A DNA stretch of 64,000 bases, taken from NCBI RefSeq assembly GCF_029873635.1, contig NC_080423.1:99010397-99074396 (forward strand). The letters run 5' to 3'. The position numbers were made by a program, and so were the translations under genes. Shown here piece by piece: positions 1-64,000 of the stretch. This DNA is from Malania oleifera. Taxonomy: Eukaryota; Streptophyta; Magnoliopsida; Santalales; Ximeniaceae. Below the pieces are notes generated by a model. It ran no database searches, was not told where the DNA came from, and worked only from the letters and a program-made list of their open reading frames with translations. Position 1 is the first letter of the stretch. Each line of letters begins with the position of its first letter.

Positions 1-3000
1 ACATTCTAATGCCAATATAGTCAATGATGATGGAAGTGAGTTAGATTTTTCTCTTGTTGGAACATCTTCGTCACATTATTTTGGTGAGTGGATTTTGGAT
101 TCTGGTTGTTCCTATCACATGTGTCCCAATAGGGAATGGTTTTGTAATTTTGAAGAATTAGATGATGAGGTTGTTTTTATGGGAAATGATAATACTTGTA
201 AAACAACTGGAATAGGATCAATACAGTTGAAATGTCAAGATGGAACTATTAAGACCTTGACTGATGTTAGGTATGTTCCAAGCCTAAAGAAGAATCTGAT
301 TTCATTGGGTGCCTTAGAATCTAAAGGGTTCACTATCACTTTAAAAGATGGAACCTTAAAGATTAAATCAGGTGCGCTGGTGGTGATGAAAGGAATAAGG
401 AAAAATAACTTGTATTATTTACAAGGTAGTACAGTTAGTGGCTCAGCAGCTATTGTTTCTAAGAAAGATGCAGGTTTAGATACAACCAAGTTATAACATA
501 TGCGATTAGCACATGCAGGAGAAAAATCTTTACAACAATTAGCTAAACAAGGTTTGTTAAAAGGTGCAAAGGTGTGCAAACTTGAATTTTGTGAACATTG
601 CATTCTCGGAAAACAAACTAGAGTGAAATTTAGCACAACAATCCACCAGACTGAAGGTATTTTAAACTACATCCATACAGATGTATGGGGGCCCACAAGA
701 ACAATTTCGCTGGGTGGTATGCATTATTTTGTCACTTTTGTTGATAATTTTTCTAGAAGAGTTTGGGTGTATTCTATGAAGCATAAAAATGAAGTGTGTG
801 ATATTTTCCTTAAGTGGAAAAAATTAGTTGAAACTCAAACTAGCAAAAAGATTAAACGGCTCAGATTAGATAATGGTGGTGAATACATGAGTGACCTGTT
901 TATGAAGATATGTCAGGATGAAGGTATTGCTCGACACTTTACAGTTCGAAATACACCACAGCAAAATGGGGTGGCAGAGCGCATGAATCGGACTTTGCTG
1001 GAGAAAGTTCGATGTATGTTGTCTAATGTTGGGTTAGACAAAAGGTTTTGGGCTGAGGCTGTAAGATATGCGTGTCATCTCATCAATCGTCTACCATCAT
1101 CTGCAATAGGGGGAAAAACACCCTATGAGGTATGGTCTGGAAAGCCTGCTAGTGATTATGATTCTTTACATGTATTTGGTACTATGGCTTATTATCATGT
1201 TAAAGAATCTAAGTTGGACCCAAGAGCCAAGAAAGCAATATTCTTGGGGATAAGTGCAGGAGTCAAAGGATACCGTCTTTGGTGTCTAGAGACGAAAAAA
1301 ATGATTTTAAGTAGAGATGTAACTTTTGATGAACTTGCGATGATGAAGAAAACAGTACGCAAGGAGTCACGAGTTGAAGAGAAGACCATTGGTACTCAAC
1401 AACAGGTGGAGGTTGAGACAATTTTGGGAAACCCAATGAGAAATGAGACTACACAAGGTAACTCTCTAATTACGGTGGGGAATAGTATACAAGAAGAGGA
1501 GATTTCAATTCGAGAATCTTCACAGCAATAAGAATCAATTGTTTCTCAAAGGCCAAGATGAGAAATTCAAAAACTTGCTCGGTATACTGATATGGTGGCC
1601 TATGCACTTCCAGTTGTGGATGATAATGTTCCTTACACTTTCAAAGTAGCAATGAAGAACTCTGAATCAGACAAGTGGAAAAAAGCAATGGATGAAGAAA
1701 TGCAGTCTCTTTATCAGAATCAGACTTGGGAGCTAGCCCAACTGCCTAAGGGTAAGAAAGCAATTGGTTGTAAATGGGTTTTTGTAAAGAAAGAAGGATT
1801 TCCCGATGCAAATAATGTTCGCTTCAAAGCTAAATTGGTAGCTAAGGGCTACGCACAGAAGGAAGGCATTGATTATAATGACGTATTTTCTCCAGTTGTT
1901 AAACATTCTTCCATTCGAATTTTGTTGGCTTTGGTAGCACAATTTGATCTTGAACTAGTTCAACTCGATGTAAAAACTGCATTTTTACATGGTGATTTGG
2001 AAGAGGAAATCTATATGACTCAGCCAGATGGATTTCAGGTTGCTGGAAAAGAAAATTGGGTATGTAAACTGGGTAAATCGTTGTATGGTTTAAAACAGTC
2101 TCCAAGACAGTGGTACAGACGATTTCATCAGTTTATGATGGGTCAGAAGTACATCAGAAATAAACATGATCATTGTGTTTATTTTCGCAGACTACAGAAT
2201 GGATCTTTTATATATTTACTCTTGTATGTTAATGATATGTTGATAGCTTCAAAGAATAGGGAAGAAATCAATAAGTTGAAAAGTCAGTTAAATCAAGAGT
2301 TTGAGATAAAAGATCTTGGTGAAGCAAAGAAGATACTTGGCATGGAGATTCGCAGAGACAGAATGAGAGTAAGAGTTAGTTTGTCTCAGAAACAGTATTT
2401 GAAGAAGGTAGTACAGAGTTTTGGCATGTCTGAGCAGTCAAAACCAGTAAGCACTCATCTTGCTCCTCATTTCAAACTTAGTGCTGCTTTATCTCCTAAA
2501 TCAGATGAGGAACGTAAGTATATGTCACAGGTTCCTTATGCAAGTGTTGTTGGTAGTCTGATGTAAAGGACATTGGCAAGCTGTGAAATGGATTTTGAGA
2601 TATATTATGAATACGATTGATATTAGTATAGTATTTGAGAAAAATAATACTATTGAACAACGTGTTGTTGGATATGTGGATTCGGATTTTGCAGATGATT
2701 TGGATAAACGTCGATCAACGACTGGATATATTTTCACATTTGCTAATGGTCCAGTGAGTTGGAGGTCTACCTTACAATCTACCATTGCCTTGTCTACAAC
2801 AGAAGCAGAGTACATGGCAGCTTCAGAGGCTGTTAAGGAAGCTATTTGGTTGCAGGGTTTACTTGAAAATTTGGGAGTTGTACAGAAGCACATTGTTGTG
2901 TTATGTGATAGTCAAAGTGCTATTCATTTGGCAAAGACCCAAGTCTACCATGCACGAACGAAGCATATCGACGTTCGGTTTCATTTTATGCGGGATATTA

Positions 3001-3470
3001 TTGATGGATGCAAGATACTTCTTCAGAAGATTGCAACAACTGAAAATCCCGCAGATATGTTGACCAAGATTGTGACAACAATCAAGTTCAAACATTGTTT
3101 GGACTTAATCAATATCCTACAAATCTGAGTATTTTTGGAAGGCGCCGATGATGTGAAACTCCAGAAAATGTTGGTGACTGAAAATTTTGTTGAATTTATC
3201 GTCGAGGTGGAGATTTGTTGTTTTTTTGTCCCACATTGGTAGAATACTTCCACCTTAGTATAAAAGGTGGTTTTGAATTTTTTATATTATTTGTTCCACA
3301 TTGGAGAGAAGTGTTTTTTAAACTTGAGGTTGAAGCTATATAAAGAGCTCAACTCTTCATTTGTAAAACACACCTCCAAGTTGTACTTTGTCAAGAAGTA
3401 GTGGATTGATCATCGGTGACCGAGGACTGGGGTGCCCGGCACAATAATATTTACGAGTTTTTTATAGGAA
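1..3470 (+). mobile_element. Ty1/copia LTR retrotransposon, 3' part, broken
   Basis: The pol region reads left to right in family order. Retropepsin comes first (WILDSGCSYHMC, about 90-200), then the GAG-pre-integrase zinc segment (H..C..C, about 500-640). The integrase core follows (HTDVWGP, DNGGEY, about 650-1300), then reverse transcriptase (AKLVAKGYAQ, VKTAFLHGDL, LYGLKQSPRQWY, about 1680-2500). RNase H is last (STTEAEYMA, HARTKHIDVR, about 2640-3060). The order PR-INT-RT-RH identifies Ty1/copia. The 5' LTR and gag lie left of the window. The coding part is broken, with roughly three breaks. Its age cannot be estimated because only one LTR is visible. Confidence 0.93.
3216..3470 (+). repeat. 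3' LTR of the copia element with polypurine tract
   Basis: A purine tract (GAGGTGGAGATT, 3204-3215) directly precedes TGTTG at 3216, the normal LTR start. Inside are a TATA-like TATAAAAGG (about 3260) and a second, TATATAAAGAG (about 3340). The right end is uncertain (about 3440-3500) because the partner LTR is outside the window. Confidence 0.7.
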
Positions 3471-5087
3471 TGTTTGAAAAATAAAAGTGCCTAGTTATAT
3501 GATTTCCTTTTTTCAAAATTTTAATAGGCAGTTATAGAGATATTTCTTAGAATATTTATAAATAATTATAGGAATATTTTCAAATATACATGAGTAGTTA
3601 AAGATACTTATTTGAAATTTCTGTGGATAATTATAGGGACATTTTGGGGATATTAAAATCAATCAAAGAAAAGGAAAATCTCTTTCTTGTTAAAGTTAGA
3701 TATACAGTATTGACTCACAACCTAATAGTTTAAACTTTTAAGTAAAATGATAATCTAATATAGTATTAAAACCAGTTTTCAGGAGATTCGTGGATTCAAG
3801 TCTTGTTGCTTGCATTTATTCTGTGGTGTTTAAAAAAAATTATTATATTCCTTATAATGGATGTTATTTATCCCGCATTTATCCATCCACGTATAGGTAA
3901 AGTGCTAATCTAACATTTTTAATAGGAGAGATTGATACCATATATGTATTATGTATAGAATGACGTTGCATGTGCATTTATATTTATATTTTTACAAAAA
4001 GTTTACCTTTTCTCTTTTATGTCTAGTTAGGTTTTAATATACTTTTGCCTGATGTTTGTATTGAGATTTGTTCTAAATTGCTATTTGCTATCAAAATCTT
4101 TATAATTAATATTTTTTTTTTCCATAATATGATTTTTTTTTTAAATTTCAAATACATTAATTATTGGGAGTACTTCTAGTTCTGTAATTTTGTTTCTAAA
4201 ATTTATTTTTCAAAAGTTATATTATCTATCTAAATGGTTTTAGAAACGACACAAAATAATCTTTTAAGTTGTCAAAAGTTTTATTTATTTTATTTTTTGT
4301 AATTATTTTTTAATTCAATTACAAAAATAATAGCTTATTTTTCACTTTCTAATATTTGTATTATAAAGCTAGAAAGTAAAAGATTTGTTTAATTGCAAAA
4401 AATAAGTTTCATTTTTCATTTTTAGAATTCTAAATAATTACAAAATCACATCTTATTTTCAAATTTTCAAAAATTATAGAAGACAAAACAATAAAAGATG
4501 TTTTTTTTTTTTAACATTCCTAAACTAATTTAGAAATTTGAAAAACACAATGCACTTTTGTTTAAAAATTTTTATCACAAGTGAACAGTGCCAAAAGGCT
4601 ATATATTTTTTTATAATTTTGTGAAAAACAAAAATTGTTTTATACAACTAAACTAGACGTGAACTTTTCTATGACTTTCGCTATTTAAGCGAGCTTTCTA
4701 TACATAAGATCCTTAAGTGTTTTTAAATATTCGCAAAAGATACTTCGAATGACATATAATTACAATAATTTGAAGTAAATGTTTTCAAATTACTAGTTCA
4801 ACTTAAGGAAATCTCAAAATTTGTGTTATCTCATCAAATACAACAAAAATTATTATGGAGAAAAGAATCTTAATTTAATAACAAAAAAATTGGGGTTCAA
4901 GAATTGACTAAACTACAATTTAATTGGCTAAATTGTAGTTTAAAATATATAATCTATAGTTTTTATATTTTAAATAAACTTTATTGTTAGAAAATATATA
5001 AAACTTTATAATTTTTTTGTACATTGTTTTTTCAAAAAAAAAAAAATCAGTTGTTTTATACCTCTTTTATATCTCTTAATTTTTAAT

Positions 5088-5151
<64 letters not shown>

Positions 5152-5388
5152 TTGTGCAAACATACACATGAATGAGGTCAAAATAGAAAATTTCCTTTCC
5201 TACAAGTCGTGCTAACCTTGGACTGAAGGGGCAAGAGAAATCATCCCTGTTAACATACTCTCAAATTCAAAGATATTATACCCATAGTAAAATAAAAGTT
5301 TATAAAATTATCCTTTTCAACAAAAAAAAGCATAAAAATAAAATTATCATATATTATGTACAAAATGCATTCTCAAAAGTTTACCTAC
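3471..5388. other. AT-rich 3' flank of LRR gene 1, duplicated at 55930-58091
   Basis: No gene is supported. From about 3965 to 5388 the sequence matches 55930-58091, the 3' flank of gene 3, in the same order and strand. This shows that the two receptor genes were duplicated together with about 1.4 kb of downstream DNA. The gene 3 flank holds about 700 bp (roughly 56040-56755) that is absent here. Confidence 0.75.
5091..5149. repeat. (AT)n microsatellite
   Basis: A pure TA dinucleotide run of about 59 bp lies in the duplicated 3' flank. The gene 3 flank has only a few TA units at the same place, so the array expanded after duplication or shrank there. Confidence 0.95.
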
Positions 5389-5774
5389 TTAGATATTTGT
5401 CGCCAAGATGTCATCCAGTGCAAGTGTGGAGAATGACTTCGGCAGAGGTGGCTTTTTAACTGATAATTTTTGTGATACTTGTCGCATTGTTGGTCGAATT
5501 TGAGGATTAGAGTACAAGCATGCAAATGCTAGCTTCACAATCCAGACCGCTTCATTTGCAAGTTTCTTTGTAGGAGGTGATAGACGTTGGTCTTCCACAT
5601 CTTTCAATAGTACATGGTGAGTGGATAATGATGATGATGTTGATGGTAATGACGAGGAGAATGGTAGAGATGAGATGAGATCACCTGGATGCCTTCCCAT
5701 AATTACTTCCATTGACACTACTCCAAAGCTATAAACATCACACTTCTCCGTCACTTTCATCGTATAGGAAAGCT
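5389..5774 (-). pseudogene. Gene 1 exon 2: kinase C-lobe end
   Basis: The exon encodes the end of the kinase after the APE glutamate: [29 protein letters not shown], a serine-rich insert, then [12 protein letters not shown] and a natural stop. It opens after a TGCAG acceptor at the same place as in gene 3, and the phase (one base from exon 1) is preserved. On its own the exon is open and differs from the gene 3 copy at only a few residues. Confidence 0.85.
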
Positions 5775-6639
5775 CTGCATGCAAAAGATGCTTTTATTTA
5801 GTTAATTATAGTTTCTTACATTTGCTCTTGAAAGTTGTTATCATTCACTATTATTGTTGTATAAAGAGACCAAGTTTTGAATAACATTCTGACTAAAACA
5901 GATTTTCGCATCATGTCTATTAGTCTTTTAATCACAATTGTAACACAATTAATATTTGTTATAAAAGAAAATACGAATTGTATCCTTTTTGGGTACAATT
6001 TAAGTTAGAAAATTCAAATTGTATCTATTAGAATTCCAATGTTGAGATGTTAGTCACAACTCCTAATAATGAGTTTCGAGATATATAAGTTAAGGGAAAT
6101 TGCAAGTTAATTATTGAAAATACATTTAATAAAATAAGATCCTTTACTTGGATGTGCATTAAATAAGATCCTTTATTGGGATCTCGTTGCACGCCCTTGT
6201 ATTGATTTTTTAAAATAGAGACCAAAGGTTATTTAGCATAAAGAAACGAATAGATTTAACATTATCATAAACTAGTTGTATAAAACACATTTAAGTTTAT
6301 CATAGCTTAACAAGAAAAATTTTTTTTCAAGGCTAATGATCATAGCTTAAAAGTTTAAGAATATTTTAAAATATACCATTTTCAAATACTCAAATATGGG
6401 AACTAATTATGAATTTCAATATCAAGGGACAGACGTTTAAGAAAATTTTTTTTTAAAGTTCTATAGCTTTTTATATTTTCATTGTAGCAAAACACAAAAG
6501 AAAAAAATTATAATCTCTTCATTATTTTTTTTAACAAAAAAAAAGATTTATTCTCTACTTTTTTTTTTTTTGTATATAATTCTTATTATTTTGCATTGAA
6601 ACTTAGAAAGGCAAGTGAAGACAAAGAATAAATAATTAC
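5775..6639 (-). other. Intron of gene 1
   Basis: The donor is CCAG|GTAATT at 6640/6639 and the acceptor is GCATGCAG|AG at 5775/5774. Length (865 bp) and sequence match the 849-bp intron of gene 3 along most of their extent. The open frames inside it (for example 6028-6225) are intronic noise. Confidence 0.8.
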
Positions 6640-8078
6640 CTGGAGTTGTGTATCCAATTGTCCCAGCCAATGAACTCCAATTGGAGGAATCATGCTTGCC
6701 TAGCAGTCCCAAAATCAGACACATGAGCTTCGTACTCCAAATCCAACAAAACATTGTTACTGGATATGTCACGATGAATTATGGGGGGTGAACAATCATG
6801 GTGCAAGTAGGACAAAGCATTTGCAATTCCTCTCACCACATTTACCCTCCTACTCCAGTTCAACTCCATTGTTTGTTCTCGATTACCATTGCTTAGCATC
6901 TTCCCCAAGCTTCCTCTCTCTATAAACTGGTAAACAAGAAGGGATTGCTCTACATGTGAGCAAAACCCACAAAGCTTCACAATGTTTCGATGGCTTATTT
7001 CCGTCAATGCTCGAACCTCACTTTCGAAAGCTTTTGAATTGTCCATGGACTCGTCATCTTGTAAAGGATGAAGTTTCTTCACGGCAACAACTTGGCTAGT
7101 GCTAGGCAACTTCGCTTTGTAAACAACTCCATATCCTCCTACTCCGATGCAATACTTAGAATTAAATCCCTCTATGGCTTCGACTATTTGTTTGTAAACC
7201 ATCATCCCGTCATACTTCCAAACTGCAAAAATATTTTCATTTTGCATTTCCCTTGGTTGGTTATCCATTTTTTTTTTTCTCTAGAACCAAGGAGAAAAAA
7301 AACTCCAACTATAATGAGTATGAAAAATACTATTGCCATGATGGAGACTACAGTCAAGATCATGATTTTGTTTCCCTTTTTTTCATGAGAAATGTGACTC
7401 GTCGTAGAGGGACAAGCTTCCAAACCTAGGACACTGCCACATAAGCTTGTGTTTCTATAGGAATCAATTTGAGCAATTTGAAAGGGCTTGGTCGTAGGAT
7501 TAGGGCCCTCTAAGTGCTTATTGTAGGATATGTCGACAGATGTCAAAGCAATGAGATTATCAAAGGTGGATGGAATTGAACCAGAGAATCCATTGTGGGA
7601 GAGATTCAATGTTTCCAACATATTCAATTCGCCAACCTGTTGTGGTATCTTTCCAACCAACAAATTCATGCTTAGATCGAGAAATTGTGAAAATTTTAAC
7701 TTTCCAATTTGAAATGGCAGAGTTCCTTCAAATCTGTTATTAGACATATTCAACATCCACAATCTTGGATACTCCCCTATTTCTTTTTGAATTAAGCCAC
7801 TTAGATTATTTGATGCCATGCTAAGACGTTCTAGACTTGAAAGCATTAGAATTTCTAATGGAATAGTGTCTAAAAGCTTGTTGTTGTCTAGCCAAAGGTC
7901 TGACATTGATGTCAATCTCCCAAGTTCCTTTGGGATCTTCCCAACAAGGTTATTTGAGGAGAGGTCAAGCACTTGTAGTTTTGTAGCTTCGCCAAGTTCA
8001 AGAGGAATCTCACCTGATATTTTATTGGAGAGTTTTAGGGCCGTCATTTGATAGCATTGGCCCCACTTATAAGAAAGC
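6640..8078 (-). pseudogene. Gene 1 exon 1, 3' piece: last LRRs, membrane segment, kinase N-lobe
   Basis: The piece resumes at LSYKWGQCYQMTALKLS, exactly where the 5' piece stops at NKFYGE. It carries the last eight or so LRRs, a hydrophobic membrane span (about 7290-7350), the glycine loop [10 protein letters not shown], the VAVKK lysine, [10 protein letters not shown] and SDFGTA. One codon is missing in an LRR compared with gene 3. Two frameshifts, after the membrane segment and in the activation segment, end the open frame. Confidence 0.87.
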
Positions 8079-8124
8079 TGTAGACACCCTATTTTTGTCC
8101 TAGTCAAACAGAATAAGGGGTTCC

Positions 8125-8288
8125 CTCTTATTATTTTCATTATTATTATTATTACTTTACTATTATTATTTTTGATATATTATTATAGTTATTATTGTTA
8201 TTATTATTATCTTTAACTGTAAATATAATTATTATTATTATTACTATTTTACTATTATCATTTTAATTATTATTCTTATTATTACCAC

Positions 8289-8331
<43 letters not shown>

Positions 8332-8489
8332 GTCATTATTATTTTTAGTATTTATTGTTATTATTATTATTTTATTATTGTTACTTTATTATTACTATTT
8401 TCATTATTTTAATCATTCTTATTATTACCTTACTATAATTATTTTTGCTATTTCCATCTTTATTAGTATTATCATTATTTTCAAACCTG

Positions 8490-8525
<36 letters not shown>

Positions 8526-8575
8526 ATATTATTATTATAATTATTATTATCATATTAGTATTATTATTATTTCCA
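8125..8575. repeat. Imperfect (ATT)n microsatellite
   Basis: About 450 bp are dominated by TTA/ATT triplets with scattered interruptions. A second, shorter ATT tract lies at about 10305-10410 in the same insertion. The open frames called here are repeat-driven (runs of Y or I). Confidence 0.95.
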
Positions 8576-8676
8576 TATATTTTATTACCATAAAGGTATA
8601 GAAAAGAATACAAAAAATGAAAAAAAGAAAAGAAAAGGAGGAGCAGAGGCTAGGGTTTTCCAATATTTTATAAAGA

Positions 8677-8694
8677 GGGGGGGGGGGGGGGGGG
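8677..8694 (+). repeat. Run of 18 G
   Basis: An uninterrupted G homopolymer follows TATAAAGAG. A similar 17-G run lies at 12604-12620 at the start of gene 1. Such runs are often mis-sized in assemblies. Confidence 0.95.
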
Positions 8695-9276
8695 CGGCGC
8701 TCGCATTTGAAGGGGCGCTGCACACACAGCACAGATAGAGGGGGGCAACTTCTTCTTCTTCTTCTTTTTCTTCCTCTTCTTCTTCTACCATCTCGCTCTC
8801 GTCTCTCCAAAATCAGTCCCTGACCCGAACGACCATCCAATCCGCCGCTGCTTCAAACCAACCACACCACGGCAGCCCCTCGTCTCCAACCATCACCTGC
8901 AACCAGCAGCCGCCGACAAACACCACGAGCCCCTACCTGCTGCCGTCACTGCTGGAGACCCGTGAACCACCCGTGACCAACCTTCAATACATCCACGGCA
9001 CCAGAAATCCGAGGACATCTCCACCCTCTGTTCCGGCCACCTTCTTTGCTGCAACTCTGGCAAACTCCCTCAGAACCCAACGAGCACAGCAGACTATCAC
9101 AGCCCAGCCCTGACCTCCAGCTTCTCTGTAGACCACCTTCTCTCTCAAAGACCAGAAGATGAGTCCAGCCATCGTCTTCGGCGTCCCTCCGTCACGCCCA
9201 CAGCCACAATCCCTGACAGTAAGCTCTCTTTGCACACCAACACACTCACACCATACACACACACACTGAACATGCA

Positions 9277-9321
<45 letters not shown>

Positions 9322-10378
9322 GTATGTATATTTCTTTTGGTTTTATTTATTTATTAATTTATATTTATTTATTTATTTTTTGCAGGATTTTTTTTTTCTT
9401 CTTTCATAATAATGTATATTCAAGTTTACATCTAACCTCAATTTTTTATTTATTGCAGGATTTTTTTTTTCTTGTTTTCTTTTATATGTTGACCGTATTG
9501 TTATTATCATTCTAATATTTAAGGTGTTTATATTTAATGTCTTGGTCAAACATTTGATTTTTAAGGTTTGCACATTTATTAAACATCATGATATTACTTA
9601 CCATTGTAAATTTAGTTTTATTATTTATATTTTTGTCTTTATGTGAGTTTAAGTATTTTTTTTTTTCATTGTATATATAGGTTTTGGATTTATTGTCATT
9701 GTATTGGTTATATATTTAGGGTTTTTGATTTATTGCATTCACATCGTTAGGTTTGTCTAATTGTTATTACATTAATCATCTTTATTATTTATATTTAATT
9801 GGGGTCTTGGATCAATTATTGTTGAGTGTTGTTTATATATTTATATTATTATTGTTATTAATCGCATTGTATATTATTGCACATTAATGTTTAATTCATT
9901 GTCATACTTATTCTTGCATGTCCATATATTGATTTTCGAATCGGGTAGTTTTCAGGTTATATAGCTTACATGTTAATTACAGGATTAATTTATCTCTTTA
10001 ATTATTTCCATATTGTACATGTTTTCATTAATTATATGTTTAAATTAAAGCAGGTTTAGTATTATTAATATATGCTTATTATTACTAATAGTATTATTGC
10101 CATAATTATTATATATACATACATACACATATTTTTAGAGGTGGGCTAATATTGTATATCTTGGAACGTGGTATTATTATTACTATCCTTTTTGTGCAAG
10201 TATATATGTATATTAGCGTGTGTATAGTCACATATTATTATTTCCATATATTAGGGTACATGCCATTCATTATTATCATACGTATATATACATGTGTCGA
10301 GTTATTAATATTATTATTATTATTATTATTGTTGTTGTAGATCATTACTATTACTATCATTATTATTATTTTATGATA

Positions 10379-10416
<38 letters not shown>

Positions 10417-10509
10417 TTTTTTTCTTAAGTATTTTTGATTTTTTCATCCCTATGATTTTAATGCGGAGGTATGAGCCTTCGGGCTTCACGTACCTTTAGC
10501 TCTGAGGGA

Positions 10510-10543
<34 letters not shown>

Positions 10544-10650
10544 TACATTTATTTATTTATTTATTTTTCATGTGTATTTATAAATTTATAAAAGGAGTAA
10601 TTTAAAGACTTTTTAAATTAATTTAGGGATAATTCTAAATTAATTAGGTA
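8695..10650. other. Interior of the gene 1 insertion, no gene seen
   Basis: A GC-rich CT-biased stretch (8690-9240) is followed by TA and TATG runs (about 9279-9330). T-rich DNA with many ATT triplets then continues to 10650, including two copies of a TTGCAGGATTTTTTTTTTCTT-like string near 9382 and 9456. The short open frames here are low-complexity and none resembles a protein family. Confidence 0.5.
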
Positions 10651-10883
10651 CCGTTCGTAAGAACAGGCGCGTAAGGGGTGCTCGTACGTTTCCCTCGCGT
10701 AACCGCACTCCCGACCCCGGCTCTGGTAACGTAGGCACATTCTACCCCTAACGGGGTAGTAATCATGTGTTCTAACCACACTAAAAAGTTAGTAGCGACT
10801 CTGACATTCTCTATTTTTCCTTGAAATTTAAATTGATTTTTATTTCGCCGCCTGAGGCACATGCACTCCGGGACGTTGTGACA

Positions 10884-12627
10884 CTCACCATAGAATTTAT
10901 TGTTGCTGAAATCCATATAATTTAAATTTGGGTATATGCCAAAATGTTCTGATATGTTTCTAGTGAATTGATTCCTTCCTAGCCTAACCCTAACTAGGGT
11001 AGTACAGTTCCTTAATATTTTTGCAATGGAACCTATGAAATGGTTATCTTCTATAAGAAACTTCTCAAGCAAACCCCCAAGGCATGTATTGTCTGGAAAA
11101 TGGTTGATAAATTTGTTATCAGATAAAGCCAGAAGCCTCAAATGTGTAAGATTATTCATCTCTTGAGGAATGGAGCCATAAAATTTGTTTGAAAACAAGC
11201 ATAAGTCTCGAAGAGACTTCAATTTCCCTATTTCTGGAGGGAGTAGGCCTGAAAATAGATTTCCATGGAGTGCTAGGGTGGTGAGCTTAGTAAAATTTCC
11301 AATTGTGAGTGGAATGGTTCCTGTTAGGTTGTTACTTGACAATGCAAGGTAATTGAGAGACGTAAGTATTCCTATCTCTCGAGGAATAGATCCAGAAAGC
11401 ATGTTATGATGAAGGTACAAGGTGGTCAAGTTGCCCAAGTCTTCTATAGTAGTTGGGATTGGCCCTATGAGGTTGTTACCTGACAATGAAAGGCTATTGA
11501 GAGACTTAAGCATTCCTATCTCTCGAGGAATATATCTAGAAAGCATGTTATGACGAAGGTACAGGGTGGTCAAGTTGGCCAAGTCTCCTATAGTAGTTGG
11601 GATTGGCCCTGTGAGGTTGTTAATTGACAAGTCAAGGTCATTGAGAGACTTAAGCATTCCTATCTCTCGAGGAATAGATCCAGTAAGTTCGTTTACCCCA
11701 AGGTACAAAGTGGTCAAGTTTTTTAAATTTCTTATCGAACCTGGAATTGAACCCGTGAGATTGTTATATGACAATGCAAGAAAAATAAGAGACTTAAGCA
11801 TTCCTATCTCTCGAGGAATAGATCCAGAAAGCATGTTATTATCAAGGTACAAGGTGATCAAGTTGCCCAAGTCTCCTATAGTAGTTGGGATCAGCCCTGT
11901 GAGGTTGTTACCTGACAAAACAAGGCCATTGAGAGACTTAAGCATTCCCATCTCTCGAGGAATAGATCCAAAAAGCATGTTGTCATAAAGGTACAAGGTG
12001 GTCAAGTTGCCCAAGTCTCCTATAGTAGTTGGGATTGACCCTGTGAGGTTGTGACCTGATAATTGAAGGTCATTGAGAGACTTAAGCATTCCTATCTCTC
12101 GAGGAATAGATCCAGAAAGCATGTTGTGATGAAGGCACAGGGTGGTCAAGTTGCTCAAGTCTCCTATAGTAGTTGGGATTGATCCTGTGAGGTTGTTAAC
12201 TGACAAATCAAGGGCATTGAGAGACTTGAGCATTCCTAGATTGGAGGGAATGTTTACGAAGAGGATGTTGTTGCTAAGATCAAGCTTTTCGAGGTGTTGG
12301 AAGGACGAGAAATTAAAACTATGGAGCGTACCTCTCAAAGCAAGGCTTGTGAGGTTTACATATGCAATGCCCCTAATGGACTTGTGACGCCCAATTCCAA
12401 TCCATCGATTGCAAGGGTCGGTTCCAACCCAAGAGGACAAAATAGATTGGCTGTGGTTGTCAAGGCTTGTCTTCCATTCCACCAAAGCGTTTGTTACAGA
12501 AGTAGTGGTGACTAAAGCAGAAACAAAAGCAGTGCAATAACAAGGAGGAGGAGGAGGGGATGCAAGAAAGAGGAGGAACAAGAGAAGGAAGGAAAGAAGC
12601 CGCGGGGGGGGGGGGGGGGGTAGACAT
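10884..12627 (-). pseudogene. Gene 1 exon 1, 5' piece: signal peptide, LRRNT and LRR array
   Basis: From about 12581 to 10898 one open frame encodes [12 protein letters not shown], the LRRNT region ([26 protein letters not shown]) and about 18 LRRs of 24 residues, ending at NKFYGE where the insertion starts. The conserved start codon by comparison with genes 2 and 3 is the ATG at 12627-12625. It is followed by ACC and a 17-C run, which puts it out of frame with the LRRs. A shorter product from an internal start would lack a full signal peptide. Confidence 0.87.
11340..12240 (-). repeat. 144-bp coding repeats (paired LRRs) in gene 1
   Basis: Two 24-residue LRR types alternate: a D type ([20 protein letters not shown]) and an M type ([20 protein letters not shown]), each followed by REIG or TTIG. 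At DNA level the string AAGCATTCCTATCTCTCGAG (plus strand) recurs every 144 bp. Three full pairs precede the divergent LRR with SLIFLALSYNNLT, and more follow it. Confidence 0.85.
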
Positions 12628-13355
12628 TGGTTTTCCTATATATCTATGACTGCTGGGTATATAAAATGGATGGGTGGTTAGGATTGGGATGCAGAGGGTA
12701 AAGGCATAATGAGTGGTATTTATAGACAATGGAGATGGAAGGGATGGTTTAAATGAAAGAAGTAGATGGGCCCTCTTGGCTATAGGATGGCTCCAAAAGT
12801 GAGACGAAAGTGAGCTCTTCTTAGCTTGAAATTGATTTGAAGAGCTCAAATATTGCAAGTAATGAAACACAACAAATAAATAAGTAAAACATTTCATTAT
12901 TATTTTATATAAATCGATAAATATGCTTCTAATTTTGTCTTTGGCAACAGCATCACTTTATAAATATGTTTATTATTTCTTTTTTGCGCAGTGAACTTAG
13001 GTAATACTGAGAGTTCCAAAATTGCACGTAATATATAAAGTATGAATGAGTCATTTATAAATTTGGTTTAGGTATAAAATTGTCCTTTAAGAATAGTCAA
13101 CAAATAAATAATATTTTTTATGATGAGATATTGTTCGCTTTGATCCACAAAAGATAACTTACAAAGTTAAAGTCTAAATATTTTTATATCATCAATTTAT
13201 CATGACAGGTAGTTATAATGACAGTTAGGCTAACTAAATTAATTAATTCATTAATTGGCTTGTGTACCTAGTAGTATTAACAACATTAATAGATGGTGGC
13301 GATTATTCTTATGGATATGAACCTTTTTTTTTTTTTTTTTTTAACTTTTACGTCA
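12628..13355 (-). other. Promoter region of gene 1
   Basis: The first about 120 bp match the gene 3 promoter, including the TATA box. Further out, about 13010-13310 matches 53360-54040, upstream of gene 2 (for example GTGTACCTAGTAGTATT in both). This places the edge of the duplicated unit at least 0.7 kb upstream of the start. No separate gene is seen. Confidence 0.7.
12717..12724 (-). promoter_or_regulatory. TATA box of gene 1 (TATAAATA)
   Basis: TATAAATA on the minus strand lies 90 bp upstream of the ATG at 12627. The same octamer sits at the same distance in gene 3 (62532-62539), within a conserved context. Confidence 0.6.
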
Positions 13356-14681
13356 TGTCACGACATCCCGGACCCGGCCCAGAGAACCAATCTATGCTTT
13401 AAAAAATTGGTTCGGCTTGCAAACTGGGAAGAATGGATGGAAATGTGTGATTTTAAAGAATGTGATTTTTGTGGAAAACGATGTGTGGTGGAGTCGCTAC
13501 TAACCTTTGGAAGTGTGGTTAGAACACTTGATTGCTACCCCATTAAGGGTAGAATTGGCCTGCGTTACCAGAATCGGGCTCAAGAGTACGGTTACGCGAG
13601 GGGAAGGTATTAGCACCCCCTACACGCCCGTTCTTACGAACGGTACCAGATTAATAAAGAATTATCCCGAAATAGATGTAATAAGTCTCTAAAGATTACT
13701 CCCTTTCAAAAATCAAAAGAATGAAAATACTATATAGGTATTCCCTCATAACCGGGGCAATCTAGTACTCCGAAGAGTCAATGTTATTGTTTGCAATCAT
13801 CGGGTAGGAAAATTGAAGATAGGATACAAAATACGTTCCTAGGGTTTTGAAATCTATAGGTTTTTTTTAGTATAAAAAATAATATTCCGAGAGGTTTTTG
13901 AAATTTGTTTGGGATTGGAATAATTTTTTGTGCCTAAAAAGATATTTTTGTGATTTTTCCTAAGTGTGAAAATGATTTTTGTGATTTTTATGATTTTTAC
14001 CGAACTTTCAAAATAACACAAATAAAATCAGTAGAAATCAAAATGTGAAAATATTTTTGGAATTTCTGAGAATTTTGAGATTTTTGTGAATTTTCTAGAT
14101 ATAATAATAGTATATACAAGCGAAATGGAGAAAACCGGGGTGAATCGGTCCGGGAATGGTGAACCGGTTAAACGTTGACCAGTTTGGGAGAAAACCAGTT
14201 TAAGGTTTTGGTCGAGACAATTGATTTTTCGGGGTTTTCCAATGTACTTTCGAATACAACAGAATTTTAAACAACAATCATGAAAGTCATAGTTTTAAAG
14301 ATATGACTTTAAAATGTATTTTTGAAAATTTTGAATGTAAGGAAACAGATCTAACCTTTACCAAACATGTTGGAAACTTTCTTAGATTTTCTTCAAAAAT
14401 TTTCAAATGTAAATAAGTTTCAAAGCCTTAAAAATTTTTGAATTTTCTTTGAAAATTTTTCTGAATTTTTGTTTCTTTTATGAAATTTCTTTTTTTATTT
14501 TTATGGGTTAAAAAGAAGCTATTTAAAATAAAAAATGAACAATCAAATAAAATCAAATAAAATCAAATAAACTAGCAGAGGCCGGTTCGGGAAAGGGGGC
14601 GGAGATGTAACATAGGAAGAGAAAGTTCGTTGGTTTTACCTATCATCTTTTTCTCCTCTGGTCTTCCTCTCTTATTTGTGA

Positions 14682-14996
14682 ATCTGCAGGGGTTAGTCTA
14701 CATCGCATTCCCAAGGGTTGTTCTTGAGCTCTGATTCGAGGCACTACTGAGTACCTTCTTCAGATGGGGTGACCCGGCACCGGTAGGAAAAGGGATCAGT
14801 CGACCGCTTGATCTTCTTTCGTTTTCCTCTGCTCCGGTTTTCTTTTCCTGTTGGTGAGTCTACTAGGGCCGCTCTACAGCGTCTTCCTGAGAGTTGTTCT
14901 TGAGCTCTGATTCGAGGCACTATGTAGTGCCTTCTTCAAATGGGGGGACTCAGCACCGATAGAAAACGGGATCAGTCGACCTCTTGATCTTCACTT
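14682..14996 (+). repeat. 178-bp direct duplication
   Basis: GTTGTTCTTGAGCTCTGATT and the following GGGATCAGTCGACC-containing sequence occur twice, offset by 178 bp. The two copies are about 85% alike by eye. Confidence 0.8.
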
Positions 14997-15109
14997 AAAA
15001 AAACTAACTTCACAAACTTATAACAGAAAACTTCAATATTTGAAATCTTCTCCTTACCACCACTAAGAACTCTCCCCCTTGTGCTTGGAATGAGAGGGCT
15101 TATTATAGA

Positions 15110-15745
15110 CTTAGCTTGGGGCAAGCATGGGAAATAAGACATAGGGGAGTCATGATGGGGGGAACCAAGTATGGGGGGAAGAATGATGAAGAGAAATTAG
15201 CATGGGAAGAATGATAAAAGGAGATAACATGACATGTAGTGAGTGATGATGGAGGGAACAAAGTATGAGATGAAGAATGATGAAAGGAATATAGCATGAG
15301 AAGAATGATAAAGGGAGGAAACATGGCATGTGGTGAGTGATGATGAAGGGAACAAAGTATGAGATGAAGAATGATGAAGGGAATATAGCAAGAGAAGATT
15401 GATAAAGGGAGGAAACATGACATGTGGTGAGTGATGATGGGGGGAACAAAGTATGAGATGAAGAATGATGAAAGGAATATAGCATGAGAAGAATGATAAA
15501 GGGAGGAAACATGACATGTGGTGAGTGATGATGGAGGGAACAAAGTATGGGATGAGGAATGATGAAGGGAATATAGCATGGGAAGATTGATAAAGGGAGG
15601 AAACATGACATGTGGTGAGTGATGATGGGGGGAACAAAGTGTGGGATGAAGAATTATGAAGGGAGTATAGCATGAAAAGAATGATAAAGGGAGGAAACAT
15701 GACATGTGGTGAGTGATGATGGGGGAACAAAGTATGCTTGCATTT
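15110..15745 (+). repeat. 94-bp minisatellite (dimer of a 47-bp unit), about 6-7 copies
   Basis: The landmark CAAAGTATGAGATGAAG (with variants) recurs with its G at 15263, 15357, 15451, 15545 and 15639, exactly 94 bp apart. Inside each unit the two halves resemble each other (GAATGATGAAGGGAAT versus GAATGATAAAGGGAGG), so the ancestral unit was about 47 bp. Because 94 is not divisible by three and the unit has no minus-strand stop, three overlapping minus-strand frames stay open. They are not genes. Confidence 0.9.
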
Positions 15746-15763
15746 GACAAATTAAAATACAAA

Positions 15764-15816
15764 ATAATAATAATAATAATAATAATTATAATAATAATAA
15801 TAATAATAATAATATG
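15764..15816. repeat. (AAT)n microsatellite
   Basis: An ATA/AAT triplet run with one interruption lies between two minisatellites. Confidence 0.9.
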
Positions 15817-15819
15817 AGG

Positions 15820-16970
15820 GTCCTAGAAGCTGTGCGGAGCCCATCGAAGATGTGTGGGGCCCACGCGCCATGTGGGGTCCATAAGTCGTTTCAGGGTTAC
15901 AGGAACCCGAACTAGCAAGGCACCGGATATGTGGATCCGAGCTAGCGTACCAAAGGGGGTAACATGCATCGGATGTAGGAATCCGAGCTAGCGTACTAAG
16001 AGAGGTGGGGCCCACAAAATATGTGGGGCCCAATAGAGATATGTGGGGCCCACAAGCTATGTGGGGTCCACGCACCATTTGAAGAACCCGAGCTAGCAGG
16101 TGCAAGCATGCCAAAAGAGGTAACGTGCATCAGACGTAGGGATCTGAGCTAACATACTAGAGGGGTAACATGCATCGGATGTAGGAATCCAAGCTAGCGT
16201 ACCAAAGAGCGTAACGTGCATCGGATGTAGGAATCTAGGCTAGCGTACCAGAAGATGTGGGGCCCACAAACCATGTGGGGCCCAATGGAGATATGTGGGG
16301 CCCACAAGCAATGTGGGGTCCACGAACCATTTACGGGTTATAGGAACACGAGCCAGCAGGCAGAAGTATGCCAAAGGAGGTAACGTGCATCGGATGTAAG
16401 AATCCGAACTAGCGTACCAAAGGGGGTAACGTGCACCGGATGTACAAATCCGAACTAGCATACCAGGAGGGGTAACGTGGACCGGATGTAGGAATCCAAG
16501 TTAGCGTACCAGAAGATGTGGGGCCCACAAACTATGTCGAGCCCAATGAAGATATGTAGGGCCCACAAGCAATGTGGGGTGCACGAACCTTTTAAGGGTT
16601 ATAGGAACACGAGCCAGCAGGCAGAAGCATGCCAAAGGAGGTAACGTGCATCGGATGTAGGAATCCGAACTAGCGTACCAAAGGGGGTAACGTGCACCGG
16701 ATGTAGGAATCCGCGCTAGCGTACCAAAGGGGGTAACGTGCATCGGATGTATGAATCCGAGCTAGCGTACTAGGAGGGGTAACGTGCATCGGATGTAGGA
16801 ATCCGAGCTAGCGTACCAGAAGATGTGGGGCCCACAAACCATGTGGGGCCCAATGAAGATATGTGAGGCCCATAAGCAATGTGGGGTTCACGAACCTTTT
16901 AAGGGTTATAGGAACACGAGCCAGCAGACAGAAGCATGCCAAAGGAGGTAACGTGCATAAGAAAACAAAT
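15820..16970 (+). repeat. Compound minisatellite with 46-bp unit and higher-order structure
   Basis: A 46-bp unit (GTAACGTGCATCGGATGTAG, then GAATCCGAGCTAGCGTACCA) recurs many times. It alternates with a GGGGCCCACA-rich block (ATGTGGGGCCCACAA, ATGTGGGGTCCACG, GAACACGAGCCAGCAG) of about 125 bp. The compound unit restarts at about 16251, 16510 and 16809, so the higher-order period is about 260-300 bp. Confidence 0.85.
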
Positions 16971-17314
16971 TTCCATCTTGGTTTGCTCTCCAACATGTTG
17001 GCTTAGATCTGTTTCATATTCAGTGTGACTTGTGCTTAAACGTGTTAATTTTATTGAAAATTTTTAAATGAAAATTTTGCTTGCCACAGTGACTTTGGTT
17101 TTGCCATATGATCCCTGCTTTAAACTTATTTAATATTTCTAGATCTATATGGTTGCATTTTTCTGGTCATATTATGAATCATGCTTAAATGATAAACCAA
17201 AAAAATAATGTTTACTTGAATTTTTAAATTAAAGTATCTTTTTCAGCAAGCATATGCCCCCAATATTTACCGAAAATTTTGAGGGGATATATTTTTATAC
17301 ATATATATACATAT

Positions 17315-19418
17315 TGTTAGCTTTGATGTATTCCCAAGAGAGTGGTGAATTGAGTATTAAAAATTATTCCTAGGTTTATCCAAATCAACAGCACTAATTC
17401 ACAACCTAGAGTTTGTCTAAGTATTCCCAAATGCGTAGATAAATGTAAGATGCTGAAATTTAAACCACGCGTAGCATTCACACAATAACATACATGTGGA
17501 GGGATGTAAATTGCGGAAATATAAACAGTGCACACACGATATGTTATTAGAGTTCGGCCAATACTGCCTACGTCCTCGCCTTGGCTCACCAGCACAAGGA
17601 TTCCACTATTGCTCACTTAACAGGTGGAGCGAAACCGTTTACAACCAGGTCAATTAGCGGGGCTGACTTCAACCTACACCTTACCAGGATAGTACACCTA
17701 ACTTTCCTAACCAGGTCTAAGCCAATCCAAGACTATTCAATTGGACTAGTCTCCCTTTTCAAGCCCACATCTGGAATACTAATATTCAATACAATTTTGC
17801 ATACAAATAAAGTGCTTCTACTTCAAGCACATATGTACTACAATACAACACAGTATAATCAATGCATATCAATATGTATGAACTATAAGCTCAGTGCTCT
17901 ATATATGCAATCAACACTCAGAATAATGACTTTATCTAATCAACCACAAGAGTGTATTCTAGAACTATTTTGAAACTATGTACCAATATATCTCAATCAC
18001 AAGCTTAGGGTTTCAAAGATTTCTACCAAGAGTATTCTAAATATTTTTAAACAATATTTTCTCAATATTCAAGCATAAGTAGATATTTAAAAATAAGCTT
18101 GTAAAGAGATTTTTGCGCACACAAAAATACAAGCCCACATAAGTCTTGCAATAACAATGCAAAGACTCACTTAGTTATAGGATTTTTCCCACACAAGATT
18201 TATCAAATTAAATCGGTGGAAAAATCCTTACTTAACTCTCAATATGAAAATCAAATATCAATCAAATGTAATGAGAGTTTCTAGCAATGTAGAACAATGT
18301 ATAAACACTCACAAGGTTTGGTTTAGCAAGAGAATGATAATATGAGAGTGTATGGGCGTTGAATGAACAAATATGGCTTAGGAAATTTGAGAGGACTTTC
18401 AGTTAATCTTATTTGCTAATCACTCTCTAATCCAAGAAAACAAGTGTGTATATATAGACAAGGGCATATTATGATCGTTGGGGGACACATAGGGTATTCT
18501 TAATTTTGTTTTAAAATGTTTAGGAAAATTAACCTTGTTTAACACTTCTTAACTGTGGTGAAAAATAAAACAACCCGAGAGTTTCGGGTGCCCGATCCAC
18601 GGTTTGGTCACCCAAACAGACTCAGTTCAAAAAGTTATTTTTGAACGTTTGGGTGCCCGAGTATAGGTTCAATTTGCTGAACCAGGGCGATTTCCATTCT
18701 GTCCACATTTCGGTCGCCTAGTTTAGAGTTCGGTAGCCCGAATTTGTCAATTCGGGTCGCCCGAGGGTATTTTGAACGCAAGAGTTTGGGCGCCTGAGTT
18801 GTTAGAAAAAGTTAGAATGGACGTTCGATTGACTGAGAAAGATACGCTCATTTTTAGTTCGGTCGTCTGACGCCAAGTCAACTTTTTGACTAGTCAAGGG
18901 TTCAGTCGCCCGAAATCAGGTCAATTATTGACTTAGTTCAACATTCGGTCGACTGAGGCAAAATACACTGCCAACTTCGGTCGCCCAAAGTCACAAGATT
19001 TTGCATATTAAGCCCAATTTCAAAACATAAGATTCTCTAGATAATATATCTGATGATGGGGACAATCCAAAGTGTAAATGTGAGGACCTAGGGTCTTTCT
19101 AAAGTCTTTTTGAGTTAACCCCAAAAATTCAGCGTCGATCGATCGAAGGGTGATACCTAAGGTCTTTCTAAGATCTTGAGCTTATAGTCTTACATGCATG
19201 ATATGTAGATTATTACAGACATTTTTGAAATGAAATTATTTTAGACCCAATAATATTAAAACAAATAATAAATGTGTCAGGGTTTTCATATTTCTTCAAG
19301 TTGCTGCATGCTATCAATGTGATCTAACTTAGTATAATCCTGCACACAAACTTGAAAGTTATCAAATATGAATAGTATTTGTCATTATCAAAACCAGGAG
19401 TGACTTATAAGGTCAACA
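17315..19418 (-). mobile_element. Complete solo LTR (copia-like) with CATAT target duplication
   Basis: On the minus strand it runs TGTTGACC ... GCTAACA, 2104 bp. The five bases on each side are CATAT (17310-17314 and 19419-19423), a perfect target-site duplication. It is homologous, inverted, to the LTR at 20176-22065: both carry CTGGTTTTGATAATGACAAA near the start, then a GACCTTAG...GACCCTAGG block, a GTCGAC-type motif array and AAGGCG.GG.(C/T)GTAGGC near the end. It is a product of LTR-LTR recombination, nested in a relative. Confidence 0.85.
18565..18985 (-). repeat. Degenerate TTCGGTCGACCGAA motif array in the solo LTR
   Basis: About ten variants of the palindromic core TTCGGKCGMCYGAR recur every 30-60 bp with unrelated DNA between them. 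Examples are CGGTCGCCCAAAG, TTCGGTCGACTGAG, TTCGGTCGTCTGA and TTCGGGTCGCCCGAGG. Confidence 0.75.
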
Positions 19419-20175
19419 CATATTTATTTATTTGTACACATATTTCAAAGCAAGAAACGAACCTACATGAAATATATTTTTATATCTTGCTTGTGTGCTT
19501 TATGCTTCATGACTTGTGCTATATTGTTTCAAAATTATTTGTCATGAAATTTTTTTTTTTTTTTGGGTGTTGCATAACCAGTTCATGGATTATTCATGAA
19601 TTGCATATGAACTTGTTAGACCATGTTTTTGCTCAAACTTACTTTTTCATTTCTCGCATGCTTTTAAATTCCAATCTTTTGCGGGTCTTATGTTGTATTG
19701 TCTTAATTGCAATGGTTTGAAGATACCTCTGGTCTGACCATGTTTATCATGTTTTTCTTTATATTAAATGACCAGTTATTGTTTTATGAAAAATAAATGC
19801 CAAAACCATAAAGGGGGAGTATTTTCTAAACAAATTAAAAATCTTTTAAAAAAAAGGGGGGAGTTTTCTTTACTAAGTTTGTTTTTAAATGATCAAACTT
19901 TTCTACTTAACTTAACCCTTTTTGCTGATGCACTAATGCCAAAAGGGGGAGAATGTTTTTTAGCAAAATAATAATGACCGAAATATAGGGGTAAAATTTA
20001 TCAGCATGTGCTTTAACGCAAAAATTTAAATATATGATCATTTGCAATGTCTTATTTTGTGAATATGCTAGAACTTTATTGTTTATATTTTATATTATGC
20101 ATATTCTCAGGGGGAGCCTTTTCAGGCTGTACCCATTTTTCTTTAATGTGTTTGTCATTATCAAAAAGGGAAGAT

Positions 20176-22065
20176 TGTTAGCTTTTTGAGTATGATCCCT
20201 GGTTTTGATAATGACAAACAGTACGTTACTTATATGTGTATCTAGTGATTGAATAAGTTATAATTCAACACACACATAAGAGACTGAGAATGGAAGCCAA
20301 AGACGCATAAAGCTAATATGATCAGGGGTTTTCCATGAAAATTAAAGAGCAAAGAAGATGAAGAAGAAGACATTTTGATTTTATTTGTATAATGCATTTA
20401 AGTTTTTATATGTTGGTATGTAATAATTGCATACATCATGCATGATATGTCTTAATGCTCAAATAGAACCGTAGACAGACCTTAGGGCTGACTTTGGTTG
20501 ACCGACACTAGGTTTTTAGGGTAAATTAAAATGCCTAGACCTTAGAGAGACCCTAGGATCCTACACTTCACTTAAGGAAAATAATAGGGGTAAAATATAA
20601 CCTAGGTTGAAAATTGAAAGGGATTCGGGCGACCGAACTAGGCATGTTAAAAATGCCTCGGTCAACCGAATAGTTGAAAAGTCAGAATGTTGACCTAACT
20701 TCAAGTGACCCAACCGAAATGATGGTAACGTTTTCGGTTGACCGAATACCTAACGCTGACTTTTTCCAACAACTCGAGTAACCGAAATGGTTAGTCCAGT
20801 AGACCAAACTTAGGAACAGACGACCGAACATCAAGTAGTTTGGAAAATTGCCTTGTTCAGCCAACCGAACATATTTTTAGGCACTTGAATGTTTAAAACG
20901 AGCTTTTTGTTTTGTAAGTGTTCAGGCGACTGAACTTATAGATTGGTCGACCAAAACTCTCGGGTTGGAGTATTTTCAAATGCTAAAATGGATATAAAAT
21001 TTAATTAAACTTTTCTAACAATACCCAATGCCTCCCCAACGGTAAAAAAATTTCCAGACTTTATATATACCCCTTCATAAGCCAAGATTAGCAACTTTAA
21101 TTAACAAATATTTTCTCTCTAATTTTTCACTTAATCAAAGTTCCCCCCAACTTAATTTTAATTGCAAAAACTATTTCTTGGGGCAAATCGTTTAATCGCC
21201 AAAACTCTCTTTCCTTTTATTCATTTCAAAAATTATTTCGAAAGAGAGCTTATTTGTTTTGGGCATCTATTTTTAGATCACTTACTTTCACATACATTTT
21301 GATTTCTCAAAAACAATTTTTGAGAGTAAGCTTGAAGTTTTCTCCGATTATTTCATTGAAAAATATTTTTGGGAGAAATATTCATTTTAGGTTAAATATT
21401 TGAAATATTCATTATATATATTTTTGTTCAAAGATTTCGAAAATATTATTTAGAAAAGCACCCTTTCTCTACTGAGCATTATTTCATATCTTCAGAGAGT
21501 GCATATTTTATGAGGTTAAACATTGTACATCTCTACTTGTATTTAGAAGCATTTTAATAGGTACAAAAATATTTTTCATGTATAGGTTGGGTTCAACCCA
21601 AAATTGAACTGGGGAGTCTCAGTCCTGTCAGTGAGACTGGTTCGATTTAGCTCAAAAATTAAACTAGGGAGTCTCAGCCCTGTAAGTGAGATTGGTTCGG
21701 TTCAACCCAGAAATTAAACTAGGGTTTTCCTCCCCTCATAAGGAGAGGATGTAAATGGCTTCCGCTTCGCTCGTTTAAGTGAGCAAGTATAGTGTAATCA
21801 TTGGGAGGTATGCCCAAGGCGGGGGTGTAGGCTGGTTTGACCGAACCTCGATAACAAATATTGTGTGTCGCTTTCTCCTTATCTCATTTAATTTATGCAC
21901 TTTAAATTCAGCATGTGTATGTTTGTTTATTCATAGTTCTAATTACTTACATGCACACTTTTATTTAAATGAGATATGCTGCACGTGTATGTTTACATTT
22001 ATCGTTTTACATACTCACGTGAAAATGGGATATGAACTGTGGTGAATCGAAATATTTTTAATTAG
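20176..22065 (+). repeat. 3' LTR of the SIRE-like relic
   Basis: It begins TGTTAGC right after the purine tract. It contains the inverted counterpart of every landmark of the solo LTR at 17315-19418. The right end is approximate because the closing CA is not clear before gypsy-like DNA begins. Inside, about 21603-21715 holds a 59-bp tandem pair, each carrying a GTCTCA...TGAGAC hairpin. Confidence 0.65.
20620..20965 (+). repeat. TTCGGTCGACCGAA motif array, LTR copy
   Basis: Variants include TTCGGGCGACCGAAC, CTCGGTCAACCGAA, TTTTCGGTTGACCGAA, CAGACGACCGAAC and TTCAGGCGACTGAAC. The array is inverted relative to that in the solo LTR, as expected from the opposite orientation. Confidence 0.75.
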
Positions 22066-22710
22066 CCGAAAAGTTTTCAAATATCCAATTCAGTATCCAC
22101 AAATATATATATCTCAGAAAACTCAACGAAACCCAAAAAAAAATATACATCAAAAGTTTATACCCTCTTTCTCTAAAAAATGCTACGCTAATCCCGAGTT
22201 CACTGAGCTCAATCATGCGGAGGTCCTAAAAAAGATGAAATTTATATCGGGTGAGACACATCTCAATAAGACGAAATAGATTAATACAAGTGTGTGGCTA
22301 TCATGAGGTTGGTGTACAAAATTTAATCATCATTTACAAATTAATCCACAATTATGAAATTATTCTCTGTCCCTACTCACACACACGCAACGTATTTTAT
22401 TAATTAATGAGAGTTTCCCAAGGATTTGGGTGATCACCCGCCCATACAAGTGCATGCCTCTACTCTGATACCTTATGATGCTCATCAAGGATCAGGTGGA
22501 TATTTTGTCTCGTATTCACATACATTCATACAATTTTTTATCAATGAAGGTTCCCGAGAATAGGAAAGATTACCTGCCCATACAAGTAGCCACCTTCTAC
22601 CGTAATACGTTATGCAGCTCGGTATGGCCACATCTGATGCCTATAAGGGAACTAGCCTTTCTTAGCAAGCCCTCGGGCGGAGAGTTTACCTCGCCCCAAA
22701 TAAATATAAT

Positions 22711-22741
<31 letters not shown>

Positions 22742-24315
22742 ATACATTTATACTTTACTCTGAATCTGATATCTCTGTAATACTCATCTCATCATGATCT
22801 CAGTTCTCATTTTTCTCAGTATTTCACATCACATAAACTCATTTCACATTTCTCATCTCCTGTCTTCACATACTCAGTATTCTCAAATAATTTACATACA
22901 CTATTAAATAATAATCACTGGTTAAATCAACAATTATGCATTTAGAACTCACTGTCAGATGGATAATCATTATCATGCTTCCCCCCATGACGGGTTATGT
23001 GACCTGTAGGCTAGACTTAACCATGGTTGGCACACCAGAGTTAAATTAGTAATAACCTCTTCAATCTGTAAGTCAGATTGGCTGTTCCCATACTGGTCTA
23101 GACTCCAGGGGGACTCTACATTTCTCAACCCAATCGACCATCACATCTCCACACCCTCTCTAAGACGTGTGGGTACACTAGCTCTTCAGAAGTCACGCGC
23201 AATAATATTGTGACTACTATGGTCCACCGGAGTTCTCAAATCATACATTGCAATTTAACATTCACATTATGCTTTGATTAAACAATTCATATGCAATATA
23301 ACACAATACATTTCATTATTTCCAACATGTAACACATATATCACAACTCAACTTAGTATATTCGTTTTACTCATGCGAAACATTTTAAATAATATGCATA
23401 ATTATATGTCATCTAAAATAATAAGCCAACCCATGTTCATCATCTGTTTTACTGAAAGTATACGTCATTACTTTAATCATTCCATTTTCGCAAATAATAA
23501 ATAGTAACACAGCCCTAGGCTCAAAAATTTCAGTTTAAACGGCTGGCTTTCAATACTCATAGAATAATTGTATAAATACACAAATGATTTCCATTTTAAC
23601 CGATGAAATTTACAAAACTATTGGCTTAATCTATTTCCCTTACTTGGTTTCCTAAGCTACGCCAGCAGGGACCCCGAATCGATACCTGCAGTGCTCACCT
23701 GAACCCTAATTCAATAACCCTAATTTATCAACTCAAACCCCAAATCAACAATTATTAAGCATCCCCATGCCCATACACCCATTTCAGATAATCATGTACT
23801 AGACAAACGACTCATTTCTACCCTTACCTAAACTTTGGGGTGATGCCTGGAAAGACCTTGTTAAAAAATCCACTCCACTAGACCTGTAGAGAATTTCTCC
23901 TAGATCCTCATGGTAACTTTCGATTGTCGAATCAGGAGACGAATGGTGAGATATCATAAAGAGAGGGTGAAAAGTGTTGTTTTAAAGAGAGAAAGAGAGG
24001 AATTTAAGATTTCTTAATAAGGAAGAAAAGAGAAATTTTATTTATAGGTCGTTGACTCGGCCAACCTCGTCGATGAAATGCAGTCTTCGTCAATGAGTTG
24101 CAGAAGGTCGTTCGTTGACGAACGCTAATCCTGAAATTTTTGTCATTCGGAACTTTTCATCGACGACGCCTGAACTTGATCGACGAACCACAGAAGGGCC
24201 TTTGTTGATGAAGACAGGGGATTCGTTGACGAAGCCTATTGTTTCCTTTTTAAAATTTTCCCTTTCTCTATTCCTTTATTATTTTCCATAAATAAATTGT
24301 ACGGGTCTCTACATT
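22066..24315 (-). mobile_element. Tekay-like Ty3/gypsy LTR relic
   Basis: It ends on the plus strand with ACGGGTCTCTACA, the reverse complement of a TGTAGAGACCCGT LTR start, so its sense is minus. The order of landmarks matches the LTRs of the gypsy element at 39165-48310. These are the TCCTAAAAAA...GAGACACATCTCA segment, CCCCCCATGACGGGTT (about 22980), a TGGTCTAGACTCC block (about 23095) and a TTCGTCGACGAA-type motif array at 24060-24235. The left end is eroded. No internal region is attached. Confidence 0.65.
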
Positions 24316-24731
24316 TTTAGCCTAGTATTTGCTATAGAGAAAAAATAATGAAAATAAATTTTTGTTTTAATTACCTTTTCTTTCCTTTTTTTAAAAAAAA
24401 TATTTGATTCAAATGAACTCTTATAACTAAAAGATTACTTACGATTGAAGTTAGTATACTAACAAATACATACAACATTGTCTAGAATTTGAAAGATAAA
24501 AAAACAAGGAGGAAAAAGATACGAGGGGATTCAAATTCTTTGATTCAATCACCAATATATATATTTGTGAAAACAAATTAAATTTATATTTTATTACCAT
24601 TTAAGTTTAAGTAAACAATCAATTTTAAGTTTTTATTTTTTATTTTTTATAATTGTGTTTGAGATAGGGGAAAAGTAGAATGCGAATTTTGATTTTACTT
24701 TCTTTTAAGAGCGTGACTACATTTGCATACT
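24316..24731. other. AT-rich DNA, nothing recognised
   Basis: No open frame, repeat or LTR landmark could be assigned. Confidence 0.4.
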
Positions 24732-25560
24732 TGTCGCCACATCTCAGAGAAGGGTATGGAGTGATGAGGAATAATAATATTAGAAGTTCAATAAAGCTAC
24801 CACTAACCTGTTATTTTCCTATGTGCGGTTAGTTTGCCGAATTATTGTTTGTTGATTCGTTTCTAAATTAATCCTAAGTTAAGAAACTTGTAGTCTCGAT
24901 TTGCATTTATCAGAGTTAGGATCGGGAGTTCAATTATGTGAAAAGAATTTACTAGTGCTCCCTACACACCTGTTTTACAAACGATACTTAATTAACTATG
25001 AATTATTCCTAAACTAAATATAATAGTCTTTAATTAATTCATTAATAAAAAAAACATTGAAAATTTTAAAACAAAATATGAAATAAGATGTGATTTAGGA
25101 GTGTCTAATAAGACCCCCAAAAAAGGGATTTTATTAGATAACCCCCCCCCTCCCTTTTCAAAACTAATATAAGTGAGGTCTGAAACACCTCTTTACCCTT
25201 TATTTAATCATTGGGACCCACATAGCAAAATAAAATGTATATAGATAATTATCAAATAAATTCATCAAATGAGAGTAAAAAGAGTTTTTAAAACATCCAC
25301 AGATTTTCAAAATTTTAAAGTTTTTTTTTGAAAATTTTCAACATTTTTATACAATTCCTCTTAAATTTTTAAATACTTTTTCTCCATTTAATTTCCTTTT
25401 TGGTTATTTAATTTTCTATTTGTTTTATTAATCCTTAGTCAAAAAAACTAAAATAATTTTTAATATTTTTTTTAAGAAAATATTTCATATTTTATTGATT
25501 TTCTTTCTATTTTTATCAATGTTTAAAAATTACAACATTTTTAAAATTAAAAATTATTTT
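24732..25560 (+). mobile_element. LTR fragment of the TGTCGC family
   Basis: It starts TGTCGCCACATCTC and contains the family string TACACACCTGTTTTACAAAC (compare CCCGTTCTTACGAACGG at 13630), then a purine- and T-rich stretch. It resembles 34960-35560 on the same strand and the inverted end of the tandem block at 28985-29503. It appears to be a plus-sense fragment abutting a minus-sense copy. Confidence 0.5.
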
Positions 25561-28500
25561 TAAATAATAGAATAGAGGGGAGGGAACAAACAAAGAGAAT
25601 TACCAAGAAACAGGGAGGAGAGAGATGCGAACGAAAGAGGGAATATGTGTGTGGTGTGTGTGGAGAGGGAGAGCAGAGGGAGGAGGACCGAGGAGAGAAG
25701 AAGGAAAAGGGGGAGGGCCAAATCAGAGAAAGAGCGTAAAGAATAGGAGAATTTGTGAGCAGAAAGAAAAAAAAAAAAAAAACAAAAAAAAAAGTAAAAA
25801 GGGTGGGCCCGCAAAAAAAAGGGGAGGCAGAGGAGAAAAAGGGAGGGAATGGAGAAAAAAGAAATAAATAAATTGAAGGGAATTCTCTTTCAATGAAAGA
25901 GGGGGACATGTTTTGATTTACGCGTCAAAATTGTGGAATTAGGCGTTTGAACTCATACATTAACGATTTTATTAATTTTAATTAAATGTCTGATTATGTT
26001 TAAATATTTTTTAACAGTGGGTTCAATTTAATAATATTTGGTTTTTTATCAAAAAATTTACGATATCTGTGTTTTTTAACTTTGGTTTTTTAATAATCGT
26101 TTAGAATAATGGTTTTTTCGGAAGAACAAACGTTAACATGCACACACAATTTAAATGAATGAAGTCGCAAAATCTAAGTCCGGAAAATTGCCAAATCTAG
26201 AAGATATATTTCGGTATTTTAATCATCAAACTCTCTCATTCGAGTGTTCGATTGAGATGATTTTCAAAGTGCTTTGTGCAAAGCAAGAAAACGTTTTTAC
26301 AAATGTGTTTTAAGTTTTGAGAGTTACGGGGGCTGTTAGGTAAGATCTCAATGGGGCTTTGAAAGTATTAGAACCGACCCTAGGCTTCAAAATTCAAGCT
26401 GGTCATGAGGGGTCTTGAGTGCACGGAGGAAGGATTCAAAACGGGGTCTTTAAAAAAATGCATGGGCATGGACCAAGTGTGGTCATGGGCTTGCATGGGC
26501 CCATGCGCTGGGGCAGGCTGAATTTCAAGTGCGGAAAAAAATGGTAAGAGGGGCAAAGTAAAAGTAAAGGGAGAAACGGGAAAAAAGAAAAAAAAAAAAA
26601 AAAAAAAGGGAGGAGTGGATGGGGTAGAGAGGAAAAAACAAAAAAAAAAGAGAAAAAAGAAAAAAAAAAGGCTTCTTTGAGGGAGGGCTAGGGGTTTAGA
26701 AAAAGTTGCTGGGGTTTTCTTTGGCTGGGGGTCTCATGGCCGCACAGTGTTTCTGCTTTGGGAGAAGAAGCTCACTTACAGCCACGCTCCATATCTTCCC
26801 GCTCTCTCTTTTTAGTTTCTTGTGTGTTAATTATTTTTTTGATTGTCCAATTTACTGCATTTTGTATCATCCATATTTTAGGCATTTTAGTTTGAAAAAT
26901 TTATTTGTATTGAATATTAACATTGAAGCACTTTATTTTAGAGTTAATGTTGAGTTTATTTTATTGGTTTGTTTTTAATTTATTTTTATTTTGCTCTCTT
27001 CTTTCTTTCTCACTCTCTCTCCGAGTTTTTTTTAAATTACTTGGCTTAGATTATTTAAGTTGGTTAAATTCAGTTTATTTTTTATTTTTTATTTTTTGGA
27101 GTTGTTTGAATGTTAAATGTTTTTTGGAATGATTTAATTATTAAATAAGTTATAATTTATACTATTTATTTCAAAGGTCATTGTAGGTGTTAATACTTGT
27201 GGACATTTTTATTCTTGTGTTTGCTGTTATTATATTGAAGGTTAAATGGTTGATTTGATTACGGACCCTCTCATTCCCTCCTTTCCTTGGTTTGTTTAAT
27301 ATTTTTAATTCTAACTAATGTTAAGGTTAAATAATTCTTGATGGGAGTTCTTTTTAATTTGTCTAAATTTAGTCATTTATTTTTTAGGAAATGTTTTGAG
27401 TCTTTTGAGTCTTTCTATTGTAGGGGTTTAGGTTTATTTATTTATTTAGCCCATTTTTATTTATCGTTTAGTTTAGTTTATTTTCATTTAGTTGAGTCTT
27501 TGTTTTACGATTTGAATGTTTAATTAGTGAATGTGTTTGGTTGGTTCTATGCATATTAGTCCTAATTTAGGTTCACATCATTTCAATTTCACACAAATTT
27601 CCACGCAAAAAAACCCCCAAGATTTTGAAATTCAACCATGTAGTTAAAATTTCTTTTCTCATTTTCTTTTTCCGTTGTTTTTGCAGCTTAGTTTAAAAAT
27701 ATCTACACTTTCCTAAGGACGACGATTTTCTGACTTTTAGACATATTTGGAAGGTAAGTATTATACGGACGGACTCCTATACTGGGTGATAGTTATAGTG
27801 CTACTCATTTTTAAAAGTGAAGTCATTGTTTTCTTTTATAATGTTCTTGTCTTTCTTTTGGGGCCACAAACAAAAAAAAAAAAAATAATATATATTTTTA
27901 AATTATTAATAATACATTTATTTGGGGGATATATTATACATATGATTAATTAGTCATTATATATAAAAATGTCTCAAGGATGAAAATGATGAGCTAGGGT
28001 GTGGTACAGTTGTAAATGAAAAGTGTTTAATTGTTTAATGAGGATGTTTGTCTCAATTCTTAAGCATAATGCCTCAGAGAGTTAATGTTAGATTAATATT
28101 TATTGATTCCATATTAAAAAGTGTCTTGTCAGATTGAAAATGGATGGAGAAGATGAGGGTATTACAATTGTAATAAAAAGTATTAAATTTATTTAATGGA
28201 GTGTTTGCGTCTCAATTCCTAACATGATGCCCGAATAGTATTATTCAAATGGTTAAAATTTGCCTTTAATGAATGATTGGAGAATGGGTTATATATATAT
28301 AATATAATGGGGTGATTGTCACCCCAAACAGAGCAAAAAAAAAAAAAAAAAAAAAAAAAAGGAAAAAAAAAAAAAAAAAAGGGGAAAAACAAAAAAAAAA
28401 ATCAGGATGTGACACGGGTCAAAGTACGTCATGCTAAAAGGTTCGTCGTAGTAATTTTTTTTTTTTAAAAGAAAAGAATGGAATGGAGACAAGTTGTCAA

Positions 28501-29870
28501 CAACGTGGGTGGACACTGTGGCCCACCAAGCTAAACCGTGATGACTGGCTTCGTTCAAGTCGGTTGTTTTTTTTTTGTTTTTTTTTTGTTTTTAATTCGA
28601 TTCTTACTTTGTCTGACATCTGGTGGTTTTTATTATTTATATTTTATTTTTTATTTTAAAATTGATTTTTTTAATTTTTAAATAAGGGAAAATCAAGGGA
28701 AAATATGGAAAAGATTTGAAGTTTTTTGGACTCAAGATTGAAAAAAAAATAGAAAAATAAAAAAATACCAAAAAAAAATAAGGAAATGTATTTTAAAAAA
28801 AAAAAAAAACCATATACCCATTAACATTTTAGGGAAAAAATGTTAGAATTTTCTTTTATTAATTTTTTCGAAAAAAAATATGGGAAATGGGAAATGCTTT
28901 TTTTTTTTAAAAATCTTGTGCTTCTTAAATTTGTGATAATTTTTTTTTTTTTTTTTTACATGTGTGTCCTTAGATTTTAGAAAAAAAGGGGCAATAAATA
29001 TGTCAAACCTCACCCGTAATTCGCTCTGAAATGAGGATTTTATCTAACAAAATCCTCTCGTTTTAGAGGTATTATTATACATTCCCTAAAAACGCCATTT
29101 TTATAATTTTTTATCTTTCTTTTTAATCTATTTATTTATTTGGCTATGTTTAAAAGAGCTAATCAGAAGAACAGATATTAATTTTAGGATAATTCATGAT
29201 TAAGTGGGTACACATTCGTAGAATGTGTGTAGGAGATGACAATACCTTCGCCTCACATAAATTTTTTTTAAAATTAAACTCTCGATTTCCCAATTCTGCT
29301 AAAAGCAAAACAAGGCTACAGGTTCCTTGACCTAAGTTTAGTATTTAGAGAACAAAAATAATTAATTAACAAGTTGTAATTAGGTCGATCTAAACCACAC
29401 TTAGGTAAAATTATAAGTTAAGTGACGACTCCATCAAAATTTCAAACATTATTATACCCCGCCACTCCTTGAGACCCTTCTTCAGGACGTTGCGACAGGA
29501 TCAACTAAAAATTGATTGGATGTCAAAATGTGATTGACCTAATTGGAGGGATAAAAGAAAAAAGGGGCCTGCCACGGTGTCATGTAAGCGGTGGTGGCAC
29601 AATGACAATGTGATGATATTTTATATTTTATATTTTATGTATGTTTTTTTAATTCTTTTTTTTTGTTTTTTAATTTACGCAGCAGGTGAATCAAATAGAA
29701 CACATCTTTAATATTGAAATACAAACAAACTCCTCATCATCTCTAATATCTCTCATATAACCTACACCTAACCATCTCCACCTCCACACTTAGAATCCTT
29801 CCCCATAGTAAGATTATCAAGATAGCTTGGATATAATTTAAGATCCTATGGGATCATGGATTTTATTTTG
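25214..29870. repeat. Tandem block, copy 1 (about 4.65 kb)
   Basis: It runs from GGGACCCACATAGC to a point near AAGATCCTATGGGATCATGG. It matches copy 2 (29959-34070) end to end in the same order and orientation. It consists of LTR-derived, non-coding DNA: a GA-rich stretch (25560-25870), TTTTTAG/CT-rich stretches, poly-T and poly-A tracts, and an LTR end GGACGTTGCGACA at about 29503. Copy 1 is about 13% longer than copy 2 because of many 1-3 base insertions, mostly lengthening homopolymers. The open frames here differ between the copies and are not genes. Confidence 0.85.
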
Positions 29871-29958
29871 AGGAAAAGAAAAAATAATTTAAAAAGAAAC
29901 CAAAACGAAGGAGGAGGTCGGAACAACGCGGGACGGACCCGGGAGGGAAGGCAGGGGG
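29871..29958. other. Junction segment between the tandem copies
   Basis: After the shared GGATCATGGATTTTATTT, copy 1 runs into about 60 bp of GC- and G-rich sequence (about 29895-29957). This is unlike either copy or the flank. GACCCACAAGC of copy 2 begins right after it. Confidence 0.6.
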
Positions 29959-30371
29959 GACCCACAAGCAAAAATAAAATGTATATAGATAATTATCAAA
30001 TAAATTCATCAAATGAGAGTAAAAAGAGTTTTTAAAACATCCACAGATTTTCAAAATTTTAAAGTTTTTTTTTGAAAATTTTCAACATTTTTCTACAATT
30101 CTCTTAAATTTTTAAATACTTTTTCTCCATTTTATTTATTTTTGGTATTTTAATTTTTCTATTTTTTTATTATCTTAGTCAAAAAAACTAAAATAATTTT
30201 TAATTATTTTTTTTAAAAAAATTTTCTACTATTTTTATGATCTTTTACTATTTTTATCAATTTTTAAAAATTACAAAATTTTAATTAAAAATTAATTTTT
30301 AAATAATAGAATAGAGGAGAAAAAGAGAATTTACAAGAAACAGAGGAGAGAGAGCAGAGAAGAGGAGAATA

Positions 30372-30412
<41 letters not shown>

Positions 30413-33400
30413 AGGAAAGGGGAGCCCAAATCAGAGAAAGAGCGTAAAGAATAGGAGAATTTGTGAGAGAAAGAAAAAAAAAAAACAAAAAAAAGTAAAG
30501 GGTGCCCGCAAAAGGGGAAGAGGAGAAAGGAGGAATGGAGCAAAGAAATAAATAAAATGAAGGGAATCCTCTTCAATGAAAGAGACATGTTTTGATTACG
30601 CGTCAAATTGTGTAATTAGGCGTTTGAATTCATACATTAACGATTATAAATTTTAATTAAATGTCTGATTATGTTTAATATTTTAACAGTGGGTTCAATT
30701 TATAATATTTGGTTTTTATTCAAAAATTTACGATATCTGTGTTTTAATATCGTAGAATAATTTTCGGAACGTTAACATGCACACACATTAAATGAATGAG
30801 TCGCAATCTAAGTCCGAAATTGACAACTTAGATATATTTCGGTATTTTAATCATAACTCTCTCATTCGAGTTTCGATTGAGATGATTCAAAGTGCTGTGC
30901 AAAGCCAAGAAAACGTTTTACAATTTTTGTGTTTTAAGTTTTGAGAGTTACGGGCTGTAAGAAGATCAAAGTTGGGCTTGAAAGTATAGAACCGACCTAG
31001 GCTTCAAAATTCAAGCTGGTCATGAGAGTGCAAGGAGGAGGCTTCAACGGGGTCTTTAAAAAAAAATGCATGGGCATGACCACGTGGTCATGGGCTGCAT
31101 GGCCCATGCGCTGGGCAGCTGAATTTCAAGTGGGAAAATGTGAGGGCAGTAAAGGGAGAACTGAAAAAGAAAAAGAGATGGTAGGAGAGGAAAACAAAAA
31201 AAAAGAGAAAAAGGCTTTCTTTTGAGGAGGCTAGGGTTTAGAAAAAAGTTGCTGGGGTTTTTCTTTGCTGGGGGTCTCATGCCGCACAGTGTTTCTGCTG
31301 GGAGAGAAGCTCACCTTACAGCCACGCTCCATTATTCTTCCCTCTCTCTCTTTTTAGTCTTTTGTTAATTAATTTTTTTGATTGTCATTTACTGCATTGT
31401 CAATCCATATTTTAGCATTTAGTTTGAAAATTTGTATTGAATATTACATTGAGCACTTTTATTTAGAGTTAATGTTGAGTTTATTTTATTGGTGTGTTTA
31501 ATTTATTTTTATTTTTGCTCTCTTCTTCTTTCTCACTCTCTCTCCGGTTTAAATACTTGCTTAGATTATTTAAGTGGTTAAATTCAGTTTATTTTTATTT
31601 TTATTTTTTTGTAGTTGTTGAATTTAAATTTTTTTGGATTATTTATATTAATAAGTATAATTTATCTATTTTATTTCAAGGTCATTGTAGGAGTTAATAC
31701 TTGTTGGACATTTTTATTCTTGTGTTTGCTGTTATTATATTGAAGTTAAATGTTTGATTAGGACCCTCTCATTCCCTCCTTTCCTTGTGGTTGTTTAATT
31801 ATTTTACTCTAACTAATGTCATGTTAAATATCTTGATGGAGTTTTTTTTATTTGTCTAAATTTAGTCATTTTATTTAGGAAAGGTTTAAGTCTTTCTATC
31901 GTTGGGTTTAGTTTATTTATTTAGTCCAGTTTTATTTATCATTTAGCTTAGTTTATTTTCATTTAGTTCAATCTTTGTTTTACGATTTGAATAATTAATT
32001 AGTGTGTTTTTGGTTGGTTCTATGCATATTAGGTTCATAATTTAGGTTTCACATCATTTCAATTTCACCACAAATTTCCAAAACCCCCAAGATTTTGAAT
32101 CTGAACCATGTTCAGTAAAATTTTTTTCTCATTTTCTTTTTCCCGTTTTGCGCTAGTTTAAAACTAATCTACACTTCCTAAGGAGACGATCTGACATATT
32201 TGAGTTAATTATTATACGACGGAACTCCTATACTTGGGATAGTTATAGTGCTACTCATTTTTAAAAGTGAGTCATGTTTCTTTAATAATGGTTCTTGTCT
32301 TTCTTTTGGCCACAAACAAAAAAATAATATATATTTTTAATTATTAATAATACATTATTTGTGGGGATATATTATACATATGATTTAATAGTCATTCATC
32401 TATATAAAATTGTCTCAAAGGATGAAATGATGAGCTAGGGTGTGTTACAGTTGTAATAAAGTGTTTAATGAGTGTTTGTCTCAATTCTTAGCATAATGCC
32501 TAGGATTAATGTATGATTAAATATTTATTGATCCATATAAAAGTGTCTTGTCAGATGAAATGATGAGATGAGGTATTACAATTGTAATAAAGTATTTAAT
32601 GAGTGTTTGTGTCTCAATTCCTAACATGATGCCCGAGATTAGTATTCTTCAAATGGTAAATTTGCCCCTTTAATAATGATTTGAGAATGGGTTATATATA
32701 TATATATATGGGGTGATGTCACCCCTACCAGAGCAAAAAAAAAAAAGGAAAAATGAAAAAAAAAAATCAGATGTTGACACGTGTCAAGTAACGTCATGCT
32801 AAAGTCTGTCGTAGTAATTTTTTTTTTTTAAAGAAAGAATGAAATGGAGCCACGTGTCACCACTGTGGGTGGACACGTGGCCCACCAAGCTCAACCGTGA
32901 TGAGCTCGTTTCAAGTCGGTTAAATCGATCTAATTGTCTGAACTGGTTTTTATTTATTTATTTTTATTTTTATTTTAAATTGATTTTTTAATTTTTAAAT
33001 ATAGGGAAAATCAAGGAAAAATATGGAAAATATTTGAGTTATTTTGACTCAAGATAAAAAAAAATAGAAACATAAAAATACAAAAAATAAGGAAATGTAT
33101 TTTAAAAAAAAAAAAACCCATAAAATTTTAGAAAAATGTTAGAAATTTTCTTTTTATAAATTTTTTCGAAAAATCTGGGAATGCTTTTAAAAACTCTTTT
33201 GCTTAAATTTGATAATTTTTTTTTTTTACATGTGTGTCCCTATGATTTTAGAAAAGGGCAAATAAATATTTCAAACCTCACCCGTATTAGCTCTAATGAG
33301 GATTTATCTAACAAAATCCTCTCGTTTAGAGGTCTTATTATACATTCCTAAATCGCATTATAATTTTTATCTTTCTTTTAATTCTATTTATTTATTTGCT

Positions 33401-34070
33401 TATTTTAAAGGAGCTAATCAAAGACCATTATATTCAATTTAGGGATAATTCATGATTAATTGGGTACCATTCGTAGAATGTGTGTGTAGGAGATGACAAT
33501 ACCTTCGCCTCACATAATTAAACTCTCGATCCCAATTCTGCTAAAAGCAAACCAAGGCTACAGGTTCCTTGACCTAAGTTTAGTATAGAGAACCAATTAA
33601 CAAGTTGTAATTAGGTGATCTAACCACACTTAGGTAAATTATAAGTTAGTGACGACTCCATCAAATTTTCAACATTATTATACCCCGCCAATCCTGAGAC
33701 CCTTCTTCAGGACGTTGCGACAGGATCAACTAAAATTGATTTGGGTCAAAATGGATTGACCTAATTGAGGAAAAGGGCTGCCACGTGTCAGTCAGCGATG
33801 GTGACACATGACACTGATATTTTATATTTTATATTTTATGTTTTTTAATTCTTTTTTTTTTTTAATTTACTGCAGCAGGTGACATCAATAGAACACTCTT
33901 AATATGAAATTACAACAAACTCCTCATCTTATCTCTAATATCTCTCATATAACCTACACCTACATCTCCACCTCCACATAGAATCCTTCCCCATAGTAAT
34001 ATTATCAAGATAGCTTGGATATTAATTAAGATCCTATTTGGATCATGGATTTTATTTGAGAAAAGAAAAA
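29959..34070. repeat. Tandem block, copy 2 (about 4.1 kb)
   Basis: This is the shorter copy of the block at 25214-29870. It ends with an LTR terminus GGACGTTGCGACA at about 33722 (reading TGTCGCAACGTCC on the minus strand) and about 340 bp of flank. It keeps intact-looking palindromes such as GACCACGTGGTC (about 31079), which are broken by extra bases in copy 1. That suggests this copy is the truer sequence. Confidence 0.85.
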
Positions 34071-34714
34071 TAAAAAGAAAAATAAGAAAAAAAATCTTCA
34101 TTTTTATTATATTTTTCCTCTGTTTTAAGTAGTAGTAAAATAGAATTTTTCTATAATATGATTAAAAATTAAGAAAGTTAGTGTTAATGATATACAAACT
34201 AAAATTTTCAACATTAATTTGATATATATTTTATTTTCTTTCTTTCTTTCCTTAATAGTTAAACATCAAATAACATATTTTTTTCATGTTTTTCTTTCCT
34301 TTAAATAATATATTCTAAATTCCAAGCAAGATAGAAATGTAAAAATTTAAATCTAATTCTAACGAAATATTGTTCACGGACCTCACAATTTTGCCTCACC
34401 TCATGAAAAATATTCGTATATATGCAGTCAATTAATAATTATTTAATACAATAATAACTTAGTTTTATGGAAATATTAAGATGTAGTAAAAAGGAACGTA
34501 GACTTGACTTGGAGTAGCATTTATCACATTTCATTCATTTATTAGCTTATGTAGGTAATTTTGGCGATTATTTTTTCATTAAAAAATTGTTAAGTTCAAA
34601 CTACACATCTAATCTTTGATTAAAGTGTTATTTATTGACCTAAGGAGTCATTTGTGTGGGTCAGTCAAATAATTAATTGAACTCGCCATGTCCACTAGCT
34701 CGTAGACTGGATCC
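34071..34714. other. AT-rich spacer
   Basis: No gene or mobile element was recognised. The sequence resembles the AT-rich intergenic DNA of the receptor cluster. Confidence 0.4.
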
Positions 34715-34850
34715 GTGAGGTTTTACAACGTTTCTTATGGACTTGAACTTGCCGTGGCCTGGCCACTTACGCGTAGTCTTTTGGCTGTCGTTGTCAAGAC
34801 TCGCCTTCCATGGCACTATAGCAGTAGTGACGTATTATAAAAACAAAGAA
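34715..34850 (-). pseudogene. Scrap of LRR-RLK N-terminal exon
   Basis: On the plus strand, CCGTGAGGTTTTACAACG, TCTTATGGACTTG and GTTGTCAAGACTCGCCTTCC match the LRRNT-coding part of gene 3 (about 62160-62330 on the opposite sense) in order. Internal DNA is missing and no open frame remains. It is a heavily decayed copy of the N-terminal exon. Confidence 0.7.
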
Positions 34851-35799
34851 ATTAGCATCACTACAATGTTCAGCTCAACGATCAAGTTATATTATATTAT
34901 AAATTATATTGAGTCTTGTTCGTGACATGACCAACTTAAATTGATTTTTAAAACAAAAAAAATGTGCCATATGTTTTTTATGCGGGAATGTATTCGCACC
35001 TCTTATGTTTGACAAATGATATATAATTAATTATAGATTATCTTAAAATTAAATTTAATAATCTTAAATTAACTCTTTTTTTAAAAAATAAATAATTAAT
35101 TAATTAAAAGGAGATTAAAATTTTTTGTGCGATTTAAGAATGTTTAATAAGACCTCCAAACAAAATGATCTTATTAGATAAACTTCCCTCAAAACTAATA
35201 TAATTGAGGTGTAAAATATCTCATTATCCTTTTTTAAATCATAGGGACGCACGCAGGTAAGAACTAGGGAAAATGTCAAATTATAAGTAAAAGAATTTTT
35301 AAAATCATCCCCAGATTTTTCAAAAATTTCTTGTAGAAATTTTATAAAACTTTTTTACATTTAAAAAAATTTCTAAGATTTTTAAAGACATTTCCTTATT
35401 TTTTTTCAAACTTGAAATAGCCCAAAAATATTTTTTTTCCCTATTTTTTTGACATTCAAAACATTTTTTTTATTTTCCCCAATTTTTCCTTATTTTTTTT
35501 TTCATTTTTTAGTAGAAGCTAATTAAAAAATAAGTAAATAATTAAATAATGGCTTAGGAAACAGACCGATTTGACCAGTTTAGGAAGTGGGGGCCACGTA
35601 TCAAACCAGAGTGGTGACATGTGACAAAAAAAATTTATTCTCTTTGTTATTTTTTTTTTAATAATTGTGGCAGGGTGATGTAAGCATGATGTCACCCTAC
35701 CAGGTGGCGGTCTTTGAGTGGCTCAGGAAAATGATAAGGATCTCTTCTCTCATTTTCTCTGTATTCATTCTCTCTTCTCTCTATCTCTTCTTTTGTTCT

Positions 35800-36110
35800 T
35801 TATTATTGTTTTCTCTCTTCTCTTTTCTTATTCTATGGTTCCCTCTGGTTCTCTTTATTCTATGATTCTTTGATCCAGTGTTCTCTGTTGTTCTCTCAAG
35901 TTCTACGGTTTTTTTTATCTCTATTGTTCCTTCTTGTTCTATGGTTCTTTGATCTCTATAGTTCTCATGGGTTCTATGGTTCTCTGATCTATGTTGTTAT
36001 CTTGGGTGTTATGGTTCTCTAATCTTTATGGTTTTCTCGGATTCTATGGTTCTCTTATCTATGTGGTTCTCTTGGGTTCTATTGATCTCTACTATTCTCT
36101 TAGGTTTGAA
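35800..36110 (+). repeat. Degenerate TTCTATGGTTCTCT repeats
   Basis: The motif recurs roughly every 35-45 bp, with TCTCTTGGG strings between. It is low-complexity and non-coding. Confidence 0.7.
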
Positions 36111-36294
36111 AATGTGTAGGTTTTTTTTTCTTGCAGACTCAACAAATCACTCTAGAATGACAAAGCTTGGCTGATTTCATCTGAACACAGGAAGTGTTTT
36201 TCCTTTTTGTTTTGACAATTTGTGTCTTGATCTGTTAGGATTTTTTGTTAAGCTTGGACATGTGTCCTTGGGTTTCAGGTTTTTATTGGTTGAT

Positions 36295-36485
36295 TAGGCT
36301 CTAAATAGGTTGGATTTGGGCTCTGGTTGGGTTGGTTGGGCTTGGGTTGGGTTGGTTTGGGCTCTGGTTGGGTCGGTTTGGGCACTCATTGGGTTAGATT
36401 GGGCTTTGGTTGGGTTGGTTTGACTTTGGTTGGGTTGGGTTGGATTTTGCCCTGGTTGGGTTGGTTTGGGCTCTAGTTGGTTGGC
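36295..36485 (+). repeat. G/T-rich repeat with G-quadruplex pattern
   Basis: GGTTGGGTTGGTTTGGGCTC-type units recur about every 35 bp. GGG runs at 36329-36331, 36338-36340, 36344-36346, 36349-36351 and 36359-36361 satisfy the usual quadruplex rule (loops of up to 7). Confidence 0.7.
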
Positions 36486-36539
36486 TAGTCTTTGGCTACT
36501 GTAGGGCTTGCTTTAAAAAAATGAGTCCCCCAGGTTTTT

Positions 36540-37030
36540 TTTTTTTTTTTTTTTAAATGTGGGTTTTGAAAATTTGTGCACGGGTTGCTTTTTTTTAAAA
36601 ATAATAATAACTTAGGCTCAGGTTATTTAAAAAACAAAAAAACAAAAATGGGCCTGGGTGGTTTAAACAGTGGGCCTAGGTGTTTGGACTTTTAAACCTT
36701 GGGCCTGGTCTTTGGGCTTTTAGAAAAGGACCTAGGTTTTTGGGTATAAATAGTGGGTCTGGGTGTTTGGGCTTTCAGATTGTGGGCTGGCTTTTGGGCT
36801 TTTAAAAGAATAGAAAGGCTTGGTCTTTGAGTTTAAAGTGGCATGGTCTTTTTTTTTTTTTTTTTTTCAAAGCATGGGTTTGGGAGCTTTTCGTTAGAGC
36901 ATGGGCTTGGGGGCTGGTCTTTGAGTTTAAAGTGGGCATGGTCTTTTTTTTTTTTTTTTTAAGCATGGGTTTGGGAGCTTTTCTTTTGAGCATGGGCTAG
37001 GGGCTTTTCTTTTAGAGCATGAGCTTGGGA
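36540..37030 (+). repeat. Imperfect repeats with long T runs
   Basis: The string GGTCTTTGAGTTTAAAGTGG occurs at about 36821 and 36917. Each copy is followed by a T run of about 20 and GCATGGGTTTGGGAGCTTTT, giving a roughly 96-bp duplication. Related TGGGCTT/GGGCCTGG units lie on both sides. Confidence 0.7.
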
Positions 37031-37819
37031 ACTTGCTTAGAGAAGGGGCTTTGAGGCTTGTGTTTTGAACTACATGGGAGATACTCCTTTCTATTCTAGT
37101 TGAATATCTATAGTAAGATCATGGAAGTAAAACAAACATGTAACCTGACTTACCTTAGGTCTTCCTACTCCTTTGGGTCTTCTTTTCCTACTTGTTACCC
37201 TTTTGGTTACTTCTTATCCAGTGTTTGGGACGTGCTTAGGTCTCTAGCCTTTGCCCCTCTTGTTATGGTAACCCCTCTACGTACCCAGAGGTTCATTGGC
37301 TCTTACCTTCCTCTAGTTGTGAGAACCCATTTAGGTTGTGCTCTCCGATTCTAACCTTAATCACAACTAGGGTTTCTCACCCAACTCTAACTATAGCATT
37401 GTCTCTCTTTTTTCCATTTTGTTCCCCTACTTTGTTTGTGTCTTTTACCCTCTGCGAAGGCCCCAATCTATAAGGTTAGGGTCTCATCCAGTATAGGCAA
37501 TAAACCAAACCTTCCTTAACCAACTCTTTCCTTGTATCCAATTTCCCATGCTCATGCTTTCCTTCCTATAGAAAAACTCCCATCCCCGACCATGGCTCAT
37601 TGAAATCGGATTCTCTAAGTTGATTTCTTTCCATATGGGTTCCTAGGTGAGTAATAGGATTAGGAAACAAATCAAGCCTCTTTACTGCCAATCATTCATG
37701 TTTAAGAAACAAAATTTTCAATTTATTACTAACTCAATCCAAAAAATCACTCCCTTTATTGCTTGATTTCGTCTAACGTCTCTTTGTTTGTGCATATGCC
37801 AACGGAGGTGCTTGAATAT

Positions 37820-37995
37820 CCTTTGGATATTCCTTGTATTTCCTTGTATTCCCCCCACATTTCCTTATATTTTATGCATTCCCCCTGTATTTCCCTGTAT
37901 TTCTATGTATTTCCCCCCTCACTTCCCTTTATTTCATGTATTTCCTTGGATTTCCCCACATTTCCTTGTATTTCATCTATTTCCCTATATGTGGA
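37820..37995 (+). repeat. TATTTCC-type short tandem repeat
   Basis: TTTCCTTGTATTTCC and CCCCACATTTCC variants recur every 10-11 bp. Three overlapping frames stay open for this reason and are not genes. Confidence 0.8.
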
Positions 37996-38063
37996 AGTTC
38001 TGATGTACCCAAATAAATGCAAAATTTGTTATTTAAGGTCCCGGTTAAAATTAGGTGTCTACA

Positions 38064-38399
38064 ACTACCACTCTTTATAGGTTTGTTGCTTTAAGATGAT
38101 AGTAAGAGTCATCTTCTATTATCTGTTAGCAAAAAATTTATAAAGACAAGAAACACAAATTTTGGACCGAGTCTTATATAACAAAAAAAAGAGATGTATG
38201 GGATAGTCAAAGCAACTACAAATTTTATTATGACGAAAATGTTTTTCAAATATTGGAGCATCGGTCCTCAAATCCAAGTGATTTTTGCAAAAAAAAATAT
38301 CTCTCAAATATTGGGACATTAGTCCTCAAATCCTAGTGGTTCTTTCTAAATTGCTTTGTCTAATTTAGGCATACGCCTCCAAAATTCAAATGATCAAAT
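38064..38399. other. Short-repeat DNA, no gene
   Basis: ATATTGG(A/G)(A/G)CAT..GTCCTCAAATCC occurs twice about 70 bp apart. No frame resembles a protein. Confidence 0.5.
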
Positions 38400-38605
38400 C
38401 CAAGTTGTTCTAACTATCTCGTTCATTTGAGTGGTCTCATCCAAGTGTCATTGACTAACTCGTTCATTCAAGTGGTCACATCCAAGTTTTCTTGACTAAC
38501 TCGTTCATTCGAGTGGTCTCACCCAAGTTGTCCTGACTATCTCGTTCATTCAAGAGGTCTCATCCAAGTTTTCATGACTCTCTCATTCATTCGAGTGGTT
38601 TCATC
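38400..38605 (+). repeat. 41-bp tandem repeat, 5 copies
   Basis: CGTTCATTC(G/A)AGTGGTC recurs with GTTCAT/ATTCAT at 38421, 38462, 38503, 38544 and 38585, exactly 41 bp apart. Confidence 0.9.
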
Positions 38606-38858
38606 TAAATTATTATGGCTATTTCAGAGGCATGTGACATTAAAAATTCCCAAATTTGAATAGTCCCTTTCAAGTTGTTATGGCTATCTCAGAGGCATGT
38701 GGCATTGAGAGTTCTTGAATCTAAGTAGTCTCTTTCAAGTTATTTTAGCTATTTCGAAGGCATGTGGCATTGAAAGTTCCTAAATCCAAATAGTCCCTTT
38801 CAAGTTGTTATGGCTATCTCAGAGGTATGTGACATTTAGAGTTCATAAATTTGAGTAG
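38606..38858 (+). repeat. 65-bp tandem repeat, 4 copies
   Basis: TGGCTATCTCAGAGGCATGT (with variants) starts at 38616, 38681, 38746 and 38811, exactly 65 bp apart, right before the LTR start at 38859. Confidence 0.9.
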
Positions 38859-39164
38859 TGTAGAGACCCGAAAAATGTAATAATAAAAGAAATTAGAAAA
38901 AGAGGATTTTTGGCTAGGAGATGAGAAGACCGACGACGGTTTTCTAGAGTATTAAGAAAATTGTCGACGGTTATGGGGTTTTACTGCAGGCCGATAATAG
39001 GTAAAAAGATAAATTTGGCCGGTTAAAGAGAAAATCGGCGACGATTTTCTGAAAGGCTGTGAAAATCGTTGATGGTTTTCTCTGCAGTGAGGGTATTAAA
39101 GAGGATCCCGCGAGTTTCATTTCAGAAAAAAAAAAAAAAAAATTTGCTTCTCTCTCTCTCTCTC
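38859..39164 (+). mobile_element. Outer gypsy LTR fragment, left part
   Basis: It starts TGTAGAGACCCGAAAAATG, the same start class as the Tekay-like LTRs but on the plus strand. It carries its own GTCGACG-type motif array (38930-39085, for example AATTGTCGACGGTT). It is interrupted in a CT microsatellite by the gypsy element at 39165-48310. Confidence 0.6.
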
Positions 39165-40787
39165 TATAACAACTTCAATTTCTTAATATAAAATATAACA
39201 TAATAAATGGAAAAGTTGACCTGAACCCGCGGGTAACGAGGATGCCTGTCAATCACAGCAGAAACCTAAGCAGCAGCAAGCATAAAATCTAGATCATCCA
39301 TCCACAAAGTGTAACACCATAGTTTACTACCACATCATAATACTGTGTTTATATACATCCTCATAAACATCAAAATAACTTTAGGATCAAACACAAAATA
39401 ATTCTGACCCTAGTACGAAATCTTACCCTCCTAACGGGGTAATAACACTGACTCAATGGCGGCCACGACTCGCCTGTCACTCAGGGTCTCCTAAAAAATA
39501 CATTTAGTTCGGGGGTAAGACACTTCTCAGTAAGGGAAAATAAACTAAATACAGCTGTGTGGCAACATGAACATTTAATGTACATATACAATACATTTCA
39601 TATATCTGTAGGCATTTATCGTAACATACTGAATAATCATTTACTTTCAAACTTGCTAATAAATCATATCGTACGTAAAACATCTGTTATAACTGATAAT
39701 ATTGAAAACATACCCAAGATGCATAGCTAGCTAATGTCATGTATTACCCCCCATGACGGGTTGTGCAGCCCGAAAGCCAGACCCGACAATGGCTGGTTGA
39801 CCACTACTGAGTCAAATATGTCTATAAGTATGATGGGCCCGCCACACCCTGGTCTGGACTGCCAGGTAGACGTCCACACTCTACTGAAAGCCACATCGAC
39901 TATCCATCTCCTACCCTCTCGTGGAGTGGTTAGCACTAATCTGAACATAGATATCTGATCTATATAGCTACGACACCGTGCTCCTGAACTGAACTAAACT
40001 AACATCCAGGTTTTGATAACATATAATATGTGATAATATAACATTATTTCATAATTATGGCCTTGTGCCGAACATTTCATAAATACGGCCTTGCGCCAAC
40101 ATCATACATAAATACGGCCTTGCGCCGAAATCATATATAAATACGTCATTCTAAAAATAATCATTTAATCATATATTTGTCAAAATCATAATGTACCGTA
40201 TACTTTCATAACTTCTCAAATCATACTAAATTCATATCATTATCATATCATAATATTTTTTCCACTTAAAATAATATTCATGCCACACATTTGCTGTATA
40301 AAACCATAAATTGCATTTTAAAATCATACTTTCTGGCATCTCATACATATATATACATTTCAACATATCAGCAGTATTTTTCTCAAATGTACATTTCCTT
40401 CGTAATTTATAGATATAACACATGCTTTCCATAAAATAACTTTGCTCATAAATAGTAAAAATTTGCACGAAAATGACTGCTTCAGTTTATTCCCTTACCT
40501 GACTACTGAGAAAGCCCCTAAAATATCCTAGACTGACACCCGTAGGATTTCCTGATCAAGACTCTGAAAATGAAAACTCACAGTACTAAACTTCAGTATT
40601 TTACGTGTACATCATTTCTTATGACTACTATAAGATCAAATTTGGCTTAAAAAGTTTTACCTCAACTTAGAGATGATTTCCAACTTGCTTTCACCAATGA
40701 TCCGCTCCAGCAGATTTGGAGAGAACTTTCCCAAGAGCGTCGTGGTGACTTCGGGTTGTTGACCCGGCGTAAATTTAGCCTGAAATC

Positions 40788-40848
<61 letters not shown>

Positions 40849-41144
40849 TTAGCTTAGTTGAGAAGTTAAAACTTGGATTTTTGATATTTATAGGACTGGA
40901 TTCGTCGATGAGTCACGTCATTCGTCGACGAATCCTTTAATAATTTCATCGACGAAATTCAGTCCTCGTCGACGAAATTCAGTCGACTCAAACCTCTCTC
41001 GATATTTCCTTGTCAACGAAATTCAGTCTTCGTCGACGAGTTCTCTTATACCCTCATTGACGAATCCCCTGTGTTCGTCGACGAGTTCTCTAGTAATTTC
41101 CTTTCCTCTTTATTATTAAAATTCCATTTTTATTCGGGTTGTCA
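39165..41144 (-). repeat. 3' LTR of the gypsy element
   Basis: It is collinear with 46206-48310. On the minus strand it begins TGACAACCCG right after the polypurine tract. It contains a (GA)n run at 40791-40849, a TACGGCCTTGCGCC short tandem repeat (40060-40150) and a TTCGTCGACGAA motif array (40905-41085). Confidence 0.88.
40791..40849 (+). repeat. (GA)n microsatellite in the 3' LTR
   Basis: The GA dinucleotide run is about 50 bp pure. The partner LTR has a longer tract at 47920-48014. Confidence 0.95.
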
Positions 41145-44100
41145 TGTTCTCCCCTCCTTATAAAATTTCATCCTCGAAATTTACAATTCATATAGTTTAT
41201 CATCCCTTAGGAAAAATGGTCTACTTACTTTATTACTTACCCTCACTTATGGCGGAGGAATATTGTGGTTACAACTCAAGTTCTGGGAGATTAAATATAC
41301 CCAAAGAAAATTTCTCCTAAAACTAAAATACCACACACTAACTAAAGTATTACATGTACCTAAAAAAGAAAACTACATATTTACTTACATTTTCTAATTA
41401 CATTTAAACTTCTTGGAATAATTGCGGATATTTTTGTCTAATCTGCTCCTCGAGCTCCCAAAAAGCCTCTTCTATCGCATGAGTCCTCCATAAAACTTTT
41501 ACTAGAGGAATCTTCTTACTACATAGTTCTTGTTCCTTTCTGTCCAAAATCTGTACTGGTACCTCCTCACAAACTAGAGAATCACTGAGATCTAACTCAC
41601 CATAACTGATAATATGAGAAGGATGTAGGACGTATTTCCTTAACATAGATACGTGGAATATGTCGTGTATTCTAGATAGTGTAGGTGGCAAAGCTAGTCT
41701 ATAAGCCACCGGCCCCACTTTCTCTAAAATCTCAAATGGACAGATGAATCTAGGGCTAAGTTTACCCTTCCTACCAAACCTCATAACTCCTTTTAACGGA
41801 GCTATCTTCAATAATACGTGATCACCCATATCAAACTCCAAATTTCTACGGCGATTGTCGGCATAACTCTTTTGTCGGCTTTGAGCTACACTGATTCTTT
41901 CCCTAATGAGCCAAACCTTATCGTACGCCTGTTGTACCAGCTCTGGACCCACAACTCGCCGCTCACCTATCTTATCCCACTACAAAGGAGATCAAGATCT
42001 CCTACCGTACAAGGCCTCAAACGGTGCCATGCCAATACTGGACTGGTAGCTGTTATTATACGCGAACTCCACCAGTGACATGAATTGAGTCCAGCTACCT
42101 CCAAAATCTAATACACATGCACAGAACATATCCTCTATTGCCTGTATCATCCTCTCATTTTGTCCGTCTGACTGAGGATAGAATGTCATGCTAAATGATA
42201 ACTGAGATCCTAAAGCATCCTGCAAACTTCTCCAGAATCGTGACGTGAAATGCGGGTCTCGATCTAACACAATAGATACAGACACCCCATGAGAACGAAC
42301 TATCTCCTGAATGTAAATCTCCACTAAACGGCTGAGGGAATAGCTAATCTTGATAGGCAGAAAATGGGCGGACTTAGTCAACTGGTCTACTATCACCCAA
42401 ATCGCATTCTGGCCATGCGATGTTGACGGCAGTGCTGAAACGAACTCCATGGATATATGATCCCACTTCCACTCTAGGATAAATAGAGGCTGCAACGGAC
42501 TTTCTAGCCTCTAGTGCTCAGCTTTTACCTGCTGGCACGTCAAGCACTATGCTACATACTCAGCAATCTCCCTCTTCATACCACTCCACTAGTAAAACTC
42601 TCGCAGATCCCTGTACATTTTTGTACTACCAAGATGGACTGTATATAAGGATCTGTGAGCCTCATCTAAAATAGTCCTCCTAATGTTAATATCAGCACGA
42701 ACACACAGCTTGGAACGGAACCGCAAAGCTCTGTCATCTGAAATGCAGAATTCCTCTCCCTGACCGCTCTGCACTTTGTCCATTACTTCCACCAATTTTG
42801 GATCTTCTTTCTGGGCGGCTTTAATTCTCTCTTGTAGAGTAGGCTATATCACTAGGATGACGATACATACTGGAGTATTAATCTCTATCAATTCAATGTT
42901 GAGTCTCTCTAGATCCATCATGATCGTACGCTGGATCTCCATAGCTGCTAACGCTGATACTCTAAACTTCCTGCTGAGTGCATCAGCTACCACATTTGCT
43001 TTCCTTGTGTGGTAACTGATAGTACAGTCAAAATCCTTAATCAACTCTAACCACCTTCTTTGTCTCATATTCAGATCCTTTTAGGTGAAGAAATATTTTA
43101 AACTCTTGTGGTTGGAGAAAATATCGCACTGCTCGCCGTACAGTAATGCCTCCAAATTTTCAATGCGTGTACCACTACAGCCAACTCAAGATCATGGCTA
43201 GGGTAGTTCTTTTCGTATTCTTTCAACTGTCTAGACGCATATGCCACTACCCTGTCATGCTGCATCAGTACACAATCAAGTCCCTTCAAGGACACATCAC
43301 TGTAGATAGTATAACCCTCACCCCAGACGGGATGATTAATACAGGCACTGTGACCAACCTCTGTTTCAGTTCCTGAAAACTCTGCTCACAGTTGTCATCC
43401 CATTCAAATCTGGCATTCTTCCTAATCAATCGTGTCAGAGGTCCTGATAAAGCTGAAAACCCTTCGACAAAACGACAGTAATATCCAGCTAACCCTAAGA
43501 AACTCCTGATCTTCTGGACGTTCCTCGGTCTAGCCTAGTTCACTATCGCCTCAATCTTGCTGGGATCTACAGAAATTTCGTCTCCTGAGATTACATGCCC
43601 TAAAAACACAACTTTCTCGAGTCAGAAGTCACATTTACTAAATTTTGCATACAGCTTCTTCTCCCTAAGCATCTGCAAGACTTGCCTCAAATGTATCTTG
43701 TGCTCTACATAGCTCCTCGAATAGACCAGTACATCATCAATAAAAACAACCACAAATTGATCTAAATATGTATGAAAAATTCTATTCATCAAACCTATAA
43801 ATATCACAAGAGCATTCGTTAGATCAAATGGCATAACAAGGAACTCATAATGCCCATACCTGGTCCTGAACGCTATCTTCAATACATCCTCTGCTCTCAC
43901 CTTTTCCTGATGGTAACCTGATATGAGGTCAATTTAGAATATACTCATGTACCCTGGAGCTGATCAAATAAGTAATCTATACGGGGTAAAGGATACTTGT
44001 TCTTGATAGTCACTTTATTAATCTCTCTGTAATCTATACACATCCTTATAGACCCGTCTTTCTTCTTTACAAATTGCACTGGAGCTCCCCACGGCGATAC

Positions 44101-46189
44101 GCTAGGTCGTATGAAACCTTTATCAAGTAAATCATGTAACTGGTCTTTCAATTCTGCCAATTCTGCCAATTCTGCTGGCGTCATTCGGTACGGTGCTTTA
44201 GAGATCGGCGCTGTACCTGAAAGTAGATCAATAAGAAAATCTACTTCATGATCAGGCGGCAAACCTGGTAATTCATCTGGGAACACATCTGTAAATTCTT
44301 TTACCACAGGTGTATTAATAAGTTTCAATTCATTTTCTGACATTTCCCTTACAAAAGCCACGAATCCCAGATAGCCATTCTAGAGCAGTCTCCTTGCCTG
44401 AACGGCTGAGACCACCTGAGCTAAGGATTGCACTTGTGACCCTGTAAATCTAAATTCTGGTTTCCCTAGAGGTCTAAAAATCACTTCTCTTGCACGACAG
44501 TCTATGATAGCAGAATTAGCTGCTAGCCAATCTATGCCGAAGATAATATCAAACTCGTGCATATCGAGCACCACCAAATCAGCAGATAAAATTCTCTCCT
44601 GAACATTAACTGGACAACCACAGAGCATCCTACTACATCTCACCGCTGACCCGGTCGGTGTAGCCACTAACAGTTCAGGATCTAATGATTGTGTTTCTGC
44701 CCCACATAATTTAGCACACCCCAAGGAAGCAAACGAGTGCGTGGCACCAGAATCAAAAAGTGCAATGACTTTAAATGAAAACATATTAACAGTACCTGTC
44801 ACCACATCGCCGACCGCCTCAGCATCACTCAGCATCAAAGCGAAAACCCTGGCTAGGGCCATATTTCTCTGCTGGCCTACTCGTAGCGCCTAGTAACCTC
44901 CTCGTGCAGGTCTAAGAGCAGGAACAACACCAATCTGCGTCACACACTCCCTCATCATATGTCCTGACTCTCTGCACCGGTAGCAGACACCTTGCCTGGC
45001 ACGACACTCTCTTGGGTGCCTCTTCCCGCAAGATGGGCAAGCTAGAGATGGTTGCACACCCTAGAAACCGCGATTCCCGGTCTCTTGTCTCTAGTCTCTA
45101 TAATAGCCACCTCTCTTCCATGAACCACGTCCAAACCCCTGCTGAGAACCAGAAGGTATGGATCTCTTCTTCTATCTCTGTTCCTCAGCCTCCAACCGAT
45201 CACCAATTTCTGCTATAGTGGCTCGGTCAACCAACTCGGCAAAGTCCTGCAACTTTAGTACCGATACTTGCTTGTATATTTCTCTCTTTAGGTCTCTCTC
45301 AAATTGTCGTACCTTCTCCACCTCATCTGGAATAATGTATGGGGCAAATCAAGATAGCTTGATGAACCTCGCCACGTACTGCTGTACTGACAGTTGTCTG
45401 TGCTTCAGATTCAGGAACTCTTCAATCTTAGCCTCCCTGGAAGAGGTTGGAAAATTACTGTAGAAGAATATTTCTTTAAACTGCTCCCACGTCATCTCCA
45501 CGGGTATAGTTCTCTGCTGCTCTAAAAGTCTCACTGCTGACCACCATCTCTCGGCCTCTCTAGTCAATCTATAGGTGGCAAACAACACCTTCTGCTCCTC
45601 TAAATACTGCAGCACTGCAAATATTTTCTCTATTTCCTGCACTTAGTTTTCAGTAACTACAAGATCTATCCCTCCTGAGAAAGCCGAAGGACTCATCTTA
45701 ATAAACTTATCGATTGAACTACCGTGGCCTGTCGATGGACCACTTGGTTTCTTCGAACTCCTGGAAATTTCTACCATAACCTGTTGTGCCACGCTGCGTA
45801 AAATGACATCTAAATCACTACCCGCAATGCCTAAGGGTCTAGCACCCTCACTCCCACTGGTGTGGGCACTATTGGCACCAAGGTCCGTCCTGAAAAACAT
45901 GTAACTTAACTCAAAACCTCCTTCTCTATATATATCACTCAACTCATATGGTATATTCTCTAATTTAATTCATTTTTCCTAATCTTAATTCAAGGTTCAA
46001 TTATGCAACCTAGATACCCAACCCGACAATAGTTTACAATGACTTTCCTGAAATTGTCACCCCAGGAAAATCACACAAACCACCACGGAAGTCCTGTATC
46101 TAGACTACAAAACCAGACCTCAAATTCCTTTATCCTATACTCTAATATTATATTGCTGCACTCTGGAGTCTATAGAACCTAGAATCCTA

Positions 46190-46202
46190 GGCTATGATAC
46201 CA
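46190..46202 (-). other. Primer-binding site of the gypsy element
   Basis: TGGTATCATAGCC on the minus strand lies three bases inside the 5' LTR. It is close to the plant initiator Met tRNA 3' complement used by most Ty3/gypsy elements. Confidence 0.8.
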
Positions 46203-46205
46203 AAT

Positions 46206-47942
46206 TGTAACGACCTCAATTTCTTAATATAAAATATAACATAATAAATGGAAAAGTTGACCCAAACCCATGGGTAATGGGGACGCCTGTCAATCACAGC
46301 AGAAACCTAAGCAGCATCAAGCATAAAATCTAAATCATCAATCCAGAAAGCGTAATACCAGAGTTTACTACCACATCATAATACTATGTTTATATACATC
46401 CTCATAAACATCAAAATAACTTTAGGATCAAACACAAAATAATTCTGACCCTAATACGAAATCTTACCCTCCTAACGGAATAATAACACTGATTCAACGG
46501 CAGTCACGACCCGCTGGTCACTCAGGGTCTCCTGAAAAATACATTTAGTTCGAGGGTGAGACACTTCTCAGTAAGGGAAAATAAACTAAATACAGTTGTG
46601 TGGTAACATGAACATTTAATGTACATATATAATACATTTCATACATCTGTAGGCATTTATCGTAACATACTAAATAATCATTTACTTTCATACTTGCTAA
46701 TAAATCATATCGTACGTAAAACGTCTGTTATAACTGATAATACTGAAAACATATCCAAGATGAATAGCTAGCTAATGTCATGTATTACCCCCCATGATGG
46801 GTTGTGCAGCTCGAAGGCAAGACCCGACAATGGCTGGCCGACCACTGCCGAGTCAAATATGTCTGTTAGTACGATGGGCCTGCCACACCCTGGTCCAGAC
46901 TGCCAAGTGGATGTCCACACTCTACTGAAAGCCACATCGACTATCCATCTCCCACCCCCTTGTGGAGTTGTTAGTACTAATCTGAACATAGATATCTGAT
47001 CTATATAGCTATGATACGCTGCTCCTGAACTAAACTAAACTAACATCCGAATTCTGATAACATATAATACGTGATAATATAACATCATTTCATAATTACG
47101 ACCTTGTGTCAAAAATTTCATAATTACGGCCCTATGCCAAACATTTCATAAATACGGCCTTGCGCCAACATCATACATAAATATAGTCTTGCGCCGAAAT
47201 TATACATACATACGGCCTTGGGCCGGAATCATACATAAATACGGCCTTGCGCCAAAATAATATATAAATACGTCATTTTGAAAATAATCATTTAATCATA
47301 TATTTGTCAGAATCATAATGTACTGTTTACTTTCATAACTTCTTAAATCATACTGCATTCATATCATTATCATATCATAATATTTTTTCCATATAAAATA
47401 ATATTCATGACACACATTTGCTATATAAAACTATACATTACATTTTAAAATCATACTTTCTAGCATCTCATACATATATATACATTTCAACATATCAGCA
47501 GTATTTTTCTTAAACGTACATTTCCTTCGTGATTTATAGATATAACATATGCTTTCCATAAAATAACTTTGCTTATAAATAGTAATAATTTGCATGAAAA
47601 TGATTGCTTTAATTTATTCTCTTACCTGACTACTGAGAAAGCCCCTAAAATATCCTAACCTAACACCCGTAGGATTTCCTGATCTTGCCCTGAAAATGAA
47701 AACTCACAATACTAAATTTTAATATTTATACGTGTACATCATTTCTTATAACTATCATAAGATCAAATTTGGCTTAAAAAGCCTTACCTCATTTTAGGGA
47801 TGATTTCCAAATTGCTTTCAACAACGATCCGCTCTGGTAGATTTGGAGAGAACTTCCTAAGGAGCGTCATGGTGACTTCGGATTGTCGATTTGGCGTAAA
47901 TTTAGCCCAAAATCAATGAAAGAGAGAGAGAGAGAACCGAAG

Positions 47943-48014
<72 letters not shown>

Positions 48015-48310
48015 TTAGCTTAGTTGATAAGTTAAAACTCAGATTTTTTATATTTATAGGACTGGATTCGTCGACGAGTCACGTCATTCATCGACGAATC
48101 CTTTAATAATTTCATCGACAAAATTCAGTCCTCGTCAACAAAATTTAGTCAGCTCAAACCTCTCTCGATATTTCCTCATCGACGAAATTTAGTCTTCGTC
48201 GATGAATTCTCTTATACCCTCGTCGACAAATCCCCTGTGTTCGTTGATGAGTTCTCTGGTAATTTCCTTTCCTCTTTATTATTAAAATTTCATTTTTATT
48301 TGGGTTGTCA
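46206..48310 (-). repeat. 5' LTR of the gypsy element
   Basis: It is bounded on the plus strand by TGTAACGACC and GGGTTGTCA. It is longer than its partner mainly because of extra TACGGCCTTGCGCC-type units (47090-47275) and a longer GA run. A motif array of TTCGTCGACGAA type lies at 48065-48255. The short frames conserved between the two LTRs (for example 46775-46999) reflect shared ancestry, not a gene. Confidence 0.88.
47920..48014 (+). repeat. (GA)n microsatellite in the 5' LTR
   Basis: GA repeats are interrupted once by ACCGAAGGG, about 95 bp in total. Confidence 0.95.
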
Positions 48311-48320
48311 CACACACACA

Positions 48321-48366
<46 letters not shown>

Positions 48367-48540
48367 ATATCTCTTTCTCTTTCTCTCAAACCCTATAGTC
48401 CTCTCACCCTTTCCCTTCATTTTTGGCCTCGTTAAAGCTCGGTTTGACAATTTGGAACCACCACGAGGTTCGTGGGAGAATTCTCTACAACTTAGGCAGA
48501 GCAGATTTTCAATTTGGGGTTCCGAGGCACCATCCCAAAA
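48311..48540 (+). mobile_element. Outer gypsy LTR fragment, right part
   Basis: It opens with CA and CT microsatellites (48309-48357), continuing the CT tract left of 39165. It then contains ACCACGAGGTTCGTGGGAGA...AGCAGATTTTC. This is the inverted counterpart of the CGGCAGACTTGGAGAGAACT region of the other LTRs. It is therefore a plus-sense LTR of the same broad family, split by the inner element. Confidence 0.55.
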
Positions 48541-49792
48541 CCAGGGTACGTGGGGATACCTGTCATACACAACGGAACCTAAGCAGCAGTAAATGTAAGT
48601 CATCATTCTCATAACCACAAAATACATAATACCAGAGTTAACTATAATCCAACATACTATGTTTATAAACAACCTCCCCAAAAATACAAAAAAAATATCT
48701 CTAGGATCCCACAAGAAAATCTCCTGACCCTAGTTCAAACTTACCCTCCTAGTGGGGTAGCCCAATTGACTTAACAACGGCCTCGATCCGCCGGTCTTTC
48801 TGTGTTTCCTGAAAATTAATTAAGTTCGGTGGTGAGACACTTCTCAATAAGGGAAAATAAACTAAATACAGTTGCGTGACAATATGAATATTTAATGTTA
48901 ATATAGATATACAATATATTTTGCATACCAGAAAACATTAATCATTTAATAACTGCATAAACATATATTTTCATATTTCTAATAAATCATATTGTTCATG
49001 AACTGTCTGGTATAGCTAATAATACGTAAAATTTACCCAGGATGTATAGTTAGCTGATGTCATGTATTACCCCCCCCCCCATGACGAGTTGTGCAACCTG
49101 AAGGTAGGACCCGACAATGGTTGGCCAACCACTGTCAAGTTAAAAATGTCTGTAAGTATGATGGGCCTGCCACACCCTGGTCCAGACTGTCAGGTGGACG
49201 TCTACAACTCTACACTGAAAGCCACATCGACTATCCATCTCTCACTCCCTTATGGGACAGTTAGCACAAGTCTAAACATAACATCTGATCTGTATAGCAA
49301 TGGTACTGTGCTTCTATAACTGAACTAAACTATCATCCAGGTTCTGATAACATATAATACATGATAATAAACTTGTCCAATGTAAATAGATTGATAGAAT
49401 TTTCCGTAATAATGTAAATGCATACGGTCATGCGCCGTTTATTTTCATATCTATGGCCTTGCGCCAAATTCGTATATCATACACGGCCTTGCGCCAGCTA
49501 TCAATCACGACCTTACACCGAATATTTCATACATATCATTCTAAGTAAAATAATTCATTTATCGTGTATTTTAAAACCATAATGTACTGTATTATTTCAT
49601 AATTTCTAAAAACATGTGTTATTCATAAAATTGTCATAACATAATATTTTTCGTGTAAATAATATTCATGCCACACATTACTGAATAAACCATACATTTT
49701 CTTCTAAAATCATACTTTTCTGTCAGTTCATACATATATATACATTTCAACATAATAACAGTATTTTCCCAAATATGCATTTTTACCAATCT

Positions 49793-49838
<46 letters not shown>

Positions 49839-50515
49839 CATGCTTCCTAAAAATAAATTTTCTGATAAATAATGATAATAATTAGCATGGAAAATAACTG
49901 CTTTAGTTTATTCCCTTACTTGACACTGAAAAGAAACCCCCCCTAAAATACGCTTGTCCTGCACTCGCAGGGTTCCCCATTCAACACCCTGAACCCAATA
50001 ATTCCCAGAACTAAACTTCAGTATTTCTCTGTGATTAACATTTCTTATAACTAGGGAAAGACCAAATTTTGCATAAAAAGTCTTACCTTAACCCAGGGAT
50101 GAATTTCAACTAACTCCCACCAACGATCCGCTCCGGCAGACTTGGAGAGAACTTCCCCAGGAGCGTTGTGGTGGCCTCAAATCGTTGATTCGACGAACGA
50201 TAGGGTTGAAATCGAAGAGAGAAGAGAGAGAAACCATAGGGACGAGAGAGAAAATATTTTCTGCCAATTTTTCTACATAAAATCCGAGATTTGAGCTATT
50301 TATACTATGGGCTTCGTCGATGAGCCACGTCACCTCATCGACGAGGTCAAGAGGCAATTCGTCGACAAATTCCCCCCTTTGTCGATGAAATTCAGAGTCG
50401 CCTAAAACTTCCTCTCGGTATCTTCTCGTCGACGAAGGCCTGTTGTACCCCCTTTTTAATTTCTTTTTTTCCCTCTTTATTATTATTAAATATCATAATT
50501 CTTCGGGTCATTACA
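48541..50515 (-). mobile_element. Third, diverged gypsy LTR abutting LRR gene 2
   Basis: It is collinear with the two LTRs of the inner element (CCTGTCATACACAACGGAAC, CCATGACGAGTTGTGCAACC, CGGCCTTGCGCC units at 49425-49530, CGATCCGCTCCGGCAGACTT) but clearly older or of a sister family. It ends on the plus strand with CTTCGGGTCATTACA at 50515, so the minus strand starts TGTAATGACCCG. Gene 2 sequence begins at the next base. A TTCGTCGACGAA-type array lies at 50318-50445. Its left edge is approximate. Confidence 0.7.
49795..49834. repeat. (AT)n microsatellite
   Basis: A TA run of about 38 bp within the diverged gypsy LTR. Confidence 0.9.
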
Positions 50516-51335
50516 TAAGCATTCCTATCTCTTGAGGAATAGATCTAGAAAGCATGTTGCCAAAAAGGTACAGGGTGGTCAAGTTGCCTAAGTCTCCTGT
50601 GGTAGTTGGGATTGGCCCTGTGAGATGGTTACCACCCATTTCGAGGCTAATAAGAGAACTTAACTGCACGATGTTTTGTGGGATGCATCTAGTAAGTTCA
50701 TTTTTCCCAAGGTACATAGTGGTCAACTTTCTTAAATTTATTATCGAACTTGGAATTGAAGTTGTTAGATTGTTAAATGATAGTGAGAGGACAATGAGAG
50801 ATTGTAACCTTCGGATTTCTTGAGGAATGGATCCAGAAAGTTTGTTACGATACAAATATAAATAAAACAAGTTGGTGATGTTTCCAAGAGAAGCTGGGAT
50901 TGAACCTGTGATGTTGTTGCGTGACAACTCTAGGTAATTGAGAGATATAAGCATTTCTAGATTCGAGGGAATGTTTCTGAAGAAGGAGTTGTTTCTAAGA
51001 ACAAGCTTTTGGAGGTGTGGGAAGGACGAGAAATTAAAACTATGGAGTGTAGCTCTCAAAGCAAGGCCTGTGAGGTTTACATATGCAATGCTCCTTGTGG
51101 ACTTGTGACACCTAATTCCAATCCATTGATTGCAAGGGTCGGTTCCAACCCAAGAGGACAAAATAGATTGGTTGTGGTTGTCAAGACTAGTCTTCCATGC
51201 CACCAAAGCGTTTGTTTCAGAAGTAGTGGAGACTAAAGCAGAAACAAGAGCAACACCATGGGAAGAAGGAGGAGGGGATGCAAGAAAGAGGAGGAACAAA
51301 AGAAGGAAGGAAAGAAGCTGGGGGTGAGTGGACAT
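50516..51335 (-). pseudogene. LRR receptor-like kinase gene 2, N-terminal 273 codons, truncated by LTR insertion
   Basis: The open frame starts MSTHPQLLSFLLLFLLFLAS (ATG at 51333-51335). It encodes a signal peptide, LRRNT ([27 protein letters not shown]) and about eight 24-residue LRRs without a stop, ending at IGM where the gypsy LTR begins. An in-frame ATG 51 bp upstream lies before the homologous start and is unlikely to be used. Membrane and kinase parts are absent on the far side of the gypsy nest. If transcribed it could give only a secreted LRR fragment with a few extra residues. Compared with gene 3 it has fewer paired LRR units before the [13 protein letters not shown] repeat. Confidence 0.85.
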
Positions 51336-51859
51336 TGGTTTTCCTATGTATATAAGACTTCTGGGTATATAAAATGGATGGGTCATTTTATATACAACAT
51401 CTCATTTGTGTGTTAAGTGTTGAACAGGTTAAATTTTAGAAAGCACACAGATGATGATGCAATATTATTTTTTATTTCTATTTTTTCTAATAAATACCAA
51501 CAAAAATGCCACTCTATTTTCCGATTATCCACTATTTATTGTTCTAGGGGATCATTCAATTTAACTAACATTGATTAGATCAATTAATCAACACTTAATA
51601 TGATCAATCATTTAATTCAAATTGACTCACATGTCTAATTGCATAATTTCCTTTTGTGTTTGAAGTTGAAGATGTTGGTCTACCATTTTTATTTCATTTT
51701 TTCCTTTTTTTTTATATATATATTTTAAATTTTCAATGTAAAAACTTTATTTTTTCTGTATTTTTTTTTAAATTTTTTTCATTTTATTGTATTAACAAAT
51801 TTATTGTGGTGACAAGTTTGTCCAAAGTTTGGAAGTTGAAAAACGTGGAGGATAAATAG

Positions 51860-51896
<37 letters not shown>

Positions 51897-52084
51897 GAGT
51901 GAATTTTATTTTTTTATTTGATTAGAAGAAACAAATCTATTGAATTTATAGGAATAGACATTTATTGGTATTTCATTCATAAAAAAATATATTATACAGT
52001 GACAATAAATCTTCCTTTGAAAGATAAAAAGGATGACTTAAGAGGAAGAGGAAAGTGAGACCCACGCAAACAAGGCGCGTGCGC
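51336..52084 (-). other. 5' flank of gene 2
   Basis: The first 40 bp and several blocks further out match the gene 3 flank (TTTCAATGTAAAAACTTTATT versus TTTCAATCTAAATACTTTATT; CACGCAAACAAGGCGCGTGC in both). The stretch carrying TATAAATA in genes 1 and 3 is missing here. A TA run lies at about 51867-51892. No gene is seen. Confidence 0.6.
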
Positions 52085-52780
52085 TGTGCTAACGTGGTGG
52101 GGTCTGAAGCTGGTTGGGTTGGATACATATTCGGGTCGGATGCGGGCTGGGTCTCGGGTTGGTCCAGTCTGAGTGAGTCGCCGGGTTAGGTTTCCGGGTC
52201 GCGGTCGGGCTGTGGCCGTTTGGGCGAGGAAGACTCGTGGCACGCGTGGGCCGCGTGAGCGGCAGTTCACTGGCACGTGACCAGCGCATGGCGAGGCGTT
52301 CTTCTCCGGTAAGGCACATGGGGGCGTGTGTGCTTCCGTCTAAGCTCCTTCGAGCTTCGGTTTGCATCGTTGGCTTCGTCTTGGCAAGGTGAACATGATG
52401 GTGACCTCAAAATTCAATTTCGAGCCACTAGACAGAGCTTTGATTTCAGTGAACAACTCGGTCTTTCTGCTTTAATCGGGTTCTAATACCACTTGTTGGG
52501 ACCCTGTGAGCAATCAAAAAATTAGCACACCATAAATTTACGTGGTTCGGTCAAGATCGACCTTCGTCCACGAAGCACACCACAAATTCACTAAAAAATC
52601 GCTGGAAAAAATACAACTCTCTTCACACTCTCTTCTTCTTCTCCTTTGTTCTTTGTGTTCTTCTCTGTGCATCTTTCTACTCTTCACAGCTCTTCTATTT
52701 ATAAGGTTGATAATGAATTACAATTTATTACAATAAATCAAAAAAAATGAGAGGTTACAATTATGGAGATAAATGACACA
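52085..52780 (-). mobile_element. Ty1/copia LTR and leader relic
   Basis: On the minus strand an LTR ends GGGTCCCAACA at 52496 and is followed by AGTGGTATTAGAACCCG, a primer-binding site of initiator Met tRNA type. A promoter-like TTATAAATAGAAGAG (about 52690-52705) lies inside the LTR. The GC-rich stretch 52085-52495 would be the leader and start of gag. No pol is present. Both outer edges are approximate. Confidence 0.65.
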
Positions 52781-54289
52781 ACTTGCAATTTGGGCAGTGA
52801 ATTGACTTTGGGTAGAGAAATTTTTATTTTGTTGTAGCTCAATTAAATCAAGGATTCATCGGCGACGAGTAGACGACCACGTCGGTCCATCCATCCATCC
52901 ATTTTATATCTTATTATTCATCATCACATTGACAGTTGGAATTGATCCATAACTTCTTCATTTTTCCTTTCTTTTCTCTCACAAATTCCTTTCATTCAAA
53001 TGAATTCCTAGAATTTAATATCCATGTTAGCAAATTAGCAAACTCTTTTAAGATATATAGAGGAAAATATGAGTTAATTTCCTTTTTCATATTTATCTAT
53101 GAAGGAAAGTAAAAAAGAAAATAAAATATATGTTAATCAATTAAAAATTAATTTAATATATTATTAACATATAACATTACTTCATAAAAAATTAATTTTA
53201 TATATTATTAGCATTTAATTTAACATTACTTGATCTAAACGATAAACTTTTTTTATACTGAATCCATCTATCATTGACACTCATCAGTCACGTGGTCATA
53301 TCTAAGGGGGAGGAAAGAATAAAAGATCTTTACTTTCTTACAGCTGCGATGGTGTATCTTAGGTAATACCAAGAGTTCCAAAATTGCATTTAATATATAA
53401 AGTATGAATTGTTTATTTATAATTTTGGTTTAGGTGTAAAATTGTCCTTTAAGGATGTTGTTTGCTTTGATCCATTAAATCCCACAGTTTTAATGCACAA
53501 AACATAACTCACAAAGTTGAAATTTAAATATTTTTATATAATCAAAATTTCTTTTAATACACCCTTGATGCTATTAGTGGATCCAAATTTTATTTTCTCA
53601 ATTCTCCAAGATTACTTTGGGAAAGAGTTCTTTTTGGACTCATTCTTTTGAAGTTTTAGATTGGAAAAGCAGTTTTAATTATTTTTTTTTTTTGTGATTT
53701 TTTTTTTGGTGGGATTTCTTTTCTTCATTTCATTATATTTTTTTTCTTTTTAATAGGCTTTCTTTATTATCTAAACAAAGGGATGCCTTGAATAGTTAGT
53801 GAAAGAAAATGTGAAATTACTGTTTCCATTGAAAATTTGTCAAATTTAATTTATATAAAAAAATGTAATTTATTTCTCATCTCCTATTTTTTCTTTTCAT
53901 ACCTCTAGAGCCCAAAAAGTATAGGGATGCCTTGACTTGACTTGGATGATAGGTAGTTCTCCCTGCAGCTATGCTAATTAAAGGAATTAATTCATTGATT
54001 GGCTCGTGTACCTAGTAGTATTGACAACATTAATTGGTGGTAGGTCATGTACTTTTCTTGGTTTTCTTTTTCCCCCTTTTTCTCTGAATCTCACTTTTTT
54101 GTTTTTTTGTTTTTTTGTTTTTACCATTTTTACAAGTTCAATCCATAGAAGAAAGCAAATGACATTTGATTAACCCAAGCCCTAAGATAAGCCCCTTTCT
54201 TTATTTTATTTTATTTTTGTTCTTTTCCTGTTATTATGTATTTATTATGAATTTTTTTTTAGTTTTCCTACATTTTCTTAGGATCCAAA
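52781..54289. other. Cluster spacer, partly duplicated upstream of gene 1
   Basis: About 53360-54040 matches 13010-13310 upstream of gene 1, with extra DNA inserted here. CCATCCATCCATCC near 52890 is a short repeat. No gene was recognised. Confidence 0.55.
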
Positions 54290-54879
54290 TGGGTTTTAGG
54301 GTTGATTGACATAGGTCATAACCTAGGTTAAAGTTAGACTTAGGTTCGAATAAAACTTAGCGTTTGGGTTAGGGTTAGGTTTTGGTGAAAAGTCAAGGTC
54401 AATTGGGTTAGATCAATTAAGTTTGGGCTTGGTCATGTTGGATTTAAGTTGGGCCACCCACTTGGGCCGTAATTTAGTTAGGTTAGCCTCAATTTAGGTT
54501 AGTTCCAGTTGGGCCATGGGATTGGGTCTTTGGTTGACTTGGTTGGGTTAAGGTTGGACTAGGCCCATTTCGACCTAGATTTAAAATTGGACTACAAGCT
54601 AATTAGGGAATAGTTAAAAGTACTGGGCTAAAATAAAGTCAAACCCATTTGGGCCATGAGAGAAAGGAAATGGGCTAATTGGGCTAGGCTGACCCAAGTC
54701 GATATATATTGACTTGGGTCAAAGAGTTTGGGTGCGACCCAGGTTGTGTACTCAGGTCAGTTGACTTGGACCTGAGTCCATTTGACTCGAATTTTTGGGT
54801 TGGATTCAGATCAACACCTGAATTCGGATATTCTAAATTGTGGTCACATTTTGGTTGAAATTAAGGACTAGGATGAAAA
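54290..54879 (+). other. G/T-rich stretch of TTGGGTT/GGGCC type, possible LTR remnant
   Basis: Many GGGTTAGG, TTGGGCC and GGTTGGACT strings resemble the G/T-rich parts of plant gypsy LTRs (compare 36295-36485). No termini were found, so it remains unclassified. Confidence 0.35.
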
Positions 54880-55105
54880 CATGCAAATGCTAGCTTCACA
54901 ACAGAGCTACTTTATCTTCAACGTTGCTCATAAGCGGTGATAGGCGTTACCGTACCACGTCCTTCAGCAGCATATGATGAGCAGACGACAATAGTGATGA
55001 GATGAGATTGCCCAAGTTCATTCCCATGGTTGCTTCCATTGATATCACTCTAAAGCTATGAACATCACACTTCCTTGTCACTTGCACTATGTAAGCAAGC
55101 TCTGT
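54880..55105 (-). pseudogene. Decayed scrap of LRR-RLK kinase exon 2
   Basis: The plus strand ATGCAAATGCTAGCTTCACA, TGATAGGCGTT, GCTTCCATTGATATCACTC and GAACATCACACTTCC matches exon 2 of genes 1 and 3 in order, at clearly lower identity. The minus-strand frame still reads VTRKCDVHSFRVISMEA, a worn version of [17 protein letters not shown]. The C-terminal end and the serine-rich insert are deleted. It is a dead exon from a further array member. Confidence 0.8.
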
Positions 55106-55929
55106 AAAAAGATCATTCAAGTCATCCTTGTTGCTTGATATTACCATTACTGATATCACCATTACTCAGGTACATTGAGTTACAATATCTATAAATTGAA
55201 AACCAACACATGATATACTCCTAAATCATATCCAACTTTAGGATACATGAAGATCTTACATGCATGTATGATCGATAAAATTTCACTAAGAAAATTATAT
55301 TGATGCAAGGGTGAGATTGGTAGCTACCTACAAAACCAAACACAAGAAAACTAATTCATAAGCAGTTTAATAAACAGTTGGGCCAAATGATGCAAGGGTG
55401 ACATGTAGCAAGATTGATAACTTTAGTTCCCTTACAGCTATTTGACTAACTGTTTGGACCAAATGTACTGATAAATTTGACGTACTATAAAGACTTTTCA
55501 TAAGCAGCTATAGCATGCATTTCTCATTACTATTATTTTTTTTTTTCGTGTTTATAAAAATTGAAATTTAAGACATATTTGAAGTATGATTGCTGATATC
55601 AAGTTGACTAATTATAAAAATTGCAATTGAGGGTTGAGACTCATTATGATAAAGAAAATTGAGACTCATTAATAAAAATTTAATTATGAATCTCCTTTAT
55701 CTTGTCCCATATTAGAGTTATTTGACACAAATATGCTTCTAATTTTGTTTTTGAGAGATTTTGTAAGTTTGAAGTTGAAATTTAGCAGTATTGTAGGAGG
55801 CAGCGGGCTTTTTTTTTAATGTATCTCATTGGGTTTAGTAAGTAGTAATTAATTAATTAATGCAGTTTTTTTGACTAAAAATTTATCATCTTGTCTTAAT
55901 TTTAGTACCTTAATCTCCTTCATATTGGA
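55106..55929. other. AT-rich spacer
   Basis: No gene or element was recognised. Confidence 0.4.
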
Positions 55930-56430
55930 TTAAATAACATTGCATGTGCATTTATATTTATATTTTTACAAAAGGTTTACCTTTTCTCATTTATGTCTAG
56001 TTAGGTTTTAATATACTTTTACCTTATGTTTGGAGAGATCTTGGATTTGAAGTGATATTGGATTTGGAGAAAATGTAATATAAAATTGTATTAAAATTTG
56101 TTCAAATTCAAATCCAAAACTTGCAATCCATGCTTCCAATTAAATAAGATTACGAACTGAAAATAAGTAGAAATATTAGGACGATAAATGTAAAAATTTT
56201 AACATGCGAAATCAAAACATGAATATATATATAGAATGTAAACGCTCAAACACGTATTTTAACTTTTTTTTTTAATTTACTTTTGTGTTAAGAGTGAGAA
56301 TACATTTACTAGTGTCATGTGCAATACACATGCTTGCATGTGAATATTATTATCGTTTAAATATTTTTATAATTCTTAATATAATTTGAATATATTTTAT
56401 AAAAAATTAATAATATATTTTCATAACTTA

Positions 56431-56464
<34 letters not shown>

Positions 56465-58091
56465 GTATGAATATTTAAATTTATTTACAAAAGTTATATT
56501 TTATGTAATGAACATAAAAATACATAAGAAATTTCCCTATGACACCACTTAGATGGATGGACAACAAAATTTTTAATTATATTATATGATAGGATAGGAA
56601 TGATCTAATTAACATGGCATGAAATATTAAATTTAATATTTATATATCATTCTAGATAAAAATAAAAATTGATAAGCAACATTTTTATTGATTTATTTTT
56701 ATAAAAGATTCTGATTAAATGACTTCTTCCAACAAAAATACAAATAAATTTATTACAGTTTCTAAATTGCTATTAGCTATCAAAATCTTTATAATTATTA
56801 TTTTTTTGTTTCCATAATGAGCAATTAATGATTTTTTTAAAATTTCAAACTATAATTTTGTTTCTAAAATTTGTTTTTCAAAAGTTATATTATCTATCTA
56901 AATGGTTTTAGAAACGACACAAAATAATTTTTAAGTTGTCAAAAGTTTTACTTTATATTTTGTAATTATTTTTTCATTCAATTACAAAAATAATAGCTTA
57001 TTTTTCACTTTCTAATATTTGTATTATAAAGCTAGAAAGTAAAAGATTAGTTTAATTGCAAAAAAAAAAAGTTTCAATTTTTTTTTAGAAATCAAAATAA
57101 TTACAAAATCACATCTTATTTTCAAATTTTTAAAAATTATAGAAGACAAAACAATAAAAGATGTTTTTTTTTTAATGTTCCTACACTAATTTAGAAATTT
57201 GAAAAACATGATGCACTTTTGTTTAAAAATTTTTATCACAAGTGAATAGTGCCAAAAGGCTATATTTTTTTTATAATTTTATGAAAAAAAAATAAAAAAT
57301 AAAAAATAAAAATTGTTTTATACAACTAAACTGGGCGTGAACTTTTCTATGAGTTTCGCTATTTAAGCTCGCTTTCTGTTCATAAGATCCTTAAGTATTT
57401 TCAAATATTTTCAAAGATATAATTACAATAATTTCAAGTAAATATTTTCAAATTACTAGTTTAACTTAAGGAAATCTCAAAATTTGTGTTATCTCATCAA
57501 ATAATATTATTATTGTATTTGCAGAGATGGAATCTACATACAACAAATACAACAAAAATTATTATGGAGAAAAGAATCTTAATTTAATAACGAAAAAATT
57601 GGGGTTCAAGAATTGACTAAACTATAATTTAACTGGCTAAATTATAGTTTAAAATATATAATCTACAGTTTTTATATTTTAAATAAACTTTATTGTTAGA
57701 AAACATATAAAATTTTATAATTCTTTTGTACATTGTTTTTTTGAAAAAAAAAATCAGTTATTTTATACCTCTTTTATCTCTTAATTTTTTTTATTGTTAT
57801 ATATATGTGCTTGTGAAAAGAAATCAATTATTTTATAATTTTTTTATATCTCTTAATTTTTTTGTTGTTATATGTATATGCTTGTGCAAACATACACATG
57901 AATGAGCTCAAAATAGAAAATTTCCTTTCCTACAAGCCGTGCTAACCTTGGACTGAAGGGGCAAGAGAAATCATCTATTTTACCCATAGTAAAATAAAAA
58001 GTTTATAAAATTATCCTTTTCAACAAAAAAAAGCATAAAAATAAAATTATCATATATTATGTACAAAATGCATTCTCAAAAGTTTACCTAC
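55930..58091. other. 3' flank of gene 3, duplicated at 3965-5388
   Basis: It shares blocks such as GTGCATTTATATTTATATTT and TAGAAACGACACAAAATAAT with the gene 1 flank in the same order. About 56040-56755 has no counterpart there. It is AT-rich, with a TA run at about 56438-56460, and no gene. Confidence 0.75.
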
Positions 58092-61000
58092 TTAGATATT
58101 TGTCGCCAAGATGTCATCCAGTGCAAGTGTGGAGAATGACTTCTGCAGAGGTGGCTTTTTAACTGATAATTTTTGTGAAACTTGTCGCATTGTTGGTCGA
58201 ATTTGAGGATTAGAGTACAAGCATGCAAATGCTAGCTTCACAATCCAGGCCACTTCATTTGCAAGTTTATTTGTAGGAGGTGATAGACGTTGGTCTACCA
58301 CATCTTTCAACAGTACATGGTGAGTGGATAATGATGATGATGTTGATGGTAATGACGAGGAGAATGGTAGAGATGAGATGAGGTCACCTGGATGCCTTCC
58401 CATAATTACTTCCATTGACACTACTCCAAAGCTATAAACATCACACTTCTCTGTCACTTTCATCGTATAGGAAAGCTCTGCATGCAAAAGATGCTTTTAT
58501 TTAGTTAATTATAGTTTCTTACATTTACTCTTTAAAGTTGTTATTATACACTATTATTATTGTATAAAGAGACCGAGTTTTGAATAACGTTCTGATTGAA
58601 AAAGATTTTCGCATCATGTTTATTAGTCTTTTAATCACAATTGTAACAAAATTAAGATTTGTTATAAAAGAAAATACACATTGTATCCTTTTTGGGTACG
58701 TACGTGTGCCAATCCATTAGAATTCCAATGTTGAGATGTTAATCACAACTCCTAATAGTGAGTTTCGAGATATATAGGTTAAGGGAAATTGCAAGTTAAT
58801 TATTGAAAATACATTTAATAAAATAAGATCCTTTACTTGGATGTGCATTAAATAAGATCCTTTATTTGGATCTTGTTGCACGCCCTTGTATTGATTTTTT
58901 AAAATAGAGACCCAAGGTTATTTAGTATAAAGAAATGAACAGATTTAATATTATCATAAACTAGTTATATAAAACACATTTAAGTTTCTCATAGCTTAAC
59001 AAGAAATTTTTTTTCAAGGCTAATGATCATAGCTTAAAAGGTTAAGAATATTTTAAAATATACCCTTTTCAAATATTCAAATTTGGGAACTAATTATGAA
59101 TTTCAATCAAGGGATGGACATTTAAGAAAATTTTTTAAAAAGTTCTATAGTTTTTTATATTTTCATTGTAGCAAAACACAAAAAGAAAAAAATTATAATC
59201 TCTTCATAATTTTTTTTAACAAAAAAAAAAGATTTATTCTCTACTTCTTCTTTCTTTTGCATATAATTCTTATTATTTTGCATTGAAATTGAGAAAGGCA
59301 GGTGAAGACAGAGAATAAATAATTACCTGGAGCTGTGTATCCAATCGTCCCTGCCATTGAACTCCAATTGGAGGAATCAGGCTTTAAAAGCCTAGCAGTC
59401 CCAAAATCAGACACATGAGCTTCGTACTCCAAATCCAACAAAACATTGTTACTAGATATGTCACGATGAATTATGGGGGGTGAACAATCATGGTGCATGT
59501 AGGACAAAGCATTTGCAATTCCTCTCACCACATTTACCCTCCTACTCCAGTTCAACTCCATTGCTTGTTCTCGATTACCATTGCTTAGCATCTTCCCCAA
59601 GCTTCCTCTCTCTATAAACTGGTAAATAAGAAGGGATTGCTCTACATGTGAGCAAAACCCATAAAGTTTCACAATGTTTCGATGGCATATTTCCGTCAAT
59701 GCTCGAATCTCACTTTCAAAAGCTTTTGAATTGTCCATGGACTCGTCATCTTGTAAAGGATGAAGTTTCTTCACAGCAACAACTTGGCCAGTGCTGGGCA
59801 ACTTCGCTTTGTAAACAACTCCATATCCTCCTACTCCGATGCAATACTTAAAATTAAATCCCTCTGTTGCTTCGAATATTTGTTCGTAAACCATCATCCC
59901 GTCATACCTCCAAACCGCAAAAATATTTTCATTTTGCATTTCCCTTGGTTGGTTATCCATTTTCTTTTCTCTAGAACCAAGGAGAAAAAAAACTCCAGCT
60001 ATAATGAGTATGGAAAATACTACTGCCATTATGGAGACTGCAGTCAAGATCATGATTTTATTTCCCTTTTCTTCATGAGAAATGTGGCTAATCGTAGAGG
60101 GACAAGCCTCCAAACCTAGGACACTGCCACATAAGCTTGTGTTTCTGTAGGAATCAATTTGAGCAATTTGAAAGGGCTTGGCCGTAGGAATAGGACCCTC
60201 TAAGTGCTTATTGTAGGATACATCGACAGATGTCAAGGCAATGAGATCATCAAAGGTGGATGGAATTGAACCGGAGAATCCATTGTGGGAGAGATTCAAT
60301 GTTTCCAACTTATTCAATTTGCCAACCTGCTGTGGTATCTCTCCAACAAACAAATTCATGCTTAGATCAAGAAATTGCAAAGATTCTAACTTGCCAATTT
60401 GAAATGGCAGAGTTCCTTCAAATCTGTTATTACACATACTCAAGATCCATAATCTTTTGCACTCCCCTATTTCTTTCGGAACTAAGCCACTTAAATTATT
60501 TGATGCCATGCTAAGATGTTCTAGACTTGAAAGCGTTAGAATTTCTAATGGAATAGTGCCTGAAAGCTTGTTGTTGTCTAGCAAAAGGACTAACATTGAT
60601 GTCAATCTCCCAAGTTCCTTTGGGATCGTCCCAACAAGGTTATTTGAGGAGAGGTCAAGCACTTGTAGATTTGTAGCTTTGCCAAGTTCAAGAGGAATCT
60701 CACTTGAGATTTTATTGTTGGAGAGTTTTAGGGCCGTCATTCTATAGCATTGCCCCCACTTATGAGAAAGCTCGCCATAGAATTTATTGTTGCTCAAATC
60801 CATATAATTTAAATTTGGGTATATGCCAAAATGTTCTGATATGTTTCCAGTGAACTGATTCCTTTCTAGCCTAACCCTAACTAGGGTAGTACAGTTCCTT
60901 AAGATTTTTGCAATGGAACCTATGAAATGGTTATCTTGTATAGTAAAATTCTCAAGCAAACCACCAAGGCATGTATTTTCTGGAAAATGGCCAATAAATT

Positions 61001-62444
61001 TGTTATCAGATAAAGCCAGGAGCCTCAAATGTGTAAGATTATTCATCTCTTGAGGAATTGAGCCATAAAATTTGTTGGAAAACAAGTGTAACTCTTGAAG
61101 AGACTTCAATTTCCCTATTTCTGAAGGGAGTAGGCCTGATAATAGATTATTATATAGTGATAGGGAGGTGAGCTTAGTAAAATTTCCAATTGCAGTTGGA
61201 AGGGCCCCCGTGAGGTTGTTGTCATAAAGGTACAGGATGGTCAAGTTGCCCATGTCTCCTATAGTAGTTGGGATTGGCCCTGTGAGGTTGTTATTTGACA
61301 ATTCAAGGCTATTGAGAGACTTAAGCATTCCTATCTCTCGAGGAATAGATCCAGTAAGTTCATTTTCCCCAAGGTACAAAGTGGTCAAGTTTTTTAAATT
61401 TCTTATCGAACTTGGAATTGAAGCTGTGAGATTGTTAAATGACAATGAAAGAACAATGAGAGACTTAAGCATTCCTATCTCTCGAGGAATAGATCCAGAA
61501 AGCATGTTGTCATAAAGGTACAAGGTGGTCAAGTTGCCCAAGTCTCCTATAGTAGTTGGGATTGGCCCTGTGAGGTTGTTACCTGACAAATCAAGTTCAT
61601 TGAGAGACTTAAGCATTCCTATCTCACGAGGAATAGATCCAGAAAGCATGTTGTCATAAAGGTACAGGGTGGTCAAGTTGCGCAAGTCTCCTATAGTAGT
61701 TGGGATTGGGTCTGTGAGGTTGTTACCTGACAAATAAAGGTTATTGAGAGACTTAAGCATTCCTATCTCTCGAGGAATAGATCCAGAAAGCATGTTACGA
61801 TGAAGGTACAGGGTGGTCAAGTTGCGCAAGTCTCCTATAGTAGTTGGGATTGGCCCTGTGAGGTTGTTACCTGACAATTCAAGGTCATTAAGAGAATTAA
61901 GCCTTCCTATCTCTCGAGGAATAGATCCAGAAAGCATGTTATCATAAAGGTGCAGGGTGGTCAAGTTGTGCAAGTCTCCTAGAGTAGTTGGGATTGGCCC
62001 TGTGAGGTTGTTATTTGACAATTCAAGGTCATTGAGAGACTTAAGCATTCCTAGATTCGAGGGAATGTTTCCGAAGAGGGAGTTGTTGCTAAGATCAAGC
62101 TTTTGGAGGTGTTGGAAGGACGAGAAATTAAAACTATGGAGCGTACCTCTCAAAGCAAGGCCCGTGAGGTTTACATATGCAATGCTCCTTATGGACTTGT
62201 GACACCCAATTCCAATCCATCGATTGCAAGGGTCGGTTCCAACCCAAGAGGACAAAATAGATTGGCTGTGGTTGTCAAGACTCGCCTTCCATGCCACCAA
62301 AGCATTTGTTTGAGAAGTAGTGGCGACTAAAGCAGAGACAAAAGCAGCGCAATGGGAAGGAGGAGGAGGAGGGGATGCAAGAAAGAGGAGGTGGATGAGG
62401 AGGAAGAAGAGAAGGAAGGAAAGAAGCCGGGGGTGGGTAGACAT
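58092..62444 (-). CDS. LRR receptor-like protein kinase, MIK2-like, intact (two exons)
   Basis: Exon 1 is 62444-59327 and exon 2 is 58477-58092, together 1167 codons. The protein has a signal peptide (1 to about 38), LRRNT (about 47-82, [10 protein letters not shown]), 26-27 LRRs of 24 residues (about 109-765), a membrane span (about 796-822) and a kinase (about 866-1145). Kinase landmarks are the glycine loop G870/G872/G875, K892, E912, H993-R994-D995 (an RD kinase), D1013-F1014-G1015 and APE restored by splicing at residue 1040. The segment [12 protein letters not shown] and the motif [11 protein letters not shown] are typical of Arabidopsis MIK2 and relatives. MIK2 is a plasma-membrane receptor for SCOOP peptides that works with BAK1-type co-receptors. 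Whether this gene has that ligand cannot be told. A serine-rich insert lies after GDL. The start is supported by the conserved ATG in genes 1 and 2. Confidence 0.93.
58478..59326 (-). other. Intron of gene 3
   Basis: The donor is CCAG|GTAATT and the acceptor is TTGCATGCAG|AG. Splicing joins G with AG to make the Glu of APE, then LSYTM. It is 849 bp, AT-rich and collinear with the gene 1 intron. Reading on without splicing adds about 28 residues and a stop, which would truncate the kinase before subdomain IX. Confidence 0.88.
61250..62060 (-). repeat. 144-bp coding repeats (paired LRRs) in gene 3
   Basis: D-type ([20 protein letters not shown]) and M-type ([20 protein letters not shown]) LRRs alternate. 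The DNA string AAGCATTCCTATCTC recurs at 144-bp steps (near 61324, 61468, 61612 and 61756). Four pairs precede the [13 protein letters not shown] repeat and one M-type LRR follows it before the GALPTAIG repeat. Confidence 0.88.
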
Positions 62445-62531
62445 TGGTTTTCCTATATTTATGAGTGCTGGGTATATAAAATGGATGGGTGGTTAGGATG
62501 GGGATGGTGAGGGTAAAGGCATAATGAGTGG

Positions 62532-62539
62532 TATTTATA
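62532..62539 (-). promoter_or_regulatory. TATA box of gene 3 (TATAAATA)
   Basis: The octamer lies 88 bp upstream of the ATG, predicting a short leader of about 55-65 nt. A second TATA-like string (TTTTATATA, about 62473-62482) is too close to the ATG to be the main one. The whole segment is conserved in gene 1. Confidence 0.6.
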
Positions 62540-62876
62540 GACAATGGATGTTGGTCTATCATTTCTATTTCATTTTTTACCTCTTATATATATTTTTAAA
62601 ATTTTCAATCTAAATACTTTATTTTTTCTGCGTTCTTTAATTTAATTTTTTTTTATAGGAATAGACTTATTTCATGTTATGAATTCATAAAATATATATA
62701 TATATATATATATATTATACAGTGACAACATTGAAGAATATGGGAGGACGAAAGTGAGACTCACGCAAACAAGGCGCGTGCACGGCCTCGGGAATAGAAG
62801 GAAAAAGGCCATGGGGAGGAGTACAGAAAGTGCAGGGAATCCGATGGGAAGCAAGAAGACAAAATATCATTCATTT

Positions 62877-62914
<38 letters not shown>

Positions 62915-63604
62915 TTTGACTAGTCATATCACAGTATGACAGTAGACTTGACTTGATGTATCAGAGTAGGTGTAGGGTGTAGGGTGTAGGGTGTTCCCCT
63001 TCATTAATTGTTGCATCAACGGACATCAACTTTTAGATACAGTTGTAGAGATTGGTCATAGCTGAGACCACCCGCTATGTGCTGCTCATGCATGGATAAC
63101 GTTATCCAAAGCAAGTTAGGAGGGAAAAACAAATCAAGGAATTGGCTTTTCTATTTTTATTTTTTGTAAATGTTCATTATAAAATAATCAATATATTTTG
63201 GAAGTTTTCTATTTTCCAAAGTTTGGAAGTTCATATATATTAATTTTCCACATAAAAGCTTCATTTTTCCTGTATTTTTAAAATTTTCCATATTTTTTTA
63301 CTTTATTGAATTAATAAATTTTGCCTAATTTCATGTTATATAAGGTCTAAATAAAATGGGATGTCTACGGACTCACTGTTATAATATTCTAACAATCAAT
63401 TATGGTGACTCTTAGTTGTACATCATTATCTAAAATATTTATGAATAATATATTTGTAAACTCTCCGAATCACAATTACTTTGATGTCAAAGTAAAATGT
63501 TTATATTTGTTTACGAGACAGTGATATTTGACATCAAAATTACTTTTTTTTTATTCTTTTTTTGTCGAAAGGCATTGACTAAGGTCGTTCGTTTCCACTT
63601 GCGT
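62540..63604. other. Upstream region of gene 3
   Basis: It holds TA runs at about 62693-62716 and 62879-62911, the CACGCAAACAAGGCGCGTGC string shared with gene 2 (about 62762-62781), and a short TGTAGGG-type repeat (about 62970-62993). No gene was recognised. Confidence 0.5.
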
Positions 63605-63795
63605 GTAGACTTGACCCGTGAGGTTTAGGTAATATTCCTTATTGTCTTGTGACACCCAATTCCAATCCATCAATGGCAAGGGTGGGTTGCAACCCAACAA
63701 GACAAAATAGATTGGTTGTGGTGTTCAAGACTCTCCTTCAATGCTACCAAAGCATTTGTTTTAGAAGTTATAGTGATTGAAGCAAAAACAAAAGT
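63605..63795 (-). pseudogene. Scrap of LRR-RLK N-terminal exon
   Basis: Plus-strand GACCCGTGAGGTTTAGGTAA, TCTTGTGACACCCAATTCCA, GACAAAATAGATTGG and CCAAAGCATTTGTTTTAGAA match the LRRNT-coding part of gene 3 (62158-62345) almost continuously. The reading frame is broken and no LRR array follows on the left. It is a truncated extra array member. Confidence 0.8.
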
Positions 63796-64000
63796 TGACT
63801 AATGCAGGTGAAAAATTTAAAAGTTGTGTACTTGTGAAAAATATGTGGATTACCAACTTTCTTATGCTATCGGTGGCAACAAAAAGTTAAAAGTGTCATT
63901 TTTTTTAATAAAAAATTTTATAAAATTTAAAATTAAAAGTAAAAAATTAGTTTTTCACAATTGAACAGACCCTCAAGTTTTGTTAATTAATTTTTTTTAG
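63796..64000. other. AT-rich end of window
   Basis: Nothing was recognised. Confidence 0.4.

Follow-up and report, generated by a model that had tools for sequence, protein, structure and literature searches.

A direct tandem block in Malania oleifera, very probably a false duplication built from an uncorrected long read

Main finding

In the 64-kb stretch of Malania oleifera DNA that was analysed here (the window), a segment of roughly 4 kb is present as two direct tandem copies (Table 1). In the original prediction this block was explained by an uncorrected long-read segment placed beside its polished duplicate. The block is indeed very probably an assembly artefact, in which an uncorrected long read falsely duplicates accurate sequence. 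This explanation is supported by the ratio of indels to substitutions, the bias towards insertions and the extension of homopolymers, and further by the low ratio of transitions to transversions (Ti/Tv), the strand-asymmetric substitutions, the polarity of the changes, the abrupt onset of the errors and a join in which T is read as G. The genome itself would then probably contain one copy of the segment.

Table 1. Coordinates of the block, its junction and the inverted arms (positions of the window)
Feature	Positions	Strand	Length	Description or basis
Copy 1	25214-29870		4657 b	Collinear with copy 2, aligning across its full length
Copy 2	29958-34073	+		Read as the accurate version of the segment, from the alignment and the outgroup and internal-repeat scores
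Left-hand part of the unit, read as accurate	25159-25348	+		122-b exact run and alignment with T equated to G
Insertion-rich segment of copy 1	25349-29900	+		Best read as one uncorrected long-read sequence
Junction	29901-29957	+		Left flank 25159-25213 with T read as G; copy 2 follows directly
Left inverted arm (at least this long)	24900-25348	+		Matches the right arm taken in reverse complement
Right inverted arm, in copy 2	33132-33551	-		Arm-to-arm match
Separate related arm, downstream	35025-35404 (34973-35404 also given)	-		Outgroup for polarising the copies

Differences between the two copies

As had been predicted, the two copies are collinear over the whole length of copy 1, which is about 13% longer than copy 2. 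Their global alignment contains 3917 matches and 98 substitutions, together with 279 insertion events in copy 1 (642 b) and 78 deletion events (101 b). Among the deletions is a 15-b trailing end gap; without it, 77 deletion events, 86 b and a total of 356 indels remain. The excess of indels had first been noticed by hand in a short sample, and the two 150-b bins containing that sample (29264-29563) hold 14 insertions, one deletion and four substitutions, which agrees with that hand count. The lengthening of homopolymers was confirmed as well: among the 167 single-base insertions, 123 duplicate an adjacent base, whereas 2000 random placements gave 75.5 on average and never more than 97. The palindrome GACCACGTGGTC is whole in copy 2 and interrupted in copy 1, and copy 2 contains 27 perfect 10-base palindromes compared to 17 for copy 1 (several overlap (AT)n). 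The pattern of differences between the copies is far beyond chance.

Ten duplicate pairs of the same window served as controls. They were hand-picked, are mostly long and lie outside tandem arrays (pairs of short tandem repeats were left out); as some pairs share a region or overlap, they are not fully independent. The long duplicate pairs of the window include LRR receptor kinase paralogues and a family at 39167/46208/48554. Under three scorings, the copy pair has 3.63, 2.37 and 1.77 indel events per substitution, whereas all ten controls stay at or below 0.76, 0.31 and 0.31, respectively. The indel excess is hence independent of scoring within these three schemes. Substitutions outnumber indels in every control pair, in line with the earlier claim that natural divergence is led by substitutions, and the copy pair departs from this mode of divergence, which the controls set as the standard for a natural tandem duplication.

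The substitutions themselves are also unusual. Ti/Tv is 0.27 in the copy pair and 0.98-4.85 in each of the eight controls compared (out of the ten pairs); under another scoring the values are 0.34 versus 0.97-4.38, and for isolated substitutions only 0.31 versus 0.58-3.62. When copy 1 is read as derived from copy 2, T>G and C>A together account for 42 substitutions and their reverse complements A>C and G>T for 13 (p=1.1e-4), an asymmetry that was spotted in the alignment before being tested and that is weaker for isolated substitutions (20 versus 9, p=0.061; under the other scoring 21 versus 8, p=0.024). None of eight control pairs is significantly asymmetric (p at least 0.12), and natural change would hardly be expected to prefer one strand in this segment. 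Because of the low Ti/Tv and the strand asymmetry, the substitutions in copy 1 look like base-calling errors.

A natural origin is disfavoured because the other duplicate pairs of the window diverge differently. Slippage in A/T-rich DNA can favour indels, and a real tandem duplication could in principle have a first copy that diverged naturally, chiefly through small insertions. Such an origin is nevertheless extremely improbable: all ten control pairs diverged chiefly by substitution, the Ti/Tv of 0.27 lies below the 0.5 of random substitutions, the substitutions are strand-asymmetric, indels occur all through the segment yet are absent from 122 b near its start, and a T-to-G stretch occupies the join.

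One cluster of substitutions (27380-27560) deviates from this picture, with six transitions among 13 substitutions. The densest 180-b window of the alignment contains 14 substitutions, which was equalled in nine of 1000 random placements. The cluster may be a real allelic difference from a second haplotype, and it counts against a reading of pure error. A heterotype false duplication, where the noisy read derives from the other allele, would account for this cluster and is compatible with the main explanation, but it is given only a small probability: the 85 substitutions outside the cluster include only 15 transitions, and allelic differences do not produce the excess of indels.

Polarity of the changes

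Two outgroup comparisons and two internal-repeat comparisons were used to ask which copy had changed, and all four favour copy 2 as the probable original state. The downstream related arm (35025-35404) scores 349 with copy 2 and 244 with copy 1, and the left arm of the element itself scores 88 and 69, respectively. Within copy 2 lies an internal tandem repeat of about 133 b with 81% identity (32379-32500 and 32512-32633). Its units score 153 with each other within copy 2; taking one or both of them from copy 1 lowers the score to 118, 118 and 99. The internal inverted repeat scores 102 in copy 2 versus 80 in copy 1. In addition, copy 2 has a regular (GT)n(GA)n tract, which is interrupted in copy 1.

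Site-by-site polarisation was carried out with MAFFT; as misaligned stretches raise its substitution counts, the pairwise scores were relied on instead. With 35025-35404, copy 2 and copy 1 agree at 13 versus two indels and 39 versus nine substitutions (nine neither), and with the left arm at four versus three indels and eight versus four substitutions (14 neither). The counts are four versus zero indels and nine versus one substitutions (three neither) for tandem unit 1, and five versus one indels and 13 versus one substitutions for tandem unit 2. Copy 2 is thus backed in three of the four comparisons, and weakly in the case of the left arm.

Onset of the errors

The two copies share a 122-b exact match at 25227-25348, directly after which the errors begin. 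From 25349 to the end of the segment they recur at a rate of about 0.114 events per base, at which only 0.0015 clean runs of 122 b would be expected. Since a clean run of that length is so improbable, the accurate sequence appears to stop near 25348. Of the extent originally given for copy 1, the first part is therefore undisturbed, the identical stretch reaching to 25348, and the disturbed part covers about 25349-29900. At its other end, copy 1 follows the right flank of copy 2 past 29870 and up to about 29900, an approximate limit as the sequence is A-rich. Two small indels precede the exact run, both in the first 15 b of copy 2; either the edge of copy 2 is inaccurate too, or copy 1 is wrong there.

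Between 25349 and 29870, copy 1 differs from copy 2 by 278 insertions, 76 deletions and 98 substitutions, counted as events. Counted as bases, 16.2% are inserted, 2.1% deleted and 2.5% substituted, and the identity is 82.1%.

The T-to-G junction

The two copies are separated by a GC-rich junction. This junction is not foreign but a converted version of the left flank, a point that is new relative to the original prediction. In plain letters, its best match in the window scores only 31. When T and G are merged, it matches 25159-25213 with a score of 78, followed by 59 for the next place in the window; 30 shuffled junctions reached at most 60, a null that was run for the T/G merge only among the six letter-pair merges tried. 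Of the other merges, A/G gave scores of up to 76 at purine-rich places away from the flank, A/C up to 67, C/G up to 64, A/T 47 and C/T 45.

At the 19 T sites of the flank, the junction has G in 18 and has kept T in one. Its other letters agree with the flank, except for small indels and one C>A. The related arm downstream (aligned over 35120-35265) has T at 16 of the same 19 sites, A at three and G at none, and T is therefore the original state. To our knowledge, a near-complete conversion of T to G over 55 b is unlike any mutation. Such a stretch of about 55 b, in which the other bases are kept, looks like a failure of base calling. In PacBio base calling some bases are separated by brightness within one colour, and errors of this kind would then be likely. 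The junction sits where two sequence ends would abut, and copy 1 shows a similar but milder excess of T>G and C>A. The literature search returned no usable published match for T-to-G miscalls or for the T>G and C>A excess.

The join itself is made up of miscalled bases, and the repeat starts further left than first reported: the block had been placed from 25214, but 29901-29957 repeats 25159-25213. The 64-kb window contains no N letters, so no gap marks the join, a point against the artefact explanation.

T-poor and GC-rich stretches of 56 b number 78 in the window, and the 60 listed fall in three places, namely a poly-G in an LRR gene (12550-12571), a purine tract in copy 1 (25660-25681) and the junction. 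A SMRTbell adapter at the junction was also considered; 58 of 2000 shuffled adapters and 30 of 1278 tiles of the window gave a score as good, which lends the adapter no support. An adapter remnant is an optional sign of raw PacBio sequence and not a defining one. The T-to-G flank replaced this reading.

Proposed origin of the block

The following sequence of events would explain these observations. Accurate sequence on the left would end near 25348 and be extended by a single uncorrected long read of about 4.5 kb, to about 29900. This raw read, probably a PacBio continuous long read, may have been added during a gap-filling or contig-extension step. The right-hand contig, accurate but starting with some 57 miscalled bases (29901-29957), would then have been abutted to it. 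The two ends would overlap by about 4.2 kb, and as the raw part would share only about 82% identity with the accurate copy, the overlap would have gone unrecognised and been left as a false direct duplication.

Two real tandem copies, of which copy 1 happens to be represented by unpolished read sequence, are an unlikely alternative, although a single assembly does not reveal the copy number. Against it, the junction is a T-to-G version of the flank and not a clean breakpoint, the outer left arm has no near-identical second copy, and the accurate part stops inside the overlap. The T-to-G join, the missing outer arm and the accurate end inside the overlap are all expected from two abutted contig ends. 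It would be scarcely credible that the block is a real duplication of a TIR-like element whose first copy underwent insertion-led, strand-asymmetric mutation, with about 55 b of T-to-G conversion at the breakpoint; we know of no biological process that gives this combination. The likelihoods attached here to variant explanations overlap with that of the false duplication from an uncorrected read.

Comparison with known long-read and assembly errors

The available text of one comparison of platforms describes PacBio RS-II errors as 'dominated by insertions', and Oxford Nanopore (ONT) errors as mostly substitutions and deletions with fewer insertions (PMC6879543). The disturbed segment shares this dominance (278 insertions as opposed to 76 deletions and 98 substitutions, in events), which suggests a PacBio rather than a Nanopore origin. 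Nanopore is likewise a noisy long-read platform, and an uncorrected Nanopore read would be a variant of the main explanation; with 278 insertions versus 76 deletions, however, it is a very unlikely one, given the error types that the same text reports for ONT. In the accessible part of a paper on a PacBio simulator, raw continuous long reads are listed with 8.8% deletions, 5.0% substitutions and 2.9% insertions (PMC5964698). This order opposes the PacBio origin unless the naming is reversed there, and the naming convention may be the cause. The same part gives an average error of about 15% for continuous long reads (PMC5964698), close to the 0.114 events per base found here (16.2+2.1+2.5% of bases). 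The segment thus resembles a raw PacBio continuous long read in its insertion-dominated errors, homopolymer extension and over 10% error events. It differs in having an excess of T>G and C>A and a T-to-G stretch of 57 b, for neither of which the search gave a match.

Under-collapsed sequence that results from long-read errors has been termed homotype false duplication, a term credited to the Vertebrate Genomes Project in the portion of the paper available, where examples of read length are mentioned (PMC9516828). The block resembles this class: one locus would have been assembled twice, with accumulated long-read errors blocking the collapse (PMC9516828), and judged from the sequence pattern, one copy does carry errors of this kind. 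Further marks given there are a lack of haplotype-specific k-mers, on which the possibly allelic cluster at 27380-27560 bears, and, as one of several possible signs, a gap or discordant read pairs between the copies (PMC9516828). A difference is that a T-to-G stretch stands at the join here instead of an N gap. For gap-closing tools on simulated data, the available text of another study reports identities of about 88% for LR_gapcloser and 88.61-95.17% for PBJelly (PMC8848313). In these fills, too, inserted sequence far below consensus accuracy lies beside accurate contigs. However, the fill would here overrun and duplicate the next contig, and its 82% identity is lower than the mean values reported for both tools (PMC8848313).

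Host element and other features of the window

The segment appears to belong to a TIR-like element with inverted arms around an interior of about 4 kb. The arms are at least 450 b long; the left arm and the reverse complement of the right arm match with a score of 359, compared to at most 113 in 200 shuffles. For the outer left arm before 25159, no near-identical counterpart was found beside copy 2, where the match starts from 25213 (or from 25159 with T equated to G). Twelve stop-to-stop ORFs with 80 or more codons overlap the region 24000-36000, the longest having 125 codons and most being low in complexity; from these short ORFs the block is judged to be non-coding. Searches for RNA families at the gathering threshold and for tRNAs returned no matches.

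A family of LRR receptor kinase genes occupies 4182-12733, 50511-51401 and 56850-62548; it is duplicated in the window with about 87-95% identity and carries a 144-b tandem LRR unit. Two long G runs are present in the window (18 at 8677-8694 and 17 at 12604-12620). The second falls into the 5' part of the coding sequence of a minus-strand LRR gene, where two paralogues have GGGGGTG, and near it the reading frame shifts between the ORFs 10644-12635 and 12460-12957. Both runs may reflect additional errors in the sequence or real slippage. Retroelement remains at 497-3128 and 41404-44889 were recognised by a Pfam scan, which covered seven of the 15 listed ORFs of the window: RVT_2 and an integrase, and an aspartic protease (RVP_2) with SH3_Tf2-1. 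We take the former pair to be Copia-like and the latter pair to be Gypsy-like.

Implications

False duplication of this type is ordinary, and the block is most likely not a real feature. As this case suggests, four signs in the assembled sequence alone can reveal such a duplication, namely the ratio of indels to substitutions against internal controls, Ti/Tv, the strand asymmetry of substitutions and a stretch of single-base miscalls at the join. About 4.7 kb (25349-30092) would accordingly be unfit for inferring duplication, element copy numbers or indel rates in this genome. When this part is taken as false, one element with both of its arms remains.
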